A DNA stretch of 64,000 bases from Planctomycetes bacterium syqfu (GTDB lineage: Bacteria; Planctomycetota; Phycisphaerae; Phycisphaerales; Phycisphaeraceae), in assembly GCA_020974905.1 (NCBI GenBank), contig CP087563.1, forward strand, positions 5,394,001-5,458,000, given 5' to 3'. The notes under the pieces were generated by a model. The model had not been told where the DNA came from, did no database searches, and worked only from the letters and a program-made list of their open reading frames with translations. Numbering within the stretch: position 1 is the stretch's first letter; each line of letters begins with the position of its first letter. The position numbers were made by a program, and so were the translations under genes. Shown one piece after another: positions 1-64,000 of this stretch.

Positions 1-731
1 TCACCCGGTTGGCGATGCAGACATTTAAGAGCGTGGAAGATTTCCGGGTCCGTGAGAATACTGCTCTGATCACCGGGTTGATGCGTGTTTTCCTGGGCGT
101 TATAGCAGCGCATCGCATGCAGCAGCAGGGCACGTGACAAATAGTCGGTGATCCCGCGCCAACCTGGTTGTTTGTGGATCAGTTCCGCATGAATATTGTG
201 AATCAACTCGGATGTCGCACCGGGTAAGCGATTCCGCCGCCCTTTGATATGCAGGTAACGTGGCAAGACACTCAAGAGTCGTGAGCTTTCCGCTTGCTTG
301 AATACATAAAAAGCACATGAGATACGTGTGAGTTTGCCCCCGCCCCCAAGGTTCAAACCCAGATGATTGTCCACCAGATCCGGGCTCAGTACATCCAGGA
401 GTTCCTGTTTTGGCGTTTGGGGATGGTCGCTGAGCGTGCTGATACAGTCATTGCGAAAAACGAATATATCACCCGACTGAAGGTGCAGGTGTTCTTTGAG
501 ATGTTCATCTTTGAAATAGCAATTGCCTCGAACCATCGCAAAAACAATCAGCGAAACGGCTTTGCCAACATTGCTCGCAGGGGCTCTGATCCCCCACGGT
601 GCGGTGTAATCGCAGAAACTCACAGGGCGGACATTGCAGCGGTGACTTTTGAGCAACTGATCCACAATGTCCACCAACCCCGAAAGTTCAGTTGGCACCG
701 TTTCCTGCGAATCAAGGTGGTCTTCGCACAT
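1..731 (-). CDS. AraC-family transcriptional regulator (3' end cut by window edge)
   Basis: Starting from an ATG at 731, the minus strand is open for 243 codons and leaves the window at base 1, so the C-terminus is missing. The visible part resembles the N-terminal cupin-like ligand domain of AraC regulators with a Cupin_6-type module. The last visible residues (LTDPEIFHALKCLHRQPG) match the conserved D-P-x-I-x-x-A-L-x-x-x-H-x-x-P segment that precedes the DNA-binding helix-turn-helix in this subfamily. A purine-rich GAGAGGGAGG lies just before the ATG. The gene is divergent from fucU and the GH5 gene across 291 bp, so it may control them; that is inference. The helix-turn-helix itself is outside the window and cannot be confirmed. 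Confidence 0.7.
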   Translation of the reverse strand, partial: MCEDHLDSQETVPTELSGLVDIVDQLLKSHRCNVRPVSFCDYTAPWGIRAPASNVGKAVSLIVFAMVRGNCYFKDEHLKEHLHLQSGDIFVFRNDCISTLSDHPQTPKQELLDVLSPDLVDNHLGLNLGGGGKLTRISCAFYVFKQAESSRLLSVLPRYLHIKGRRNRLPGATSELIHNIHAELIHKQPGWRGITDYLSRALLLHAMRCYNAQENTHQPGDQSSILTDPEIFHALKCLHRQPG

Positions 732-1022
732 AGCCTCCCTCTCACCTGTTCTCCACCCGAAGAAATGATCAGGGGGTCGAAACGTCAACCCCATTTATTT
801 CCATAAAGGGTATGTCTAAGTATATATCTCTATAGCCAATCGCCAAGCTAAAAAATAATTTAGTTCGTTGAATTGAATGTATGCTCGAATCGGAAAACGT
901 GCCTTACCTTGTGGGAATTGGATACAGATTGCCAAGGCCATGTCGGTGTTGATGTCCGGGGGGTACAATGCTTCAAGTCCGATTCATTTCATTGAGAGTC
1001 ATAACACGAGATTGGAACAACG

Positions 1023-1457
1023 ATGCTCAAAGGTATTTCCCCGTTACTGAGTCCTGAACTGCTTGCTGAACTTTGCCGCATGGGCCATGGCGATGAGTTG
1101 ATTTTAGCGGATGCTCATTTTCCAGGTAATACATTCAATGACAAGGTTTTGCGTGCAGATGGACTGGGTGTCCCCCAACTGCTTGATGCGATCCTCCCAC
1201 TGTTTGAACTCGATAGTTACGTCGATCATCCATTGGTGATGATGGCTGCCGTCAAGGGTGACGAACTCGATCCGGCTGTCGAAGCAAGCTACCGTGTCCC
1301 CATCGACAAGCATGCCCCCGGCACCGCTGCCATTGCACGCATCGATCGCTTCGACTTCTACGATCGCGCCAAAGACGCCTACATGGTGGTCATGACCGGC
1401 GAAACCGCCAAGTATGGCAACATCATCCTCAAAAAAGGTGTCACACCTGTCCCCTGA
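1023..1457 (+). CDS. fucU: L-fucose mutarotase
   Basis: The 144-residue product aligns over its whole length with the FucU branch of the RbsD/FucU family, which interconverts the alpha and beta anomers of L-fucose in the cytoplasm. The family signatures are all present: [14 protein letters not shown] at the start, [15 protein letters not shown] with the catalytic His at residue 22, LFELDSY and VMMAAV in the middle, and [15 protein letters not shown] at the end. Length matches the family (about 140 residues). It is followed after 62 bp by a secreted GH5 enzyme on the same strand and is divergent from an AraC-type regulator. No fucose isomerase, kinase or aldolase gene is visible, so its pathway partners must lie elsewhere. 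The ribosome-binding site is weak. Confidence 0.93.
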
Positions 1458-1463
1458 TCCGAC

Positions 1464-1501
1464 TTGACTGAGTACGAAATAGTCGTATTATTCCAGTACT
1501 C
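1464..1501 (+). promoter_or_regulatory. sigma-70-type promoter with flanking inverted repeat, upstream of the GH5 gene
   Basis: A -35 box TTGACT (1464-1469) and a -10 box TATTAT (1486-1491) are separated by 16 bp. The inverted hexamers GAGTAC (1470-1475) and GTACTC (1496-1501) bracket the -10 region and could bind a dimeric regulator. The same box pair with the same spacing occurs before the LacI gene near 61.87 kb. This would let the GH5 gene be transcribed separately from fucU. Confidence 0.45.
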
Positions 1502-1519
1502 TAATACACTGGAGGTGTC

Positions 1520-3130
1520 ATGTTTCGATCCTCGCACTGCAATCGGGCCTGGTTTGGGGTTCTGCTCGGTCTGATCGTCTCAGCCTTACTCCATGCCTCA
1601 CCGTATCAAGCCGGAGACATGGTTTACCAACTGGACATGCAAAGCGCAGTGGTGCAAAGTCGGCCGTTGATTGACGGTGCACAATGGGTCAAAGACGGAC
1701 CCGACGGACAAGTCTGCTACCAGATCACGGTTGGCAAAGCACTTGGCCCAAACATGAACGCCAGCGCCTTTCCCATCGATCTCGCGCCGTACCGTGGTCT
1801 GTACATGCAACTGTCCTGCAAAGTCAAAGCACAGGATGTCACCCAGCCTCGCCAATCCTGGAACGGCATCAAATGCATGCTCAACTACAAAACACCGACC
1901 ACCGGCGAACATTGGCACAATCAAGGCAATGTCTTCGGCAGCTTCGATTGGAAAACCATCAACACCAACTTCATGGTCCCCAACGATGCTGCTGCCGGCC
2001 AACTTATGCTCGGACTCCAGGACTGCACCGGCACAGCATGGATCAAAGATGTCAAACTCACCGTCCTTCAGGCACCACCCACACGCCCCAAACTCCCAGA
2101 TAGTCTCGGCCCCGCGTACAAGGGACACAACCTGCCACGACTCCGTGGGGTGATGTCGCCACAGCAATTCCGCACACAGGATTTCGTCGACCTGGAAAAA
2201 TGGAACGTCAATGTCGTCCGCTGGCAGATGACCCGACACTGGGGCAAAGCCAACACCGATCTGGACATCGCGGAATACGACACATGGATCGACGCCGAAT
2301 TGACCGACCTGCACAAGGCAGCAGACGCAGCTTACAAGCATGGCATCAAACTCGTCATCGATCTACACTCTCCCCCAGGTGGTCGACTCCACGACAGCAC
2401 TGTGCGCATGTTTGTCGAAAAGAAATACCAGGATCACTTCATCAAAGTCTGGCAGAAAATCGCAACCCAGTTCAAAGACCATCCCGCCATCTGGTGTTAC
2501 GACCTGATCAACGAACCGGTGCAAAATCAACAACCACCAGCGGGTGTCGAAAACTGGTTGGGCGCCCAGATCCTTGCAGCCAAGGCCATCCGCAAGATTG
2601 ATCCCAAGACCGCCATCTGCATTGAAGTCGATGGCTGGACCGCGCCTCAGCAATTCAAGTGGTTATCGCCGATCGACATCCCCAACCTGATTTACCAGGT
2701 CCACATGTATTGGCCCGGCCAGTTCACCCATCAAGGTGTCCATAACATGTGGGGCGTTGAAGGTGGTGATCCACGCATCGAATATCCCGGCACATACCGC
2801 GGCATGAAACTCGACAAAGCAGCACTCCGCCGTGAACTCCAACCCGTGCGCGATTTCCAACTGCAATGCAATGTCCATATTTTTGTCGGCGAATTCAGTG
2901 CCATCCGTTGGGCCCCCGGTGCTGCACAGTATCTCGCTGACTGCATCGATATCTTCGAGGAGTACGGCTGGGATTGGACCTACCACGCCTTCCGCGAATG
3001 GGATGGCTGGAGTGTCGAACACAACAACCTGCCTGCGGATCGTAAGCATCATGTTAAAGCTGCGCAAGAGACCGATCGCGCGAAGGTGCTTAAAAAATGG
3101 TTTGAGAAAAACGAGCGTGCGCCGAAGTGA
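1520..3130 (+). CDS. secreted glycoside hydrolase family 5-like enzyme
   Basis: The 536-residue product has a signal peptide (residues 1-27, hydrophobic GVLLGLIVSALL). A beta-sandwich, carbohydrate-binding-like region spans about 30-185, and a clan GH-A barrel about 200-530. The GH5 landmarks are visible: the acid/base pair N331-E332 in LINEP, H395 and Y397 in QVHMYW, and the nucleophile E458 in VGEFS. It should cleave beta-linked glycans outside the cytoplasm; the exact substrate cannot be read from the sequence. The start is well supported by GGAGGT 4-5 bp before the ATG. It lies 62 bp after fucU but appears to have its own promoter. The N-terminal module is not one I recognise by family. 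Confidence 0.85.
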   Translation: MFRSSHCNRAWFGVLLGLIVSALLHASPYQAGDMVYQLDMQSAVVQSRPLIDGAQWVKDGPDGQVCYQITVGKALGPNMNASAFPIDLAPYRGLYMQLSCKVKAQDVTQPRQSWNGIKCMLNYKTPTTGEHWHNQGNVFGSFDWKTINTNFMVPNDAAAGQLMLGLQDCTGTAWIKDVKLTVLQAPPTRPKLPDSLGPAYKGHNLPRLRGVMSPQQFRTQDFVDLEKWNVNVVRWQMTRHWGKANTDLDIAEYDTWIDAELTDLHKAADAAYKHGIKLVIDLHSPPGGRLHDSTVRMFVEKKYQDHFIKVWQKIATQFKDHPAIWCYDLINEPVQNQQPPAGVENWLGAQILAAKAIRKIDPKTAICIEVDGWTAPQQFKWLSPIDIPNLIYQVHMYWPGQFTHQGVHNMWGVEGGDPRIEYPGTYRGMKLDKAALRRELQPVRDFQLQCNVHIFVGEFSAIRWAPGAAQYLADCIDIFEEYGWDWTYHAFREWDGWSVEHNNLPADRKHHVKAAQETDRAKVLKKWFEKNERAPK

Positions 3131-3162
3131 TGATGTTCAAATCAAGCGTGGAACGCAGAGAT

Positions 3163-3272
3163 AAACGGCTTCGCCGTTTCAGCATTGCATCGCAATGCAG
3201 CTATTGATTTGATATGACACTGTTGTGAAAAATAGCTGCGTTGGGACGCAACGCTGTATCGCGCAAGCGATA
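3163..3272. repeat. cluster of small perfect hairpins between convergent genes
   Basis: Four compact stems follow each other: AAACGGC/GCCGTTT (3163-3179, 3-nt loop), GCATTGC/GCAATGC (3182-3198, 3-nt loop), TGCGT/ACGCA (3237-3250), and TATCGC/GCGATA with a GCAA tetraloop (3257-3272). A 9-bp stem GCAGCTATT/AATAGCTGC (3197-3205 with 3231-3239) spans the middle. The GH5 gene and the oppF-like gene converge here, so the cluster may end both transcripts, but no long T-run follows any stem. Confidence 0.6.
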
Positions 3273-3308
3273 GATTGATTGTGAAGATTTAAGCAAATGT
3301 TCTGAGTC

Positions 3309-4373
3309 TTACGCGAACCAGCAGGCAGCCTGATGATCACCGGGGCCGGGTGTCTGCATGCCTTGAAGCAGGGGAGCTTCTTCGACGCACTTGCGCATCA
3401 GCGGGGTGTCTTTGCCACCAATGGTCAGGCTCACGGTCTCCGACTTGCTTGCATCGACTGCTTTTTCCCGACATAAACTGCAACGCGGGTGAAACGCACA
3501 GCCGGTTGGCGGATTACTCGGGGAGGGCAACTCGCCAATGAGCACTTCACGCTTGCGCGGGTTGTCGGGCGACGGCGGCTTGGGCATGGGGACCGCACTG
3601 AGCAATGCTCGCGTGTATGGATGCTTGGGGTGTTGATACAAGTCATCACGATCAGCGACTTCGACGATGCGCCCAAGGTACATCACCGCAATGCGATCAC
3701 AGAAGTGTTCGACGACTGCAAGGTTGTGAGCGATGAACAGGTAGCTGAGGCCAAGCTCGTCCTGCAAGTCATCAAGCAGGTTGAGAATCTGCGATTGGAT
3801 CGAAACATCCAGCGCGCTGACCGGTTCATCACAGACGATGAACTTGGGTTCCAGTGCCAGTGCGCGAGCGATGCCCACGCGTTGACGCTGTCCGCCGGAG
3901 AATTCGTGGGGGTAGCGGTCTGCGTAGTCGGGACTCAAACCGACTCGCGTGAGCAGATGTGCGACACGATCCTGGAGTTCTGCGCCGGTCGCCAGTTTAT
4001 GGACCGCGATGGGTTCAGCCAGGATGCGCCCGATGCGCATGCGTGGGTTCAGTGAACCTGCCGGGTCTTGAAAGACGATCTGCATCTGGCGACGGATCGA
4101 CTGCATTTCATGTCGGTTTAAGCCGAAGACGTCTTTGTCATCAAAGATGACCTGACCGCTGGTGGCTTCGATGAGTCGGAGAATGGTGCGCCCGACAGTG
4201 GTCTTGCCGCAACCTGATTCGCCGACGAGTCCGAGGGTTTGTCCGGGCATGACCGTCAGCGAAACATCATCCACCGCCCGCACATGTCCGACGGTCTTGC
4301 GCAGCAATCCCTGGCGGATGGGGAACCACGTCTTAAGGTTGTTGACCTGCAATAAAGGCTTGTTTGCAACCAT
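3309..4373 (-). CDS. oligopeptide/dipeptide ABC transporter ATP-binding protein (OppF/DppF type)
   Basis: This cytoplasmic ATPase would power a peptide-type importer. The product shows Walker A GESGCGKTT, the Q-loop around VFQDPAGSLNPR, the signature SGGQRQRVGIARAL and Walker B FIVCDEPVSALD. The C-terminal OPY-type extension has a cysteine cluster (CAFHPRCSLC...RKC), as in OppD/DppD/OppF proteins. I chose the ATG at 4373 (MVANKP, 354 residues); an in-frame TTG at 4397 would add eight residues. On the minus strand a TATACT lies at 4385-4380, only about 6 bp before this ATG, so a leaderless mRNA is possible. No permease, binding protein or second ATPase is adjacent, so this is an orphan component within the window. 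Confidence 0.9.
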   Translation of the reverse strand: MVANKPLLQVNNLKTWFPIRQGLLRKTVGHVRAVDDVSLTVMPGQTLGLVGESGCGKTTVGRTILRLIEATSGQVIFDDKDVFGLNRHEMQSIRRQMQIVFQDPAGSLNPRMRIGRILAEPIAVHKLATGAELQDRVAHLLTRVGLSPDYADRYPHEFSGGQRQRVGIARALALEPKFIVCDEPVSALDVSIQSQILNLLDDLQDELGLSYLFIAHNLAVVEHFCDRIAVMYLGRIVEVADRDDLYQHPKHPYTRALLSAVPMPKPPSPDNPRKREVLIGELPSPSNPPTGCAFHPRCSLCREKAVDASKSETVSLTIGGKDTPLMRKCVEEAPLLQGMQTPGPGDHQAACWFA

Positions 4374-4608
4374 GGTGACAGTATAGCAGAGCCTCAAAGA
4401 TTATGAGTTAATTCATCGCATTCAGGCGAGCCGCGTTATGTCAACGCGGGATTGAGCGAAGCTCAACATCATGTTGTGCAATGACACAAGCGTTGTTCCC
4501 GCCGCGACACGCGCCGGCTCGCCTGATAAAAAAACACGGGGCGTCATCCGAAGACGACGTCCCGCGTGAAATGGGGGATTCTGTGGGATTCAGATTTAAC
4601 GCACTGGA

Positions 4609-6267
4609 TTATTCGATGTCCGGCAGTTCCAGGAAGATGATGCGGTCGACCATGCCGATGCGGGTGGGTTGGCTGACATGCAGTCGGACACCCTTGGTCA
4701 GGTCATGCTTGGCAATTTCTTCGGTGAGCATTTTCACGCTGGTGACTTCCAGGGAGTTGGCCGAGTTTTGCGAATCCATGATGTGCGTGACCACGGTGCC
4801 CGAGCGTAAGCCCTGACGCTGTGCTTCGGAGCCGGGGCGGACGGTCTTGATGACGACACCCGGTGCGTAATCGACTTTTTCACGCTCAGCCATTTCCTTG
4901 GTCCAGACTTCCGCGTCTTCGATACCCAGCTTCTTGAGCGATTCGAGACCTTCGTTCAGCGGCTTGTCCAGTGCCTGGTCTTCGGTCATGCTTTCAATAT
5001 CGTTCATGCTGGTGATAGCCGTATTTTCAGGACGTTTGGCGATGGTGACGTCAAAGTCCATGTACTTGCCACCACGGAAGACCTTGACCTTGAGCGTTTG
5101 GCCGGGTTTGTGGGAAGCGACAAAGTTCTTCAGAGCATCGGCGGTTTTGACCTTGCGACCCTGCACTTCGGTGATGATGTCGTTGGCTTGAAGGCCGGCC
5201 TTTTCAGCGGGTGAGCCTTCAATGGGTTTGGTGATCAGAACGCCCTGACCTTCAAGGCCGAAGCTCTTGGCAAGTTTGGGTTCGAGGTCCTGAATACCGA
5301 TGCCCAAAAAGCCACGTTCCACATGACCGGTGTCGATGAGTTGATCAGCAATGGAGGTGACCATGGTGATGGGGATGGCAAAGCCGATACCGTTGAATGC
5401 ACCGGTGCGTGAGGCTATGGCAGTGTTCATGCCGATGACGTGGCCGTAGATATTGGTCAGGGGACCGCCGGAGTTACCGGGGTTGATCGCTGCATCGGTT
5501 TGGATGAAGTCTTCAAAACCATCACCGCCGATGATCTGGAGATTGCGACGATTGGTGGCGCTGACGATGCCCTGGCTCATGGAAAATTCGATACCAAACG
5601 GTGAACCGAAGGCAAAGACGATATCACCCTGGGCAACGGTTTCGGCGGTAGCAAGTTTGGCGGGGATGACCGGGCCATCGACTTTGATGACGGCGATGTC
5701 GGTCTTGGGGTCCGTGCCGACGATGGTGGCGATGCGTTCGCGACCGTCGTGGAATTTGACCTTGATTTCGTCAGCCGGTGTCTTGCCGTCCTGCTTGGTG
5801 ACGACGTGGTTGTTGGTGATGATGTAGCCATCGTCGGAGTAGACCCAGCCACTGCCTGAGCCATAGGGACGCAGGGGGTTGTACTGGTCGTAGCCTTCGC
5901 CTTCTTCCTGCGGGGTTGATTCCTGCTGACGGGGGCTGCGACCATGGGGGTTTAAGTCAAACCAGCGTTCCATGAAATCTTCCGGACTCATGGGTAGGCC
6001 CCCACGTCCCTGTCGACGGTTGGTGTTGGCGCGTTGGAGCACCTGGATGGAGACCACGGAGGGTTCGACGGTACTTGCCACATCCCGGAAAGCCTGGCTG
6101 AGTTGGGCCAGCGTGCCGGAGTTTTCCAGCGACTGTTGGATGAGCCGGATTTCTTCGGTTTTGTGTGCGTGTGCGATTTGCCTTGAGAGGCTCGGGCCTG
6201 CGACCATGATGGTCAATACGGTCATCAACAGAACCAGCGTCGGTCCATACCATCGAACTTTTACCAT
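4609..6267 (-). CDS. HtrA/DegP-family periplasmic serine protease
   Basis: The 552-residue product has an N-terminal signal or anchor segment (about 8-25), a trypsin-like protease domain and two C-terminal PDZ domains (about 318-405 and 440-545). The catalytic triad is complete: H154 in TNNHVV, D190 in TDPKTDIAVIKVD and S266 in NPGNSGGP. Such enzymes degrade or refold misfolded envelope proteins. A charged, Gln/Glu-rich stretch (about 85-130) precedes the protease core. The start is ATG with an upstream GGAG (ACAGGAGTAATCGCC). The second PDZ domain is separated from the first by an acidic linker. The gene stands alone, with panB 181 bp upstream on the same strand. It is not clear whether it is DegP-like or DegQ-like. 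Confidence 0.93.
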   Translation of the reverse strand: MVKVRWYGPTLVLLMTVLTIMVAGPSLSRQIAHAHKTEEIRLIQQSLENSGTLAQLSQAFRDVASTVEPSVVSIQVLQRANTNRRQGRGGLPMSPEDFMERWFDLNPHGRSPRQQESTPQEEGEGYDQYNPLRPYGSGSGWVYSDDGYIITNNHVVTKQDGKTPADEIKVKFHDGRERIATIVGTDPKTDIAVIKVDGPVIPAKLATAETVAQGDIVFAFGSPFGIEFSMSQGIVSATNRRNLQIIGGDGFEDFIQTDAAINPGNSGGPLTNIYGHVIGMNTAIASRTGAFNGIGFAIPITMVTSIADQLIDTGHVERGFLGIGIQDLEPKLAKSFGLEGQGVLITKPIEGSPAEKAGLQANDIITEVQGRKVKTADALKNFVASHKPGQTLKVKVFRGGKYMDFDVTIAKRPENTAITSMNDIESMTEDQALDKPLNEGLESLKKLGIEDAEVWTKEMAEREKVDYAPGVVIKTVRPGSEAQRQGLRSGTVVTHIMDSQNSANSLEVTSVKMLTEEIAKHDLTKGVRLHVSQPTRIGMVDRIIFLELPDIE

Positions 6268-6349
6268 GGCGATTACTCCTGTCTTTTGTCGTTTTTACCC
6301 GGAGACGTATGCAACTACACCATGAGGTTGCAATTGGTTGCAGACGTCG

Positions 6350-6418
6350 CATTGACGCATTGTCACAGTGAAGCATTGCGTCGGTCAATGACAAGGGCAC
6401 TTGCCTCGCTTGGCAAGT
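6350..6418 (-). other. hairpins between panB and the htrA-like gene
   Basis: Two stems lie in the 181-bp gap upstream of the protease gene: CATTGAC-GCA paired with TGC-GTCGGTCAATG with a short bulge (6350-6390), and ACTTGCC/GGCAAGT with a 6-nt loop (6399-6418). Neither has a T-run. They could be mRNA-leader structure or regulator sites; no function is assigned. Confidence 0.35.
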
Positions 6419-6448
6419 TTGACCCAAAATCAGTCTGATATTGATACG

Positions 6449-7309
6449 TCAGTTCTCATCTTCGAGTTCGTAGGGATGATCATTTTTTAAATAATCCCCT
6501 GATTCGATGAGTTGTTTGTACTTGCCTGCTGCTTCACCGATGGCCTGACCAACCTGGCCGAGGACGGGGGCGAAGGGGGCGTGCCAATCGGTGAGTCCGA
6601 GAATGTCGTGGAGCACCACCACGTGACCGTGACAGTTGTTCCCCGCGCCACAGCCGATGACCATGGGGCTGTGACCGTCGTGTTCGATCTGGCTGACCAC
6701 CTCGACGACCGCTTGGGAGATTTCACTGGGCACCGCTTCAAGCAGGATCATAATCGCACCGGCTTCAGTCAATGCAACGGCATCTTCGACGACGTTTTGA
6801 ATGTCACTGCGTTTAAAAAGCTTGCGGCTTCGGCCCGAGACAAGCTTGGCCTGCGGGCGGGATCCGATGTGTGCCACCACGGGGACACCTGCATCGCTGA
6901 GTCGTTTGACAAGGGGTGCCTGATCGCGGACCAGTTCAAATTTCACGCAGTCACAGCCGGTCTCCTGCATGAAACTCACCGCGTTGGCCATGGCAAGATC
7001 ATCACCACAGTGGTAACTGCCAAAGGGCATGTCAGCCATGATAAAGGCATCAGGCGCACCTCGGCGGACCGCAGCGGTGATCTCAAGCATGAACGGCATT
7101 TTCACACGCTGGGTATTGGGATGACCGAGCAGCATCTGGGCAGCGGTATCGCCGACGAGCATCGTCTTGATCCCGGCATCCCAAAGGTGACGGGCAGTGT
7201 TGGCATCGTAGCAGGTGAGCATCGCAAACGGCTCGTCGGCCTTGGCCCATTTGCGCAATTGCGATAACGTCACCCGTGCGGAACTTGGATTGGGTAGTAG
7301 CGGACTCAT
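6449..7309 (-). CDS. panB: 3-methyl-2-oxobutanoate hydroxymethyltransferase
   Basis: The 286-residue product matches PanB, which adds a hydroxymethyl group from methylene-tetrahydrofolate to 2-oxoisovalerate in pantothenate and CoA synthesis. The expected active-site segments are in order: LVGDTAAQM and MADMPFGSY with the metal-binding aspartates, CVKFE with the substrate Lys and Glu, AHIGSRPQ with the His, and LLEAVPSE with the catalytic Glu. Two usually strict segments differ: GHIGLTPQ is AHIGSRPQ here, and the IGIGAG...DGQ-type loop reads IGCGAGNNCHGHVVV. It may therefore be a diverged PanB or a paralog with a shifted substrate. The usual partner panC is not in the window. Confidence 0.82.
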   Translation of the reverse strand: MSPLLPNPSSARVTLSQLRKWAKADEPFAMLTCYDANTARHLWDAGIKTMLVGDTAAQMLLGHPNTQRVKMPFMLEITAAVRRGAPDAFIMADMPFGSYHCGDDLAMANAVSFMQETGCDCVKFELVRDQAPLVKRLSDAGVPVVAHIGSRPQAKLVSGRSRKLFKRSDIQNVVEDAVALTEAGAIMILLEAVPSEISQAVVEVVSQIEHDGHSPMVIGCGAGNNCHGHVVVLHDILGLTDWHAPFAPVLGQVGQAIGEAAGKYKQLIESGDYLKNDHPYELEDEN

Positions 7310-7376
7310 GTCTTCCAGTATAACGATGCGCAGAGTATGTCAATAATGCAGTACGGTTGGCAAGTCGGAAGATCAG

Positions 7377-7505
7377 TTTTTAACACGAGGCACAAAGTGC
7401 ACGAAGGACACGAAGAAAAGCCATAAAATTTTTTTGTTGATCAAGTCAAGAGATGCGCACGATGTAAGCGGGTGTCTTGGTTTAAAGAGAATGTCAACCG
7501 CTTAC
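7377..7505. repeat. CACGAAG-type repeat element, partial copy
   Basis: A T5-A-A leader (7377-7383) is followed by tandem variants of CACGAAG up to about 7420, then by a hairpin GTAAGCGG (7464-7471) / CCGCTTAC (7498-7505). The hairpin and the following TTCGTGAGCGGCTC resemble the centre of the larger element at 14070-14427 (CAACCACTTAC, TTCGTACGCGGCTC). The right CACGAAG arm is absent here, where the copy runs into the 3' end of the neighbouring gene. Confidence 0.65.
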
Positions 7506-7527
7506 TTCGTGAGCGGCTCATGTGGGA

Positions 7528-8916
7528 TCACTTGGTTGACGTGTCGGTTTTAGTGGCATCCGCTTTGGGCTTTGGGGCCGGCTTTTTCTTTTCAGTCTTC
7601 TTCTCTGCAGATGCTTTTTTCTTTTTGGTGTCTGCGGTCTTGTCCAACTGGTCCTGACGTTTTTGCTTCATGGCATCGATCAACGCCTGCTCCTCTTGAG
7701 CCTGCTCTTGCTTGGTGGGTTTTTCCTGGGGGATGAGCCAGTTGAGCTTGACGATTAACGGGCGGTGATCCGCACCATTGGTCTGCGCCATGCCGCGTTC
7801 GACGGTGACGAGTTGTTCAGAGTGCAGACAGTGGTCCACGGGGATTTCACCAATGGGAAAACCTCCACTGGCCGGCCACGTCGCCTGGATGCCAAAGCCG
7901 ATCTGTGAGTTGTTTAATCCTGTCTTCTGCAAAAGGTCAGAGAAATGGGCAGACCAGGGTGTGGCGTTGAAGTTGCCCATGACCACCACTGGATCATCCT
8001 GTTCGTTGACCCATTGGACAATCCCCTCAATGTGTTTTTTGTATTGCTGAGCACCATTGGGAGACCACGGGCCAGGCAGGTGCACCATGAGCAGTTGGAA
8101 CTGTCGATCGTACCACTGCACGGTGGCGGTGATGGCAGGCGTGCTGAGTTTATCCTGTGTCAGGCTGATGGTGCCCGACGCAGTGATGCGAATTTTCGGG
8201 GGCAGGGAGACGCGCGAGAGCATCGCTATGCCGTAGTCGTCATCCTGTGGCATGGAGTTGTGAATGCGGTAGGGCGTCCCATGCATACTCAGTTGTTTGA
8301 GGGTGGCTTCGGTGATGCTTTGAGCAAGGATGATGTCGGCCTGACCGTCGTTGATGAGATTCATGACATGTTCACTGCCACGCTCAGCAACGTTCATGTC
8401 CAGATTCATGATCATCAACGGTTCGTCGGAGACATGCCACATCAAACCGTCACGCATCACCTTGGCATCTTCGTCATAGCGAATGATCTGTGCCATGTTG
8501 GTATTGCGTGGCTCGGGTTCTTCACCGTTGGCAATGGCTTGGGCTTGCTTGGCCTGTTTGGTTTGTTCTTCGAGAAGCATGCGCTCCTGGACTTTGATCT
8601 GCTGATCCGTGGGGATGTACAGCGGAATGATGAGCACGACATTCAACGCAATCGGCAGAAGCAGCAATAGGCCCCAGAGAAATCGCTTGGTGACAAACAG
8701 GGCAAGCATCACCCCGACGAGAATCAAGGCATACTGCGGGCGGTAGTTGGCAAGGATATCAAACGGCCACCAGAGCAGTCCAAGGAACCCCAGGAACGTT
8801 GCCAATGCAGGGACACCACCACTGATCAACAAGAGCAAAGCTGCCTTGCGATGGCGCGACCGGTAAAGCCGCGGGGGGGCGGCTTCGAGGTCAAGTTGCT
8901 GTGCGTCATCTCGCAT
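7528..8916 (-). CDS. membrane-anchored endonuclease/exonuclease/phosphatase-fold protein
   Basis: From ATG 8916 (MRDDAQ, with GGAGA about 9 bp upstream) the product has 462 residues. Three hydrophobic segments in the first 130 residues anchor it in the membrane. The rest fits the EEP metal-dependent phosphodiesterase fold: DDDYGIAMLSR, VVMGNFNATPWS in place of the usual GDFN, PVDHCL, and the C-terminal GADHRPLIVKL with the catalytic D-H pair. The G-N-F-N variant replaces the metal-linked Asp of GDFN with Asn, so activity is uncertain. The C-terminus is a Lys/Ala/Thr/Pro-rich tail of about 35 residues. Similar proteins are common in planctomycetes without a proven substrate. It lies upstream of panB on the same strand, separated by a repeat. 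Confidence 0.78.
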   Translation of the reverse strand: MRDDAQQLDLEAAPPRLYRSRHRKAALLLLISGGVPALATFLGFLGLLWWPFDILANYRPQYALILVGVMLALFVTKRFLWGLLLLLPIALNVVLIIPLYIPTDQQIKVQERMLLEEQTKQAKQAQAIANGEEPEPRNTNMAQIIRYDEDAKVMRDGLMWHVSDEPLMIMNLDMNVAERGSEHVMNLINDGQADIILAQSITEATLKQLSMHGTPYRIHNSMPQDDDYGIAMLSRVSLPPKIRITASGTISLTQDKLSTPAITATVQWYDRQFQLLMVHLPGPWSPNGAQQYKKHIEGIVQWVNEQDDPVVVMGNFNATPWSAHFSDLLQKTGLNNSQIGFGIQATWPASGGFPIGEIPVDHCLHSEQLVTVERGMAQTNGADHRPLIVKLNWLIPQEKPTKQEQAQEEQALIDAMKQKRQDQLDKTADTKKKKASAEKKTEKKKPAPKPKADATKTDTSTK

Positions 8917-9286
8917 CGTGTACGTCTCCGATGGGTAATGCCTATCTCTACAACAGGTTAACCCTCTACAGCGTCCTGCATTCAGACCCAAAGGTCAACA
9001 GATACTTGGGGGCTTTGTTGTAAAAAGTCATTATATTGCGTCGGTTAGATCATGGGGGCTTGGCCGCAAAATTTCCCGAATGTTGTTTTGGGACGCCCGA
9101 TAGACTTGGCCCCAAGGCGGATAACAACCCGATCCGGACGCTGGTCAATGGTTGATCCCATGATCTGGTGTAACCGGTGTATCCGTTGCTGATGGTCACG
9201 AATTGCCGCTTTGAATCCAAAATTTAAAATCTTCTTTCGCTCAGTCGTTATAATGCCCGTCTGTCTCAATTTTTGAAGGATGACCG
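8917..9286. other. intergenic region between divergent genes; promoter-like boxes only
   Basis: These 370 bp separate the divergent EEP-fold and LOG-family genes. I see a TATAAT on each strand: minus strand at 9035-9030 and plus strand at 9249-9254. I see no RNA gene, repeat or convincing coding frame. The minus-strand frame that crosses it runs into the LOG gene antisense and has no family features. Confidence 0.6.
9224..9254 (+). promoter_or_regulatory. putative promoter of the LOG-family gene
   Basis: A consensus -10 TATAAT (9249-9254) lies 32 bp before the ATG at 9287. The best -35 candidate, TTAAAA (9224-9229), is poor and has a 19-bp spacer, so only the -10 is convincing. Confidence 0.35.
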
Positions 9287-9835
9287 ATGCCCTGCAACAT
9301 TGCTGTGTATTGTGGATCAAGCAAACGAGCCGGCCAGGCGTTTCTGGATCAGGCGACCGCGGTCGGTACGGCAATCGGTCAGCGCGGCCACAATCTCGTC
9401 TGGGGCGCAGGCAGCATCGGACTCATGGGGGCTGTCGCCCGTGCGACCCAAGCAGCCGGTGGCAAAGTCATCGGCGTCATCCCCAAAGCCATGGACCATG
9501 TGGAGATCACTTACCAGGATTGCGATGAACTGATCTACACCGAGACCATGCGCCAGCGTAAGCACATCATGGACGAACGCTCCGATGTCTTCGTCGTTCT
9601 CCCCGGCGGGTTCGGCACCCTCGAAGAACTCATCGAAGTCATCACCCACCGACACCTTGCTTTCCATGACAAGCCCATCCTCATTCTCAATGTCGATGGT
9701 TTTTATGATCCAATGATCAAACTTTTTGAACACTTCATCGCCCATGACTTTGCCAAGGCAAAACACATGCAGGCCTTTGAAGTGCTCACGTCCGTCGATT
9801 CGCTTATCAGCCGACTTGACGAAGTGACCACTTAG
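9287..9835 (+). CDS. LOG-family protein (TIGR00730), cytokinin-type nucleotide phosphoribohydrolase
   Basis: The 182-residue product has the Rossmann-like LOG fold and its two signatures: GAGSIGLMGAVA, the usual G-G-x-x-G-L-M-G nucleotide loop, and PGGFGTLEELIEV with the catalytic Glu. MRQRKHIM corresponds to the conserved M-x-x-R-K substrate-binding segment. Characterised members release the base from nucleoside 5'-monophosphates, and many bacterial members are mis-annotated as lysine decarboxylase. Length equals the short LOG subgroup. The start at 9287 has AAGGAT about 6 bp upstream. A longer paralog of the other LOG subgroup is at 25.1-25.9 kb. The following aminotransferase gene starts 47 bp after the stop and may be co-transcribed. 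Confidence 0.9.
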   Translation: MPCNIAVYCGSSKRAGQAFLDQATAVGTAIGQRGHNLVWGAGSIGLMGAVARATQAAGGKVIGVIPKAMDHVEITYQDCDELIYTETMRQRKHIMDERSDVFVVLPGGFGTLEELIEVITHRHLAFHDKPILILNVDGFYDPMIKLFEHFIAHDFAKAKHMQAFEVLTSVDSLISRLDEVTT

Positions 9836-9882
9836 ATTTACAAGGTTCGTTTTACGCGAACGTCAACCCCTTGGAGGCTACC

Positions 9883-11058
9883 ATGCCCGTTCTTACCAAA
9901 ACCCGTTTACTGACCCCCGGCCCGACCGATGTCCCCTCAGACGTGCTCCTGGAAATGGCTCAGCCCATCATCCATCACCGCACCAAGCAGTTCCAGGCCA
10001 TCTTCGCGGAACTCTCCGAACGTCTGCAGCGTGTGTTCATGACATCCGAGCCCGTCCTCACCATCGCAGGCTCCGGCACGACTTCCTTCGAAGCTGCCCA
10101 GATCAACCTCGTCAAGCCCGGCTCCAAGGTGCTCACTATCGCCGGTGGTAAGTTCGGTGAACGTTGGCAGGACATTTATGACACCTATGCCGCCACCCTC
10201 GGCATCACCGAAAACATCAAGCTCAACGTCCCCTGGGGCGAAGCGGTCACCGCAGCACAGGTCGAGGAAGTCCTCAAGGCCAACCCCGATGTGAGTGTGG
10301 TCACTTTGGTCAACTCCGAAACCTCCACCGCCACCGCTGCTGATGTCCAGTCCATCGCCGCTGTGGTCTCCAAGACCGATGCACTGCTCATCGTCGACGG
10401 CATTACCTCCGTTGGTACGCTCCCCGTCAAGATGGATGAGTGGGGCATTGACGTTCTCGTCACCGGTTCACAAAAAGCCCTCATGCTCCCGCCCGGCCTT
10501 GGTTTTGTCGGTCTGGGTAAGCGTGCCCAAGCTCGTTTGGAAGAAGTCAAGCCCTGTGGTTACTACAACCTTGACCTTCGCAAGTGGCTTAAGAGTTGGG
10601 CTAAGAATGACGTGCCCTTCACCCCGCCGGTGAGCTTGATCCGCGGTCAGCGCGTTGCCCTTGAAATGATCGAAAACGAAGGTCTTGAAAACGTGTGGGC
10701 TCGCAGCGCCATGTTGGCCAAGGCTTCACGTGCAGGCTTTACTGCCATGGGTCTTGAACTCATCAGTAAGTCGCCCAGCGATTCGGTCACCGGTGCGTTC
10801 TACCCCGAAGGCATTTCCGATTCAGCCATCCGCAACGGCACCCGTGATAATCACAGCGTACACATCGCAGGTGGTCAGGATGGTCGCGGTGCTTCCTGGA
10901 AAGGCAAGATCTTCCGCATCTCCAACATGGGTTACGTCGATGCTGGTGATATCCTCGCCACGATGCATGCCATCGAAACTGAACTCATCGCCCAAGGCTA
11001 CAAGGTGAAACCCGGCACCGCCGTCGCCGCCGCCGGCGCCGTCTTCGCACAGGGTTGA
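9883..11058 (+). CDS. class V aminotransferase, serine/alanine-glyoxylate type
   Basis: The 391-residue product is a fold-type I PLP enzyme of the alanine--glyoxylate / serine--glyoxylate aminotransferase group. It begins with LLTPGPTDVP, has GSGTTSFEAA for phosphate binding, IVDGITSVG with the PLP-pairing Asp, and the Schiff-base Lys in TGSQKALMLPPGLGF; the C-terminal FRISNMGYVD is also typical. It would move an amino group to glyoxylate or pyruvate in serine, glycine or photorespiratory-type metabolism. The ATG at 9883 is chosen because GGAGG lies 5 bp upstream; a TTG at 9871 overlaps that site and is unlikely. The C-terminus ends in an Ala-rich tail. A related hydrogenase-linked or phosphoserine activity cannot be excluded. 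Confidence 0.88.
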   Translation: MPVLTKTRLLTPGPTDVPSDVLLEMAQPIIHHRTKQFQAIFAELSERLQRVFMTSEPVLTIAGSGTTSFEAAQINLVKPGSKVLTIAGGKFGERWQDIYDTYAATLGITENIKLNVPWGEAVTAAQVEEVLKANPDVSVVTLVNSETSTATAADVQSIAAVVSKTDALLIVDGITSVGTLPVKMDEWGIDVLVTGSQKALMLPPGLGFVGLGKRAQARLEEVKPCGYYNLDLRKWLKSWAKNDVPFTPPVSLIRGQRVALEMIENEGLENVWARSAMLAKASRAGFTAMGLELISKSPSDSVTGAFYPEGISDSAIRNGTRDNHSVHIAGGQDGRGASWKGKIFRISNMGYVDAGDILATMHAIETELIAQGYKVKPGTAVAAAGAVFAQG

Positions 11059-11119
11059 ATGAACTCACCCATTAAACCCTTGCGGTTTAGCACGCATTGC
11101 TCGCATGTGAATCTGTATC

Positions 11120-11190
11120 GTCATTCCCGCGCAGGCGGGAATCCAGTGGCATACAGCTGACGCTCACACAGTTCACTGGGCTTCCTGTCA
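11120..11190. repeat. RS3-like palindromic repeat, incomplete copy
   Basis: The element begins GTCATTCCCGCGC-AGG-CGGGAATCC and continues CAGTGGCATAC, then TGACGC, matching the full copy at 27806-27895. Its right half (CACTGG...TTCCTGTC) is degenerate and lacks the second hairpin. Confidence 0.75.
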
Positions 11191-11228
11191 ACGCCGTGAA
11201 CTGAAGGATTGATTGGCGATCAAAAACC

Positions 11229-11268
11229 AAACAGGCTGTGGATTCATCCTCCACAGCCTGTTTTGTTT
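11229..11268 (+). terminator. rho-independent terminator
   Basis: A perfect 14-bp stem (AAACAGGCTGTGGA, 11229-11242, with its complement at 11250-11263) and a 7-nt loop are followed by TTTTGTTTG. It lies 170 bp after the aminotransferase gene and ends that transcript. Confidence 0.85.
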
Positions 11269-11363
11269 GGTATGCTAACTGTTAATTCAGAATGAGAATG
11301 TTTCTTTTAACCCACTTTATATACCAAGAGCATTCACGTTTTTAGAGTAATTGAGTCTGGAAA

Positions 11364-11867
11364 ATGTTGACGAGTAAAGTTATCAGAAACATCTTTCTTT
11401 TTGCAGCCATACTTGTTTTTGAGATCATGATGATCAAGTCTGCCATAGCTACCTATGAAGTTAGATGGTGGCCTGTAGCAGAAGGTGAGATTGTCAGTTC
11501 AAAGATTGTGCGAGTAATAACGGGTAGAAGTTCGACAGGACGCATAAATGATGTCGTTTACAAATATACCGTTAATGGTAAGACTTATACATCTAAGGGT
11601 ATAAGACGTTTATCGCCAGAATATATTGAACCGGCTTATGCGGCTGCCATGGCAAAGATTTGGTATGTCGGTGCTCCTGTGAAAGTTTATTATTCTCCCT
11701 CAAACCCATCAGAAGCTTATTTACAATACAATTTGGATGCTGGAAACCTTGCTGTAACATTAGTACCGCTGTGTTTCCTGGTTTGTATTGCATGGGATAC
11801 GGTCACGCTTCTGAAGGGAGATTCAACAACATACCCATCTCTTGGTCTCAATCACAACAGTAAGTGA
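11364..11867 (+). CDS. DUF3592 membrane protein
   Basis: The 167-residue product has two hydrophobic helices, about 8-28 and 130-150, around a central beta-rich domain. The pattern W-x-x-x-x-G-x-I (WWPVAEGEIVSSKI), YKYTVNGKTYTSKGI, and the Y-x-x-G-x-x-V-x-V-Y-Y-x-P-x-x-P segment (YVGAPVKVYYSPSNPSEAYL) fits DUF3592. No biochemical role is known for the family; it is probably a membrane protein with an exposed beta domain. The gene is clearly richer in A+T than its neighbours and is flanked by a repeat and a terminator on the left, which would fit a recent arrival. It is isolated, with the opposite-strand ABC exporter ending 100 bp beyond it. Confidence 0.75.
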   Translation: MLTSKVIRNIFLFAAILVFEIMMIKSAIATYEVRWWPVAEGEIVSSKIVRVITGRSSTGRINDVVYKYTVNGKTYTSKGIRRLSPEYIEPAYAAAMAKIWYVGAPVKVYYSPSNPSEAYLQYNLDAGNLAVTLVPLCFLVCIAWDTVTLLKGDSTTYPSLGLNHNSK

Positions 11868-11966
11868 TGCAGTGCCGAAATAGAATTAGGCCAACATTGT
11901 AATAAGGCCCATCCAACTTAATTCCACTCGTTTAAACATCAATATTCTTTCCTGCTCTCTCATCTC

Positions 11967-13889
11967 TCACAACACATCCACCCCATCCGCGAACTGCCTC
12001 TGTCGACTGACCATTTCGTGATACATGCCCTGCTTGCGCATCAGATCTTCGTGGCGGCCGGTTTCGACGATTTGGCCTTCGTGCATCACCACGATCAGGT
12101 CGGCATGGGTGACGGTGCTCAACCGATGAGCAATCACAAACGTCGTGCGGTTGGCGTAGAGTTTGTCCAGGGCTGCTTGAATGAGTTGTTCGCTATGGGT
12201 GTCGAGGTTGCTGGTCGCTTCGTCAAGAACCAGAATGCGCGGGTCCGCCAGAATGGCTCGGGCGATGGCAATGCGCTGACGTTGTCCGCCGGAGAGTTTG
12301 ACACCGCGTTCGCCGATGAGCGTTTCAAATTGATCGGGTAACTCCATGATAAAGTCGTAGGCATTGGCGCTGCGGGCGGCTTGGATGACTTGTTGTTGAT
12401 CGACATCGCGTTTGCCGTAGCTGATGTTTTCGCTGACGGTCCCATCAAAGAGAAACGTCTCCTGCGGGACGACTGCTATGAGTCTGCGATAGCTAGCGAG
12501 TTTGTATCGGCGGATGTCCGTGCCGTTGAGTTGGATGCTGCCCGCGACGGGATCGTAAAACCGGGCGATCAGGTCGGTGATGGTGGTTTTGCCTGCACCG
12601 CTTGAACCGACCAACGCGACGACTGATCCGCCGGGGACGGTGAGCGAAAAATCCTTGATCACCGTGGTGTCATCGTTGTAGGCAAAGCTCATGTGATCAA
12701 ACGCTATGGTGTCGATATCAAGCGGGGCTTCGATGGCATCGGGTGCATCAGGTTTGTCCACGGGTTTATCGAACAATTCAAACACGCGCTCCATCGCTGT
12801 TAGACCTTCCTGGGTTTGATTCAGCGATGCAACGATGCGAAACACGGGGAAGAGCAACTGCGCGGTGTAGGCCTGGAATGCCATGATCTGCCCGAGTGTC
12901 GCAGCATTGTCCATGGCATGACTGAGGTACAGGTATCCGCCGACCCAGACAATGCCGATACCTGCGATGGGGATGAGCAGTTCCCAGATGCTGTCGACCA
13001 TGTGGGCATTGAAGATGCCAAACAGTCGCTTGCGCACCATGGTGTTGTCGGCGACGGCATAATCGTGTCGCTCACGGTTTTCTCTGCGAAAGGATCGCAC
13101 GACACGGATGCCGCTGAAGGCTTCGGTCGCTCGGGCGTCAATCTGATTACGATCCCGACCCGCTGAACGAAAGATCGGCCTGATCCGTTTGACCCATAGC
13201 AGTGACACCACCACCATCGGCGGGAGGACCGCCCAGACCACCAATGCCAACTTCCAGTTCCATACCAAGAGGATTGATGATGCAAAGATCACGCGCCACA
13301 TGGCTGCCAATGGTGACATCACCGCCATTTGCAATAAGCCCGTGGCTTTGTCGACATCGCCGGAGAGACGCGAGACGATCGTGCCGGTCTTCAGGTCATG
13401 CAATTCACTCAAGGGTAAATGCAGCAGGTGTCGATGTAGTCGTCGGCGAAGGCGCACGATAAACCGGTGATTCAGTGAAATGGTTTGCAGGTTGCGATAC
13501 ATCTCAAGGCTGCGACTGACAAACAGCAGCCCCAATACACCGAGGCTGGCCCACATCAATGCCTGCAATTGTTGGGGATGAGATAGTTCCCATTGATTGA
13601 CGAGAATTTTATCGGTGATCAAACCCGTTGCTGCGGGGAAGACCATTTCGCACGCTGCAGCGATGATGCCGATGATGACCAACTTGCCGACGGCAAAGCG
13701 ATAAGGCCAGATCAGATCCCGATAGCGCTTGAGATACGCACGTCGGTTTTCATTGGACAGTTGTCCTGATGTATCAGGTTTGTCTTGATCTTTGTCATCA
13801 TCATGAGGCTTTTTACGCCAAGCTTGCTGCTTGCGGAAAGCCGTGTAGCGTTGCCGTGATGAATGTTGTTGAGAATCTGCTTGATCCAA
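11967..13889 (-). CDS. ABC exporter, fused permease and ATPase (MsbA/BmrA type)
   Basis: The 640-residue product has a charged cytoplasmic N-terminus of about 60 residues. A six-helix transmembrane domain follows (about 65-370), then a C-terminal ATPase with Walker A VGSSGAGKTT, Q-loop VPQETFLFDG, signature LSGGQRQRIAIARAI and Walker B ILVLDEATSNLD. Such proteins act as homodimers and export lipids, peptides or drugs; the substrate cannot be read here. I accept the TTG start at 13889 because AGGGGGA lies 6 bp upstream and the first in-frame ATG would delete the start of the membrane domain. It is a single-gene unit with 637 bp of repeat-filled DNA upstream. Confidence 0.92.
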   Translation of the reverse strand: MDQADSQQHSSRQRYTAFRKQQAWRKKPHDDDKDQDKPDTSGQLSNENRRAYLKRYRDLIWPYRFAVGKLVIIGIIAAACEMVFPAATGLITDKILVNQWELSHPQQLQALMWASLGVLGLLFVSRSLEMYRNLQTISLNHRFIVRLRRRLHRHLLHLPLSELHDLKTGTIVSRLSGDVDKATGLLQMAVMSPLAAMWRVIFASSILLVWNWKLALVVWAVLPPMVVVSLLWVKRIRPIFRSAGRDRNQIDARATEAFSGIRVVRSFRRENRERHDYAVADNTMVRKRLFGIFNAHMVDSIWELLIPIAGIGIVWVGGYLYLSHAMDNAATLGQIMAFQAYTAQLLFPVFRIVASLNQTQEGLTAMERVFELFDKPVDKPDAPDAIEAPLDIDTIAFDHMSFAYNDDTTVIKDFSLTVPGGSVVALVGSSGAGKTTITDLIARFYDPVAGSIQLNGTDIRRYKLASYRRLIAVVPQETFLFDGTVSENISYGKRDVDQQQVIQAARSANAYDFIMELPDQFETLIGERGVKLSGGQRQRIAIARAILADPRILVLDEATSNLDTHSEQLIQAALDKLYANRTTFVIAHRLSTVTHADLIVVMHEGQIVETGRHEDLMRKQGMYHEMVSRQRQFADGVDVL

Positions 13890-14069
13890 TCGTCCCCCTG
13901 ACTTAATGATGTGCAGTGCGGTGTGTGCTTGTTATTGCGTCTCTTGTTTTGAGATCGATATTATCTATCGAGCGTCACGGATTGGCCAGTGAAAAGTAAA
14001 GCTTGGGGTGTGATATCGCTTTTAACAGCTATCAATCATGGCCAAGATGGACGGATTGGATGCATATCG

Positions 14070-14427
14070 CCGAGTCATCTTGACTTTCCCTTATACACAA
14101 ATTGCTTGAATCCAGCCCCGCTTATCAGTCGCTCAGTATGAATGAATCAAATTGTATGGCATGTTGTGCGATTTGTTTTTAACACGAAGGCACGAAGATC
14201 ACGAAGGACACAAAGACAAGACAGAAAGAGCTGTGCTCAAAGTCAGTGGTTGCCTTATACACGATACATTCCAAACAACCACTTACTTCGTACGCGGCTC
14301 TTTGCCTGATCAAAAAATGCCTTTCTTCGCGTCCTTCGTGATCTTCGTGCCTTTGCGTTTAATTTCTAATCGTTCGATAACGGGTGACGGGCAAAGATGT
14401 GTACAAGGGAAAGTCATCTTGACTCGG
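14070..14427. repeat. nested inverted-repeat element with CACGAAG arms
   Basis: There are three concentric layers. The outer 30-bp arms (14070-14099 and 14398-14427) match at 26 of 30 positions and contain AGTCA-TCT-TGACT. The middle arms (about 14176-14220 and 14321-14361) are about 40 bp of tandem CACGAAG variants in inverted orientation. The inner hairpin is AGTGGTTG (14245-14252) / CAACCACT (14276-14283). It carries no gene. The middle and inner layers recur in part at 7377-7505. Confidence 0.8.
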
Positions 14428-14457
14428 TGTCTGGCATTGCAGTTCAAATTGGATATC

Positions 14458-14500
14458 ACAAAAACAGACTGCACTCCAGATGAAGCGCAGCCTGTTTTTA
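14458..14500 (-). terminator. terminator-like hairpin downstream of the GH gene
   Basis: AAAACAG-x-CTGC pairs with GCAG-x-CTGTTTT around a 13-nt loop, with A-runs and T-runs on the two sides, so it could act on either strand. It lies 27 bp beyond the stop of the minus-strand glycosidase gene. Confidence 0.55.
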
Positions 14501-14526
14501 AGTTTCGAGATGCTTGTATTTCTTGA

Positions 14527-16143
14527 TTACGGTTTGACCAGAATCGCGCGATCCACTGCGATTAATTGCAGGTCGGATTCTTTTTGGGAAGCGCGGGGAT
14601 ATTTCTGAAAAATCTCAAAGGAGGGTTTGGGGCTGAAATCTTCATGGACAACGCCGAAGCCGGACTCACGGGGGGTTTTCTCTGCAAGGAATCCTTTGTC
14701 GCGGTAGTTGTACCAGAAGATTTTTTCGACAGCCGGATGCTTGAGCAGTGTGTTGAAGGTGTCCTGCATGGTCTGGGCTTGTTCGGCTTGCGTGATAATG
14801 GTGCCATCGTGTTTGGTGTAGGCACTCTGCCCGGTTTCGGTGATCCAGATGGGCATGTGTCCCAGGCCGGCTTTGACAAGTTGGCTGTACCAGTGATTAA
14901 TGTGATAGACCGCCATCTCCTTGTTGGGGTTGTAAGTGTGGACCGCCAGTCCGTCAAAGAGTTCGCCAAAGCCGTTGGCAAGCATGGTGTCAAACGCAAA
15001 GCTGTCGGACTTATCCAGGCCCCAGAGTGCAGCGTCGGTTAATGAGCCACTGAGAATCACCGCGGTTGGGTCTTCTTCGCGAATGACTTGAACGACGACC
15101 TTGGCCCACTGCATGTAGTCTTCGATGGACGACTTCCAGAACCCCAGCAGGTCCGGCTCGTTGACGATTTCATAACTGTCAATGTGCTTGCCCCAACGAC
15201 GTGTGACAAAGCGGACATACTCACGCAACGCATCAAAGTCCGTGGGTTTGTATCGCCAGAAGTCGTTATGCTCAGCACCGGATGAAACCCATTTGGGGCT
15301 GGTCCCAAGGATAATGTGGTTTTTGATTTGTGCTTCAGAGAGGCGATTGATCATCTGGTCATAACGCGCGATCATGTCCTGGTTCCACTGATCTTTGGAA
15401 GTCGGTTGCAGTGAGGCCCAGTTGATTCCCGTGCGTGCGGTTTGGACACCCAGTTGTTTGAACTGTGTAATGGCCTGATCGATCTGCTCATCCGTTTTGT
15501 AAAAATATTTCCAGGGGATGTGCTGACAGATGCCAAAGGGTTCATACGCACGCCCCTTAAAATCAGGTGTCGGCAGGTTCTTGGTCGAACGCGTAACACC
15601 CTCATCAAGCCGTGGCAAAGCAACCAGATTCACCGCAGTCACCAGCAAGCGGCCAGCATGTTCCACGCCAATATTAAACGTGTAACCGTTGATCCCTTTA
15701 GGCAGGAGATAGTTGATGACGCGCGTGTGTTGAGCACCGTTGGCTTCGCGAATCCAGGTCGATGGAATCCATGTTTTGTTGGGCGTGTCAGTGCGCATGG
15801 CAAAGAACCCACGCGCTTTGTCTTTGCCAGAATCAGCAGGACTTTCAAGTACGCGATAGGTGACCGTCAAGCGATAGCGACGATAGATATCAAGCAAACC
15901 AACCGGCGTCTTGATAAATGCGGTGTCATCGGTGTCGGTATTGACAGTGCCTTCGATGCCGTTGGCTGTGACTTTGCCAGCGTGTTGAATGATCATGGGA
16001 GAAGTGGGTTGGCCGACTTGCCAATCAATGATGGCTTTGCCGGTGACGGGTAAACGATCCGCCCAACTGGTTGTTGTGAGACCCAGCGTGATCAGCAGGA
16101 TCAGGCAGGACGTACCGAGTTTTGAGATTTTAGCGCACGACAT
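14527..16143 (-). CDS. secreted clan GH-A glycoside hydrolase (GH39/GH5-like)
   Basis: From ATG 16143 (AAAGG 7 bp upstream; a GTG at 16158 would overlap that site) the product has 538 residues. A signal peptide (about 1-29) precedes a beta-sandwich N-terminal module (about 30-180) and a TIM-barrel (about 200-510). The two catalytic glutamates are clear: E329 in YEIVNEPDLLG and E436 in IWITETGQS, the arrangement of GH39/GH5-type retaining enzymes. A conserved HTYNPN segment lies between them. It should hydrolyse a beta-linked oligo- or polysaccharide outside the cytoplasm. A LacI-type regulator gene lies 193 bp upstream on the same strand, which suggests sugar-controlled expression. Family assignment below clan level is uncertain. 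Confidence 0.8.
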   Translation of the reverse strand: MSCAKISKLGTSCLILLITLGLTTTSWADRLPVTGKAIIDWQVGQPTSPMIIQHAGKVTANGIEGTVNTDTDDTAFIKTPVGLLDIYRRYRLTVTYRVLESPADSGKDKARGFFAMRTDTPNKTWIPSTWIREANGAQHTRVINYLLPKGINGYTFNIGVEHAGRLLVTAVNLVALPRLDEGVTRSTKNLPTPDFKGRAYEPFGICQHIPWKYFYKTDEQIDQAITQFKQLGVQTARTGINWASLQPTSKDQWNQDMIARYDQMINRLSEAQIKNHIILGTSPKWVSSGAEHNDFWRYKPTDFDALREYVRFVTRRWGKHIDSYEIVNEPDLLGFWKSSIEDYMQWAKVVVQVIREEDPTAVILSGSLTDAALWGLDKSDSFAFDTMLANGFGELFDGLAVHTYNPNKEMAVYHINHWYSQLVKAGLGHMPIWITETGQSAYTKHDGTIITQAEQAQTMQDTFNTLLKHPAVEKIFWYNYRDKGFLAEKTPRESGFGVVHEDFSPKPSFEIFQKYPRASQKESDLQLIAVDRAILVKP

Positions 16144-16336
16144 AAGTGGACCTTTCACAAAGTCTGGTTCATGTTAACTGTCAGTCGACAGTTGGACACT
16201 TGTTATTGTTATTGCAGACGCGTTTGTCTGCATGCACGGGTTTGCTTTTTACGTTACCCGTCAGATTCATTCCCGTTGGTCAATCATCTGGCGGCTTGTG
16301 TTTGTTGGTTGATCCCAATACTCCTTTATCCACGTC

Positions 16337-17449
16337 TTAACTTCCGGGGGTTCCGGGGGCGGGGGGAGCACAGGATTGACGTTTAATCAGGGGACAGTCC
16401 ACGAGCATGTGTCTTTGCGGGATGTTCTGATTTCGGATTTGCATCTCCACAAGACGCAGCGCTGCGGTCATCATTTGATGATGGTCCTCATGAATGCTGG
16501 TGAGTTGCGGCTCGGAGCCGACTGCCAGGAAGGTGTCGGACGTGCCGATGATGGATAGTTCGCTGGGCACATCGACATCACGTTTGGCAGCGGCCTGCAA
16601 GCCACCGATTGCCAATGTGTCATTGCCATAGATGATGGCTGTCGGTCGGGAGTCGGTTGAACGATCCAGTAGCTGTAATGTCAGGTGGTAGCCTTCAGCC
16701 AGTGGCCGTGCGGTTTTGGGTGAATCGATATCTGCACGAATGAGCCATTGCTCACCACCTGCCAGGTTGAACTCGCGGGTGGCTTGTTCGAAGGCTTGTT
16801 GTTGTTGAACGTGTGCAATGTGTTTGGGGCCACCGATCATCAGCGCGATTTTGCGATGTCCCAGGGCAGCAAGATATTGGACGGCTTCGTACATGCCACC
16901 CCGGATATTCATGCCGACACTGCAAAGGGATTCGGGGACGTTTTTCAGTTGGCCGACCACACAGGCAGGGATTTTCCACGACAGGATTTGGTCAAACTGC
17001 GGCTGGGCCCATGTGCCGGTTGCGATGATCCCGCCGACGCGTCTTTCGCGGACAATCTGGGGGATGGGTAAGTCGGCATCGGGTGTCCATTGGGTTCCCC
17101 AGTTGTAAAAGTCGGTGATGAGGCGCAAGGCGTTTTCCGCAGCAGCACGCATTGCGAAACTGGCGGTGGAGAGTTGGCTGCTGGTGGGGTACTGCAGGAA
17201 GGTGGAGACCACGAGCATGCCGATGGTGTCCGAGGCGCCGCGTCGCAATGCCGCTGCATTGACGTTGGGGGTATAGCCCATCTCCCGGGCCATCTCCAGA
17301 ATCTTGCGACGGCGGGGGGTGAGTTTTTCCGGGTCCGCTGCCATGGTGCGCGAGACCGTCGAAGGATGGACCTTGGCACGTTTGGCGATGTCGTCGATGG
17401 TCACCGGGTTGGAAAGCTGGCTGGACATATCCGCGTTCATCTCGTTCAT
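16337..17449 (-). CDS. LacI-family transcriptional regulator
   Basis: The product (371 residues from ATG 17449; 17440 and 17428 are alternative starts) has the LacI N-terminal helix-turn-helix VTIDDIAKRAKVHPSTVSRTM. The hinge region GYTPNVNAAALRRG follows, then a periplasmic-binding-protein-like effector domain (about 75-360) with GHRKIALMIGG and IIYGNDTLAIGGLQAA. It should bind an operator as a dimer and release it on binding a sugar. The C-terminus ends in a Pro/Ala/Gly-rich tail. It is divergent from a pseudopilin gene and upstream of a glycosidase gene on its own strand. The shared intergenic region carries repeated TTGCAA half-sites that overlap its putative promoter, consistent with autoregulation. 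Confidence 0.92.
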   Translation of the reverse strand: MNEMNADMSSQLSNPVTIDDIAKRAKVHPSTVSRTMAADPEKLTPRRRKILEMAREMGYTPNVNAAALRRGASDTIGMLVVSTFLQYPTSSQLSTASFAMRAAAENALRLITDFYNWGTQWTPDADLPIPQIVRERRVGGIIATGTWAQPQFDQILSWKIPACVVGQLKNVPESLCSVGMNIRGGMYEAVQYLAALGHRKIALMIGGPKHIAHVQQQQAFEQATREFNLAGGEQWLIRADIDSPKTARPLAEGYHLTLQLLDRSTDSRPTAIIYGNDTLAIGGLQAAAKRDVDVPSELSIIGTSDTFLAVGSEPQLTSIHEDHHQMMTAALRLVEMQIRNQNIPQRHMLVDCPLIKRQSCAPPAPGTPGS

Positions 17450-17490
17450 GATTGGATGGTACCGACCTGATTTCAATCAGGCTATGGGAA

Positions 17491-17550
17491 ATGATAGGCA
17501 GGCAAAAATAAAATTGCAAACGAAGTTGCAATCAATTGCATTCCTGCCTA
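17491..17550 (-). promoter_or_regulatory. LacI promoter and candidate operator with ATTGCAA boxes
   Basis: On the minus strand, TTGCAA (17519-17514) and TATCAT (17496-17491) are spaced by 17 bp and form a promoter for the lacI gene. Candidate operator sites overlap it: ATTGCAA-N6-TTGCAAT (17513-17532) and TGCAAT-CA-ATTGCA (17527-17540). The outer arms TAGGCAGG (17495-17502) and CCTGCCTA (17543-17550) enclose both. A further TTGCAA lies at about 17565 near the pseudopilin start. Confidence 0.5.
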
Positions 17551-17612
17551 CGATCAAATGAAAGTTGCAAATTGCCAAACATATGGTTTATTGCATAAAG
17601 CGAGATTAGAAC

Positions 17613-18398
17613 ATGCGTTTACAACAAAATCACACCAATCGGAATCTTCGGGCATTCACTCTCATCGAGCTGTTGGTGGTCATTTCCATCATCAGTTTGC
17701 TCATCTCAATTCTCCTGCCGGCGCTGGCCAAGGCACGTTCGGCGGCACGTAACATCCAGTGTGCAGCCAACCTGCGACAGGTCATGATGGGGATGGTCAA
17801 CTACAGCATCAACAATGACAACCGACCCCAGCCGCAGGTGGTTTTCGACAGCCGCTATTACTTTGGATCCATCGACTGGAGCGGTCTGATGGCAGATTAC
17901 TTCGGCGGTGATCCGTTGGATATCACCAATAACAACCATGCCAGCCTGAACATTTTCCGTTGCCCTGATGACAACATCGCCCGCATCGTCACCACGCGTC
18001 CCTATCGCAGCTACGGCATCAACGACTCACGCTGGACCTTCTTTGGTAGTGGCTACAAAGCCCCCTGGCCGCGGTATGACATGAGTAACGGCAACCCTGT
18101 TCTCGGGGCAAGCATGACCTCCCTGGTTACCAAGCCCCATCGCATGGAAGACATTCCCGGTCATGTGATGATGATCAGCGAAGTCTGGACGCGTTTGACA
18201 TCCGGCACCAGTCGTTGCTTCATCGGTAACACCGATACCTGTGGCATGACTGCACGTTTTGATTCAGTGCACGGTCGCGGTGCCAACGTCGCCTTTTCCG
18301 ATGGTCGTGTCTCTGCTTTGGTTGAAGAGGAAGTGGACGCCTACCGCGCGGACACCAACCACTTTGGCAATCGGCAAGACCGTTGGAAGTGGCAGTAA
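17613..18398 (+). CDS. type II secretion-like pseudopilin, H-x9-DG type
   Basis: The 261-residue product has a prepilin leader and hydrophobic helix ([12 protein letters not shown] followed by [10 protein letters not shown]). Cleavage should occur after the Ala before FTLIE, with Glu at mature position 5. The C-terminal part has the H-x9-DG signature, His, nine residues, then DG, in the stretch [14 protein letters not shown]. Planctomycetes carry many such proteins; they are thought to form or decorate pseudopili, but no function is established. It is divergent from a LacI regulator and near a secreted glycosidase gene, so it may be co-induced with polysaccharide use; that is inference. A terminator follows at 18490. 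Confidence 0.88.
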
Positions 18399-18489
18399 AC
18401 CAACGATGCGATTTGCATCATGCATGACACGCACAACTGCATCAGCATGGTGTTCAACGTGTCCAACAGGCAGCCCCATACGCAACAAG

Positions 18490-18516
18490 CACCGGTATAC
18501 CAACCGGTGTTTTTTT
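18490..18516 (+). terminator. rho-independent terminator of the pseudopilin gene
   Basis: CACCGGT (18490-18496) pairs with ACCGGTG (18503-18509) around a 6-nt loop and is followed by seven T. It lies 92 bp after the pseudopilin stop. Confidence 0.8.
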
Positions 18517-18577
18517 CGATAGATCTGTCTGCGTGATGGTTTGCAGATGGTTTGACGGACATCTTTCCAAGGCAACC

Positions 18578-18631
18578 GAGCCAAGATGACTCGGCTATAT
18601 CCACATAGCCCGGTCATCTTGACCGGGGCTC
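18578..18631. repeat. 54-bp imperfect palindrome, AAGATGAC type
   Basis: AAGATGAC-TCGGCTAT pairs with ATAGCCCG-GTCATCTT around ATCCAC, flanked by GAGCC and GGCTC. The GTCATCTTGA core recurs in the outer arms of the element at 14070-14427, so the two may be related. Confidence 0.6.
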
Positions 18632-18726
18632 AAACATCCTGTTTTCAGATGGAATAAACAACGCGTGATACCAATCACGACGTGACGCTGAAAAACAGCA
18701 CAATCTCAACGAAGTCTGCGCATGAA

Positions 18727-18763
18727 AAAATGCCCTGCGTGTTTTGCACACAGGGCATTTTAT
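18727..18763. terminator. bidirectional terminator without an obvious gene
   Basis: AAAATGCCCTG (18727-18737) pairs with CAGGGCATTTT (18751-18761); A- and T-runs make it usable on both strands. The pseudopilin already has its own terminator 211 bp earlier, and the minus-strand small-protein genes stop 400 bp away. It may therefore end an unannotated short transcript. Confidence 0.75.
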
Positions 18764-19161
18764 TGTCACGCCAGGTTGCAGTCCGCGGAACTGATACCTG
18801 CACGAGGAAGACTCAAAAAAACAGTGATGACTTTAAGCTACCGTTTGCATGTTTATGATTGCGACGGACCTGGGCAACCCATGGTTTCCCGACAGCTTGA
18901 TGGGCGGGGCGGTCGGGGAGTCACTGACAGGCGGGCGTCGCGGAGGTGCGTACGTAAACGCTTTTCTCAGTCAGTCAATGTCTTTCTGGTCATAACAAAA
19001 ATCACATTCAACTCGTGCCAATAGCGGATTTTTTGTTTCATCACATCCTGATCAACAAAGACACCAGGACATGATCCGCAGTCACGACAGTTTCATTGCC
19101 ATGGCCTATGGACACCAAACAACTTGTGTTACAGGCTTGGGCAGATGATCACCATCGGTGA

Positions 19162-19491
19162 TTAGTTTTCGACATTGGTGCTTGCAGAGAAGAAAGCATC
19201 TTCGCCGCGAGCCTTGGCACGAGCCATCATCTGATCGTAGTTGGCGTAGCTCTTGCGAAGGGTGTCTTCATTCTGGCTGAGCATCTTGACCACGTCGTTC
19301 CCGGTCAGGGGCTTGGCATATTCAGCCATCTTGGCGGACTGATCAAATGCGCCCATCTGGACAGCGGTGAAGAAGGACAACACAGCGATGATTGCCACGC
19401 CCAGAACAGACTGGACGATGATTTCAACGCGGCTGGTCTTCTTGAGGGCAACGGGTGCTTCGGTTTCTTCGATCATGTTGGGAGTTTCCAT
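19162..19491 (-). CDS. small single-pass membrane protein, paralog of its upstream neighbour
   Basis: The 109-residue product has an acidic N-terminus, a transmembrane helix (about 22-45, VEIIVQSVLGVAIIAVLSFF) and a soluble C-terminal part. It shares most of its core with the gene upstream: VQSVLG.../VESVLG..., AVQ-x-GAFDQS, and PLTGNDVVKML. The two genes also share a near-identical ribosome-binding region, GAGAAAGGATCAGT. I do not recognise the family. It is 72 bp downstream of its paralog and probably co-transcribed from the sigma-54 promoter at 19949-19965. A helical, charged C-terminus suggests a partner-binding or scaffold role, but no function can be assigned. Confidence 0.75.
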   Translation of the reverse strand: METPNMIEETEAPVALKKTSRVEIIVQSVLGVAIIAVLSFFTAVQMGAFDQSAKMAEYAKPLTGNDVVKMLSQNEDTLRKSYANYDQMMARAKARGEDAFFSASTNVEN

Positions 19492-19563
19492 ATTACTGAT
19501 CCTTTCTCCAGGTTTATTTCGTTCTGGAATGTTTCTGTTTGTTGTTAACGTTGTTTAAAAAAC

Positions 19564-19872
19564 TTAGTTTTCCTCGGCCTTGGCTGCAGTGAAGAAGGGA
19601 CGGGCCCCGACCTGCTTGGCACGAGAGAGCATTTTGTCATAGTTCTGGTAGCGGCCGCGAAGTTCACCTTCATTGCTGGTGAGCATTTTCACCACATCGT
19701 TACCGGTCAGCGGTTTGCCGTATTCTGCAATCTTGTCCGACTGGTCAAACGCGCCAGCCTGAACGGCGATGAAGAAACTCAGGACGGCGACGGTCGCCAA
19801 TCCTAAAACGGACTCGACAATCAATTCGACTTTCTTAGCGGGTTTGGTCTTGGTAGCTTCAGTAGCTTCCAT
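19564..19872 (-). CDS. small single-pass membrane protein, paralog of its downstream neighbour
   Basis: The 102-residue product has a Lys-rich N-terminus, one transmembrane helix (about 16-38) and a conserved exposed segment GAFDQSDKIAEYGKP then LTGNDVVKML. It is the first gene of a tandem pair; its paralog follows after 72 bp. The start is set by AAAGGATCAGTGCC before the ATG. A very good sigma-54 promoter lies 77 bp upstream, so expression should depend on RpoN and an AAA+ activator; no such activator is in the window. No homologous family comes to mind, and the cellular role is unknown. Confidence 0.75.
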   Translation of the reverse strand: MEATEATKTKPAKKVELIVESVLGLATVAVLSFFIAVQAGAFDQSDKIAEYGKPLTGNDVVKMLTSNEGELRGRYQNYDKMLSRAKQVGARPFFTAAKAEEN

Positions 19873-19948
19873 GGCACTGATCCTTTCTCAGGGAAGCCTT
19901 GGGCGGGAGGCTCTTGACAATGATGAGCCTTGTACGCTGGGACTTATT

Positions 19949-19965
19949 TGCAAATTGCGTGCCAA
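19949..19965 (-). promoter_or_regulatory. sigma-54 (RpoN) promoter of the tandem small-membrane-protein genes
   Basis: The minus strand reads TTGGCACGCAATTTGCA, matching the sigma-54 consensus TGGCACG-N4-TTGCW exactly: -24 element at 19964-19958, -12 element at 19953-19949. Transcription should start near 19938, giving a leader of about 66 nt before the ATG at 19872. Confidence 0.8.
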
Positions 19966-20118
19966 TTGAAATTCTTGTCATTATTTCATTCAATTGACTA
20001 TTAGCTGTGCAATCCCGATTTCTGTTGCCGGCTTTCGCTCATTCCTTAAGCGATTCGGGCAAAACCGGTATTTTGCGGTGTGTTCCCAAGGCTTCCGGGG
20101 CTTCCGAGGGGGGCTTGT

Positions 20119-20156
20119 AACGGTGTCTGGGGAACTGCCATGCACCGTTCCTTTTT
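20119..20156 (+). terminator. terminator-like hairpin, plus strand
   Basis: AACGGTG (20119-20125) pairs with CACCGTT (20143-20149) and is followed by CCTTTTT. No plus-strand gene precedes it, so it could end an unannotated short RNA. Confidence 0.35.
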
Positions 20157-20492
20157 CCAATAAGGCGGAGCATAACAGCAGAATGTCAGGTTGATGTCAA
20201 GTTGGGGTTGGGTTTGTGTGTGGCTTTTTCATGCACGTATAACGTGGCGGTCAGGTTTTCATTTCGTTGTATTGCTGCCTTGTCTTCAATATTTTTTTAT
20301 GATCCGTTTGAACACATCTCATTGCTCATGCATTGAATTCAGTGCAAAGATCATTAACAGTGCGAACATATGCAAACCAGATAACAGACTCTTTACGATA
20401 AGACGGATAAACCTTAACGTCTGTAACGTCTTGATGGGTTGCATGCAGGCAACATGGCTGATCAAGCGTTTGTAAAACGGCAGTGGACTTGC

Positions 20493-23400
20493 TTACTGAC
20501 TGGACATCGCTGCTCCCATATTGCGCAGCAGGCTCGACCAGATCCCCAACTTTTTCTTCTCATTGGTCTGCGTATCGGGCCTTTGGTAGTCCAGATTGTT
20601 CAGTAACAGACAACCCTTTCCTAATGGATATTCAACAAGTCCGCCGGGCGTTGAGAGCAGGGTCATTTTTTTTGCCAGCGACTCGGGGATGATCCGAATA
20701 ATTTGGATGTTGTCGATCCCCGTTAAATTTTTGCTCGATGGTTTGTCATACATCTCTAACAATTGGATGTCTATTGTTTGTGCAGTCTGCCCATTTAATG
20801 GGATGGATTGCATGTCGGGTTTATCTTCCAGTTCGACATTGATCGCTGTTCGCGGATTTCCATCCAGAATCACGCGAATCTTTTTGATGACCTTATAACT
20901 TTCATTGGTCCAGATATTGATCTTCTCCAAGCGATTGGGATGGTCGAACGCAAAGCGGACACTTTCGTCGGGCGCGACATAACTGATGTATCGCCAGAAG
21001 TCCGCGTTGATCAATCCGTTGACCATGTTGGGCTGATGACCTTGTGGTTTGGCGAAGCTGGCAATGTTGTACCCGTCGACCACAAACGAGAACACGCGAT
21101 CCGAAACATCATATTGATGTCGCCACTTTGCGATGAACTTGTCCGAATCCATCGGGATGTCCCGGTCGGAGATGCCCAGCAATAATGGGTTAGCCAGGTT
21201 GTCCAGCCGAACGCGCTCCTGCATGCCTGCACGGATCTGATGCGGGAAGCCGACGAGTTCGTTAAACGTGTCGATACCTTTGGGGGTGAGACTGACCAAC
21301 ATCATCTTGCCACCCGCATCGGCCCACTGCGTGAGTTGGTGCTTGTGTGTGTTGAGCAGGTTCAGGTTCTGTGGCGTGGCTTTGACGACCATCACCTGAT
21401 ACGTATCGAGTTGCCGAAGCAGATTTGATGCATCACCCACTTCGTCATATTGCACGCCGGTTTGTTTGATCAGTTGGACCAGTTGACGATCACCGCTACT
21501 CAGCAGGGCGGTGCGTTTGGGTAATGTCGTGGAAGCGGAACCAGCATGATTCAGCAGACGCGTGAGTAGGCGGTCGGCTAAGGGTTCGACACCGAGCTTA
21601 CTGCCGATGAGCATTTGGCTGAGCACGATGCTGCCGCGTTGGGTGTTGATCTGCACCATGGGACACAAATTCAAATCATGTCCGGCAGACACCATTGGCA
21701 ACATACCCGAACTCGGCATCGCGTAGCTGTTGGTGAAGTTGTAGCTGCCATTCGCCCACGTGAAGAACTGGTCGTTATGCATGCCTTTAAAGACCGTGTG
21801 AGCTGGCGAAGCGATAAACGCGATCTGCCCCGTCTGTCCCTTGGCACCTTCGAACTCCTCACGGGAGACTTTGCCTGCGTCCTGCTTTTCGTCCGCGAGT
21901 TGTAAGTCCAGGCCAAGTTCCTTGCCGGTGATGGGATCGGTTTGTTCGAGGACAATGGTGTTCTTGGATTGGATACTTTGAATTAAATTGTTTCGTTCCT
22001 GTCGACTGAGATTGTCCAGGGCATTGGGGCCAATGAGAACTGTCTGCGTGACTGCGCTTTTTAGGAATATGCCACCGTTGTTTTGAATGATGTAATGCGG
22101 GATGCGTTTGCGCTTGAGCCACGCGATGACTTTGCCGGATGGATCGAAGACACCAAACGTGTTCGCCGCAAATTGTGGGGACTGTTCCGGGAACAACAGC
22201 TCCAACTGATGCTCATCGGTGAATACCGTCTGCCCGTTGACGTTCAGTAGCAGACGCAGCGTCAACGTCATGTCCGTCAACGCCTGTGGGATCGGCAAGG
22301 TCAATTCATCTTCCTGGCTGTGACCTGCTTTGATGTTGTAGGTTTTGGTTCCCTGGCCGACGACAGTGTTATTGGTCACCAATTGCCACACCAGTTGAAT
22401 CGGATCATCAAAGCGGGTGTCGTTGAAGACCTTGATCGTTCGCTTCAGCCCACTGTTGGGATAGACGTTGGTGTTGTGCTCCTTGATGAAGACCGCCCGT
22501 GGTGAGAAGGCAGATTCACTGCCGGGAAGTTCCCGCGTCCATGGGCAGATGGCGGTGACACCTTGCCAACGCGCGCCTTGCATGGCAATGTTCAGATATT
22601 TCCCTGCTCCGACATCCGCATGTTCACGCCCACGGTAAACCATCGGCCCACCAACCCACGCCATCTTCGAGAGATTGCCCGAGTAGTAAAACACTTCGCC
22701 TAATACCAGCGGATTCTTGCCTGACCACTTGAAGACTTCGCGACGGGTGTGCTCACCATTGGGCTTGCCGGTCGGATAGTCATATGCAGCCAGTGGGAAG
22801 CTGCCACCTTTGGGGAAGGTGTAGTGTTGGCAGTTGATCTCACCGAGTCCGCCCAGATCACCACCACCATCCTGAAAACTCGCGCGCGTCGGATCAAGCT
22901 GTTTGGCAATGTCATGCAGCTTGGCAGCACGTTGTTCCATCGCGCGATAGTTGTTGCCATGACGCAAAAACGCTGTGACGAAAAACATCTCGTTCCCCAG
23001 CGAATACATCATCACCGACGGGTGATTGCGGTATGCCTTGACGACCTGGGCGACATGTTCTTCGAAGTTGTCCCAGACGAGGGGGTTTTCCAAATCATGC
23101 GTGATGAACATGCCATCAATGCAGGTGGACAGACGACCGGGAATGCCATGTTGATCAAAGTAGTTCAATGCATCCTTGCGTGATCCAAAAATCCGATCAT
23201 GATCCTGAGAAACACGATGAAAGCGATCGCCTTGTGCGTGATAGGTTTTGAGCCATTGATCAACATCATGATGCTCCGGCACGTCGACCCAGTTGTAAAA
23301 ATGCCAGGGGACACCGTTGAGTAGGAAATCCTTGCCAGCAATCGACACCTCACGGAATCCGAAGGTTTGTTCGTGCGTGTCGACGACCTGGTTACCCACG

Positions 23401-24914
23401 AGTAAGTTGCCTTGGAGTTGGTATAGCTGGGCGCCATCCTCGGGCCACCAGAGTTTGGCGTCGGGCCAGGCAGTTTGCGGCAATTGAAGGGTTTGCTTGC
23501 TTCTGGGCTGTAGATTGGTGGAGAGTCTAATGCCTGACAAGACAGTGGCATTGTTTTTTTTATCGATGACACTGCCTAACCATGTGATAGTTAGTTTGCG
23601 GTCGGTTGGGTTATGCAGTGTGACTTGTGCGGTCATTTGTTTGATTGGTTTGACCTTGGTGATCACAAAGGCGTCTTCGACATACGCCATCCCCGTTGCA
23701 GTCAGCGAGACCGGCCCGATGATGCCGGTGCTCATGCCGTTGCCTTCGCCTTTGGTCGACGGGTACACGGGTGCGACATAGCTGCGGTTTTTCAGGAAGT
23801 TGTCGGTGGGGGGTGTATTGCGTGCATGATCCAACGAACTCGTTCGTCCTTTGCGTGCCTTGATGTCGATGGCATACCACGGACTCTTGACTGCAATCGC
23901 AATCTCGTTGACTTTGCCACGCTGGATATGCTCCGTGACATCCATCGACCAGGGGACCAGCACGGATTTGTGCGTACCTGCAAGCTTGCCATTGACAAAG
24001 ACGCTGACGATCCAGTTGGTTGCTGCGAAATTCAGTTGAAAGGAATCACCGATACTGTCGGGCACCATCACACGCGTCTTGTACAGCAGGCGATGACCAA
24101 ACGACAGTTCATCACGTTCCGCCCACGCACCACGTCTCTTGCCTGGCACGTTAATCGCGAACCATCTCAGCGAGTCCATCTCCGGCAACTGCTTCACCGG
24201 CTCATAGGTATCTGTATCCATATCAGGATCGTCAAACCGTGCGATCTGCCAAAGTCCGGTCAGTTCAACACGGTTGCGTTGGTTAAGTATGCTCTGAGCT
24301 TGCAGGCGATAGACTTGCAGGGCAGCTTGCTGGTCAATTGGTGATTGCGGGATGTGGTACATCCGACCGGGCTCAAAGCCCTCGCGTCCCAACGCGATGC
24401 AATCCAGCGCAACGAGTTGACGACCATCAATGCCACCGTCAGTAAAGCGCAGCGTAAGTGTGTGTTTGCCTGGCGTGAGTTGGATGTCATTACCTTGTAA
24501 CCACGCGATCTCGTTCCAGGTGGTTAACTCCATGACCTGCGTGGTTTGATCACGATTGGACGCTTCAACCCACGAGCCATCATCAAGCTTGTATTCAAAC
24601 GGGGCACGGACCCATTCAAAACCGACACGAAACCACAAGGCATAGTCTCCGCCGCGCTTCACATCAAAGCTATAACTTAATTCCCATGGGCGTTTGGGGA
24701 TTTGATGCTTGGCAAGAGTCTGCAGCAACATCTTCCCGTCGGAAAGTAAATGCGGACGCGGCGATTCGGAGATATTGAAGTTGACCTTCGTCGCGTCAGG
24801 TTGTTCACCTTCAATCCAGATCAGATCGTTGGTGACAAGATGCTGAGCTTGTGCGATGGAAAGCGTACTGACCAGTAACAGCCAACAGACGATCAGAGAT
24901 GCGATGCGATTCAT
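20493..24914 (-). CDS. very large secreted GH2-like glycoside hydrolase (beta-galactosidase/beta-glucuronidase type)
   Basis: From ATG 24914 (MNRIAS; a TTG or other upstream start would place the signal peptide internally) the product has 1473 residues. A signal peptide is followed by a beta-sandwich (about 30-170), a GH2 sugar-binding jelly roll (about 215-350, with FVNGKLAGTH), an immunoglobulin-like domain (about 405-510) and the TIM barrel (about 525-790). The acid/base E642 sits in YSLGNEMFF and the probable nucleophile E740 in PLVLGEVFYY, as in GH2 enzymes. A C-terminal extension of more than 600 residues contains a glutamine-amidotransferase-like region and a terminal beta-sandwich. 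It should attack complex beta-linked polysaccharides outside the cytoplasm. No regulator is adjacent. Confidence 0.82.
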   Translation of the reverse strand: MNRIASLIVCWLLLVSTLSIAQAQHLVTNDLIWIEGEQPDATKVNFNISESPRPHLLSDGKMLLQTLAKHQIPKRPWELSYSFDVKRGGDYALWFRVGFEWVRAPFEYKLDDGSWVEASNRDQTTQVMELTTWNEIAWLQGNDIQLTPGKHTLTLRFTDGGIDGRQLVALDCIALGREGFEPGRMYHIPQSPIDQQAALQVYRLQAQSILNQRNRVELTGLWQIARFDDPDMDTDTYEPVKQLPEMDSLRWFAINVPGKRRGAWAERDELSFGHRLLYKTRVMVPDSIGDSFQLNFAATNWIVSVFVNGKLAGTHKSVLVPWSMDVTEHIQRGKVNEIAIAVKSPWYAIDIKARKGRTSSLDHARNTPPTDNFLKNRSYVAPVYPSTKGEGNGMSTGIIGPVSLTATGMAYVEDAFVITKVKPIKQMTAQVTLHNPTDRKLTITWLGSVIDKKNNATVLSGIRLSTNLQPRSKQTLQLPQTAWPDAKLWWPEDGAQLYQLQGNLLVGNQVVDTHEQTFGFREVSIAGKDFLLNGVPWHFYNWVDVPEHHDVDQWLKTYHAQGDRFHRVSQDHDRIFGSRKDALNYFDQHGIPGRLSTCIDGMFITHDLENPLVWDNFEEHVAQVVKAYRNHPSVMMYSLGNEMFFVTAFLRHGNNYRAMEQRAAKLHDIAKQLDPTRASFQDGGGDLGGLGEINCQHYTFPKGGSFPLAAYDYPTGKPNGEHTRREVFKWSGKNPLVLGEVFYYSGNLSKMAWVGGPMVYRGREHADVGAGKYLNIAMQGARWQGVTAICPWTRELPGSESAFSPRAVFIKEHNTNVYPNSGLKRTIKVFNDTRFDDPIQLVWQLVTNNTVVGQGTKTYNIKAGHSQEDELTLPIPQALTDMTLTLRLLLNVNGQTVFTDEHQLELLFPEQSPQFAANTFGVFDPSGKVIAWLKRKRIPHYIIQNNGGIFLKSAVTQTVLIGPNALDNLSRQERNNLIQSIQSKNTIVLEQTDPITGKELGLDLQLADEKQDAGKVSREEFEGAKGQTGQIAFIASPAHTVFKGMHNDQFFTWANGSYNFTNSYAMPSSGMLPMVSAGHDLNLCPMVQINTQRGSIVLSQMLIGSKLGVEPLADRLLTRLLNHAGSASTTLPKRTALLSSGDRQLVQLIKQTGVQYDEVGDASNLLRQLDTYQVMVVKATPQNLNLLNTHKHQLTQWADAGGKMMLVSLTPKGIDTFNELVGFPHQIRAGMQERVRLDNLANPLLLGISDRDIPMDSDKFIAKWRHQYDVSDRVFSFVVDGYNIASFAKPQGHQPNMVNGLINADFWRYISYVAPDESVRFAFDHPNRLEKINIWTNESYKVIKKIRVILDGNPRTAINVELEDKPDMQSIPLNGQTAQTIDIQLLEMYDKPSSKNLTGIDNIQIIRIIPESLAKKMTLLSTPGGLVEYPLGKGCLLLNNLDYQRPDTQTNEKKKLGIWSSLLRNMGAAMSSQ

Positions 24915-24963
24915 GTGTGGGACCCGATTAGCAAAAGTGTGTTTCTCGCGATAAAGCATTTTT

Positions 24964-25037
24964 ACCACAGATAAACACAGATGAACACAGATAACGGCAT
25001 TTTAATTTTGCCTTGGTTATCGGTGTTCATCTGTGGT
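24964..25037. repeat. ACAGATGAACAC-type palindromic repeat
   Basis: The sequence begins T5-ACC then CACAGATAAACACAGATG, with tandem units of about nine bases, and ends in the inverted form GTTCATCTGTGGT. A longer copy with both arms intact is at 33936-34020. It lies in the gap between the GH2 gene and the LOG gene. Confidence 0.75.
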
Positions 25038-25071
25038 CAATGGTTTGATTGGTTGTGATCGCTTTTTGGCT

Positions 25072-25851
25072 TTAGCAGATCTCGCCCGGTTGATCACGAC
25101 GCGACGAGCGCGGATCGATGCCGTAGCGTGTGCCTTCTGCCGTTTCACGAATCGCCTGGGCCGGCATATCCGGTTGCGGTGGTCCCCAGTATTCTTTGGT
25201 GTTGTGGCATTCTTCGATGATCTTGACCGCTTCGTCCACGCTGTCGGTGATGCGGAAAAGGTCCAGGTCTTCAGGGCTGATGCAGGCATGTTCGTCGAGC
25301 ATGGTCTGTTTGATCCAGTCGACGAGACCTGACCAGAAATCCGTGCCGATGAGGACGACGGGGAAGGGGGCAGTTTTGTGCGTTTGGATCAGCGTCATGC
25401 TTTCGAAGAATTCATCCATCGTGCCGAACCCACCGGGGAAGCAGATAAAGCCGATCGCATATTTGACGAACATGACCTTTCGGGCAAAGAAGTATCGGAA
25501 GTTAATCTCATGCGTCTGGAAAGGATTGGGCTGCTGTTCCATCGGCAGGCTGATGTTCAAACCCACGGATGTTCCACCCGCTTCAAAAGCTCCCTTGTTG
25601 GCTGCTTCCATGATGCCCGGGCCACCGCCGGTGATTACCGCCAGTTTCTGGGTCACCAGTTTGCGTCCGCATTCGACCGCTTTGAGATAGTACGGGTCGT
25701 CGACCTTCGTGCGTGCCGAACCAAAGACGGTTACCGCCGGGCCGATGTCACTGAGCGTTTCAAAGCCTTCGACAAATTCTGAGAGAATGCGAAACATACG
25801 CCAGGCTTCATTGCTCAGTGCAGCTTCGTTGGATGGTGTGGATGAATTCAT
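25072..25851 (-). CDS. LOG-family protein (TIGR00730), long subgroup
   Basis: The 259-residue product has the LOG signatures GGGPGIMEAANKGA and CFPGGFGTMDEFFES with the catalytic Glu. FFARKVMFVKYA carries the conserved Arg-Lys. It belongs to the longer LOG subgroup, with an N-terminal helical extension (about 1-35) and a C-terminal tail rich in charged residues. The expected activity is cleavage of nucleoside monophosphates to base and ribose phosphate; a role in hormone-like signalling is not shown for such bacteria. The ATG at 25851 has CAGGAGG-like purines upstream (GCAGGAGGCACGC). The shorter paralog is at 9.3-9.8 kb. RecQ is divergent, 176 bp away. Confidence 0.9.
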   Translation of the reverse strand: MNSSTPSNEAALSNEAWRMFRILSEFVEGFETLSDIGPAVTVFGSARTKVDDPYYLKAVECGRKLVTQKLAVITGGGPGIMEAANKGAFEAGGTSVGLNISLPMEQQPNPFQTHEINFRYFFARKVMFVKYAIGFICFPGGFGTMDEFFESMTLIQTHKTAPFPVVLIGTDFWSGLVDWIKQTMLDEHACISPEDLDLFRITDSVDEAVKIIEECHNTKEYWGPPQPDMPAQAIRETAEGTRYGIDPRSSRRDQPGEIC

Positions 25852-25998
25852 GCGTGCCTCCTGCGGGGGTAAACAGTCCGACTGTGGTCTGGTTCAACTA
25901 GCATCGACCTAAGTGTGTTTGTTGCTTGATTGATAATACGATTGACTGCTACGGATTGTTCCTTGAGGGCCGATAACTTGGCAGATGGGTGTTCTGCT

Positions 25999-26025
25999 TG
26001 CTCTTTACGGAGCAACGGGCATAAT
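25999..26025 (+). promoter_or_regulatory. putative recQ promoter with embedded hairpin
   Basis: TTGCTC (25999-26004) and CATAAT (26020-26025) have a 16-bp spacer and lie directly before the start codon. The -35 box is part of a palindrome, TTGCTC-N6-GAGCAA (25999-26016), a possible operator. Transcription would start at or next to the initiator codon. Confidence 0.35.
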
Positions 26026-26027
26026 CC

Positions 26028-27749
26028 ATGACTATGGATCAAAACCCGCCCCTGACTGCACAGAGCCCTGAAGTCCGTGATGTGTTATTGCATCGCTTTG
26101 GGATTACCGACTATCGCCCGCATCAGGCCAAGGTGATTGATGCGGTGTTGGCAGGGCGGGATGTGCTCTTTACCTTGCCGACCGGTGGGGGTAAGTCGCT
26201 TGCCTATCAGTTGCCTGCGATGGTTTTGCCGGGTGTAACCGTGGTGATCTCGCCGTTGATCGCGCTGATGAAAGATCAGGTCGATGCATTGCGCAAAAAG
26301 GACCTGCCTGCGACGTTCGTTAATTCGACACTCAGTGCAAACCAGCGTGCAGAGCGATTGCAACTTGCCATCGATGGCAGAGTCAAACTGCTGTTCATCA
26401 CGCCCGAGCGCTTTCGCAGTCCTGCCTTTTTGGAGATCATCGATCAACTGAATGTCACGCGCCTGACCATCGACGAAGCACATTGCATCAGCATGTGGGG
26501 CCATGACTTTCGGCCTGACTATTCACAGTTGGATACCTACCGTAAATTGCTGGGCAATCCGCCGACGATCGCGCTGACCGCCACCGCCACGCCGGATGTC
26601 GCAGCCGATATCGTCAAGCAGTTGCAACTCACCGATCCCTTGATTGAACGCGCGGGCATTGAACGTGAAAACCTGTTTCTCGCAGCAACCAGTGTGTATG
26701 ACAATGATGCCAAGCTGGATCGACTCGCACACCTGATCCGCAGCATTGACGGGCCGGGCATTGTCTACGGCGCGGTGATTCGCGATCTGCATCAGATCAA
26801 GGAAGGCCTGCGCCAGCGTGGCATCAACTGCCTGCTTTATCATGGTGAACTTTCCAGTCATGAACGCAAGCAGATGCAGGACCGCTTCATGCAATCAGAA
26901 AATGAAGTCGTGCTGGCAACCAACGCGTTTGGCATGGGGATCGACAAGGCCAATGTCCGGTTTGTGATTCACGTGCAGATTCCGCGAAATCTCGAAGCAT
27001 GGATTCAGGAAGTCGGCCGAGCTGGTCGTGATGGCAAGTCGTCCTGGTGTGAACTGATCTATCAAGAGCAGGACATCGCCATCCAGCAAAACTTCATCCA
27101 ATGGGCCAACCCGTCGCGTGAGTTTCTCATCGGCGTCTACCGCACACTGGAGAATTGGGGCGAACGCATTGTCACCAAGGACCTGGATGACCTGCGAAAA
27201 GAGCTGCTATACAAGGATAAGGCGGACAACCGCGTGACCATCTGCCTGAAGTGGCTTGAAGTGCTCGGCATCACCGAAGGCAGTTTTGAGATGGATAACC
27301 TGCGCATCGTCAAACCCCTTGACCCGGATCACCTGCCGGAGATTGTCGGGCATGAGGATAAACTCAAGAACGATCTGCATGGCTTGTTGGGTTTAATGCA
27401 GTTTGCATTGAACACCGAATCGAACTGTCGGCGTGCGGTGATTGCAGAACATTTCAAGTTGGATGAAATTCCCCAATCATGCCATGCCTGTGATGCGTGT
27501 GTGGATCGTGATGCACATTTGACAGATCATTTCACGCCACGACCTGCAGGCGATGTGCAAACTCAGGTAACACGTGCTGATCACTTTCACCGTGGTGATT
27601 GGGTACGCGTGGATGGTCGTCACATCGGTCAGGTGATTAAGGTGCACAAACGCGGTCGCGACATTGAACTGATCGTCGAAAGTGCAGGCGATCTGCGAAC
27701 GCGCAAGGTCAATATTCGCAGGCAGACGGTTGAGAAGATCGAACAGTAA
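26028..27749 (+). CDS. recQ: RecQ-family ATP-dependent DNA helicase
   Basis: The 573-residue product is a 3'-5' superfamily 2 helicase acting in recombination and repair. Walker A is TLPTGGGKS (K56), the DEAH box is TIDEAHCISMWGHDFRPDY (149-152), and TATATP, LATNAFGMGIDK and QEVGRAGRDG give motifs III, V and VI. The RecQ zinc-binding cysteines are in NCRRAVIAEHF and CHACDAC. The C-terminus lacks a recognisable HRDC domain; instead the last 55 residues form a small beta-rich unit (GDWVRVDGRHIGQVIKV). Two starts, ATG 26028 and ATG 26034, are possible, and the promoter position would suit a leaderless mRNA. The LOG gene is divergent. Confidence 0.93.
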   Translation: MTMDQNPPLTAQSPEVRDVLLHRFGITDYRPHQAKVIDAVLAGRDVLFTLPTGGGKSLAYQLPAMVLPGVTVVISPLIALMKDQVDALRKKDLPATFVNSTLSANQRAERLQLAIDGRVKLLFITPERFRSPAFLEIIDQLNVTRLTIDEAHCISMWGHDFRPDYSQLDTYRKLLGNPPTIALTATATPDVAADIVKQLQLTDPLIERAGIERENLFLAATSVYDNDAKLDRLAHLIRSIDGPGIVYGAVIRDLHQIKEGLRQRGINCLLYHGELSSHERKQMQDRFMQSENEVVLATNAFGMGIDKANVRFVIHVQIPRNLEAWIQEVGRAGRDGKSSWCELIYQEQDIAIQQNFIQWANPSREFLIGVYRTLENWGERIVTKDLDDLRKELLYKDKADNRVTICLKWLEVLGITEGSFEMDNLRIVKPLDPDHLPEIVGHEDKLKNDLHGLLGLMQFALNTESNCRRAVIAEHFKLDEIPQSCHACDACVDRDAHLTDHFTPRPAGDVQTQVTRADHFHRGDWVRVDGRHIGQVIKVHKRGRDIELIVESAGDLRTRKVNIRRQTVEKIEQ

Positions 27750-27805
27750 CTGTCGAACATGAAAAAACAATTCACTTAATCTTTTACCCGATGACAAACT
27801 GTTTC

Positions 27806-27895
27806 GTCATTCCCGCGCAGGCGGGAATCCAGTGGCATACTGTTGACGCTTGCAAGTTCCACTGGACTCCCGTCTTCCGGGGGCGCGGGAGTGAC
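27806..27895. repeat. RS3-like ATTCCCGC palindromic element, complete copy
   Basis: The left hairpin GTCATTCCCGCGC-AGG-CGGGAATCC is followed by CAGTGGCATAC. The right part is CCACTGGACTCCCG-N6-GGGGGCGCGGGAGTGAC, the inverted form of the left one. The whole forms a 90-bp palindromic unit between recQ and the convergent esterase gene. Partial copies are at 11120 and 34964. Confidence 0.8.
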
Positions 27896-27944
27896 AGAGG
27901 GTGGCGATTAATTCTTGGAAACGCTCTATTCCGATCAATTCCCA

Positions 27945-27978
27945 ACAAAAAACAGGAGCACACTTTCGCATGCTCCCG
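27945..27978 (-). terminator. rho-independent terminator of the sialate O-acetylesterase gene
   Basis: On the minus strand GGGAGCA pairs with TGCTCC around a 10-nt loop and is followed by TGTTTTTTG. It lies about 30 bp beyond the stop codon at 28006. Confidence 0.75.
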
Positions 27979-28005
27979 TTGGTGTGATTCAATTTTCAAA
28001 GTTGT

Positions 28006-30024
28006 TTACTTGGGCTGAGCATCCGTGCGGAAAGGTGATGCGGGGATTTTGGCCGAATTGGTGAGGTTGGGGTTCACCGGGTTGTTGGCCCAGGCATAAC
28101 GCACTGCAACCGGTTTGGCGACTTTGTCCGCCCAGACAGTGACGGTGTTCTTGCCTGTGATTTTGGCGTCCGCCCAATACCAGTTCCGCATGTCATCGGT
28201 GATGATGAATTCTGCGGGGGCTTTGCCATCGGTGGTCTTAAGTCCCTTGCCCACGACGTCGAAGGTGAGGGTGACCTTGTTGTCTTTGACTTTCATGGAC
28301 TGGTAAACCGGGCCGGAGGGAATGACGTCGGTTTGGCCGTAGACTTTGTTTTGAGCCCAGAAACCAAGGCGTTTGCCGACATCCTGCTTGTTGCGCGGAT
28401 GGATGTCCTTGGCTTCACCGATGTCGATGATGACGGCTTGACCGACATTGGGGACGGTCAGTGACGTGTGAAGCTGAGCATCACGCAGGTGCGCCCATGC
28501 CGGGTCGGAAGGTTGATCGGTCGTTTCCAGGAAGTTGGCAAGCTGCACGACACCAAACGGGAAGTCGCCCTGCCCCCAGACATCACGCCAGTTTTGGATC
28601 ATCACCGGCAGGAGTGTGCGATACTCCTTGGCGCGGCCGGCATTGGTTTCGCCCTGATACCAGATCGCACCCCGAATCCCGTAAGGCACCAGCGGATTGA
28701 TCATCGCATTAAACAGGTTGGCAGGGCGGTGCGAGTCATCGGGACCACGCGGCTTGCGCGGACCACCACGACTGTTACCCGGTGCATTGGGCATGCGCTT
28801 TTCAATATGCCATTTCCATGTCCCGGCCAATGACAGGTCGTTGTTACCATCAAGTGTACTCAAGTTCATTTCGGAAGCTGAGCCGTTAAAACCACCGCCG
28901 CCAAAATGGTCGAAAACACGCACCGCAATCGTCAGTGTGTCAGCCGTGTTGACCCATTCGGGGACAGTGTAATGACGCGCGGTGGCCCATGCATCGGGAT
29001 GCGTCATCTGCCCGACTTCAACACCGTTGACATAGGTCACATCAAAGTCATCAATCGCGCAGAAGGAAAGTGACAATGCCTGACCTTGCATGGCAGGGGG
29101 GAGCTTGATCGTCTTGCGATACCAGACAACACCGTCAAAGGATGTTTCGACATCTTCCCAAAGTCCGGGGAGTTGCGTGTCTTTCCATGAGCTGTCATCA
29201 AAACCGACTTTGGCGTAGCCTTTGCCATAGCCCATGTTGCCCGGATCATCGTGGAAAGGCTTGGGTTGCTTGCCGGTCTCCTGCCATTTTTTGTAGGCGA
29301 TTTCCCACTCAGCAAGACGCTGGGGATAGTTTTCAAGAATCTTGTCCCAACGCTTGAGAATGTCTGCTGTGACCGGGTTGGCTTGGAGGGCTTTTTGACT
29401 GGTCCATGCTTCAGCCGGTGTGCCACCCCAACTGGTGTTGATCAGGCCGACGGGGACGTTGAGATTTTCACGCAGGTGACGACCGAAGAAATAACCCACA
29501 GCCGTGAAGTTGGGGATGGTCTCGGGGGAGCAGACGTTCCAGGTGATGTTGGCATCATCCTGCGGGGTATGCGCAACGACATTGGGTACGCGACACAGAC
29601 GGATCAAGCTGTCAGTTGCGTTGGCGATTTCTTCCTGGGCGTTGTTGGAGTTCTTCACGCTCCACTGCATGTTGGATTGACCGGAACAGACCCACACTTC
29701 GCCGATGAGAATGTTCTCAAAGGTGATCGTTTGATCATCACCAGTGACGACCATACTCTGCGGGTTGCTGTTGGCAGGTTGGCCCGGGAGCTTGACCATC
29801 CACTTACCATCGCGGTCGGCTTTGCTGGTGAAGGTTTGATCCGCAAAGGTGACCGTGACTTTGCTGCCTGCCTTGGCGGTCCCCCAAACGGGGATGGGTT
29901 GCTGCTGCTGGAGCACCATGTTGGTTGCGAAAACCTTCGGTATTTGAAGTGCGAAACTGATTTGTGGCAGGAGGATTGCCATCATCAGAAACAAGAGGGA
30001 AGTTAACTTGGCTGTGCGTTTCAT
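28006..30024 (-). CDS. secreted sialate O-acetylesterase-like protein with inserted jelly-roll domain
   Basis: The 672-residue product has a signal peptide (1-25), a beta-sandwich N-terminal domain and an SGNH/GDSL-like esterase core. The catalytic Ser117 is in VCSGQSNMQW, followed by INTSWGGTPAEAW and IWYQGETNAGRAKEY, as in sialate 9-O-acetylesterases. A second jelly-roll of about 150 residues (about 270-430, with YVNGVEVG) is inserted in the core and resembles the sugar-binding domain of GH2 enzymes. Bacterial family members remove acetyl groups from acetylated glycans such as xylan or sialic acids. The gene follows a paralog (202 bp gap) on the same strand; that copy lacks the insertion. 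It ends at a terminator. Confidence 0.88.
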   Translation of the reverse strand: MKRTAKLTSLLFLMMAILLPQISFALQIPKVFATNMVLQQQQPIPVWGTAKAGSKVTVTFADQTFTSKADRDGKWMVKLPGQPANSNPQSMVVTGDDQTITFENILIGEVWVCSGQSNMQWSVKNSNNAQEEIANATDSLIRLCRVPNVVAHTPQDDANITWNVCSPETIPNFTAVGYFFGRHLRENLNVPVGLINTSWGGTPAEAWTSQKALQANPVTADILKRWDKILENYPQRLAEWEIAYKKWQETGKQPKPFHDDPGNMGYGKGYAKVGFDDSSWKDTQLPGLWEDVETSFDGVVWYRKTIKLPPAMQGQALSLSFCAIDDFDVTYVNGVEVGQMTHPDAWATARHYTVPEWVNTADTLTIAVRVFDHFGGGGFNGSASEMNLSTLDGNNDLSLAGTWKWHIEKRMPNAPGNSRGGPRKPRGPDDSHRPANLFNAMINPLVPYGIRGAIWYQGETNAGRAKEYRTLLPVMIQNWRDVWGQGDFPFGVVQLANFLETTDQPSDPAWAHLRDAQLHTSLTVPNVGQAVIIDIGEAKDIHPRNKQDVGKRLGFWAQNKVYGQTDVIPSGPVYQSMKVKDNKVTLTFDVVGKGLKTTDGKAPAEFIITDDMRNWYWADAKITGKNTVTVWADKVAKPVAVRYAWANNPVNPNLTNSAKIPASPFRTDAQPK

Positions 30025-30226
30025 TGAAAACTCGCTTTATGTGAACAGAGACTGTTGATTCGTTTATGACTGCTATTGCCAATCATTCGTGTGAAAGACT
30101 GATGTTGATTCATCCATGACAACACGCCGTTGCGTCATAGGGCGTTTCACCATGCTCGCAAGCATTGATTGGATGTTTGTCTTGACGTTTATTCATGATA
30201 GGACCGTGTTGATGAGCGTGTACGGA

Positions 30227-31801
30227 TTATTTGCCGTAGGGAATGTCGATGGTGCTGAAGCAGGAGACCTGCAATTTTGAGCCATCGGTGAGATTGGGAT
30301 TGACGGGATTATCCTGCCATGCATAGCGTGCTGCATAGGGTTGGTTGATGCCGTCCGCCCAGACTTCGACGGTGTTGTTGCTGGTGATTTTGGCCTGGGC
30401 GTTGACCCATTTTTGATCTTCACCGCAGATGGTGAACTCAGCGGGGGCTTGACCGTCATGCGTGGTGAGTTTGCCATCGACATGCTTGAAGGTGATGGTG
30501 ATTTTGTTGCCGTCGACTTGGGCGGACTCGAAGAGCGGGCCGGTCCAGTTGCTGCTGACGGTTTTGTAGACATCATGCAGCGCCCAGAGCGCCAGACGTT
30601 TGCCGACATCCTGTTTGTTGGTCGGGTGGATGTTCTTGGCAGCACCGATATCGTTGATCACCGCCAGCCCGGTGTTGGGGACGGTTTGGCTGACGTAAAG
30701 CTGCGCGTTTTGCAGGTTGGTCCAACCGCTGTTGTCAGGTTGGGTTTTCTGACCGTGGAAGTTGGCAAGCTGCACGATGCCGAAGGCAAAGTCGCCCTGT
30801 CCCCACAGGTCCCGCCAGTCCTTGATCATGGTTGAAAGCAGCAGGCGGTATTCATCGGGACGACTGGCGTTGGCTTCACCCTGATACCAGATAGCACCTT
30901 GAATGGTGTATGGGATCAGCGGGTTGATCATGCCGTTGAACAGGACACTGGGATAGCGTGGGTTTTTGCCCGGAGCACGTGGCGCGCGGGGCTTTCGGAC
31001 TTTAAACTGGCTTGCCGGCTTGCCGGGATTTTCCTGTTTCCACTTGGCGAGCTTTTCGTTGTATTCGGCCATTTTCTTTTCCCAATTGGCCTTGTACTCG
31101 GGGTAGCGTTCTTCGCTTTTTTGAGCATTGGGGATGAGGTGTTCCAGCCCCTTGGTGTTCTGGAGTGTCGGGGTGCTGGTCCACGCTTCAGCCGGTGTGC
31201 CACCCCAGTTGGTGTGGATCAGGCCGACGGGGACATTGAGGTTTTCCATGAGATGGCGACCAAAGAAATAACCCACCGCTGAGAATCCAGAAACACTCTT
31301 AGGCGTACAATGACTCCAGTTGATATTGGCATTGTCCTGGGGTTCAGCGGCAATGGTGTTGGCCACCCTGCACAAACGGATCAATGGATGATTGGCGCTG
31401 GCAATTTCCTCCTGGGCGTTGTTGGAGCGACCGACGGTCCATGCCATGTTGGATTGGCCGGAGCAGATCCAGACTTCACCGATGAGGATGTCGTCGAAGC
31501 TGATGGTCTTGCCATCGCCGGTGACGGTCATCGTCTGTGCGTTGGTGTTGGCGGGCATGGCCTTGAGCGCAGCTTGCCAATGGCCTTTGTCGTCGGCAGT
31601 CGCTTTGACGGTCTGGTCTGCGAATTGGATTTGGACACTGCTGCCTGCTTGAGCCGTCCCCCAAACCTGAACCGGTTTGTCACGCTGGAGCACCATCTTT
31701 GATGCGAAAATGTTCGGCAGTTCCAGGGCGAATGCCATCTGCGCGCCAAGTGACAACGCGATGACACAGACCAACGTTCCAAGATGCTTCAGTGATTTCA
31801 T
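30227..31801 (-). CDS. secreted sialate O-acetylesterase-like protein, short paralog
   Basis: The 524-residue product has a signal peptide (1-25), the same beta-sandwich and SGNH esterase architecture as its downstream neighbour, and catalytic Ser117 in ICSGQSNMAW. HTNWGGTPAEAW and IWYQGEANASRPDEY are also conserved. Where the neighbour has an inserted jelly-roll, this copy has only a short Lys/Glu/Pro-rich linker (about 225-285). It should deacetylate extracellular glycans. The two genes look like a tandem duplication followed by gain or loss of the inserted domain. The signal peptides and N-terminal 120 residues are the most similar regions. Substrate specificity cannot be read from the sequence. 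Confidence 0.88.
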   Translation of the reverse strand: MKSLKHLGTLVCVIALSLGAQMAFALELPNIFASKMVLQRDKPVQVWGTAQAGSSVQIQFADQTVKATADDKGHWQAALKAMPANTNAQTMTVTGDGKTISFDDILIGEVWICSGQSNMAWTVGRSNNAQEEIASANHPLIRLCRVANTIAAEPQDNANINWSHCTPKSVSGFSAVGYFFGRHLMENLNVPVGLIHTNWGGTPAEAWTSTPTLQNTKGLEHLIPNAQKSEERYPEYKANWEKKMAEYNEKLAKWKQENPGKPASQFKVRKPRAPRAPGKNPRYPSVLFNGMINPLIPYTIQGAIWYQGEANASRPDEYRLLLSTMIKDWRDLWGQGDFAFGIVQLANFHGQKTQPDNSGWTNLQNAQLYVSQTVPNTGLAVINDIGAAKNIHPTNKQDVGKRLALWALHDVYKTVSSNWTGPLFESAQVDGNKITITFKHVDGKLTTHDGQAPAEFTICGEDQKWVNAQAKITSNNTVEVWADGINQPYAARYAWQDNPVNPNLTDGSKLQVSCFSTIDIPYGK

Positions 31802-32000
31802 ATTGATTCCCGTGCTGGAAAGTGGATGGGGGTAATGGACCGTTTTGATGAATGCGTTTTCTATGTCTTAATGACGAATCGGCGCATACACCAGCGTCAA
31901 TGGCAGGTAAGTCATTCTAGCATGCAAAGGTCGTTGGTAAACCAAAGCGGGTTGGAACTGGTGTTTTTCCTGCTTTATTCAATGATTGGATTTGATGTGA

Positions 32001-33905
32001 TTAACGAGCGCTGAGACTTTGAGTTGATGGGCTACGTTTTTGTGCTGTATTTTGCATCGTGCGTTGACGTTGACGATGGAAATACCACCATTCAAAGATC
32101 AATATCGCCAGCGCAATCCAAAGCAGGGTCGGCCAGAAGGAACGGTCCATCGCGATCGGCTTGGCAGCAGCGGTGATCGATAGCTCTCGGAACTGCAATT
32201 GCTCGACACTTTGCAACGTGGACTCATCGCTATTGAGTAGTGAAGCCCCCATGCTCAGCACGACATCACCGCCATCCTTGAGGCTGTATTCCCCCGTACT
32301 CGGGCAGGCAAGACCGATGAGTTTGCCCCGGACATTACTGGTGACACGTTGCGTCTGGCCGCTGGGGTACTGCCAGGTGTAGGACTTTTCGCCGATGACT
32401 TCCATGGGCGGGAACACACCCGTGTGATGGGCCTGCACTTCCTGAAGTCCAGCATGATGCATGGCCTGACGCACGAGGTTACTCAAGATCACCGGGAAGG
32501 CCACACGGTAAGGCAGGGTCGTTCTTGCTGCATCAACCGTGAGAATGTACTCCACATGGCTGTCATATTGCTTGGTCAAAAGCAACGGTCCCTTACTGCC
32601 ATGAATGAGAATCCGGTAGCCCAGTGATTCAAAATCAAGCTCGCGGACATTCTCTTTGAGTGTGGGTTGATCGAGCACGATGATGTCGTTGAGCGTGATA
32701 TGCCCAAGCAGCGGGTCCGCACGGTTCCATGAAACCACGTCACTGCCTGCGTCCTGCTTGATCTCCATGAGTTGCGTGAGTTCCTGGGGCAGGGCACCAT
32801 TACGCCAGATCACCTTCACATTATCCACCACCGAGTCCGGCTCGTTGGTCAGATACAAATCCGCAGGCGAATTGCCCGACACCAGCATCACATTGTCCAT
32901 CGCCTTGATGGCCAGTTGTTCAGGCACCATCGGCTTGTCGATGTTCACTGCCAACGGACGCAAGCCGGTGAGATCCACATAGGCAACGTTATCCGATAGC
33001 AAAGCATCGAAACTGTCAGGCAGTAACTTGATGGTGACATGCGAAGCTTCATCTGCGGTTAACCGGAACACCAGTTTTTTGGGGCCATCCAGATCGACAT
33101 GCACATCCTCCGTGCCAACGAGTTGATCATTCTGATACACCTGCACCGTCGCATTGCCCGGGGCGTTGGCAGCAACGAGTTTGACGAACACATCCCACTG
33201 ACGACTATCTGCGCGTTGAGCATTGAGCGTTGCTATGCCCATGTTCACGCCCGGTGATTTGAGCTGTTGATAGTCAATATTAAACGGCAAGGCGAAGTCC
33301 GTCTTGGCAGGGAAATTGCCATCGGAAAACAGCACGACCTGTTCGAAAGGTTCGGCACGTGCCATGGCATCGGCCATCCGCATCGCGTCTTCCAGATCAC
33401 CAGGAACCTCGCGGATTTTTACCTGCTCCAACGCAGCCTTGAGTTCACGTTTGTTGTTGGTAAATGCGCAAAGTCGTTGAGCGGTATCCGAAAAGGCGAT
33501 CAGGCTGATCTGTTGATCACTGAGCAGGCCGTCGATGATCTCGTTGACTTGTGCTTTGGCAGCATCCAGTCGCGATTGCCCGCCGGGCCGATCCATCGCT
33601 GCCATACTCGCAGAACAGTCAATGAGAATCGGCACACGCTGGGCGCGCTCGGCATCGGACTTCCAGTAAGGTTGCATGGCTGCCAACACCAGCATCGCCA
33701 ACATCAACAGCTGCAACAACAACAGCAAATTGCGTTTGAACTTCTGGAACGGAGCATTAACGCGACTGTCAGATAACACCTGTTGCCAAAGTACCAGCGA
33801 CGAAACTTCCAATCGCTGCCGCCGGAGTTTAAGGAAATAGAACACCACAATGGGCAAAGCCATCAAAGCCAGCAAAGACATCAGTGGTGCGAAGAATCCA
33901 GGCAA
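32001..33905 (-). CDS. BatA-like membrane protein with von Willebrand factor A domain
   Basis: The 634-residue product has the BatA N-terminal pattern: a first helix FFAPLMSLLALMALPIV, a basic KLRRQR segment and a second helix at about 58-78. A vWA domain follows with the MIDAS residues D96-x-S98-x-S100 in LIDCSASM. A long beta-rich exposed region (about 250-590) and a C-terminal helix (about 600-618, FWPTLLWIALAILIFEWWYF) complete it. The TTG start at 33905 is chosen because the F-x-x-P-L pattern of the family precedes the first ATG. It is the last gene of the operon that includes moxR and the DUF58 gene, with an ACAGATGAACAC repeat in the 140-bp gap. Such proteins are linked to envelope stress tolerance or assembly. 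Confidence 0.87.
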   Translation of the reverse strand: MPGFFAPLMSLLALMALPIVVFYFLKLRRQRLEVSSLVLWQQVLSDSRVNAPFQKFKRNLLLLLQLLMLAMLVLAAMQPYWKSDAERAQRVPILIDCSASMAAMDRPGGQSRLDAAKAQVNEIIDGLLSDQQISLIAFSDTAQRLCAFTNNKRELKAALEQVKIREVPGDLEDAMRMADAMARAEPFEQVVLFSDGNFPAKTDFALPFNIDYQQLKSPGVNMGIATLNAQRADSRQWDVFVKLVAANAPGNATVQVYQNDQLVGTEDVHVDLDGPKKLVFRLTADEASHVTIKLLPDSFDALLSDNVAYVDLTGLRPLAVNIDKPMVPEQLAIKAMDNVMLVSGNSPADLYLTNEPDSVVDNVKVIWRNGALPQELTQLMEIKQDAGSDVVSWNRADPLLGHITLNDIIVLDQPTLKENVRELDFESLGYRILIHGSKGPLLLTKQYDSHVEYILTVDAARTTLPYRVAFPVILSNLVRQAMHHAGLQEVQAHHTGVFPPMEVIGEKSYTWQYPSGQTQRVTSNVRGKLIGLACPSTGEYSLKDGGDVVLSMGASLLNSDESTLQSVEQLQFRELSITAAAKPIAMDRSFWPTLLWIALAILIFEWWYFHRQRQRTMQNTAQKRSPSTQSLSAR

Positions 33906-33935
33906 AATTTATGTTTCCTGTTCCAAGACAAATTT

Positions 33936-34020
33936 GCCACAGATAAACACAGATGAACACAGATGTGAAAGTCTGTGCTCTGATTGCCTTGATCTGTGTT
34001 TATCTGTGTTCATCTGTGGT
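33936..34020. repeat. ACAGATGAACAC-type palindromic repeat, both arms intact
   Basis: Left arm CCACAGATAAACACAGATG with further ACACAGATG units (33937-33965) and right arm 33992-34019 are near-perfect inverted complements around about 26 bp. It sits inside the operon between the DUF58 and BatA-like genes, and also occurs at 24964-25037. Confidence 0.85.
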
Positions 34021-34045
34021 TTCATTCTTTATTCCAATAGCATCA

Positions 34046-34945
34046 TCAAACAAGCCACGCTTCCCGTCTCATCTGATCAAACAACACGGTACTCAAATCT
34101 TCATCACTGTTCACACACAAGAACTTTCCGCCACGCTGTCGGGCCAATGCCGCGATGGTGTTCTGGAAGTTGGACAGATATTCGTGATACAGATCCAGCA
34201 GGTTGTCCTGGGCGGTCACATCCAGAATGTCCGCGTTTTCGCAGTCCACCAATCGCAGGTCAGACGTCAGGTCCGGGTCCAGTTCACGTTCACCGAGAAT
34301 CTGGCAGGCAAAGATTTCAAGCCCCGCATTGTTGAGCGTGTTAAACGTTCGCTTCAGATCACCGTAGGTTAAAAAGTCCGAGAGCATCACGACAATGCCC
34401 TTGCCGCGATGTCGTTTGAGCATGGTGTCCACTGCATCATCCGGTGGTTGACTGCCACCTTCACCGGACTCAATATTTTCGACGAATTTCAAAAGCTTGT
34501 GCAGACTCCCGCGACCGGTTGCCGGGCCGACCATCGACAGGTTGTTGGCTGGTTGATTAAACGTGTACACACTCACGGGTTCAGCAGCGAAGAGTCCGCA
34601 GACACACATTGCAGCAGCGAGTTGCTGGGCGCGTTGAAGTTTGCCATCCACCATCATGGAACTCGACGCATCGACAAGGATGACGATCTGCATCTGTTCT
34701 TCGTGATGGAAGAGCTTGATGTAGGGCTTTCGCAGTCGCGAGAAAATGTTCCAGTCGATAAAGCGCGTGTCGTCACCTTCCACGTAATCGCGGTAGTCCG
34801 CAAACTCCATGGACGAACCACCCTTGGCTGCAAGGTGTTCGCCGCGCATACGATTGGTGAACCGACCTGACGCGTTGATCCGCAAGCGTTCGAGCCGATG
34901 CAGCATGTCGTTGCCTAAGAGTTTGGTGACTTGTGCTTGTTCCAT
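34046..34945 (-). CDS. DUF58-domain protein
   Basis: The 299-residue product is a typical DUF58 protein, the soluble partner of MoxR ATPases. GEHLAAKGGSSMEFADYRDY then VEGDDTRFIDWNIFSR is the family signature, and a vWA-like core follows with MIDAS-type LVDASSSMMVD. I start it at ATG 34945 (MEQAQV): the in-frame extension to 34990 is encoded by an RS3-like repeat and gives the artefactual MDSRLRGND peptide. It is the third gene of the moxR-containing run, between moxR and a BatA-like gene. DUF58 proteins are thought to be handled by MoxR during maturation of vWA or metalloprotein complexes. Exact role unknown. Confidence 0.9.
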   Translation of the reverse strand: MEQAQVTKLLGNDMLHRLERLRINASGRFTNRMRGEHLAAKGGSSMEFADYRDYVEGDDTRFIDWNIFSRLRKPYIKLFHHEEQMQIVILVDASSSMMVDGKLQRAQQLAAAMCVCGLFAAEPVSVYTFNQPANNLSMVGPATGRGSLHKLLKFVENIESGEGGSQPPDDAVDTMLKRHRGKGIVVMLSDFLTYGDLKRTFNTLNNAGLEIFACQILGERELDPDLTSDLRLVDCENADILDVTAQDNLLDLYHEYLSNFQNTIAALARQRGGKFLCVNSDEDLSTVLFDQMRREAWLV

Positions 34946-34963
34946 GGTGTTGTTCGTCTTCTC

Positions 34964-34989
34964 GTCATTCCCGCGAAGGCGGGAATCCA
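34964..34989. repeat. RS3-like ATTCCCGC hairpin, half element
   Basis: GTCATTCCCGCGAAGGCGGG then AATCCA forms a single hairpin in the 70-bp gap between moxR and the DUF58 gene. It is the left half of the element seen complete at 27806-27895. Confidence 0.75.
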
Positions 34990-35015
34990 TGCCTTGTCAT
35001 TTTCCCTTGGTCACA

Positions 35016-36026
35016 TTAAACCGTCTCAGGTACCTGTTCGGTTAACTGCTGGATCAACTTGGCAGGGACGACGTTTTCCGCCTGCCCGTCATAGTTGAGT
35101 AACGCACGGTGTTGGAGGATTTCCACTGCAAAATAACGGATATCCTCAAAGGCGACATGCGGCCGACCTTCGGATAATGCACGGACGCGGGCTGCAAGAA
35201 TCAAACCCTGAGCAGCACGCGGTGATGCACCCCAGCGGACATATTTCTTCACAGCGTCGGTTGCAAACTCACTATCCGGATGCGTTGCCAGCACCAGGCG
35301 GATGGCATAATCGCGCATGGCATCGGCGACGACGACTTTGTTAAGCAGGTTCCGCATCGCAAGAATTTTTTCGCTGTTGAGTACCTTGGGGACTTCGAGA
35401 GCCTGCTTGAGAATCGTGCGCGTGACGATGTCGTTTAACTCCTGTCGCGATGGGAAGGGGACGGTGACCTTAAACAGGAATCGGTCAAGCTGCGCTTCGG
35501 GCAGCGGGTAAGTGCCTTCCTGTTCGATGGGGTTTTGCGTTGCAAGGACGAAGTAGGGTTCTTTCATTTGATAGGTCTGGCCACCTACGGTCACCGAGTG
35601 TTCCTGCATGACTTCAAGCATGGCTGCCTGTGTCTTGGGCGTTGCGCGGTTGATTTCGTCTGCAAGCAATAGCTGCGTAAAGACCGGGCCTTCGCGGAAC
35701 TCAAGGCGGTAGTTGCCTGACGTACCGCCTGCATCATCACTGGTGAGAATGTTGGTGCCCACGACGTCAGCAGGCATCAGGTCGGGGGTGAACTGGATAC
35801 GGTTGTAATCCAGTTCCAACGCGCGTCCCAGTGTTTTGACGAGTTGGGTTTTACCCAGACCCGGGACACCTTCAAGCAGGACGTTACCGCCACAGACCAT
35901 GGCCGTGATCACGGCTTCGACGACACGGTTCTGGCCGACGATGACCTGACCGACTGCATCGCGGACCTGGGTCAGCAATTGCTGGAAGACTTGGGTTTCC
36001 TGTTGCATGCGTTCAATGTCGCTCAT
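35016..36026 (-). CDS. MoxR-family AAA+ ATPase
   Basis: The 336-residue product is a MoxR AAA+ chaperone-like ATPase. Walker A is GVPGLGKTQLVKT, Walker B is LLADEINRATPKTQ, sensor 1 lies in FVLATQNPIEQEGTYPLPEAQLDRF, and the ATP-responsive C-terminal lid is present (GASPRAAQ). MoxR proteins work with vWA-domain partners in activating or assembling complexes. The gene begins 9 bp after the vWA protein gene on the same strand, with GAGGATG as ribosome site, and is followed by DUF58 and BatA-like genes, the standard MoxR/vWA order. An RS3-like repeat lies in the gap to DUF58. Length is typical for the family. Confidence 0.94.
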   Translation of the reverse strand: MSDIERMQQETQVFQQLLTQVRDAVGQVIVGQNRVVEAVITAMVCGGNVLLEGVPGLGKTQLVKTLGRALELDYNRIQFTPDLMPADVVGTNILTSDDAGGTSGNYRLEFREGPVFTQLLLADEINRATPKTQAAMLEVMQEHSVTVGGQTYQMKEPYFVLATQNPIEQEGTYPLPEAQLDRFLFKVTVPFPSRQELNDIVTRTILKQALEVPKVLNSEKILAMRNLLNKVVVADAMRDYAIRLVLATHPDSEFATDAVKKYVRWGASPRAAQGLILAARVRALSEGRPHVAFEDIRYFAVEILQHRALLNYDGQAENVVPAKLIQQLTEQVPETV

Positions 36027-36035
36027 GATTCATCC

Positions 36036-39000
36036 TCAACTGGGTTGGTTGTCATCTTGATCGCCGCGCTGTTTTCGCTTCAGACGTAACAGTCGGCTGG
36101 TGGTCGAATCGTCATCCGAGTCGGCCTGTGTGGGTTTATTCTCCGTCGATCGCGTGGGGGCGTCATCGACTTTCTGTTCAACGATGATCTCCATCTGCGA
36201 CTGCCTCGGGCCTGAAGTTGATTTGGCTTTCGTCTTCGGCGTGTCATCCGTCTGATGGAGTTGGTCTTTGACGGCTTTACGTTTCTTAAGCAAGGTGTCG
36301 AAAGTTTCCTGCTTGGGGGTGATCGTCTTATGCGGGCCAAAGAGGTCTTTGAAAAATTGTTTGTCCACCTGAACACGTCGGATCGCCACATCCAACGGCA
36401 GCAGGCAACACAGGGCAAGCAGTAACCAGTCAAACGACGGCTTGGAGGTGAAGCGTTCCTTGCGGTCTTGCGGGAAGACTTGAGCAGCGGTGGTCTCAGG
36501 CGTGAGTAGATTCCCGCCGGTCTTCTCGACGATGTTCTTCACGGTCATCGGACTTGAACCAAACCGCAGATACTCCTGGGAGTAGGGCACGACAAAGCCT
36601 GCGTGCATGCGTTGGTTTTTACCATCACCGGATGCGGTCGCAATGACTTGATACCGACCTTCACCCCAGAGATCGAATCGCGCTTCGTATCGCTTGGGGG
36701 CGATCTGTTCGAGGGGCACGGTGTGCGATTGACCATCCGGGCCGATGACCTGGGCGGAGATGTTGTACAGTGGGGAGTCGGGTTCGAAATCTTCGACGGT
36801 GACAATGCCGGTGTTCCCACTGGTAAACGCCTGCATGTGCATGTTGCTTGAAGTGCTCACGCGCGCGACGTCTTTGATGAGTTGACTGACGAAGGCCTGG
36901 TAATGCTGCCACCCCATCCAGTTGGCTGCCCAGTTGGAGGACAGGTCGGAGGTGAACGCTGCGGTCTTGCCGATGCCGTATCGCCATGTCGCCAGCACGG
37001 GATCGGGCTCACGTTGTTCGGGGCCTTCGAGAATGGTGGTGCTTCGTGGCTTGGGCGTGGTGAGGATGTAACCCTTAAGATCCGGCAAGCCGTCAATGCC
37101 TTTGAGGATCGGCGAAGGGAAGTCGATGATCGGGTTAAAGACCTTGTTCTGAATCATGCTCCGGCGAAGCGTCTTGGCTTCCTTGATGAAAATCGAAGGC
37201 AGCTTGTTGGCATCCTGCGGGAAGTAAAAGCGTCCGCCGGTGACATTGGCGATGGCCTGCATGGTTTGCGTCTGCGTGCCATGCGGGAAAACTGCGACCG
37301 TGCTGACGGTGATCTTGTTGTTGACGAATTCCTGAAGCAAACCCGGCGGTGGGGGCTGTGGATCACCGTCGGAGATGATGATCATGTGACGCTCAGCCGC
37401 ATCGTTGTTTTTAAATCCGTTGAGTGCCAATCGCATGGAGGTGGCAAAGGAGGGCATGTCGCCAATCTGGGCGCTGTTGATCTTCATCGCCAATTGGTTG
37501 TACTGTCCTGCTGGGGTGAACGGGAAGAGCCATTCGTCACCACCTTGCCAATCAAAAACAAGCACGCCGACATCGTCCTGAGAACCGAGGACCTGAATCG
37601 CCTGCTTGGTGATGCGGCTGGCCCATGTGTTGCCTTGGGGAAACTCGCAGGTATGCAGCGTAATGGCCAGCGCACTCTTGGGCAGGATTTTCTTGTTCTG
37701 CACATCCATCGTCACCGGCAGGATTTCTTCCACCAGCGTATGGTGATACCCACCGGGACCAAAACTCTGATCACCGCCAACCATCACAAAACCCGAGCCC
37801 TGATGGAACACCGCATCGCGCATCGCCTGCATCTGTGGCAGTGACAATTGATCGGCTGGCACGTTGACCATCACAATGCAGTCATAGGGCAACAATGCCA
37901 ACGGGTCCGACGGGAGTTCATAGGCGGAGATCAATCGCACCTGACGCTTGGCAAGTTGCAATGCATCACGCATCGACTCCCAGTCGCGCTTGTCGCCTTC
38001 CAGATTCGTCACCATCAAGACCGAGCCTTTGCCCTGCAAAAACAGGTAACTGATCGCGCGGTTGTTGCGGGCGTGTTGATCGTCTTCCTTGGCAGTTTCA
38101 ATGATCGCTTCGTATTCGTAGTAACCATCTTCCCGCAACGTGATCGGCAAGGTGTATCGGTTCTTGCCCGCCTGATACGTCACGTCGTCCTGGTAAATGA
38201 CGTTGCCATTTTCCTTGAGAATCAGCTTGCCTTTACCCGGTGATAGCGACGAAACAATCGCAGCTGCTTCATACGTCTCACCACTGCGGACAAAGCGGGG
38301 CAAATCCAAACGCTCAACCCAGACTTCCTTATCGTGGTCATAGCTGATGGGTAAAACGTCCACCGGAATCTTGCGTGCAGCCAATTCATCCAGCACGCGA
38401 TCCAGATCGCCTTCAGTCTCCGTGCCATCGGTTACCAGCACGATGCGCCCGAGTTTGTCATCGGGAATCAATGCAGATGAAAGACTCAGGGACGAAGCGA
38501 GATTGGTGCCATCATTATTGACCTGCACATTGATCGCTTCAAACGGGAAGCTCTGCATGGGGGGCAGTTCGACTGCTGCATCACGCCCGAAAAACACCAA
38601 CCCGACACTGTCTTTTTGTGGCTTGGTGTTGGCGGTGTTCACCGCGAACTTGATCGCTTCCTGGCGCATGTTCGGTGAGATTGATGCTGAGGTGTCCACC
38701 GCAAAGATCACCGACATGGACTTATCACTGCGGACACTTCGCGGCTGAGCCAATGCTGCAATGACCAGGCACAGCAACACCCAGCGAAAGCCATACACCC
38801 ACGCGCGACGGGTACCGCCAATACCTGCATGACCGGCTGCGATCATCCACCAGAACCACGGGAATAACAGTGTCAGCCAGAATGCCGACGGTCGTGTGAA
38901 AATGAGTTTGTTGGTGAAATCAAGGGTGAAGCAGACCCCCAGGAACAGGGCCATACTGGTGATGGGCAACCACCATGCAGACCGCGGCACCGGTTTTCTC

Positions 39001-39041
39001 GGTGGCGGGAAGATGCGCAGGATGATGTCCCGGATGGTCAA
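36036..39041 (-). CDS. large membrane protein with vWA and glutamine-amidotransferase-like domains
   Basis: The 1001-residue product has three N-terminal membrane helices (about 25-105). A vWA domain follows with MIDAS D116-x-S118-x-S120 in VDTSAS and a DGTETEG loop, then a beta-domain. A glutamine-amidotransferase-like Rossmann region (about 400-480) contains VMVGGDQSFGPGGY. A second vWA-like fold lies at about 490-640 with ISDGDPQPPPP, and a C-terminal helix precedes a Lys/Thr/Ser-rich cytoplasmic tail. The second vWA-like region lacks a standard D-x-S-x-S motif. It starts four bases inside the upstream ABC/NHL gene (ATGA overlap) and is followed 9 bp later by moxR, so it is translationally coupled to both. 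Planctomycete relatives are usually in moxR operons; function unproven. Confidence 0.87.
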   Translation of the reverse strand: MTIRDIILRIFPPPRKPVPRSAWWLPITSMALFLGVCFTLDFTNKLIFTRPSAFWLTLLFPWFWWMIAAGHAGIGGTRRAWVYGFRWVLLCLVIAALAQPRSVRSDKSMSVIFAVDTSASISPNMRQEAIKFAVNTANTKPQKDSVGLVFFGRDAAVELPPMQSFPFEAINVQVNNDGTNLASSLSLSSALIPDDKLGRIVLVTDGTETEGDLDRVLDELAARKIPVDVLPISYDHDKEVWVERLDLPRFVRSGETYEAAAIVSSLSPGKGKLILKENGNVIYQDDVTYQAGKNRYTLPITLREDGYYEYEAIIETAKEDDQHARNNRAISYLFLQGKGSVLMVTNLEGDKRDWESMRDALQLAKRQVRLISAYELPSDPLALLPYDCIVMVNVPADQLSLPQMQAMRDAVFHQGSGFVMVGGDQSFGPGGYHHTLVEEILPVTMDVQNKKILPKSALAITLHTCEFPQGNTWASRITKQAIQVLGSQDDVGVLVFDWQGGDEWLFPFTPAGQYNQLAMKINSAQIGDMPSFATSMRLALNGFKNNDAAERHMIIISDGDPQPPPPGLLQEFVNNKITVSTVAVFPHGTQTQTMQAIANVTGGRFYFPQDANKLPSIFIKEAKTLRRSMIQNKVFNPIIDFPSPILKGIDGLPDLKGYILTTPKPRSTTILEGPEQREPDPVLATWRYGIGKTAAFTSDLSSNWAANWMGWQHYQAFVSQLIKDVARVSTSSNMHMQAFTSGNTGIVTVEDFEPDSPLYNISAQVIGPDGQSHTVPLEQIAPKRYEARFDLWGEGRYQVIATASGDGKNQRMHAGFVVPYSQEYLRFGSSPMTVKNIVEKTGGNLLTPETTAAQVFPQDRKERFTSKPSFDWLLLALCCLLPLDVAIRRVQVDKQFFKDLFGPHKTITPKQETFDTLLKKRKAVKDQLHQTDDTPKTKAKSTSGPRQSQMEIIVEQKVDDAPTRSTENKPTQADSDDDSTTSRLLRLKRKQRGDQDDNQPS

Positions 39042-40840
39042 AGTTCAAGCTCCACGATGCGGCGGTTGCCCGTGTCCATGATGCGTAATTTGTGATCCGG
39101 CGTGATCGTCAGTGACCAGGGCGTCATGAATTGATCATCCCCCCGACCCGTCTTGCCGAACGTCGCAATGATTTTACCCGACAAATCCATCTCTGTGACC
39201 CGACCTGCACCATATTCGGCGATATAAAAATGATGTCGGTCATCCATGGTCAGATCGTACGGTAAATCAAGGTGGTTTTGGCCAAGTGTATCGACGTGTT
39301 TGCCGGTGTTGATGTCGAAAACCAGAAGACGATTGTTGATTGCATCCGCGACATAAAGTTTGCCGTCGTGAAGCAGACAACCGCTTGCACGTTGAAACTC
39401 TCCGATGCCGGTACCTGCCTTGCCGAAGGTCATGACATGTTGCAAGTCCGCTGTGAATTTCTGAACGCGGTCATTGCCACCGTACTCGACGACGTAGACG
39501 AAACCGTCCTTGTCCTGCGTGAGTGAGACGGGATAAATGAATTGTCCTTTGCCTTCACCCCGCTCACCGAACATGCGTGTGATCTTGCCTGTCTGATCGA
39601 AAAAGACGATGCGATGGTAATGCGTGTCAGCAACGGCGATCGTCCCATCCTGCATCAGACAGGTGCCTTCGGCATTGCCGTTGGCATTGGTGGGCAGGTT
39701 CCAGATGTCGGTGACCTTGCCGGTGTTGTCATAGAGTAGCACACGCCCGGCGGTGTCGAGCACCACCATGCGCCCGTCGGGCAGCATCCGGGCTGACCGC
39801 GGGGCAGGGACGCTGATGTCATCCAGCGGCACGGACCAGACGGCGGTGTTCTTCACGGGAATGGTGGCTTGATTGCCCGAAGGCTTACATCCCGTGATCA
39901 GCAGCAAACTCACCATCATCAACACGGTGATCAAATTCAATCGAACGCGATCCAACGTCTTGAGTCCTGCTGTGGGTAGATGCCAGAAGTCACGCCGATT
40001 TTCTTGGTCATCTGCAACACTGGAACATTGAACATGCCCATGAAATTGCGTGCGTTTGATCGTCAATGGACTTTGCTCGTCGGTGATCAATTGCAACTGC
40101 TCCGGGCGGATGCATCTTGCCTTGGGTACATGGTCCGGGAGAAAGATAGGCATCTGGGATTCCGTCATCCAATTGGCAGGACCGAGTAATTCTGCAATCT
40201 CGCGGGTTTGGGGATGCAGGTAGACTTGTTGTGTGACGCCTTGTGCAAGCACTTTGCCATCGCCCATGCAGATTACCTGGTCCGCATAAGCAAGCACGCG
40301 CGATGGATCATGCGTTGCAAAAATCAGGGATTGGTTTTGTCGTCTGAGCGTGTCGATGATCACCTGCCAATACCGCATTGCATCCTGATGTGCGACATGA
40401 GCCAAGGGTTCATCCATGATCAGAATTGCTGCGCTGCTGACCATCGCGCGTGCAACGGACAATCGGTTTTGCTGCCCGCGCGAAAGTGTATCCGGCTTTT
40501 TGTTGGCATGATCCGCAAGGTCCATCGTCTTTAGCCAATGATCAGCCGACATCTTGTCGGACAGCGCGGTTAAATGCTGCATCACCGTCATGTGAGGCCA
40601 AAGTCCGTCATCCTGGGGCACCCAATACACCGGCAATTGCTCTTTGTTCTGCGTCGGTGATGTGAAGATCAGTTTGCCTGCACTTGGTTTTTCAAACTCA
40701 ACGAGTAAGTTCAGCAGCGAGGTCTTACCCGCGCCGGAGATGCCCACCACTGCCGTGATCCCCGGCGAAAAAGACAGCGAGATGCCAACCAGACGACCGG
40801 GCATGTCGATGTGCTCTAGTTGCCAAAGCGTTTTAACCAT
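39038..40840 (-). CDS. ABC transporter ATPase continuous with an NHL-repeat lipoprotein-like domain
   Basis: Residues 1-230 form an ABC ATPase: Walker A VVGISGAGKTS, Q-loop WVPQDDGLWP, signature LSRGQQNRLSVARAM, Walker B ILIMDEPLAHV, His in ATHDPS. A TOBE-like segment (about 240-315, RPEQLQL...LDRVRLNL) runs directly in frame into a hydrophobic helix with a lipobox, LITVLMMVSLLLITGC (about 318-338). A six-bladed NHL-type beta-propeller follows (about 345-600; repeats such as DGTIAVADTHYHRIVFFD). The ATPase would couple to the permease and binding protein just upstream, with which it overlaps by 8 bp. Whether this is one protein or two is open: a TTG at the LDRVRLN segment could start a separate lipoprotein, and a TGATG in the next frame suggests an ancestral stop/start overlap. 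Confidence 0.85.
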   Translation of the reverse strand: MVKTLWQLEHIDMPGRLVGISLSFSPGITAVVGISGAGKTSLLNLLVEFEKPSAGKLIFTSPTQNKEQLPVYWVPQDDGLWPHMTVMQHLTALSDKMSADHWLKTMDLADHANKKPDTLSRGQQNRLSVARAMVSSAAILIMDEPLAHVAHQDAMRYWQVIIDTLRRQNQSLIFATHDPSRVLAYADQVICMGDGKVLAQGVTQQVYLHPQTREIAELLGPANWMTESQMPIFLPDHVPKARCIRPEQLQLITDEQSPLTIKRTQFHGHVQCSSVADDQENRRDFWHLPTAGLKTLDRVRLNLITVLMMVSLLLITGCKPSGNQATIPVKNTAVWSVPLDDISVPAPRSARMLPDGRMVVLDTAGRVLLYDNTGKVTDIWNLPTNANGNAEGTCLMQDGTIAVADTHYHRIVFFDQTGKITRMFGERGEGKGQFIYPVSLTQDKDGFVYVVEYGGNDRVQKFTADLQHVMTFGKAGTGIGEFQRASGCLLHDGKLYVADAINNRLLVFDINTGKHVDTLGQNHLDLPYDLTMDDRHHFYIAEYGAGRVTEMDLSGKIIATFGKTGRGDDQFMTPWSLTITPDHKLRIMDTGNRRIVELEL

Positions 40841-42218
40841 GATCAGGCAGTTTTCTTCCTCTGGAGATCATCACGAATAAACCCAACACCAACGGTGGGA
40901 GCATGTAGGTGAGCACGACCATCGCACTGAGCGTTTCATACTTGCCATAGTGCATCAGATTGTACAGGCGAACGACCGCGCCTTGCATGCCCGGTGGAGA
41001 CAGCAGGGCGGATGCAGGCAGATCGTGATACGTGATGTAAGCGATGATGCCGGTTAACAGCAGCATGCTGCGGACTTGTTGTTGCCAATGCAAATGCCTG
41101 GCGAGCGTTTGATGCTGTTTATTCAGGGATAAACGCGTGAGCCATGTGAGGTGCTGGCCCGTTGAGCGTTGACGGAGAATCGGAGCGAGAATCAATGCTG
41201 CAGGCAACGCGATCCACGTCAATGCCAACACCAATGGCAAGGGCGTGTCATACATCGCATTGAACGTGTTCGTTTGGAAGAGTCCAAGGATGATCAGTCC
41301 GACCACCAGTGAACCACACAGTCCGGGTAAACACATCAGCCAACGCACCCATCGCGGGGTGAAACCAAGCAGCCAGGTGAACATGCCAATGAGCAGAGTT
41401 GATAGCGCAGCATACATCACGCTGTAACCAATCTCCTGCCAAATCTCCGGCTTGGTGATGACGGTGGGCATGGCGCCGATCGCCGGTTTGAGAACCCACC
41501 ACCATGGGATGATCAAACACAGCAGCAAACTCACCAACCACCAACCAACGAGCAAGCTCAAACGAAGACGCAAGCTGTGACTGGAGGGCGTGGGATGTAA
41601 TGAAGTCCGCTGCGCGCGTGTGGGTAATGCCATGAACACCAGCCACAATAACGCCAGACTCACACTGCCGGGCAGCATCAGCCACCTGAGGGTTGAGCTT
41701 AATGGTGCGCCGCCCACCTGTGCATCAAACAGCCAGATACTCCAGTGGGTGCAAGCCATGCGTGATGTGATTTCAAACTCGGTGAAACTGAGCACGAACA
41801 CCACGGCAAAGGCCATGACCAACACGCGTCCCTGACCATGAAGGATGAAGCTTGTCCACCGACTGCGACGAGCGAGTTTGAGATTGTGCATCGCAGCAGC
41901 CGAGAGCGGGGCTGGCGGAGCCATGTGTATCAGCAGCAACGTCACCGGGAAAAACCGGATTGCAAGCAGCAGTGAATACAGCAGGTCATTGAGGATCGGA
42001 TGTCGGATCAAAGACAACGCGACATTGGAATACGCATAGCCAATGACCAAAGGTGGCATGAAAATCGGGATCAGCAGCAACCACCCGAATCGCTTGACCA
42101 GCCGAACCTGTTTGAGGGTTGGCAAACAGAGATGAGCTAAAAGGGTACACAGACCCGCGACAGCCATGCTGCGACATAACGTGAGCATGACCGCCCGGAA
42201 CAATGCCTCACTCATCAT
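40833..42218 (-). CDS. ferric-type ABC transporter permease (two-fold, FbpB/ThiP-like)
   Basis: The 461-residue product has about 11-12 membrane helices arranged as two similar halves, the layout of FbpB/ThiP-type importers where one chain serves as both permease subunits. The cytoplasmic coupling loops are recognisable by position (AAAMHNLKLARRSRWTSFIL in the first half and RLSLNKQHQTLARHLHWQQQ in the second). Both lack the conserved Gly and the EAA residues of the family. It starts on the last base of the binding-protein stop (TAATG) and overlaps the ATPase gene by 8 bp, so all three are translationally coupled. Probable role: uptake of iron or another small substrate delivered by the upstream binding protein. 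Sequence divergence lowers certainty about the substrate. Confidence 0.82.
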   Translation of the reverse strand: MMSEALFRAVMLTLCRSMAVAGLCTLLAHLCLPTLKQVRLVKRFGWLLLIPIFMPPLVIGYAYSNVALSLIRHPILNDLLYSLLLAIRFFPVTLLLIHMAPPAPLSAAAMHNLKLARRSRWTSFILHGQGRVLVMAFAVVFVLSFTEFEITSRMACTHWSIWLFDAQVGGAPLSSTLRWLMLPGSVSLALLWLVFMALPTRAQRTSLHPTPSSHSLRLRLSLLVGWWLVSLLLCLIIPWWWVLKPAIGAMPTVITKPEIWQEIGYSVMYAALSTLLIGMFTWLLGFTPRWVRWLMCLPGLCGSLVVGLIILGLFQTNTFNAMYDTPLPLVLALTWIALPAALILAPILRQRSTGQHLTWLTRLSLNKQHQTLARHLHWQQQVRSMLLLTGIIAYITYHDLPASALLSPPGMQGAVVRLYNLMHYGKYETLSAMVVLTYMLPPLVLGLFVMISRGRKLPDHG

Positions 42219-43297
42219 TACTGCAGGTACTCCGACTTGAGCCAGTCGAGGGTTGCCTGACGTGCCGGTTCGAGTTGCATCAGCGGATAGCCTTCGGTTG
42301 CCCAGACTTTGAGTTGCTTGACTTCATCGGAGAGTTGTTCTTCGTCAACTGGACCCAGGGGAATCTGTCGGGCGGTGGATTGGCTGAGCTGGATTTCAAT
42401 GCGTTCACTGAGCAGATAGTCGATGAGTTTTTTGGCAAGCTCAGGTTGCGGGCTACCTTTAACCATCATGACGGTGTTGGGGATGCAGATGGTTTGGTCG
42501 GAGTCTTCCAGGCGATAGGGGAGCATCTCTACCGAGCGTCCTTCGTCTTTAGCAACGAAGAAGTCATCGGTGTCGGTCCAGCCGATGGTGCAGTTGGCCT
42601 GGGCGACAAGGTTTTTGGTTTGCCCGTTGGATTGGGCGATGATCATGCCCCGTGATGTCATCTCGTCATGCCAGTCTTTGAGGCCGTCTTCGCCCATGGT
42701 TTGCCAAAGGACGGTGTAGTGCGTGCGCGTCGTGCCGTACAGTGGTTTGGCAATGGTGACGCGATCGAGATTTTCTTTTTCCATCATCACGTCAATGGCC
42801 TGGGGGGTAGCCGTGATCATGTTGGTGTTGATGATCCAGACACGCAGGCGAGCCGCAAAGCCGGTCCACAGACCATCGGGATGCTTGAAGGCTGCTGGGA
42901 TGCGTTCGTAGCCTGTGCCTTTGTAGGGTTCGAGAATGCCTTTGGATTGCAGGTCGAGTGTGCCAAGGATTTCATTGTTCCAGAAGACATCACATCGCGG
43001 GTTGTCCTTTTCGCGGATGAGTGATTCGGTGAGGCCAAGGGACTTGGTGGCTTCGGTGTCAAAGCGGATGTTGAGTTTGATGCCGGTCTCTTTTTCGAAC
43101 TGCTTGAGAATGGGTTCGGAGTAGACCGAATCATGTGCACAGTAGACCGTCAGTTCACCCTGAACAGGCTTGGGAGCAGGGGGTTGCTTGGCAACATAGA
43201 TCAGGCCTGCAACGATGCAGAGTCCGGCAATGAGGGTGATGGCTGTGATGAAAAGGGAGTGCGATTTACTGGGGGGCTGGAGACCTTGTTGATTCAT
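42218..43297 (-). CDS. extracellular solute-binding protein, ferric-type (family 1)
   Basis: The 359-residue product has a hydrophobic segment at about 15-35 without a lipobox, so it is likely anchored or released by signal peptidase I. A two-lobed binding protein follows. LTVYCAHDSVYSEPILKQFE then KETGIKLNIRFD is characteristic of the FbpA/FutA-like ferric-binding group, and NPRCDVFWNNE, TRTHYTVLWQ and GQTKNLVA are further family segments. It should deliver its ligand to the adjacent permease. It begins 32 bp inside the upstream DUF4175-like gene and shares one base with the permease gene. The iron-ligand tyrosines cannot be pinned down with confidence; a phosphonate, sulfate or thiamine ligand is possible. 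Confidence 0.87.
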   Translation of the reverse strand: MNQQGLQPPSKSHSLFITAITLIAGLCIVAGLIYVAKQPPAPKPVQGELTVYCAHDSVYSEPILKQFEKETGIKLNIRFDTEATKSLGLTESLIREKDNPRCDVFWNNEILGTLDLQSKGILEPYKGTGYERIPAAFKHPDGLWTGFAARLRVWIINTNMITATPQAIDVMMEKENLDRVTIAKPLYGTTRTHYTVLWQTMGEDGLKDWHDEMTSRGMIIAQSNGQTKNLVAQANCTIGWTDTDDFFVAKDEGRSVEMLPYRLEDSDQTICIPNTVMMVKGSPQPELAKKLIDYLLSERIEIQLSQSTARQIPLGPVDEEQLSDEVKQLKVWATEGYPLMQLEPARQATLDWLKSEYLQ

Positions 43298-44981
43298 TTT
43301 GCGCCTGTTCTATGGTGTCAAAGTACTTCTTGATGGCATCGTGATAGCCGGCGGGTACTTGTTCGGAGTCAATGGCCTGGGCGGCATCCTGCTTGACGGT
43401 GTTCAGCGATTCCTGATAGTCCTTGTTGGCGGTACCGGCGGGGGCTTTACCCTTGGTTTTCCAAGAAAGCAGAATCTTGCCAGCGTTGAGCTTGGATTGG
43501 TCTTTTTCGGTTTTGAAGTTGGTGGTGATCGAATCGTCTTCCGGGGCGATGTTGCCCTGGCCTTGTCCCGGACCACCCATGCCACCGCCTTGACCAGAGC
43601 CGGGTTTGCTGCCGCTACCTTTGCCGCTGCCTTGACCTTGTCCCTGCCCCTGGCCTTGACCTTGAGCATCGGCCATGGACGGGCTTGGCTGTTGACCTTC
43701 CCCGTTTTGCTGCTGCATCATTTTGTCATAAAGCTTCTGATAGTCCGACAGGGAGTTGCAGTTGGAACAGGCTTCACCGTCGAGGGGTTGTTGATTGTTG
43801 GCTTGCTGAGCCTGCTGAATGGTCTTGAGCGCCTCTTCGAGTTTCTTCATATCGCGGACACTCTGAGCTAGCTGCTCAAGTTCCTGCTGCGAGAGATTCA
43901 TCGCTTCCTGCAAGGCTTTGGACGCATCCTGGTTCATGTTCTCCATTTTGCTCATGTCCAGTTGCTGCAAGGCCTGTTGCAAAGACTCAGCAAGTTTCTG
44001 GCCGCCGTCCTGCTTGGTGGCATAGTCGGCCATCTCCTGAATGGACTGCTTGATGTCCTTCTGGAGTTTTTGTTTTTCCGCAGGGTCTTTGGTCTGACTG
44101 AGTTGCTCAGCTTTTTTCTTGATCTCCTCCATCTTGCTTTGGAGGTCCTGGCTTTGGCCGTTCTCCATTTGCTTTTTCCACTGCTTTTGTTGATCGGAGG
44201 TATTGCCAAAGCGTTGATTGGTCGGATTGTTTTTCAGTGACTGGGCGAGTTTTTTCTGTTGCCACTCCTGTTCGATGCGCTGCTTCTGATCAGCAAGACG
44301 CTGGAGATTGCCCTTGGGGTCCTGGGGCTTCATTTTGCGAAGCGCCTGTTGCAATGCATTGATGCGGGCTTCGACCTGCTTGGAGTTCTCAGCTTCCAAG
44401 TCCTGTTTTTTGAGTTGCTCGGTGCGTTTGACAATGGCCTTACGCGTTTCTTCCAAACGCTGCTTGCGTTCGGTAATTTTTTGTCGCTGTTCTTCTTGAC
44501 CCAGTAAATCAAACTGTGGCATCCACCAGACACCGGCAAGCAAAACCAGCAGGATCACCACGATGTGCATGAGTTTGTTACCCGGCGCGAACGGCACGAC
44601 CTGTTTGGCGGACACCGTGGGGGCTTTTTGATTGGCTTCGTCTGCAACCGCATCCTGATACTCACCGGTTGAGGTACTCAGTGAGGTGGCAGTGAGGAAC
44701 AGGTCCTTGGTCTTGGCATGTTCGTCTGCCAACCGGGCAGCTTGTGTCTGTGTGATTCCGCGATGGAAGATGCCGGCGATGAGCAAACCAACGAGGGGCA
44801 CGATCAGGACCGACCACCATTTAAATGGATCTTCAATCACGCTGGCCAATCGAAGCGTGATCAACGCAGTGACAAAAATCACCGCACAGACCAGAGACGC
44901 AACATACCACCGTCTGGCCAAATGGATCAGACGCTTGCGCGAAGCAATCTCACTGAGAAGTTGTTGCGGTGTACTTGCCAT
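43266..44981 (-). CDS. DUF4175-like membrane protein with long coiled coil
   Basis: The 571-residue product has three membrane helices (about 25-45, 55-72 and 138-158) and then about 280 residues of Gln/Lys/Glu-rich heptads that predict a long coiled coil. A low-complexity GQGQGQ...GSGKGSGSKPGSG stretch follows, then a C-terminal helical domain. The layout resembles DUF4175 proteins found beside MoxR/vWA genes. A CSNC pair occurs near residue 400. It is the first gene of the overlapping core operon: its end overlaps the binding-protein gene by 32 bp. The gap to the alpha-2-macroglobulin gene upstream holds a GCCAAGAT repeat. Function unknown; a structural or scaffold role in the envelope is plausible. 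Confidence 0.8.
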   Translation of the reverse strand: MASTPQQLLSEIASRKRLIHLARRWYVASLVCAVIFVTALITLRLASVIEDPFKWWSVLIVPLVGLLIAGIFHRGITQTQAARLADEHAKTKDLFLTATSLSTSTGEYQDAVADEANQKAPTVSAKQVVPFAPGNKLMHIVVILLVLLAGVWWMPQFDLLGQEEQRQKITERKQRLEETRKAIVKRTEQLKKQDLEAENSKQVEARINALQQALRKMKPQDPKGNLQRLADQKQRIEQEWQQKKLAQSLKNNPTNQRFGNTSDQQKQWKKQMENGQSQDLQSKMEEIKKKAEQLSQTKDPAEKQKLQKDIKQSIQEMADYATKQDGGQKLAESLQQALQQLDMSKMENMNQDASKALQEAMNLSQQELEQLAQSVRDMKKLEEALKTIQQAQQANNQQPLDGEACSNCNSLSDYQKLYDKMMQQQNGEGQQPSPSMADAQGQGQGQGQGQGSGKGSGSKPGSGQGGGMGGPGQGQGNIAPEDDSITTNFKTEKDQSKLNAGKILLSWKTKGKAPAGTANKDYQESLNTVKQDAAQAIDSEQVPAGYHDAIKKYFDTIEQAQNESTRSPAPQ

Positions 44982-45077
44982 GAAATCTCCCGGTTTTAAC
45001 TCCTTCTATCATACCATCTCTACCCCATAGACGGTGCAGTTGAGACGAAATTTCAGAGATTTGGCAAAGACATTTTT

Positions 45078-45164
45078 ACCGCCAAGATGCCAAGTTAAGA
45101 GAGAATTTTGTAAAAGAACATCAGTCAGTTCTAATCTCTTTCCAAACTTGGCGTCTTGGCGTTT
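45078..45164. repeat. GCCAAGATGCCAAG-type palindromic repeat
   Basis: T5-ACCGCCAAGATGCCAAG on the left and CTTGGCGTCTTGGCGTTT on the right are inverted complements around about 50 bp. It lies between the A2M-like gene and the coiled-coil gene and has the same T5-A-C start as the CACGAAG and ACAGATGAAC repeats. Confidence 0.75.
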
Positions 45165-45177
45165 CAAACAATAAGGT

Positions 45178-48100
45178 TTAATCCGTAATCTTCATGATCA
45201 GTTCATCACTGCCTGCATCAAGTCTGGGGACGTACATTGCAAAGACACGGGCGGGCAAAGCATGGAACACGCCGGGGACTTCCGCTCGCAGTCGGTATCG
45301 CAGCAGGTGCTTGCCCTGGGCGATGTGTTCGATGAAGAACATCGTCTTCTGATCGCGCAGTTCGCGATACGTGCCAAAGCCTTCCTGCCGGACATAGCCA
45401 CTTTGGACATCAATGGGTTCGCAACCTGCGGGCTTCTTGTCTTCGATGGCAAGATACGTGTAGTCATTGTCCGCTTCGAGATTCAGTTCAACCTGAATGA
45501 TCTCACCGCTGGTCACTTCGTCGCCATCATTGAGTTTGATGCGTTCGTAACGCAGACGATTTTCGGTGATCGTTTCACCCTTGCTGTTGTCCACGTCGAC
45601 CTCAAACGGGATTTGCTTCAGACGATAATAGGTACGCTTCAGATGCAGTTCATGACCATAGGCCGGGATGTGTTCCTGCATGCCGAAATAGGTCAGGCGA
45701 CTGTTCAGATACAACGCGCCGGTTCCCTGCTTGCGGATCGTCAGCGTGTGTTTGCCCGCGGGTAGCGAGACACCTTTGATGACGAATGTGTTGTCATGGG
45801 TCAACAGGTTATCCTTGTTGATCTTGACCGTCTTGGTGACCTTGCCATCATCAAGTTCCAACGTGAGTGTGTAGTTGGCATCACTTTCGCCACTGGTCTT
45901 GACGTACCGACTCATCGCATCAATACACAGCGCGGTATCGCGGGTCGAGCGCCAGTAGTAACCATGTTGGCGGTGATTCAGCAGCCACTTGATGACGCGC
46001 GGTGCTGCGTCGTCCTGCGGGGTGATCGTGGTCATGGCACGCAGAATCCATGCCTGCGTTTCAATGTCCGAGTTATACCAGTACCACCACCCCCGGAAGT
46101 TATTATCTGGATCATCGAACCATGTGAGTTTGGTTTCGTCATTGTCACGACGGTATTGCATAATGTTGCGCAGGACGGTTTTGGCGTCATCGGATTTATC
46201 CAAACGATGCAGACTCAATGCGAGCAATGCCTTGCCGTAGAGATTGAGTTTGTCTCTGCCTTCGTGGAGTTTTTCCATCCACGGGCCGGACTGCTTATGC
46301 AGTGCAAGGACGTAAGCCGCGTAGGCGGTCTGCGTGTTGACCGACCATTTATCTTTCTTGATCTCCTGATTCACAGCATTGTTGAGCCAGTTCACTGCAC
46401 GGCGGATGATGTTCTGATCCATATCCACGCCACTTTCCTGTGCTGCATGCAAGGCATAGAGCACGTGCGTGGTGAGATAGATGCGCGAGTCGGTTCCCTT
46501 CCACCAACCCCAGCCACCATCACCGTTCTGCATCGAGAGAATGCGGTTTAAGCCAGCATCAATGAGCTTGTCCATTTCCTTGTCATCAAAGATCGGACTG
46601 TCATGCCAGGGATGGATATAGGGCTTACCATCAACTTGCTTGGCTGGGAAGTTCTTTTTAATGTCCGCCAGCGTCAGCCCCATGTCCCGTAGCGTTTTTC
46701 GCACTTGGACTGCGGGGACGAATCGACTGATGGTCTGCTCGGTGCAGCCATACGGGTAGTCGAGCAAGTAAGGCAGGGCGTCGAGCATCGTGCCGATGAG
46801 CGTTGGCGAGAAGCTGACGTAAAGTTCCGTCTGTTTCGGATCGATCTGCTCTGGCAGGTTCAATTCGACCTTGATGGTTTTGTCATCATCACCGTTGGCA
46901 ACGACGGCAGTTTGTGCCTGCTGTTGGAGTGAACCATGAATGATCACCGGGATTGTCATCGCCATCGCGTCGGAAGCGTCCTTACCCTTGGCGGTGACAG
47001 CAATGCGTGCCATGCCTTGGTTGGTTGCGGTGAGATACCAGTTGACCGTCGCTTCACCACCCGCCGGAATGGTGACGGGATACGTAGCTGGCGCATCAAG
47101 GATCAAGCCGGTTCCAAGCATGATGGGACGGCCTTTGCCTTCACTTGCCATCGGTGCCAGCAGGTGGCTGGGGATTTCCAAACTTACTTCAACGGTCGTT
47201 TCGTGATCCAGATAGTTATGCACGTTGGCAGTGATCACCACTTCATCACGTTGGACGAGAAATCGTGGGGTTTGCAGACGCACGAGCAGGTTCTTGGTCG
47301 CGGTGGCTTGGGTGTCGCCCTGACCGACCTGCGTGGTTTTGCTCATCGCCCATGAGTCGATCTGCCATGTCGTGAGATTGTCGGGCACGGTGAAGCTTGC
47401 GGTCGCTTTGCCGTTGTCATCGGTGGTGATGGCATCAACCCACAACGCGGTATCCGCAAAATTCTCGCGGGTACTCACTGGTTGATCGGCCTGGCTTTGG
47501 GCTTCTTCCATGGCATCGTCACCCAATGCGACATCACCAGCGACTTTGAGTTCAGATTTAGCCATGGCACTGCCGTCAAGTTCGACTGCTTCTGTCATCG
47601 GCATCGCCGTGGGGGCGGTGGCGTTGACAGCACCATCCGCGAAGTAAGTAGCCCCGCCTGATGCACGGGCGCCGCGTTGCCGAACCATTCCCAGGTCGCT
47701 GATTTCATCACCATCGGTCACACGCCAGTCACTGATGGCCGGCCCCCAGGTTCCATCCCAATCGTCGGGCGTTGCATAGCGATACGTCGATGGGTCGGTG
47801 ATATTGCCTGCATGCGTGAACTGCTTGCCAAGGTTGGTTTGACTGTTGAGGTTGTGATAGTTCTGCTGACCGTGGTAATAGCTGCCCATGCTGCCGGAAG
47901 TTCGGCCTGCGATGTAGAGCAGTGACTGATCAAACGCACTGAGAACAACCTGCGTCTGCGCCGGTTTGCCGGTCATGTCCTTGGCGGTGATGCTGACCGT
48001 TGCTGTTTCACCGGGTTGGTACGTTGGCTTGTCGGTTTGGACGGTGATATCCAGCATGCTGTCTGCGGGGGGGACACAGATTTGAGCCAATTGCTGATGG

Positions 48101-51100
48101 AGTTTGGCATCACTGACCGTCACCGCTTCGATGAAGAAGTTGGGACGGTGTTTGTTTTCAACGGGGACGTCGATGACCGTGGATTTACCTTCAACATGAA
48201 TCAACTTCCAATTTTTGAGAATGCCGTTTTGCGCATCGGTACTCAGCAGGACATAGCTGTTCGCCTGCTTGGTGTTGATCATGACATGCGCGGTTTGTCC
48301 CGGCTCGTAGGTGCGTTTGTCGGTGATGAGTTCCAGATCGTTAAAGCGGTGAAGCTTGCCATCAAATTGATTGCCAACCACCCAGACCAGGCTGAAGCCT
48401 TCGACGGTACTTCCCCAGCTATCCGGTGAGGTGAAGTGGAATTTGAGTTGGCCGGAGTTTTCGTAACGATAGCTGATGGATGCCATACCTGATGCGTCCG
48501 TTTCAAGGGTTTGGCGATCCAGTTCCACTTCGTTGATGGTGGTGTTTTGTGGCCCGGTCCATTGGACTTTGGAGATGACCAATTGTCCCTTGGCCTGCAC
48601 CGGTGAACCGTCGGGATTGCGGCAGATGATTTTGATTTCCATCTGATCACCGCTGCGGTAATACCCACGTGTCGGCTGGAGTGTGGTGAAGTAGGCTTGA
48701 CGGGTAGCAAGGACATTGCCCTTGCCGGTGATCACACGGCGTGATGCGTCACGGACTTCAGCTTCGACGATGTATTGGTGATCCTGATCGCCATGCTGTT
48801 TGAGTGCATCCGCTGAGTCGATGGTGATAGTGAGTTTACCTTTGTCATCGAGTTTGCCTTCGCCTTGGGCGACCAGTTCGCGGGCGTTGGACGGTTGCCA
48901 CCACGGATACCAACCGTACCACCAGTCCGGAGCGATGACGCAGCCGCGACCCCACCAGCCAAACCACGGTGATTCATACCAACTCAGGCCATAGCCTTGA
49001 CCGTAAAGCCAATCCCATGGTCCGGGGAGAAACTGCTTGTGCGTGTAGGTTTCGCGATAGACTTTGTAGGTCACATCACCATGGGTGACCGGTTGGCCGA
49101 AGTAGTATCGGCCGCCGATGTCGACTTTGATTTTTTCGCCGAGTTTGACCTGTGATTCACTGGTTTTGACAGTGACTTCGAATTCGGGCTTCTTGTATTC
49201 TTCGACTCTGAATTGTGCGCCTGCGGACTCGTTGTATCGACCGTGGAAGTCGATGCGGTATTGGCCGAGCGTTGCTTGATCACCAAGTTCCAGTTGGCCG
49301 GAGATGCCGCCGAAGCTGTCGGTGGTCAGCGTCATGTCCTTGAGCTTTGTGCCACGCGGATCATAGATGGTGATGGATAGTTTTCGGCCTGGTGCATTCT
49401 CCCATTGTCCGTCCTTAAAATCGCGAACCCATGATTTGAATTTGACGGTTTGGCCGGGACGATACACAGGACGGTCGGTGAGGGTGTACACCGACGGAGG
49501 GCGTTGGGTGTTGCGTTCGTTGTAGGGGTTCCAGTAATCCAGATCATTGGTTGCAAAGCGTTCGCCGTTTTCGACCATTACATGCAATTGACTGCCACGC
49601 TTGCGTTGGCCGGTGAACAGGGCAAGGCCGTTGGCATCGGTGACCAGATCATGATCCACTTTGTGATAAATCGTCTTGCGGGTTTTGCGGTTCCATTCGT
49701 TCCATGTTTCAAGGATGGAGAGCTTGCTGTTTGCCAGGGGCGCACCATTGCGACTGTCGGTGATGAAATAGAGATTGCCTTTGGTGGTTTGTTTCTGGAC
49801 GATGGCCATGTCACTGATCATCATGACCGTGCGACTGTGGCCGTTGTTGTGAGGATGACCTTGAACGTTGCTCTTGGGTTTGTTGTACCAGGCCCAGACG
49901 ATGTACGTGCCGTTGGTGTCGATGGGACTGTCGACGGTGGCTTGTGCCTCGCGGTGATCCACACCGGGTTCAAGTGCTCGGTCCCATGAGATGACAGCAT
50001 CGTCAAGATGTTCAAGAATCAGCTTGTTGATCGGAGATTGGATGGGTTGCTGGTGGATGAGTAATGAGTCCCACTGTCCGAGTTGCCAGATGTTGATGTG
50101 TTCGTCGTTCTTGCGGTCAAAGGACAACTCGCGCATGGCTTTGAGAAAGCCGGGCAGATTGAACTTACGAGCTTGAAACCAGACATGATCGACGTTGCGG
50201 TATTGCACGTTGAGTTGCGCTTTGGCGTTGGGCAACTGCATGCCGGGGACGCTGGTGCTGATGGATTGTTCGAGGATGCGATTCTTGTTGTTCTGAGCAT
50301 GAGTGATGCGATTGGATTGCGGGAAGTCCTTGATGAGTTGGTCATAGGTTTGGATGGCTTTGGGATACTGCTTGCGACCTTGCAGGTAATAGCCACGGGC
50401 AAAGAGCGCTTCGTCTGCCTGCTTGCCCTGGACCTGATCCAGCAAGCCGAGAATGTTCCAGTGTTCAGGGAGCACGACCTTGCGCATCTTGCCGCCTGCA
50501 AGGACGATCGCCTGGTTGTCCGCCAATTCCCAAGGCACGATGGCATTCATCTGTTCACGATAGGGCTGAGAACTGCCATCGTAGTACATGTTGGCATAGA
50601 CATTCATGCGATTCATGCCAAAACGTTTGCGGGCGAGCATGGCCTGGCGATAGAGACTGAGGTTGGCATGTTGCTTGTCTGCGGTGTCATCAAGCTTGCG
50701 GATTTCAGCCAGTAAAAACAGGGCTTTTTCGTCATCGGGTAAGGTTTCATTCCACGCATCGGGCATCGCGGGGAAGATCGGTTGGTCTTTGTCATCGACC
50801 AATAAACCGATGGGGCGTTTGCGGTGATACTGCCAGACATTTTGGTTTTCGTCGAAGTCTTCTTCGCCAGCGGTTTGAGCTAACGTGTCATCGCGCTGTC
50901 CCCAGTACCAATGCCAGTAATGTGGTTGCTGCTCGAAGATGCCAAACGCAGCGCATGCCGACGCCAGGTCAAAGAGATTGCGGATGCGGCGTTCGTGCCA
51001 ATCCTTGATGTCGGTTTTGCCTTCCCATTGGGCGTAGAGTTCCCGTGCCTTGGTGAGTTGTTCCAATGCGAGCTTCTTGTCATGACGATGCGATTGCAGG

Positions 51101-51534
51101 CGGATACCTTGTTCATGTTTGGCACGTTTGAATTCACCGCCGGAGCGTGTGCCCCAGTGTGGCAGGATCATGTAGAGATTGCCCAACGCCTGCCTTGCCA
51201 TGGCTTCTTCGGGTTTACCTTCCAGGCGTTTGATGCTGTTTTGTGAAGCTTGCACAGCTTTATCGAAATCGCGTAAACGCAGGTAACAGACGAGCAGTTG
51301 TTCACTGATCTGGTGTGGTGTTCTTGGATGAACATCGTCTGCTACTGCATTGAGTGCTTCTTTGTATTTCTCCGCAGCTTCAGCATAGTTTTTCTGTTCA
51401 AAAAGCTTGTCCGCTTCCTGTTGCAATCTGATGCTAGGAGGCATTGGTGGGGCTAAGGGTGGCGTAGCATCTGCCTTGAACAGAAAAAGTGAAAGCAGGC
51501 AAACTGTTGCAGCGAGCAGAATCCATTTGGTCAT
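45178..51534 (-). CDS. alpha-2-macroglobulin-family protein with thioester motif
   Basis: The 2118-residue product has a signal peptide (about 1-23), TPR-like helices (about 35-110) and a long N-terminal region. Macroglobulin beta-domains follow (for example TDRPVYRPGQTVKFKSWVRD), then a bait-like region with low-complexity Ala/Ser/Met stretches (about 1290-1340). The thioester motif is C1597-T-E-Q1600 in YGCTEQTISRF, followed by the alpha-helical thioester domain (MQNGDGGWGWWKG and repeats) and a receptor-like C-terminal domain. Bacterial A2Ms trap or inhibit host or rival proteases in the periplasm. It is far longer than the usual 1500-1650 residues. It is co-directional with the DUF4175/ABC/vWA/MoxR genes and 196 bp upstream of them. 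Confidence 0.9.
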   Translation of the reverse strand: MTKWILLAATVCLLSLFLFKADATPPLAPPMPPSIRLQQEADKLFEQKNYAEAAEKYKEALNAVADDVHPRTPHQISEQLLVCYLRLRDFDKAVQASQNSIKRLEGKPEEAMARQALGNLYMILPHWGTRSGGEFKRAKHEQGIRLQSHRHDKKLALEQLTKARELYAQWEGKTDIKDWHERRIRNLFDLASACAAFGIFEQQPHYWHWYWGQRDDTLAQTAGEEDFDENQNVWQYHRKRPIGLLVDDKDQPIFPAMPDAWNETLPDDEKALFLLAEIRKLDDTADKQHANLSLYRQAMLARKRFGMNRMNVYANMYYDGSSQPYREQMNAIVPWELADNQAIVLAGGKMRKVVLPEHWNILGLLDQVQGKQADEALFARGYYLQGRKQYPKAIQTYDQLIKDFPQSNRITHAQNNKNRILEQSISTSVPGMQLPNAKAQLNVQYRNVDHVWFQARKFNLPGFLKAMRELSFDRKNDEHINIWQLGQWDSLLIHQQPIQSPINKLILEHLDDAVISWDRALEPGVDHREAQATVDSPIDTNGTYIVWAWYNKPKSNVQGHPHNNGHSRTVMMISDMAIVQKQTTKGNLYFITDSRNGAPLANSKLSILETWNEWNRKTRKTIYHKVDHDLVTDANGLALFTGQRKRGSQLHVMVENGERFATNDLDYWNPYNERNTQRPPSVYTLTDRPVYRPGQTVKFKSWVRDFKDGQWENAPGRKLSITIYDPRGTKLKDMTLTTDSFGGISGQLELGDQATLGQYRIDFHGRYNESAGAQFRVEEYKKPEFEVTVKTSESQVKLGEKIKVDIGGRYYFGQPVTHGDVTYKVYRETYTHKQFLPGPWDWLYGQGYGLSWYESPWFGWWGRGCVIAPDWWYGWYPWWQPSNARELVAQGEGKLDDKGKLTITIDSADALKQHGDQDHQYIVEAEVRDASRRVITGKGNVLATRQAYFTTLQPTRGYYRSGDQMEIKIICRNPDGSPVQAKGQLVISKVQWTGPQNTTINEVELDRQTLETDASGMASISYRYENSGQLKFHFTSPDSWGSTVEGFSLVWVVGNQFDGKLHRFNDLELITDKRTYEPGQTAHVMINTKQANSYVLLSTDAQNGILKNWKLIHVEGKSTVIDVPVENKHRPNFFIEAVTVSDAKLHQQLAQICVPPADSMLDITVQTDKPTYQPGETATVSITAKDMTGKPAQTQVVLSAFDQSLLYIAGRTSGSMGSYYHGQQNYHNLNSQTNLGKQFTHAGNITDPSTYRYATPDDWDGTWGPAISDWRVTDGDEISDLGMVRQRGARASGGATYFADGAVNATAPTAMPMTEAVELDGSAMAKSELKVAGDVALGDDAMEEAQSQADQPVSTRENFADTALWVDAITTDDNGKATASFTVPDNLTTWQIDSWAMSKTTQVGQGDTQATATKNLLVRLQTPRFLVQRDEVVITANVHNYLDHETTVEVSLEIPSHLLAPMASEGKGRPIMLGTGLILDAPATYPVTIPAGGEATVNWYLTATNQGMARIAVTAKGKDASDAMAMTIPVIIHGSLQQQAQTAVVANGDDDKTIKVELNLPEQIDPKQTELYVSFSPTLIGTMLDALPYLLDYPYGCTEQTISRFVPAVQVRKTLRDMGLTLADIKKNFPAKQVDGKPYIHPWHDSPIFDDKEMDKLIDAGLNRILSMQNGDGGWGWWKGTDSRIYLTTHVLYALHAAQESGVDMDQNIIRRAVNWLNNAVNQEIKKDKWSVNTQTAYAAYVLALHKQSGPWMEKLHEGRDKLNLYGKALLALSLHRLDKSDDAKTVLRNIMQYRRDNDETKLTWFDDPDNNFRGWWYWYNSDIETQAWILRAMTTITPQDDAAPRVIKWLLNHRQHGYYWRSTRDTALCIDAMSRYVKTSGESDANYTLTLELDDGKVTKTVKINKDNLLTHDNTFVIKGVSLPAGKHTLTIRKQGTGALYLNSRLTYFGMQEHIPAYGHELHLKRTYYRLKQIPFEVDVDNSKGETITENRLRYERIKLNDGDEVTSGEIIQVELNLEADNDYTYLAIEDKKPAGCEPIDVQSGYVRQEGFGTYRELRDQKTMFFIEHIAQGKHLLRYRLRAEVPGVFHALPARVFAMYVPRLDAGSDELIMKITD

Positions 51535-51723
51535 GATTGATACCTTATTGAGTGCGTTGGTCAGGTGGGCTATGGGGTTGGACGCACGAATGGGCGAAAG
51601 GTTCCGCCGAGTATTAAATTTTATGAGGTGTTGGTGGATATGGGAAGTGATAGTTGTTCATATCGGATGAAGTTAAGCGGTCATACGGTTGGTTTTGTGT
51701 GTGATAGAGCAGGAAATTGCGGG

Positions 51724-52211
51724 TAATTTGTTTTTCATGCCAGGGAGCTTCGCCCCCGGGGCCCCTTGCGAGGTCGGGGTGTCAGGGCAAGATTTGATTA
51801 CGTGTTGCATCTAAATGATTGAAGACCATTTTGTGATGGGGTTCCACCCCAAACCCCGCCAACGGGCAGCCGTTGGATCGCTGCCCCCGGAAGCCCCCGG
51901 ATGTGGGGTTATTCGATTGATTCAGAACATCAGTTCACAAAACGTTAATCGGACGATGAACATGCCAAGCGTGTTGGTATTCAATCAGGTGTTCGAAAGA
52001 ACGTTTCACTCACGGGAACCAGATAACGAAGGCCTGCCCTTCCTGGGGGACGTGATCCAGCGGTGGAACGCTGGCGGGGTTTGGGGCAGCGCCCCATCTC
52101 ATCTATGTCTTCAATTCATTTGAATGCAACACAGCAACATCACTTCCCATAACGCCACAATCTCGACAGGGGGGGGCCCGGGGGCGAAGCTCCCTGGTAT
52201 GAATCAAATTA
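51724..52211. repeat. 488-bp element with two layers of inverted repeats
   Basis: Terminal arms: TAATTTG then CATGCCAGGGAGCTTCGCCC (51724-51765) and the inverted CATACCAGGGAGCTTCGCCC (52173-52211); about 28 of 30 core bases match. Inner arms: 51835-51900 and 52030-52098 share GATGGGG, CCCCAAACCCCGCCA and TGGATC in inverted order. The short loops TTCCA and CGCTG are exchanged between the two sides. No transposase is encoded. It lies between the A2M-like and M16 genes. Confidence 0.8.
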
Positions 52212-52225
52212 TCTTGACCATCCAA

Positions 52226-52268
52226 CAACACACCCCCATCAGATTCTGACGGGGGTGTGTTGTTTTTT
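52226..52268 (+). terminator. strong rho-independent terminator, plus-strand orientation
   Basis: CAACACACCCCC (52226-52237) pairs perfectly with GGGGGTGTGTTG (52251-52262) and is followed by TTTTTT. The T-run is on the plus strand only, yet no plus-strand gene precedes it. It may close a transcript from the repeat element, or serve as a 3' end for the minus-strand M16 gene. Confidence 0.8.
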
Positions 52269-52287
52269 GAATTGGCAGCGGGTAGGT

Positions 52288-55110
52288 TTACTCGAATGTC
52301 AGATCCTGTTTCTCGTTACTGACCACCACCACGACGGGGTTCTTCAGATATTTTTGAGCGACTGCCTGCAGGGCTGTGGCATCCATGGCTTTGACCGCTG
52401 CCATGAATTTTTCCGAGTCATCCAGCCCGACACCGTAGAGCAGATTCAACGCGGCTTCGGCGGCACGGTCGGAGTTGGATTCCTTGCCCATGATCTCGTT
52501 GGTGATCACCGAAGCACGGGCACGCAGGACTTCCGATTCATCAATGCTTTGCTCTTTGGCCTGCTTGAGAATTTCGTTGGTGCGGTTGAGTGCTTCCTGT
52601 GCGGTGGTAGCCTGTGTGTTGAATCCGACTGCCAGGTAACCGGGCATCATGCCTGTGACTTGATACGCCCAGACGGCATAGGCTAAACCCGGTCCCTTGC
52701 CACGCAGTTGGGCTTCAAGCCAACCGGAGGGAAAGTCACTGATCAGGCGACTGAGCACTGCGATCCTGGGGAAGTCCGGGTCATCACGCGTAACACCGGG
52801 GCCAAGACCAATCTGCACGGCTGCCAGGGGTTGCTTGGATTCGTAGACATACACACCGGGTTTAGGTTGCGTATTCTCAGGAAGCTCAAACGGCTTAACG
52901 GCGACGGCAGGCATCTTGCCAAAGTGATCGTTGACCAGCTTGGTGACCTTGTTCACATCCACATCACCGAAGATGGCAAGCACGGTGTCCTTGGCTGAAA
53001 GTCGCTGGCTAAAGCGTTTACGCATTTGCTCGACGGTGAGATTTTCAATCACGTCTTTCTTGCCAACCGTGGTTGATGCCCACGGGTGATTCTCACCGAA
53101 ATAGGTCTTACGGAAGTTCAACTGCAACTGCCCCTGCCAACTGTCTTCCTGTCGGTCGATGGCAGCAAGCAGACGCGGTTTGAGTTTGGCCCATTCGGAT
53201 TCGGGGAAGGTGGGGTTGAGGGCAACATCCGCAAAGAGGTCCAGCACGGTGGGCAGGTCCTGACTTAAGCAGATGCCACGGATGTAGCTGGTGTTGTTGC
53301 CACAGCTACTGCCGATCGAGGCGCCCAGGTCTTCGAGTTGCTTGGCAATTTGCTGGGCGTCACGCGTGGTTGTCCCGCGCATGAGCATGGTGTCGATGGC
53401 GTTGGCAATGCCTTGCTCACCGGGTTCATCAGCCAGCAGTCCGCCGAGGGTGTACATCTGAATGGAGACCGCGGGGACGAGATTGCTTTTCTGGAAAATC
53501 ACCCGCAGGCCGTTATCCAACGTGATGACTTTGATCGGCTCGACGGTGATGGGGGCGATGTCCTGTTTGTCGGTTGCGAGTTTGCGTTTGATCTCATCAA
53601 GTCGCTGGGCATTGTCCAGATCAATGGCTTCGGTGGGAAGCGTGGTGTCGGTGTCTGCATCATTGCGAACCAGCACATCCGCTGCGGGCTTGTCGCCTTC
53701 TTCGGGTTTGAGCAGGACGGTGATCAAACGGTTGTGATCCAGGATCGCCTTGGCAGCCTGGTGGACGTCATCTTTGGTGATCGATTCGATGGCATGAGCG
53801 TAATGTTTGTCATAGTCGGGGTCCGCCATGCCACAGATGTTGCTTGCCACCGAGTTGGCCAACGCGTGAGCGCTTTGCCCGTCATAAGCAACACGGGCGA
53901 TGGTCTTGCGTTTGGCGCGGGCCAGTTCTTCGTCGGTGACACCTTCAGTCAAGACCTTGTCGACCTGCTTGAGAATCGCAGCTTTGACCTTGGCCACTGC
54001 ATCGGGGTCCGACGGATCTGCGATTTCCGCACCGGCTCCAAAGAAGCCTTCACCCCAGGCAAAGCTGAGGTTAAACGCACTGACATTGGTGACCAACTGC
54101 TGCTCGTCGCGGACGGTTTGAACCAGGCGTGACGATTCACCTTGACCGAGAATAATGCCCAGTAAATCCAGTGCATAATCATGTTCACCGGCAAGTCGCG
54201 TACCGGGCCAGGCAAGACGAAGGCGCGGACGCTTGATGGCGGCTGTGCCTTCGACGATGCGCGGCGAGGTGAGTTTCTTTTCAATTGGGAAACTGAGATT
54301 CGCTGGAAGATCGTTAGCCGGGACATCCTTCCAGAGTTCAGCGAGTTGGTTGATCACCTCATGCCGATCAATGTCACCCGACACTGCAAAGACCATGTTG
54401 TTGGGGACGTACATGCGGCTGTAGAAGTCGTAAATCTCATCGCGCGTGATCTTGAGAAATTCATCGAGATAACCAATCGTCGGATGTCGGGCAGGGTGGT
54501 TGGTGTAACGGGCCTGCTGCGTGAGTTTCCAGAAGATGCGATCCGGTGAGCCCATGCCATGTTCAAACTCGCGCTGAATGACCTGGCGTTCACGCTCGTA
54601 TTCCGTCTGTGTGATCAGCGAGTTCTGCATCCAGTCGGTGAGCAGGTCGACCACCTGCGTCGTGTCATCACTGGTGGCATCAATGTAGTAATGCACCGTA
54701 CTCAGACCGGTCGCTGCGTTGGTCTTGGCACCCATGCGTCCGAGCAGGGCATTGCTCTGCGTTTCGGTGCGATTGGCTGTGGAGCCGCCTGCAAGTAAGT
54801 GTTCAAGAAAGTGAGACAGACCCGCACCGACGTGTTCCTGTTCATAGACCGAACCGGTGTTCACCCAGACCTGCGCTGAGACGACGGGGGCAGCGTGGAG
54901 TTCCTGGGCAACGAGAATCATGCGATTTGGCAAGCTGACCATCAGACGGTCAGGGCGGTCCTGCAAAATGGTGTAGGGCACGGAGGTTCCTTTGGCGGCT
55001 TGGGGAGAGTCGGTATTGCTCTGAGGCGTGGTCTTGCAAGCGACCAGCGTCAGGCTTGTGAGTAATAGGCCGATAACAATCAAACAGGTCTGTCGGATCA
55101 AGATGGTCAT
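52288..55110 (-). CDS. M16-family zinc protease, two-domain lipoprotein
   Basis: The 940-residue product has a lipoprotein signal with lipobox LVAC (Cys25) and two tandem M16 (insulinase/pitrilysin-like) halves. The first half carries the inverted zinc motif H100-F-L-E103-H104 and a downstream ERERQVIQREFEHG segment supplying the third ligand. The second half (about 510-930) lacks HxxEH, as expected for the inactive half of such proteases. It should degrade peptides or small proteins at the outer face of a membrane. It is divergent from the methyltransferase gene. The A2M-like protease inhibitor gene is the next gene downstream, but a repeat element and terminator lie between, so they are probably separate units. 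Confidence 0.92.
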   Translation of the reverse strand: MTILIRQTCLIVIGLLLTSLTLVACKTTPQSNTDSPQAAKGTSVPYTILQDRPDRLMVSLPNRMILVAQELHAAPVVSAQVWVNTGSVYEQEHVGAGLSHFLEHLLAGGSTANRTETQSNALLGRMGAKTNAATGLSTVHYYIDATSDDTTQVVDLLTDWMQNSLITQTEYERERQVIQREFEHGMGSPDRIFWKLTQQARYTNHPARHPTIGYLDEFLKITRDEIYDFYSRMYVPNNMVFAVSGDIDRHEVINQLAELWKDVPANDLPANLSFPIEKKLTSPRIVEGTAAIKRPRLRLAWPGTRLAGEHDYALDLLGIILGQGESSRLVQTVRDEQQLVTNVSAFNLSFAWGEGFFGAGAEIADPSDPDAVAKVKAAILKQVDKVLTEGVTDEELARAKRKTIARVAYDGQSAHALANSVASNICGMADPDYDKHYAHAIESITKDDVHQAAKAILDHNRLITVLLKPEEGDKPAADVLVRNDADTDTTLPTEAIDLDNAQRLDEIKRKLATDKQDIAPITVEPIKVITLDNGLRVIFQKSNLVPAVSIQMYTLGGLLADEPGEQGIANAIDTMLMRGTTTRDAQQIAKQLEDLGASIGSSCGNNTSYIRGICLSQDLPTVLDLFADVALNPTFPESEWAKLKPRLLAAIDRQEDSWQGQLQLNFRKTYFGENHPWASTTVGKKDVIENLTVEQMRKRFSQRLSAKDTVLAIFGDVDVNKVTKLVNDHFGKMPAVAVKPFELPENTQPKPGVYVYESKQPLAAVQIGLGPGVTRDDPDFPRIAVLSRLISDFPSGWLEAQLRGKGPGLAYAVWAYQVTGMMPGYLAVGFNTQATTAQEALNRTNEILKQAKEQSIDESEVLRARASVITNEIMGKESNSDRAAEAALNLLYGVGLDDSEKFMAAVKAMDATALQAVAQKYLKNPVVVVVSNEKQDLTFE

Positions 55111-55274
55111 CCTTTCCAGGGTTCAGACACGGGGCGGTACATGCATCACTATACCGCTTTACGTCGGTTTGCGATGCGAAGTTCAATCGGTCTTTTGTCC
55201 GTCTGCCAGTTAACTGAGATATCGATACAACCGATACAGACGTCAGAAGTGATAGTTCCTTTTCGGAGACCAAC

Positions 55275-56063
55275 ATGTCCCAGGCCGCGATGAATGACCG
55301 TTTTGCCCGTGAAATCGAGCATTTTGAAGCTCATTATGCTCACGAAGCTGCCCAGGGGATCGATCCGTTATCAGACTTCGATTCCAAACGGTACACCAAC
55401 CCGCCCGCCAATACGATCTACCCGCGCGAATTTTATCACCACCTGCTGGCACCCATTGCTGGCAAAGAGGTCATGGAAATCGCCTCAGGCAACGGCATCG
55501 ATGCGAGCATCTGCTGTCACAACGGTGCCAAACTTCATGCCTATGACATCAGTTCCGAATCCATCAAGATGGTCCAGGAGCGTGCCAGGGTCAATCTGGT
55601 TTCAGAGAACCTCACCACGCAGGTGACTGGTGATTTCATGAAGGCTTTTGAAGGTCAGACCTTCGACCATATCATCGGCTATGCTGCCCTGCATCACATT
55701 CCCATGGAAGGTTTGGCGCAGCAGGTCTACGACCGACTCAAGCCCGGTGGCAGTGCGGTCTTTGCCGAGCCGGTGATCAATTCCAAGTTGCTTTACAAAA
55801 TCCGCAAAATGATCCCGTACTCGTTCTTTGAGGACACCGATGACGAAGTGCCGCTCAACGACAAGGACATCGCCGAGTTTGCAAAGCCGTTTGATCGGAT
55901 TGAGAAACGTTACTTTCATCTGACCAGTCGCCTTTGGCATGCCTTCCCCAACTGCTGGCCTTTGGTCAAGGGACTGCATCTGTTTGACCGTGAAGTGATG
56001 CGCTTGCCCTTCATGCGACGGTTTGCAACGGTCTGCGTCTTTGCAGTCTACCGAGACAAATAA
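55275..56063 (+). CDS. class I SAM-dependent methyltransferase
   Basis: The 262-residue product has the class I methyltransferase fold: motif I VMEIASGNGIDASI, an acidic residue after strand 2 (AYDISSESIKM), motif II around FDHIIGYAALHHI and motif III LKPGGSAVFAEPV. An N-terminal helical region (about 1-50) may form part of the acceptor site. The C-terminal part (about 180-262) contains FFEDTDDEVPLNDKD and several aromatic residues and may be a small lid. The acceptor cannot be predicted; small molecules are likely. The ATG has GGAGACC upstream. It stands alone, divergent from the M16 gene and convergent with a pseudopilin gene, with a shared terminator 50 bp after its stop. Confidence 0.88.
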   Translation: MSQAAMNDRFAREIEHFEAHYAHEAAQGIDPLSDFDSKRYTNPPANTIYPREFYHHLLAPIAGKEVMEIASGNGIDASICCHNGAKLHAYDISSESIKMVQERARVNLVSENLTTQVTGDFMKAFEGQTFDHIIGYAALHHIPMEGLAQQVYDRLKPGGSAVFAEPVINSKLLYKIRKMIPYSFFEDTDDEVPLNDKDIAEFAKPFDRIEKRYFHLTSRLWHAFPNCWPLVKGLHLFDREVMRLPFMRRFATVCVFAVYRDK

Positions 56064-56113
56064 AACAACAACATGCTGGTGGGATAAACTGGCATTGCTA
56101 GAGAGAGAACATG

Positions 56114-56146
56114 AAAAAACGCCGATGGAGTTCGGCGTTTTTTTTT
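56114..56146. terminator. bidirectional terminator between convergent genes
   Basis: AAAAAACGCCGA pairs with TCGGCGTTTTTT around TGGAGT, with long A- and T-runs. It can end both the methyltransferase transcript and the minus-strand pseudopilin transcript, which stops at 56169. Confidence 0.9.
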
Positions 56147-56168
56147 ATGGTTTGAATGTCTTCGACGG

Positions 56169-56858
56169 TCACTCGTACCGCCAGAATTTCATGCTTTGAT
56201 CCTGCCATGAATAAACGTCGATTTCACCGAAGGGGCGGTTGGCAACGTGGCCATCAACATGAGCGATGTTGGGTGAGTCGTTGTGACGTTCCGAACCGTA
56301 GCGGCGTTGGGTTGCCCAGGTGCCTCCCTTGGGATACAGCAGGGGGCGTGCGACCCAACTGTCTTTGGGGGGCCAACCGTCAATAAAGCTTAATGTGTGG
56401 CTGGGCGTCAGTACATCAACCAATCGCTTCTTGGACGGCTTGGGGGGCCAGTTGGCGCCACCGAAGCTGCCAGTCCCCAGAATCTCACTGATCCCGTAGT
56501 ACTTACTCTTACGATCCGGATTCGATGTGCAGGCGGTAAAGAGATTGGTGTTATTCATGTATTGCCCCATGCCTTTTTTGGCAAAGAGCGGTTTGCCGTA
56601 CCATGTGTTGGGCACATCGTCCCGCCACCAGGTCCACGCGCTGGGAATCCATTCCTCATTGTCCTGAGCATAGTTGGTCATCAGCATCGTCACCTGCCTC
56701 AGACTCGTGCCGCATTTAATGGTCCGGCTTGATTCGCGCGCCTTGGCCAGCGCCGGGAGCAGGATCGAAATCAGCAGTGACACAATGGAAATCACCACCA
56801 GCAATTCGATGAGTGTAAAGCCGCGATGGGTACCGTGATGTGTGGTTGGAAGATTCAT
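56169..56858 (-). CDS. type II secretion-like pseudopilin, H-x9-DG type
   Basis: From ATG 56858 (GGAG 8 bp upstream; ATG 56870 is an alternative) the product has 229 residues. The prepilin motif [14 protein letters not shown], ending in [13 protein letters not shown], follows a short leader, with Glu at mature position 5. The C-terminal half has the H-x9-DG signature in [14 protein letters not shown]. It lies 32 bp after the discoidin-domain glycosidase gene on the same strand, so the secreted enzyme and the pilin-like protein are probably made together. The protein differs in most of its body from the pseudopilin at 17.6 kb. Function as fibre, adhesin or enzyme scaffold is not established. 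Confidence 0.88.
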
Positions 56859-56890
56859 GACAATCTCCATCTTTCTCTCTTGATGCATTG

Positions 56891-59800
56891 TCAGTTTTGC
56901 AATGCTTGTTCCAGGTTGCCTAAATGGGTTTTGATGACGGACCATGTCAATTGGGCTTCCCATGTCTGGCCTGCACCAATTTCAAAGCCGCGTTCAGTGA
57001 TCAGTTCCACGTTGTAATGACCTTGCCCAAACCAGAGACGGGGCTCAGCCAGTCCATTGCCGGTGAAGCTTTGTTTGAGTGCAATGTTGTTATGCGTGTC
57101 CACCGCTGCCCACCAGTTGGCTGACAGTTCGCCGATGGGTTTATCACCCAATCCGGTCCAGAAGGGCAGCTTGGTCAGGCCGTCGACCATCGGCAGATAA
57201 ATCACATCGGTCACCGAATCCCCCGTGCCACCCACGGTGTACTCCGGGTGTGATTGGTACTTGAATTTCTGTGCGGCATTGGCGGGGTTATGGACGCTGA
57301 TCTTCAACGCAAGCGTCGCATCTTTGAGTTCCCAGCTTTGTGTCACCTGTAAACCCTTGGCCTCGGCAGTGACCGTCAACTTCCCATCCCTGGCAACGGT
57401 AACCTGCATGGGATCGTTTTTGAGTTTGCCACTGAACGTATCCCAGATACCGTAAGCAAAAGGGATGCTCGTGATGCTCGGCAGAATGCTGTAATCAATA
57501 TGAATCTGATTACTCGCTGTTTCACGGTCGATGATTTCCAACACCCGCCCGCCACGCGCTGCATCGATGGCAACTTCAAGCTGACTGTTGGCCAGGATCA
57601 TCACCGGCTTTTCCAAACCTGCAATCTTGACTTGCGTGGTGATTGCGTGATTTGAAGCAGGATGCAGACGACGCATGAAAAAGGGATACGTGCTGACTTT
57701 ACCACCCATGCCTGAGGCTTGCTGTTCAATGACATTGAGCGTGTATTGGCCCAGCGTTGGCATGTTGGTATCCGTGGGGATTGACAGCATGACGGTATTC
57801 TGAGCGTTGGCTTTGACGACCTCTTGCTGCTGGGCGAGTTTGTTGGCTTGTGCGTCAGTGACGATCAGGTTCAACGTGATCGCATCAGTTCGCGGGTTAT
57901 CCAGCGACACTTTTAACTGAGCTTCTGAAGACTCCGGCAGGGCGATGATCTGTTTGTTAACCAGTTCCACGGTCAACGGCGCATCACTGTTGTCGGCTTT
58001 GGCAATCTGTGAACTGATAAATGTGATGGGCTTGTGAGCATGCAGGTATATCGGGGCATGGCCGAACGTCGCGCTGAACTTGCCATTCTCATCAGGCATC
58101 AAATCGGTGGTGTTGCCAAACAGATCCACCTGCGTGACTGACTTGGCGGTCGTCTGGAACACACCGGTCTTGCGCTGCGTGCCGTCCCAGAGAATGTGAA
58201 CCAACTTGCCATCGGCCGGATGCGTGTAGACATAGCCAATCGAAGGCAGGGACAGATTGTCCATCTTGCCTTTGAGTTGGTATTCGCCGAGTTGATCAAT
58301 GAGTGTTTTGACTGCGAAAAACGAGGGCTTTTTCTGCAAGTCGTGATCGATCATACCAAAGCGATGTTCGGTGAAATTCAGATCCTTGCCTGAGTCCCAG
58401 AACGAATAGATGAACACACGCTTGAATCCCAGGGCATGATGAATCACCAGGCCGCGGACGAGATATTCCGCCTGTGTTTGCAGCGTGATTTTGCCCGAGG
58501 GATTATTCACCGGTGCGTCGGTGTAACCAAACTCCGTGGAGATGATGGGCCTGTTCTGATCACCATGACGAGCAAGAACGGAGTTGATCTTGCGCATGTT
58601 GTCGTACATGGCTTCGGGCGCACCCTTGGGATAGCCGTCGGGAACTTTGTGGCCACCTGCGATCTTGGTGTAGGTATGCAGGTCAAGCACGTCGAAGCAG
58701 TCTTTGCCGCCTTGCTGATAGAACTTGTCGAGCCAGTCAATCGAGTGATCTTCCAAACCGCTTGAGGGTGCACACATCACCGCATCCGGATTGATCGACT
58801 TCATTTTTTTATGGAAGTCTGCGGTGCGTTTGATGTACGTTTCAATCGGCATGGTGCTCAGGTCCGGTTCGTTCTTGGCGCCGGCAAAGGCATTGACACC
58901 CAGATTCGTCGCCGCCTGAAGGTTGCCCCCATGTGGATATGCGTAGACACCAATGCCTTTGTCGTAGTACCGATTGAACACCGCTGAATCGACCACCCAC
59001 CAGCGAATCTGCTTGATACCGGTCTGACCGAGCAGGTCCACGGCGACGCGTTCGTAGGCGTCCTGATTTTGTGGGTGATTGACACGGTGACCACCACCGC
59101 CCCAGAAGTGATTGATTGCCACCATCTCCCCGAATGTCCGACATTCAAGAGGCATGGGCATGCGGGTGGCAATGGCATTGACCTGCGGGTACTCGCCCTG
59201 TTCATACACCGCAGTGACTGCGAAAAAAGTGTTGTGTCCCGGCTTCAACGGATAAACAATCGTGTGACTTTCGCTGCCATTGACGGTCTTGATGAGTTTG
59301 GCATCCGAGTCCTGGATCGATGTGAATGCCTTGTCCGATTGGTAGACCTTCCATTGCTTGACGTTGGCATCCAGCTTGGTGCTTTGACTCCAATCGATTT
59401 TCGCAACGCCGGATTGAATCGTCGTCACCTCAAAGGCAACCTTGGGCCGACTGTCAGATTTGAGATAACTCACACCTGCCACCGGCTTGGAACCCCAGAT
59501 GGCAATCTCAGCCACCTGCTGCTGCTTGGCCGACTTCTTGCGTTCAACGCGAATCTGCACGTAACGGGCTTTGACCGGTTCGCTCAAATCCAGATGTGTC
59601 CGGGCAAAGAAGTTCTTGGCCAGTTCAACATCCGGTGTGCTTGCTGCGCCATGGGGGGTGAAGGTCTTGCCATCATCGCTCAAAAGCACCTGAAAACCAG
59701 CGGTTTCACGCGATTTTTCATGCAGTGCCCAGACGTCAAAGGCGCTCAGGGCATATTCGTTGCCCAGGTCCACGCTGACTGTCATCCAGCGACCGCCACC

Positions 59801-60739
59801 CCACTTGCTGTAGGTGCGACTCTTCCAGTTGCTCCCGGTGTTACCATCGAAAAGAACCTTACCTCCGTTGCCGGTTTTGATCGACTCTTCATCGGTGGCA
59901 AATTCACCGTCAATCACAAAACTCACCTGCATGGCAGTGGGTTCAATGCGAAGATTGTCACCGAAGTCCGCGTTGGTCTTGCCAGGCTTGATGTTGTTGG
60001 ACAGTAGTGCCATGCCTGACGTGTCGATGCTCACTGCGGCTTTGGGAGCAGCGGCTGCAGGGGTTGCTGCAACGGGTTTGGCAGCAGGCTTGGGCTGGTT
60101 GCTGGTTGTTTGAGAAGTAGAAACTTCTGCCGAGTATCCGTTCCAGATTGCGATCTCACCAATCTGCTGCTGCTTGCTTGAGCCTTTACGCTTGATGCGG
60201 ATTTGCACGTATTGAGCATTCACCGGCGAAGCGAGTTGCAGATGAAGCTGAACAATCTTGTTCTTCTCCGGATCAACATCCGAGCCAGTGGCGATGCCTT
60301 GGGAGTTGAAGGTTTGACCATCATCACTGGTGAGCACTTCAAAGGATTCGGTTTGACGCGAATACTCATGAATCGCCCAGACATCAAAGGCGTTCATGTC
60401 GTAAGCAGCGCCAAGGTCGACATTGACGGTGACCCATTGGCCGCCGGACCATTTGCTGTAGGAGCGACTCTTCCAGTTACTGCCGGTGTTGCCATCGAAG
60501 AACACGAGCTTGTCGTTGCGGACGCCTGTTTTGACCGATTCAGGATCGGTGGCAAATTCACCATCGGTGACGAACTGAGCTTTCATTTGTGTGGGTTGGA
60601 CGGTGGCCTCTGCGGGGAAGTCGGCATTCGACTTGCCCGGCTTGACGTTGTTGGATAGTAACGTCAATTCCGATGCGCCTGCTGATATCGTCATGAGCAA
60701 AACGCATGGGATAATCAACCTGTTAAACAACTTGAACAT
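56891..60739 (-). CDS. secreted glycoside hydrolase with two discoidin-like domains
   Basis: The 1282-residue product has a signal peptide (about 1-22). Two F5/8-type C (discoidin/CBM32-like) domains are near-repeats of each other (about 24-205 and 240-418; both carry [12 protein letters not shown]), joined by a Pro/Ala/Lys linker. A fibronectin-like module (about 430-525) precedes a clan GH-A barrel (about 530-830), with E624 in [10 protein letters not shown] as acid/base and E736 in [10 protein letters not shown] as nucleophile. A C-terminal beta-rich part of about 430 residues follows. It should hydrolyse an insoluble polysaccharide outside the cell. It follows the LacI gene by 45 bp and precedes a pseudopilin gene by 32 bp, so the three form one operon. 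Family below clan level is uncertain. Confidence 0.85.
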
Positions 60740-60784
60740 GGTGACCTTTCACTGATTTTCAAACAATTGGACTGTATGTGACTT

Positions 60785-61816
60785 TTATTTTTTGCCGACC
60801 GCTGCCGTGCTACCGCGCACGATCAACTCCGGCTTGAGTACTTTCCGGGGAAGTTTTTTCTGTGACCCACTGACATATTCATAGACGGCTTCGACGGACT
60901 GATAACCCACATCATTTAAGTGTTGGCGGACGGTTGTCAGTGGGGGGACGGTGTACGCGCTGCCGGGGTAATCATCAAAACCCACGACCGAGATATCGTT
61001 GGGCACATGGCGTCCGGCTTCATGACAGGCGAGCATCGCGCCGTATGCCATTTCATCATTGTTGGCGATCATGGCCGTGACCTGCGGGCTGCGCTTGAGA
61101 ATGTCTTTGGCTTGCAAATAGCCTGCTTCCTGGGCAAGACGCGTGGGGTGGTGTTCAGCCAGCAGGTGATCGATCTGTTTGTGACCCGCAGCTTTGAGGT
61201 GATCTTTGAATACGGCAGCACGTTGGGAGTTGTCGTAGTCACCAGCCTGAGGGCCTGCCAGAAACGCAATCTCGTGATGCCCCAGATGTGACAGGTGATT
61301 CAGCAGTAAGCCCATGCCTGCATCGGGATCGGTGTACAGGTATCCACCCTTGCCATGTTCGCAGCGACCGTTAAGCACCATCACCGCCATCTTGGCTGTG
61401 ATGAGTTGGGCGAGCTGTTTACTGTTGAGTGTGCTTGAGAAGACCAGGATCACGCCATCGCAATGACGCTCGCGCAGAATCCGCAGGAAGTCCGTCTTGT
61501 CCTTGTCAGCGGTCTGCACGAAGACGGTGGAGATATCAATATTGTTATGCAGCGCGTAGTCCGCGATACCGGTCAGCAGCGATGAGGTGTAGGTGCTGAC
61601 GTGGGGCTTATCCATCTCGATGATGACAGCAAGTTTGACGCCACGTTCGGAGACATGCGAAGAAAATTTGCCATCGTCTTCGAGGATCGCCCGGATTTTG
61701 GATCGGAGTTTTTCGCTGACGCCGCTTTGGTTGTTGAGCACGCGCGAAACCGAAGCGATGGAGACATTCGCTCGCGTAGCCACTTCTGCCACATTGACGG
61801 ATATGGGTCGTGCCAT
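60785..61816 (-). CDS. LacI-family transcriptional regulator
   Basis: The 343-residue product has a LacI helix-turn-helix (VNVAEVATRANVSIASVSRVLNN, of which VAEVATRANVSIASVSRV is diagnostic) and a sugar-binding effector domain. The latter has GHHEIAFLAG, MIANNDEMAYGAMLAC, ISVVGFDDYP and the family-typical PPLTTVRQ. The segment after the DNA-binding domain is short and lacks the usual Y-x-P-N-x-x-A-x-x-L hinge helix, so the hinge may be atypical. It is the first gene of an operon with the discoidin-domain glycosidase and pseudopilin genes. A perfect 16-bp palindrome overlaps its -10 box, consistent with autorepression released by a breakdown product. Confidence 0.92.
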   Translation of the reverse strand: MARPISVNVAEVATRANVSIASVSRVLNNQSGVSEKLRSKIRAILEDDGKFSSHVSERGVKLAVIIEMDKPHVSTYTSSLLTGIADYALHNNIDISTVFVQTADKDKTDFLRILRERHCDGVILVFSSTLNSKQLAQLITAKMAVMVLNGRCEHGKGGYLYTDPDAGMGLLLNHLSHLGHHEIAFLAGPQAGDYDNSQRAAVFKDHLKAAGHKQIDHLLAEHHPTRLAQEAGYLQAKDILKRSPQVTAMIANNDEMAYGAMLACHEAGRHVPNDISVVGFDDYPGSAYTVPPLTTVRQHLNDVGYQSVEAVYEYVSGSQKKLPRKVLKPELIVRGSTAAVGKK

Positions 61817-61849
61817 GGGGTGTCCAATTTATTTACGAAATCGACTTGG

Positions 61850-61889
61850 TTATTTACGTAAATAATATACCGCGCATGGGGACAGTCAA
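61850..61889 (-). promoter_or_regulatory. LacI-operon promoter with 16-bp palindromic operator
   Basis: On the minus strand TTGACT (61889-61884) and TATTAT (61867-61862) have a 16-bp spacer. The perfect palindrome TTATTTACGTAAATAA (61850-61865) has a central CG, as LacI-type operators do, and covers the downstream part of the -10 box. A related half-site TTATTTACG lies nearer the gene, at about 61829. Confidence 0.65.
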
Positions 61890-61971
61890 GAAGACATCCC
61901 AAAAAATGTGTCGATCCTTTGTCTTGATGGTTGTTTAAGCTTTTTGAATAAAAGTGTTTATTGAATTGGAC

Positions 61972-61998
61972 AAAAGCCGTGTTCCTCCCGGAGCACGG
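61972..61998 (-). terminator. probable terminator of the beta-sandwich protein gene
   Basis: On the minus strand CCGTG-x-TCC pairs with GGA-x-CACGG around a short loop, followed by CTTTTG. It lies about 100 bp beyond the stop at 62099. Confidence 0.5.
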
Positions 61999-62098
61999 TT
62001 TGCCTTGCTGTCTTTACAGAGACGATACTTACGTCACAAGAGACGCTGTCTTGATGTTTTGTGTCCGATTCCCCGCCATCATCACGACCCATACGTAC

Positions 62099-62947
62099 TC
62101 ACTGGGCATGCTCACCCAGAAAACGCAGCAACTGTTCATCACTGACCTGACCCGGGTTGGCAAGGTCGCGCCCACGCAACGCCGACGGAACCTGCGGCCG
62201 GGCGTAACGCACATAATCAAACTCGGCATATAAGTCCGGTTGGCCGTTCTTGATCACCATTTTGTTATGTCTGGCTGGCGGGATGTCCTTGCAGTTGTCC
62301 CAGTCGGTGTAGCAGGTCAGTCCCGCCTGCAAGGTCTGTGGGAAGTCGGCGCGACGGTAGCGTTGGTGAACCGACCATTGACCGTTAACTTTTTTGAGCG
62401 TGATGACCGCCTGGCCGATTCGGGCAACTTGAATCACCGCGTGATCCACATTGGCGGGCTCGATCTGCAACTTGGAGTTGTTGTTGATGGTGGTCTTGAC
62501 TTCAAACTGATACTGCCCGGGTTTGTTGGCTGCGCCGTGCGACAGAAAGATGTAATTCTGCGGCGCATTGGGGCCGGTCGGGTTTCGGAGCATGATCCCG
62601 GCCAGCGAGAAACTCCGGCGTGGTGCTGCGTTTTTCGCACGGTTGGATGTTTTCAAAGACGTCGTGATCACAAAGTCGCCCGACACTTCTTTGTATGCCA
62701 ACACACCACGGTATTGCTGATACCAGACACTGGCGTATGGGATCATCACCATGTGACCGGCCTTGGACTTGTTGATGTCAAAGGTTTGGAGTTGGTCCGG
62801 TGCCTGATGGTCTTGGTGGATGCGTTGCCAATCCTTGAGCGAACTTGGCGTATCAAACTCGTCGCTGAGCTTGCTCAAATCATCAGCCGCAGTGGTCGGC
62901 AAAACAAGACACAGTGACAGACACAGCGCGCTCAAAAGTTTAGACAT
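62099..62947 (-). CDS. secreted concanavalin-like beta-sandwich protein
   Basis: The 282-residue product has a signal peptide (about 1-20, LLSALCLSLCLVLPTTAA). A single beta-sandwich domain follows that resembles the concanavalin-A-like (DUF1349/3-keto-disaccharide-hydrolase-type) folds: DFVITTSLKTSN, SLAGIMLRNP, YIFLSHG, and ITLKKVNGQWSVHQRY. In planctomycetes and their relatives such domains bind or cleave carbohydrates, but no catalytic residues can be named here. The C-terminal 30 residues (about 250-282) look like a helical tail. It is on the same strand as, and upstream of, the LacI/glycosidase operon, and 98 bp downstream of the MFS gene. Confidence 0.65.
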   Translation of the reverse strand: MSKLLSALCLSLCLVLPTTAADDLSKLSDEFDTPSSLKDWQRIHQDHQAPDQLQTFDINKSKAGHMVMIPYASVWYQQYRGVLAYKEVSGDFVITTSLKTSNRAKNAAPRRSFSLAGIMLRNPTGPNAPQNYIFLSHGAANKPGQYQFEVKTTINNNSKLQIEPANVDHAVIQVARIGQAVITLKKVNGQWSVHQRYRRADFPQTLQAGLTCYTDWDNCKDIPPARHNKMVIKNGQPDLYAEFDYVRYARPQVPSALRGRDLANPGQVSDEQLLRFLGEHAQ

Positions 62948-63045
62948 GGCGGGTTCCTTTGAAAGGATCAGTGTGGGGCATGAGGGACTGCATTATACCG
63001 CAACGCTGACTTGTGCCAGTGATTTTTTTAGACATTGCTCCCGAT

Positions 63046-64000
63046 TCAGGGGTTGATGACAGTCGGTGAGTGTGACTGTGTTTGAGAGGAGTGAAGTGTC
63101 TTGATGACAGGAATAATGCCCATGCAGATCAGTACGGCAAGCAGCAGGTAAACACTGCGTAACGCGTCCCATTGGGCCAGGAATCCGCCGAGACTGACGC
63201 TGATGCTATAGAGGATGCATCGTCCTAAACTTTCCACGGAGAGCGTGGTGGCTCGCCATGGCTTGTGCATGAACTTGTCGAGTCCGACGACGAAAAGTGG
63301 CCGACGCAAATTCTGTAACCCGGCTAAAAACACCATGGCAATCAGTCCCGGCCACGCCCAGTTCATCCACAGGCTTGTCACCGCAACGATCATCACCACA
63401 CATGTTGCAACGTAAATCACCGCGTTGGCTTTGACCACACCTTGATACCGTTTTTTCAGACGCTTGCCCTGCGTTGCGCAGAGTCCAGCCAACGTGTCCT
63501 GCACCAGGAAATACAGGCCGATCCCAAGTCCGCCAACTCCGCCGACCACCGCGACATCGCTGCGATCAAACCCCAACGCCAGAAACGGTTGCAGGTACGC
63601 GATGGCAACTTTGATCTGACTTTCAAAGAGCATCGAACTGATGAGCATCGCCCCAAGTCCCGGCGTGCCGAGCATGCCCAGTTTTCTTAACCATGAGTTG
63701 GGTTTGGCTTCTTGCGGAGATTGCTCCGAGTTTGCCGGAACATCGAGCTGGGTGTCATCGGACTTTTCATTGAAACTGTGATCCAATGATTTCGGGTAGG
63801 AGGCGATGAGTCCGGCGCCCAGGATGCACACACCCGCCGAGATGTAAAACAGACTGGTGAACGAAGCGGTGAGCCAAAGCAGCATGCCACCGAGAATTGC
63901 CGAGATGCCTGCGGTGACTTTGGAAAACACGCGCGCCGTTGCCATCACTTCGTCGATGTCGTGTTCCCGATCATGAAGCTGCGCCCAGTGGAGCATCATC
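63046..64000 (-). CDS. MFS transporter (5' end beyond the window)
   Basis: The visible 317 residues are the C-terminal part of a major-facilitator-type transporter with about eight to nine membrane helices. A charged loop at about 70-105 (KSLDHSFNEKSDD...) is the position of the central cytoplasmic loop, so roughly the last two thirds are present. The frame stays open to the right edge of the window, so the start and first helices are missing. SSMLFESQIKVAIAYLQPFL and AGLQNLRRPLF are within predicted helices. The substrate cannot be inferred; the neighbouring carbohydrate genes would fit a sugar. It lies upstream of the beta-sandwich protein gene on the same strand. Confidence 0.8.
   Translation of the reverse strand, partial: MMLHWAQLHDREHDIDEVMATARVFSKVTAGISAILGGMLLWLTASFTSLFYISAGVCILGAGLIASYPKSLDHSFNEKSDDTQLDVPANSEQSPQEAKPNSWLRKLGMLGTPGLGAMLISSMLFESQIKVAIAYLQPFLALGFDRSDVAVVGGVGGLGIGLYFLVQDTLAGLCATQGKRLKKRYQGVVKANAVIYVATCVVMIVAVTSLWMNWAWPGLIAMVFLAGLQNLRRPLFVVGLDKFMHKPWRATTLSVESLGRCILYSISVSLGGFLAQWDALRSVYLLLAVLICMGIIPVIKTLHSSQTQSHSPTVINP

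Follow-up and report, generated by a model that had tools for sequence, protein, structure and literature searches.

How can one reading frame encode both the ATPase of an importer and a lipoprotein domain expected outside the membrane? The locus that raises this question lies in the window, by which we mean the whole stretch of 64,000 nucleotides that was analysed. On its minus strand, positions 39038..40840 form one open reading frame of 600 aa with an ATG start and a TGA stop. An ABC ATPase, a hydrophobic segment with a lipobox and an NHL propeller follow one another in this frame, as the preliminary description had reported, and the junction, LKTLDRVRLNLITVLMMVSLLLITGC, is free of stops in the fused frame. 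In a single gene, a motor domain expected in the cytoplasm stands beside a propeller expected outside, an importer ATPase being joined to a lipoprotein domain that is predicted to be exported.

The ATPase domain takes up residues 1-230 (40151..40840, minus strand) and was assigned from PF00005 and alignments. It carries GISGAGKTS, LSRGQ, LIMDEP and ATH; the hallmarks of PotA/PhnT/FbpC-like importer ATPases (Walker A, signature, Walker B and switch His) are all present in the fused frame. Residues G33, G36, G38, K39, S120, G122, D143, E144 and H177 did not vary in 18 alignment rows. On the 600-aa frame, Pfam matched ABC_tran at 19-147 (3.3e-25) and NHL (5.1e-15). None of the named NCBIfam ATPase models among the matches listed (25 of 182) reached its cut-off, and the best of these was PhnT, with 103.9 bits versus a cut-off of 499.15.

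Residues 231-302 (39935..40150, minus strand) are without a Pfam match and end in DRVRLN. We take this tail to be TOBE-like from its position. In the alignment, the separate ATPase of one relative (G021) stops shortly beyond the stretch matching this tail. The last residues of the tail, DRVRLN, would form the charged n-region of a signal. It is followed by a hydrophobic h-region with a lipobox at residues 303-317 (LITVLMMVSLLLITG; 39890..39934, minus strand) and by Cys318 (39887..39889, minus strand), the predicted site of lipidation and LspA cleavage. The propeller part covers residues 318-600 (39041..39889, minus strand) and was identified by PF01436 and Foldseek.

A structure model of the whole protein, made from an input alignment of 3 rows, had a mean pLDDT of 53.7. 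It was confident in the propeller only and is uninformative on how ATPase and propeller are arranged. It shows 24 strands between residues 335 and 599, and a helix at 295-315 that is mostly below pLDDT 50. When Foldseek was run with the propeller, NHL propellers ranked at the top (6xg7, 4.9e-23). The NHL profile matched the PknD structure 1rwi at 1.6e-22; we take PknD to be the same protein as Mbk.

The fused gene stands in an operon-like order on the minus strand: alpha-2-macroglobulin (2118 aa, 45178-51534), an unassigned protein, a solute-binding protein (42218..43297), an ABC permease (40833..42218), the 600-aa frame, a VWA protein (36036..39041, PF13519), a MoxR AAA+ ATPase (35016..36026, PF07726 at 4.9e-61), DUF58 and BatA/VWA. 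The fused gene and the VWA gene share 4 bases (TTGA), in which the stop of the former overlaps the TTG start of the latter. The permease of the window had no Pfam or NCBIfam family match at 0.001; in 59 other loci the permease is the fusion partner of the lipoprotein. The importer is embedded in a minus-strand cluster (32001-51534) with MoxR, DUF58, BatA/VWA and alpha-2-macroglobulin.

In sequence, the solute-binding protein belongs to the ferric or aminoethylphosphonate type (PF13343, 6.5e-11), and the closest PDB entries are Fe3+-binding proteins (3wae, 1.2e-13). We considered a ferric importer and set it aside: the Tyr-Tyr pair of the Fe3+-binding proteins, presumably their iron ligands, aligns with Phe-Phe in the protein of the window. 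With this replacement the substrate may not be ferric iron.

The preliminary description had proposed a comparison of homologs. A search of 51 genomes of the family gave 11 matches at E 1e-40 or better, the window's genome included. In 8 of these 11 loci, the window again included, ATPase and propeller share a frame that is stop-free across the junction; in the remaining three the genes are separate. The other seven fusions are 94, 75, 62, 54, 44, 44 and 40% identical to the window, so the fusion is conserved down to 40% identity. The relative at 94% is a Phycisphaeraceae metagenome assembly (G001). Between the window and G001, dN/dS was 0.04-0.10 for each part of the frame, junction included, which argues that translation runs through the whole frame and that selection acts on the protein it encodes. 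Against G003, dN/dS over the 15-residue signal stretch was 0.54, from few sites.

We then searched 251 genomes of the order, 298 of the class and 392 of the phylum, in overlapping samples, with a propeller profile (A1). The profile matched 51 order genomes (1e-80), 112 class genomes (1e-70) and 72 phylum genomes (1e-70). An open frame of at least 600 aa, taken as a proxy for fusion, was found for 47/51 order, 46/113 class and 38/72 phylum matches of these overlapping samples. Loci were examined in 119 newly fetched regions; one locus from before and that of the window bring the set to 121 loci. They are mostly best-scoring matches, so that high scores are favoured and the counts are no census. 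Fusion state was called from profile matches within a stop-to-stop frame.

The 121 loci comprise 30 ATPase fusions, 59 permease fusions and 32 loci with a separate propeller gene. Homologs are therefore not always separate, since 89 of the loci are fused. ATPase fusions were found in families f51 (19), f1 (8) and f36, f52 and f103 (1 each). The permease fusion was present in 40 of the 41 order loci examined outside f1 and also in several families of the class. Counted among the 89 are incomplete frames, one with a break inside the propeller (G002) and two at a contig end (G380 and G182), as well as G424 and G752, whose permease match is divided over two frames. The broken frame of G002 (L138, contig C61) comes from a draft genome. 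A VWA gene lies downstream of the propeller gene in 102 of the 121 loci; in 15 of the loci without one, the fetched stretch was long enough to have included it.

Around the 59 permease fusions, no ATPase match was found within the fetched regions, some of which are short (e.g. L141 and L147). A whole-genome search for the ATPase covered 15 genomes, nine of them with a permease fusion. In these nine, a dedicated ATPase encoded elsewhere was looked for and no member of this ATPase family was found. Their best ATPases scored 139.5-169.6 bits, versus 357-424 in three family members; an ATPase paralog in the window's own genome scored 173 bits in the same search. With no family ATPase nearby or in the searched genomes, the permease-fusion importers are probably served by a shared ATPase encoded elsewhere.

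All fused frames have a candidate lipoprotein signal at the junction. A Cys with G, A or S at -1 follows a hydrophobic stretch in 89/89, and the residue is Gly in 80. The n-region is net positive in all 30 ATPase fusions and in 57 of the 59 permease fusions (87/89). Counted from the last charged residue, the Cys lies at a median distance of 15 in ATPase fusions, 16 in permease fusions and 16 in separate lipoproteins, and the h-region of the fused frames is as short as that of the separate ones. In the window the signal consists of the n-region RVRLN, 15 residues and the lipobox ITGC. ITGC agrees with the strict pattern [LVI][ASTVI][GAS]C, which occurs in 12/30 ATPase fusions, 22/59 permease fusions (34/89 together) and 11/29 separate lipoproteins. 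Because strict lipoboxes are few in fused and separate proteins alike, those of this family look loose in general. Pro stands at -2 in 12/89 fused frames, and two permease fusions (G380 and G394) have Glu or His at -4. The signal is located about 300 residues into the frame instead of at the N-terminus of the protein as translated.

The junction Cys was the best candidate that a script found near the propeller start, a procedure biased toward finding one, and in four loci it was assigned by hand. The Cys search found none in 3 of the 32 separate loci (G467, G515 and G572). We also looked inside the stop-to-stop frames for a signal-peptidase-II-like pattern, counting it as internal when more than 150 aa preceded it and more than 100 aa followed. 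It coincided with the junction Cys in 86/89 fused frames. As a control, the same pattern occurred anywhere inside 7/324 ATPase, permease, VWA, solute-binding protein and MoxR frames of the 121 loci; in a separate tally of NHL-containing frames beyond the 89 fused ones, it occurred in 5/30. These counts come from related sequences and are not independent draws, and the controls (7/324) answer the bias in Cys selection in part only. In 28 of the 30 ATPase fusions the ATPase profile match ends 12-20 residues ahead of the Cys. The TOBE-like tail thus passes directly into the signal, with next to no linker left before the hydrophobic stretch begins.

A tree of 120 propellers was built by a quick method with SH-aLRT support, G002 being left out. 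One group of 36 rows (support 100) contains 29 ATPase fusions and 7 separate loci. The other half of the tree holds the 59 permease fusions and 24 separate loci, and one separate locus adjoins the 36-row group. On this tree the three states require 13 changes; well-supported branches alone need at least 4 for each fusion type. As the fusion partners differ, there were at least two fusion events. The window's family groups with f51, which belongs to another class, and apart from its own order. This placement suggests horizontal transfer of the locus.

Fused and split loci stand side by side on this tree. In G443 (L190) and G461 (L195), permease and lipoprotein are in one frame divided by a single TGA 28 codons ahead of the Cys; G457 (L182), which adjoins G461, is fused. 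Such alternation with little other change is expected if both forms give the same mature proteins.

We consider it fairly probable that the internal signal directs export of a single chain, which is then lipidated and split by LspA into a transporter subunit and a lipoprotein, cleavage being predicted from the signal. One frame would give one chain, of which the importer ATPase would fold in the cytoplasm. The end of the TOBE-like tail (RVRLN) and the hydrophobic stretch would act as an internal lipoprotein signal peptide, and Sec would export the propeller. Lgt would put diacylglycerol on Cys318 and LspA would cut before it; both enzymes (PF01790 and PF01252) scored above cut-off in the window's genome. 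One product would be the ATPase, still bearing the used signal at its C-terminus until this is trimmed off. The other, an NHL-propeller lipoprotein, would be a separate protein of the outer face and a partner of the importer, and the two would be made in equal amounts. In relatives without a nearby ATPase gene, the like signal after the permease would be processed alike. The usual place of the propeller gene between the importer and VWA/MoxR suggests that the propeller is a sensor or docking partner of the importer.

That 89 of the 121 loci, 30 with an ATPase fusion and 59 with a permease fusion, have a stop-free frame supports cutting. Several observations count against it. A hydrophobic tail would remain on the ATPase after LspA, the signal stretch looks loosely constrained against G003, strict lipoboxes are in the minority and some frames have Pro at -2. 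We are evenly divided on the wider proposal that LspA-matured polyproteins occur throughout the phylum, releasing an importer subunit (ATPase or permease) and a propeller lipoprotein, with the cut site as the evolutionary joint to whichever transporter gene lies upstream.

Two genes could have been joined by a sequencing or assembly error, as the separate genes of some relatives (G021, G008 and G074) might suggest; a merger by a one-base change had been offered as an alternative for the window. The same frame, however, is found in assemblies of many species and is common to relatives down to 40% identity. It also recurs in the distant family f51, where 9 of the 19 ATPase fusions come from single-contig genomes that are 99-100% complete. 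The conserved fusion excludes a one-base join for the group, and an artefact is scarcely credible. The TGATG noted in the other frame at the junction is present in the window but absent at the same place in G003. Alternatively, the lipoprotein could be made mainly from its own start inside the ATPase or permease frame, the read-through fusion being a by-product. Some ATG, GTG or TTG does lie between Cys-35 and Cys-14 in 79/89 fused frames, and four ATPase fusions (G020, G028, G731 and G679) have a workable ATG in a GMR motif. Yet all three codons are missing there in 10/89, and G654 has no start codon within 40 codons. Such absence is a weak test, as 26% of control windows in the ATPase genes and 13% in the permease genes lack all three and the fused frames do so no more commonly. 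ATG is missing from this interval in 24/30 ATPase and 31/59 permease fusions, versus 73% and 51% of control windows in the same genes, and is thus not enriched. Among seven close ATPase fusions, any one start position is common to at most two. The TTG proposed earlier as an internal start at LDRVRLN (39953..39955, minus strand) is present in the window but reads CTG in the 94%-identical G001. A ribosome on the ATPase frame encounters no junction stop in any case. With no start position conserved and ATG not enriched, it is unlikely that the lipoprotein generally relies on a start of its own, and we regard this explanation as quite improbable; an extra, internally started copy of the lipoprotein may be made beside the full chain.

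A different possibility is that the chain stays whole and the propeller is bound to the importer through one membrane pass, as are the substrate-binding domains of OpuA or the NHL domain of Mbk/PknD. OpuA joins its substrate-binding domain to the permease by a short linker and a hydrophobic anchor (PMC11065425), and the mycobacterial protein Mbk consists of a kinase, a transmembrane region and NHL repeats, with its gene in a pst phosphate-transport operon (PMC1262709). The fusion with either transporter subunit also persists over long distances, and its retention on long branches could reflect selection on the tether itself. A plain anchor, however, requires no lipobox, and the G/A/S-Cys pair is kept in every fused frame. 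Nor does a tether fit h-regions as short as those of separate lipoproteins, or the alternation of fused and split loci on the tree. In MalK-like ATPases the TOBE-type tail domain points away from the membrane. With next to no linker past the TOBE-like tail, an uncut chain would therefore be strained. We judge a whole chain to be rather unlikely, and cutting at the lipobox is more likely.

If LspA splits the chain, bacterial lipoprotein processing takes on the added role of a polyprotein protease, and globomycin would strike the importer as well as the lipoprotein. If the chain is uncut, it is a new single-chain link from ATP use to an outside sensor. The switching of partners between lineages is a natural experiment on the origin of gene fusions at signal peptides.

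A cluster that combines MoxR with a VWA protein and a propeller is also found in MoxR-vWA beta-propeller ternary systems, in which the vWA component carries the fused propeller (PMC7159879). We considered such a ternary (conflict) system for this locus and rejected it, as the propeller here is on a transporter subunit and not on the vWA component. The VWA protein of the window has only VWA and GATase1_like matches, and its MoxR protein matches the bpMoxR model (5.7e-11) more weakly than AAA_3 (4.9e-61).

In OpuA-type importers, as described in PMC11065425, an extracytoplasmic domain is likewise linked to a transporter subunit via a hydrophobic segment. Unlike OpuA, the part joined here is an NHL propeller, the solute-binding protein has a separate gene, the ATPase is a possible partner and a lipobox-like Cys is kept. 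Mbk resembles the fused frame in its cytoplasmic nucleotide-using domain, single pass, external NHL domain and transporter operon (PMC1262709). Its cytoplasmic part is a kinase, whereas here it is an ABC ATPase.

Among the open-licence papers listed in our literature searches, none was on a lipoprotein-type internal signal joining an ABC ATPase or permease to an NHL propeller. FbcH of Bradyrhizobium is a cytochrome b-c1 polyprotein that is divided at an internal signal peptide. In hepatitis C virus, the core protein ends in the signal peptide of E1 and signal peptidase separates the two (PMC5402940). In both, as in the scheme proposed here, the signal peptide of the second protein forms the end of the first. 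Polyproteins split by signal peptidase are already a known kind, as are ABC importers with fused domains. Unlike those of core-E1 and FbcH, the signal at this locus is of the lipoprotein type, and its predicted cleavage would need LspA.
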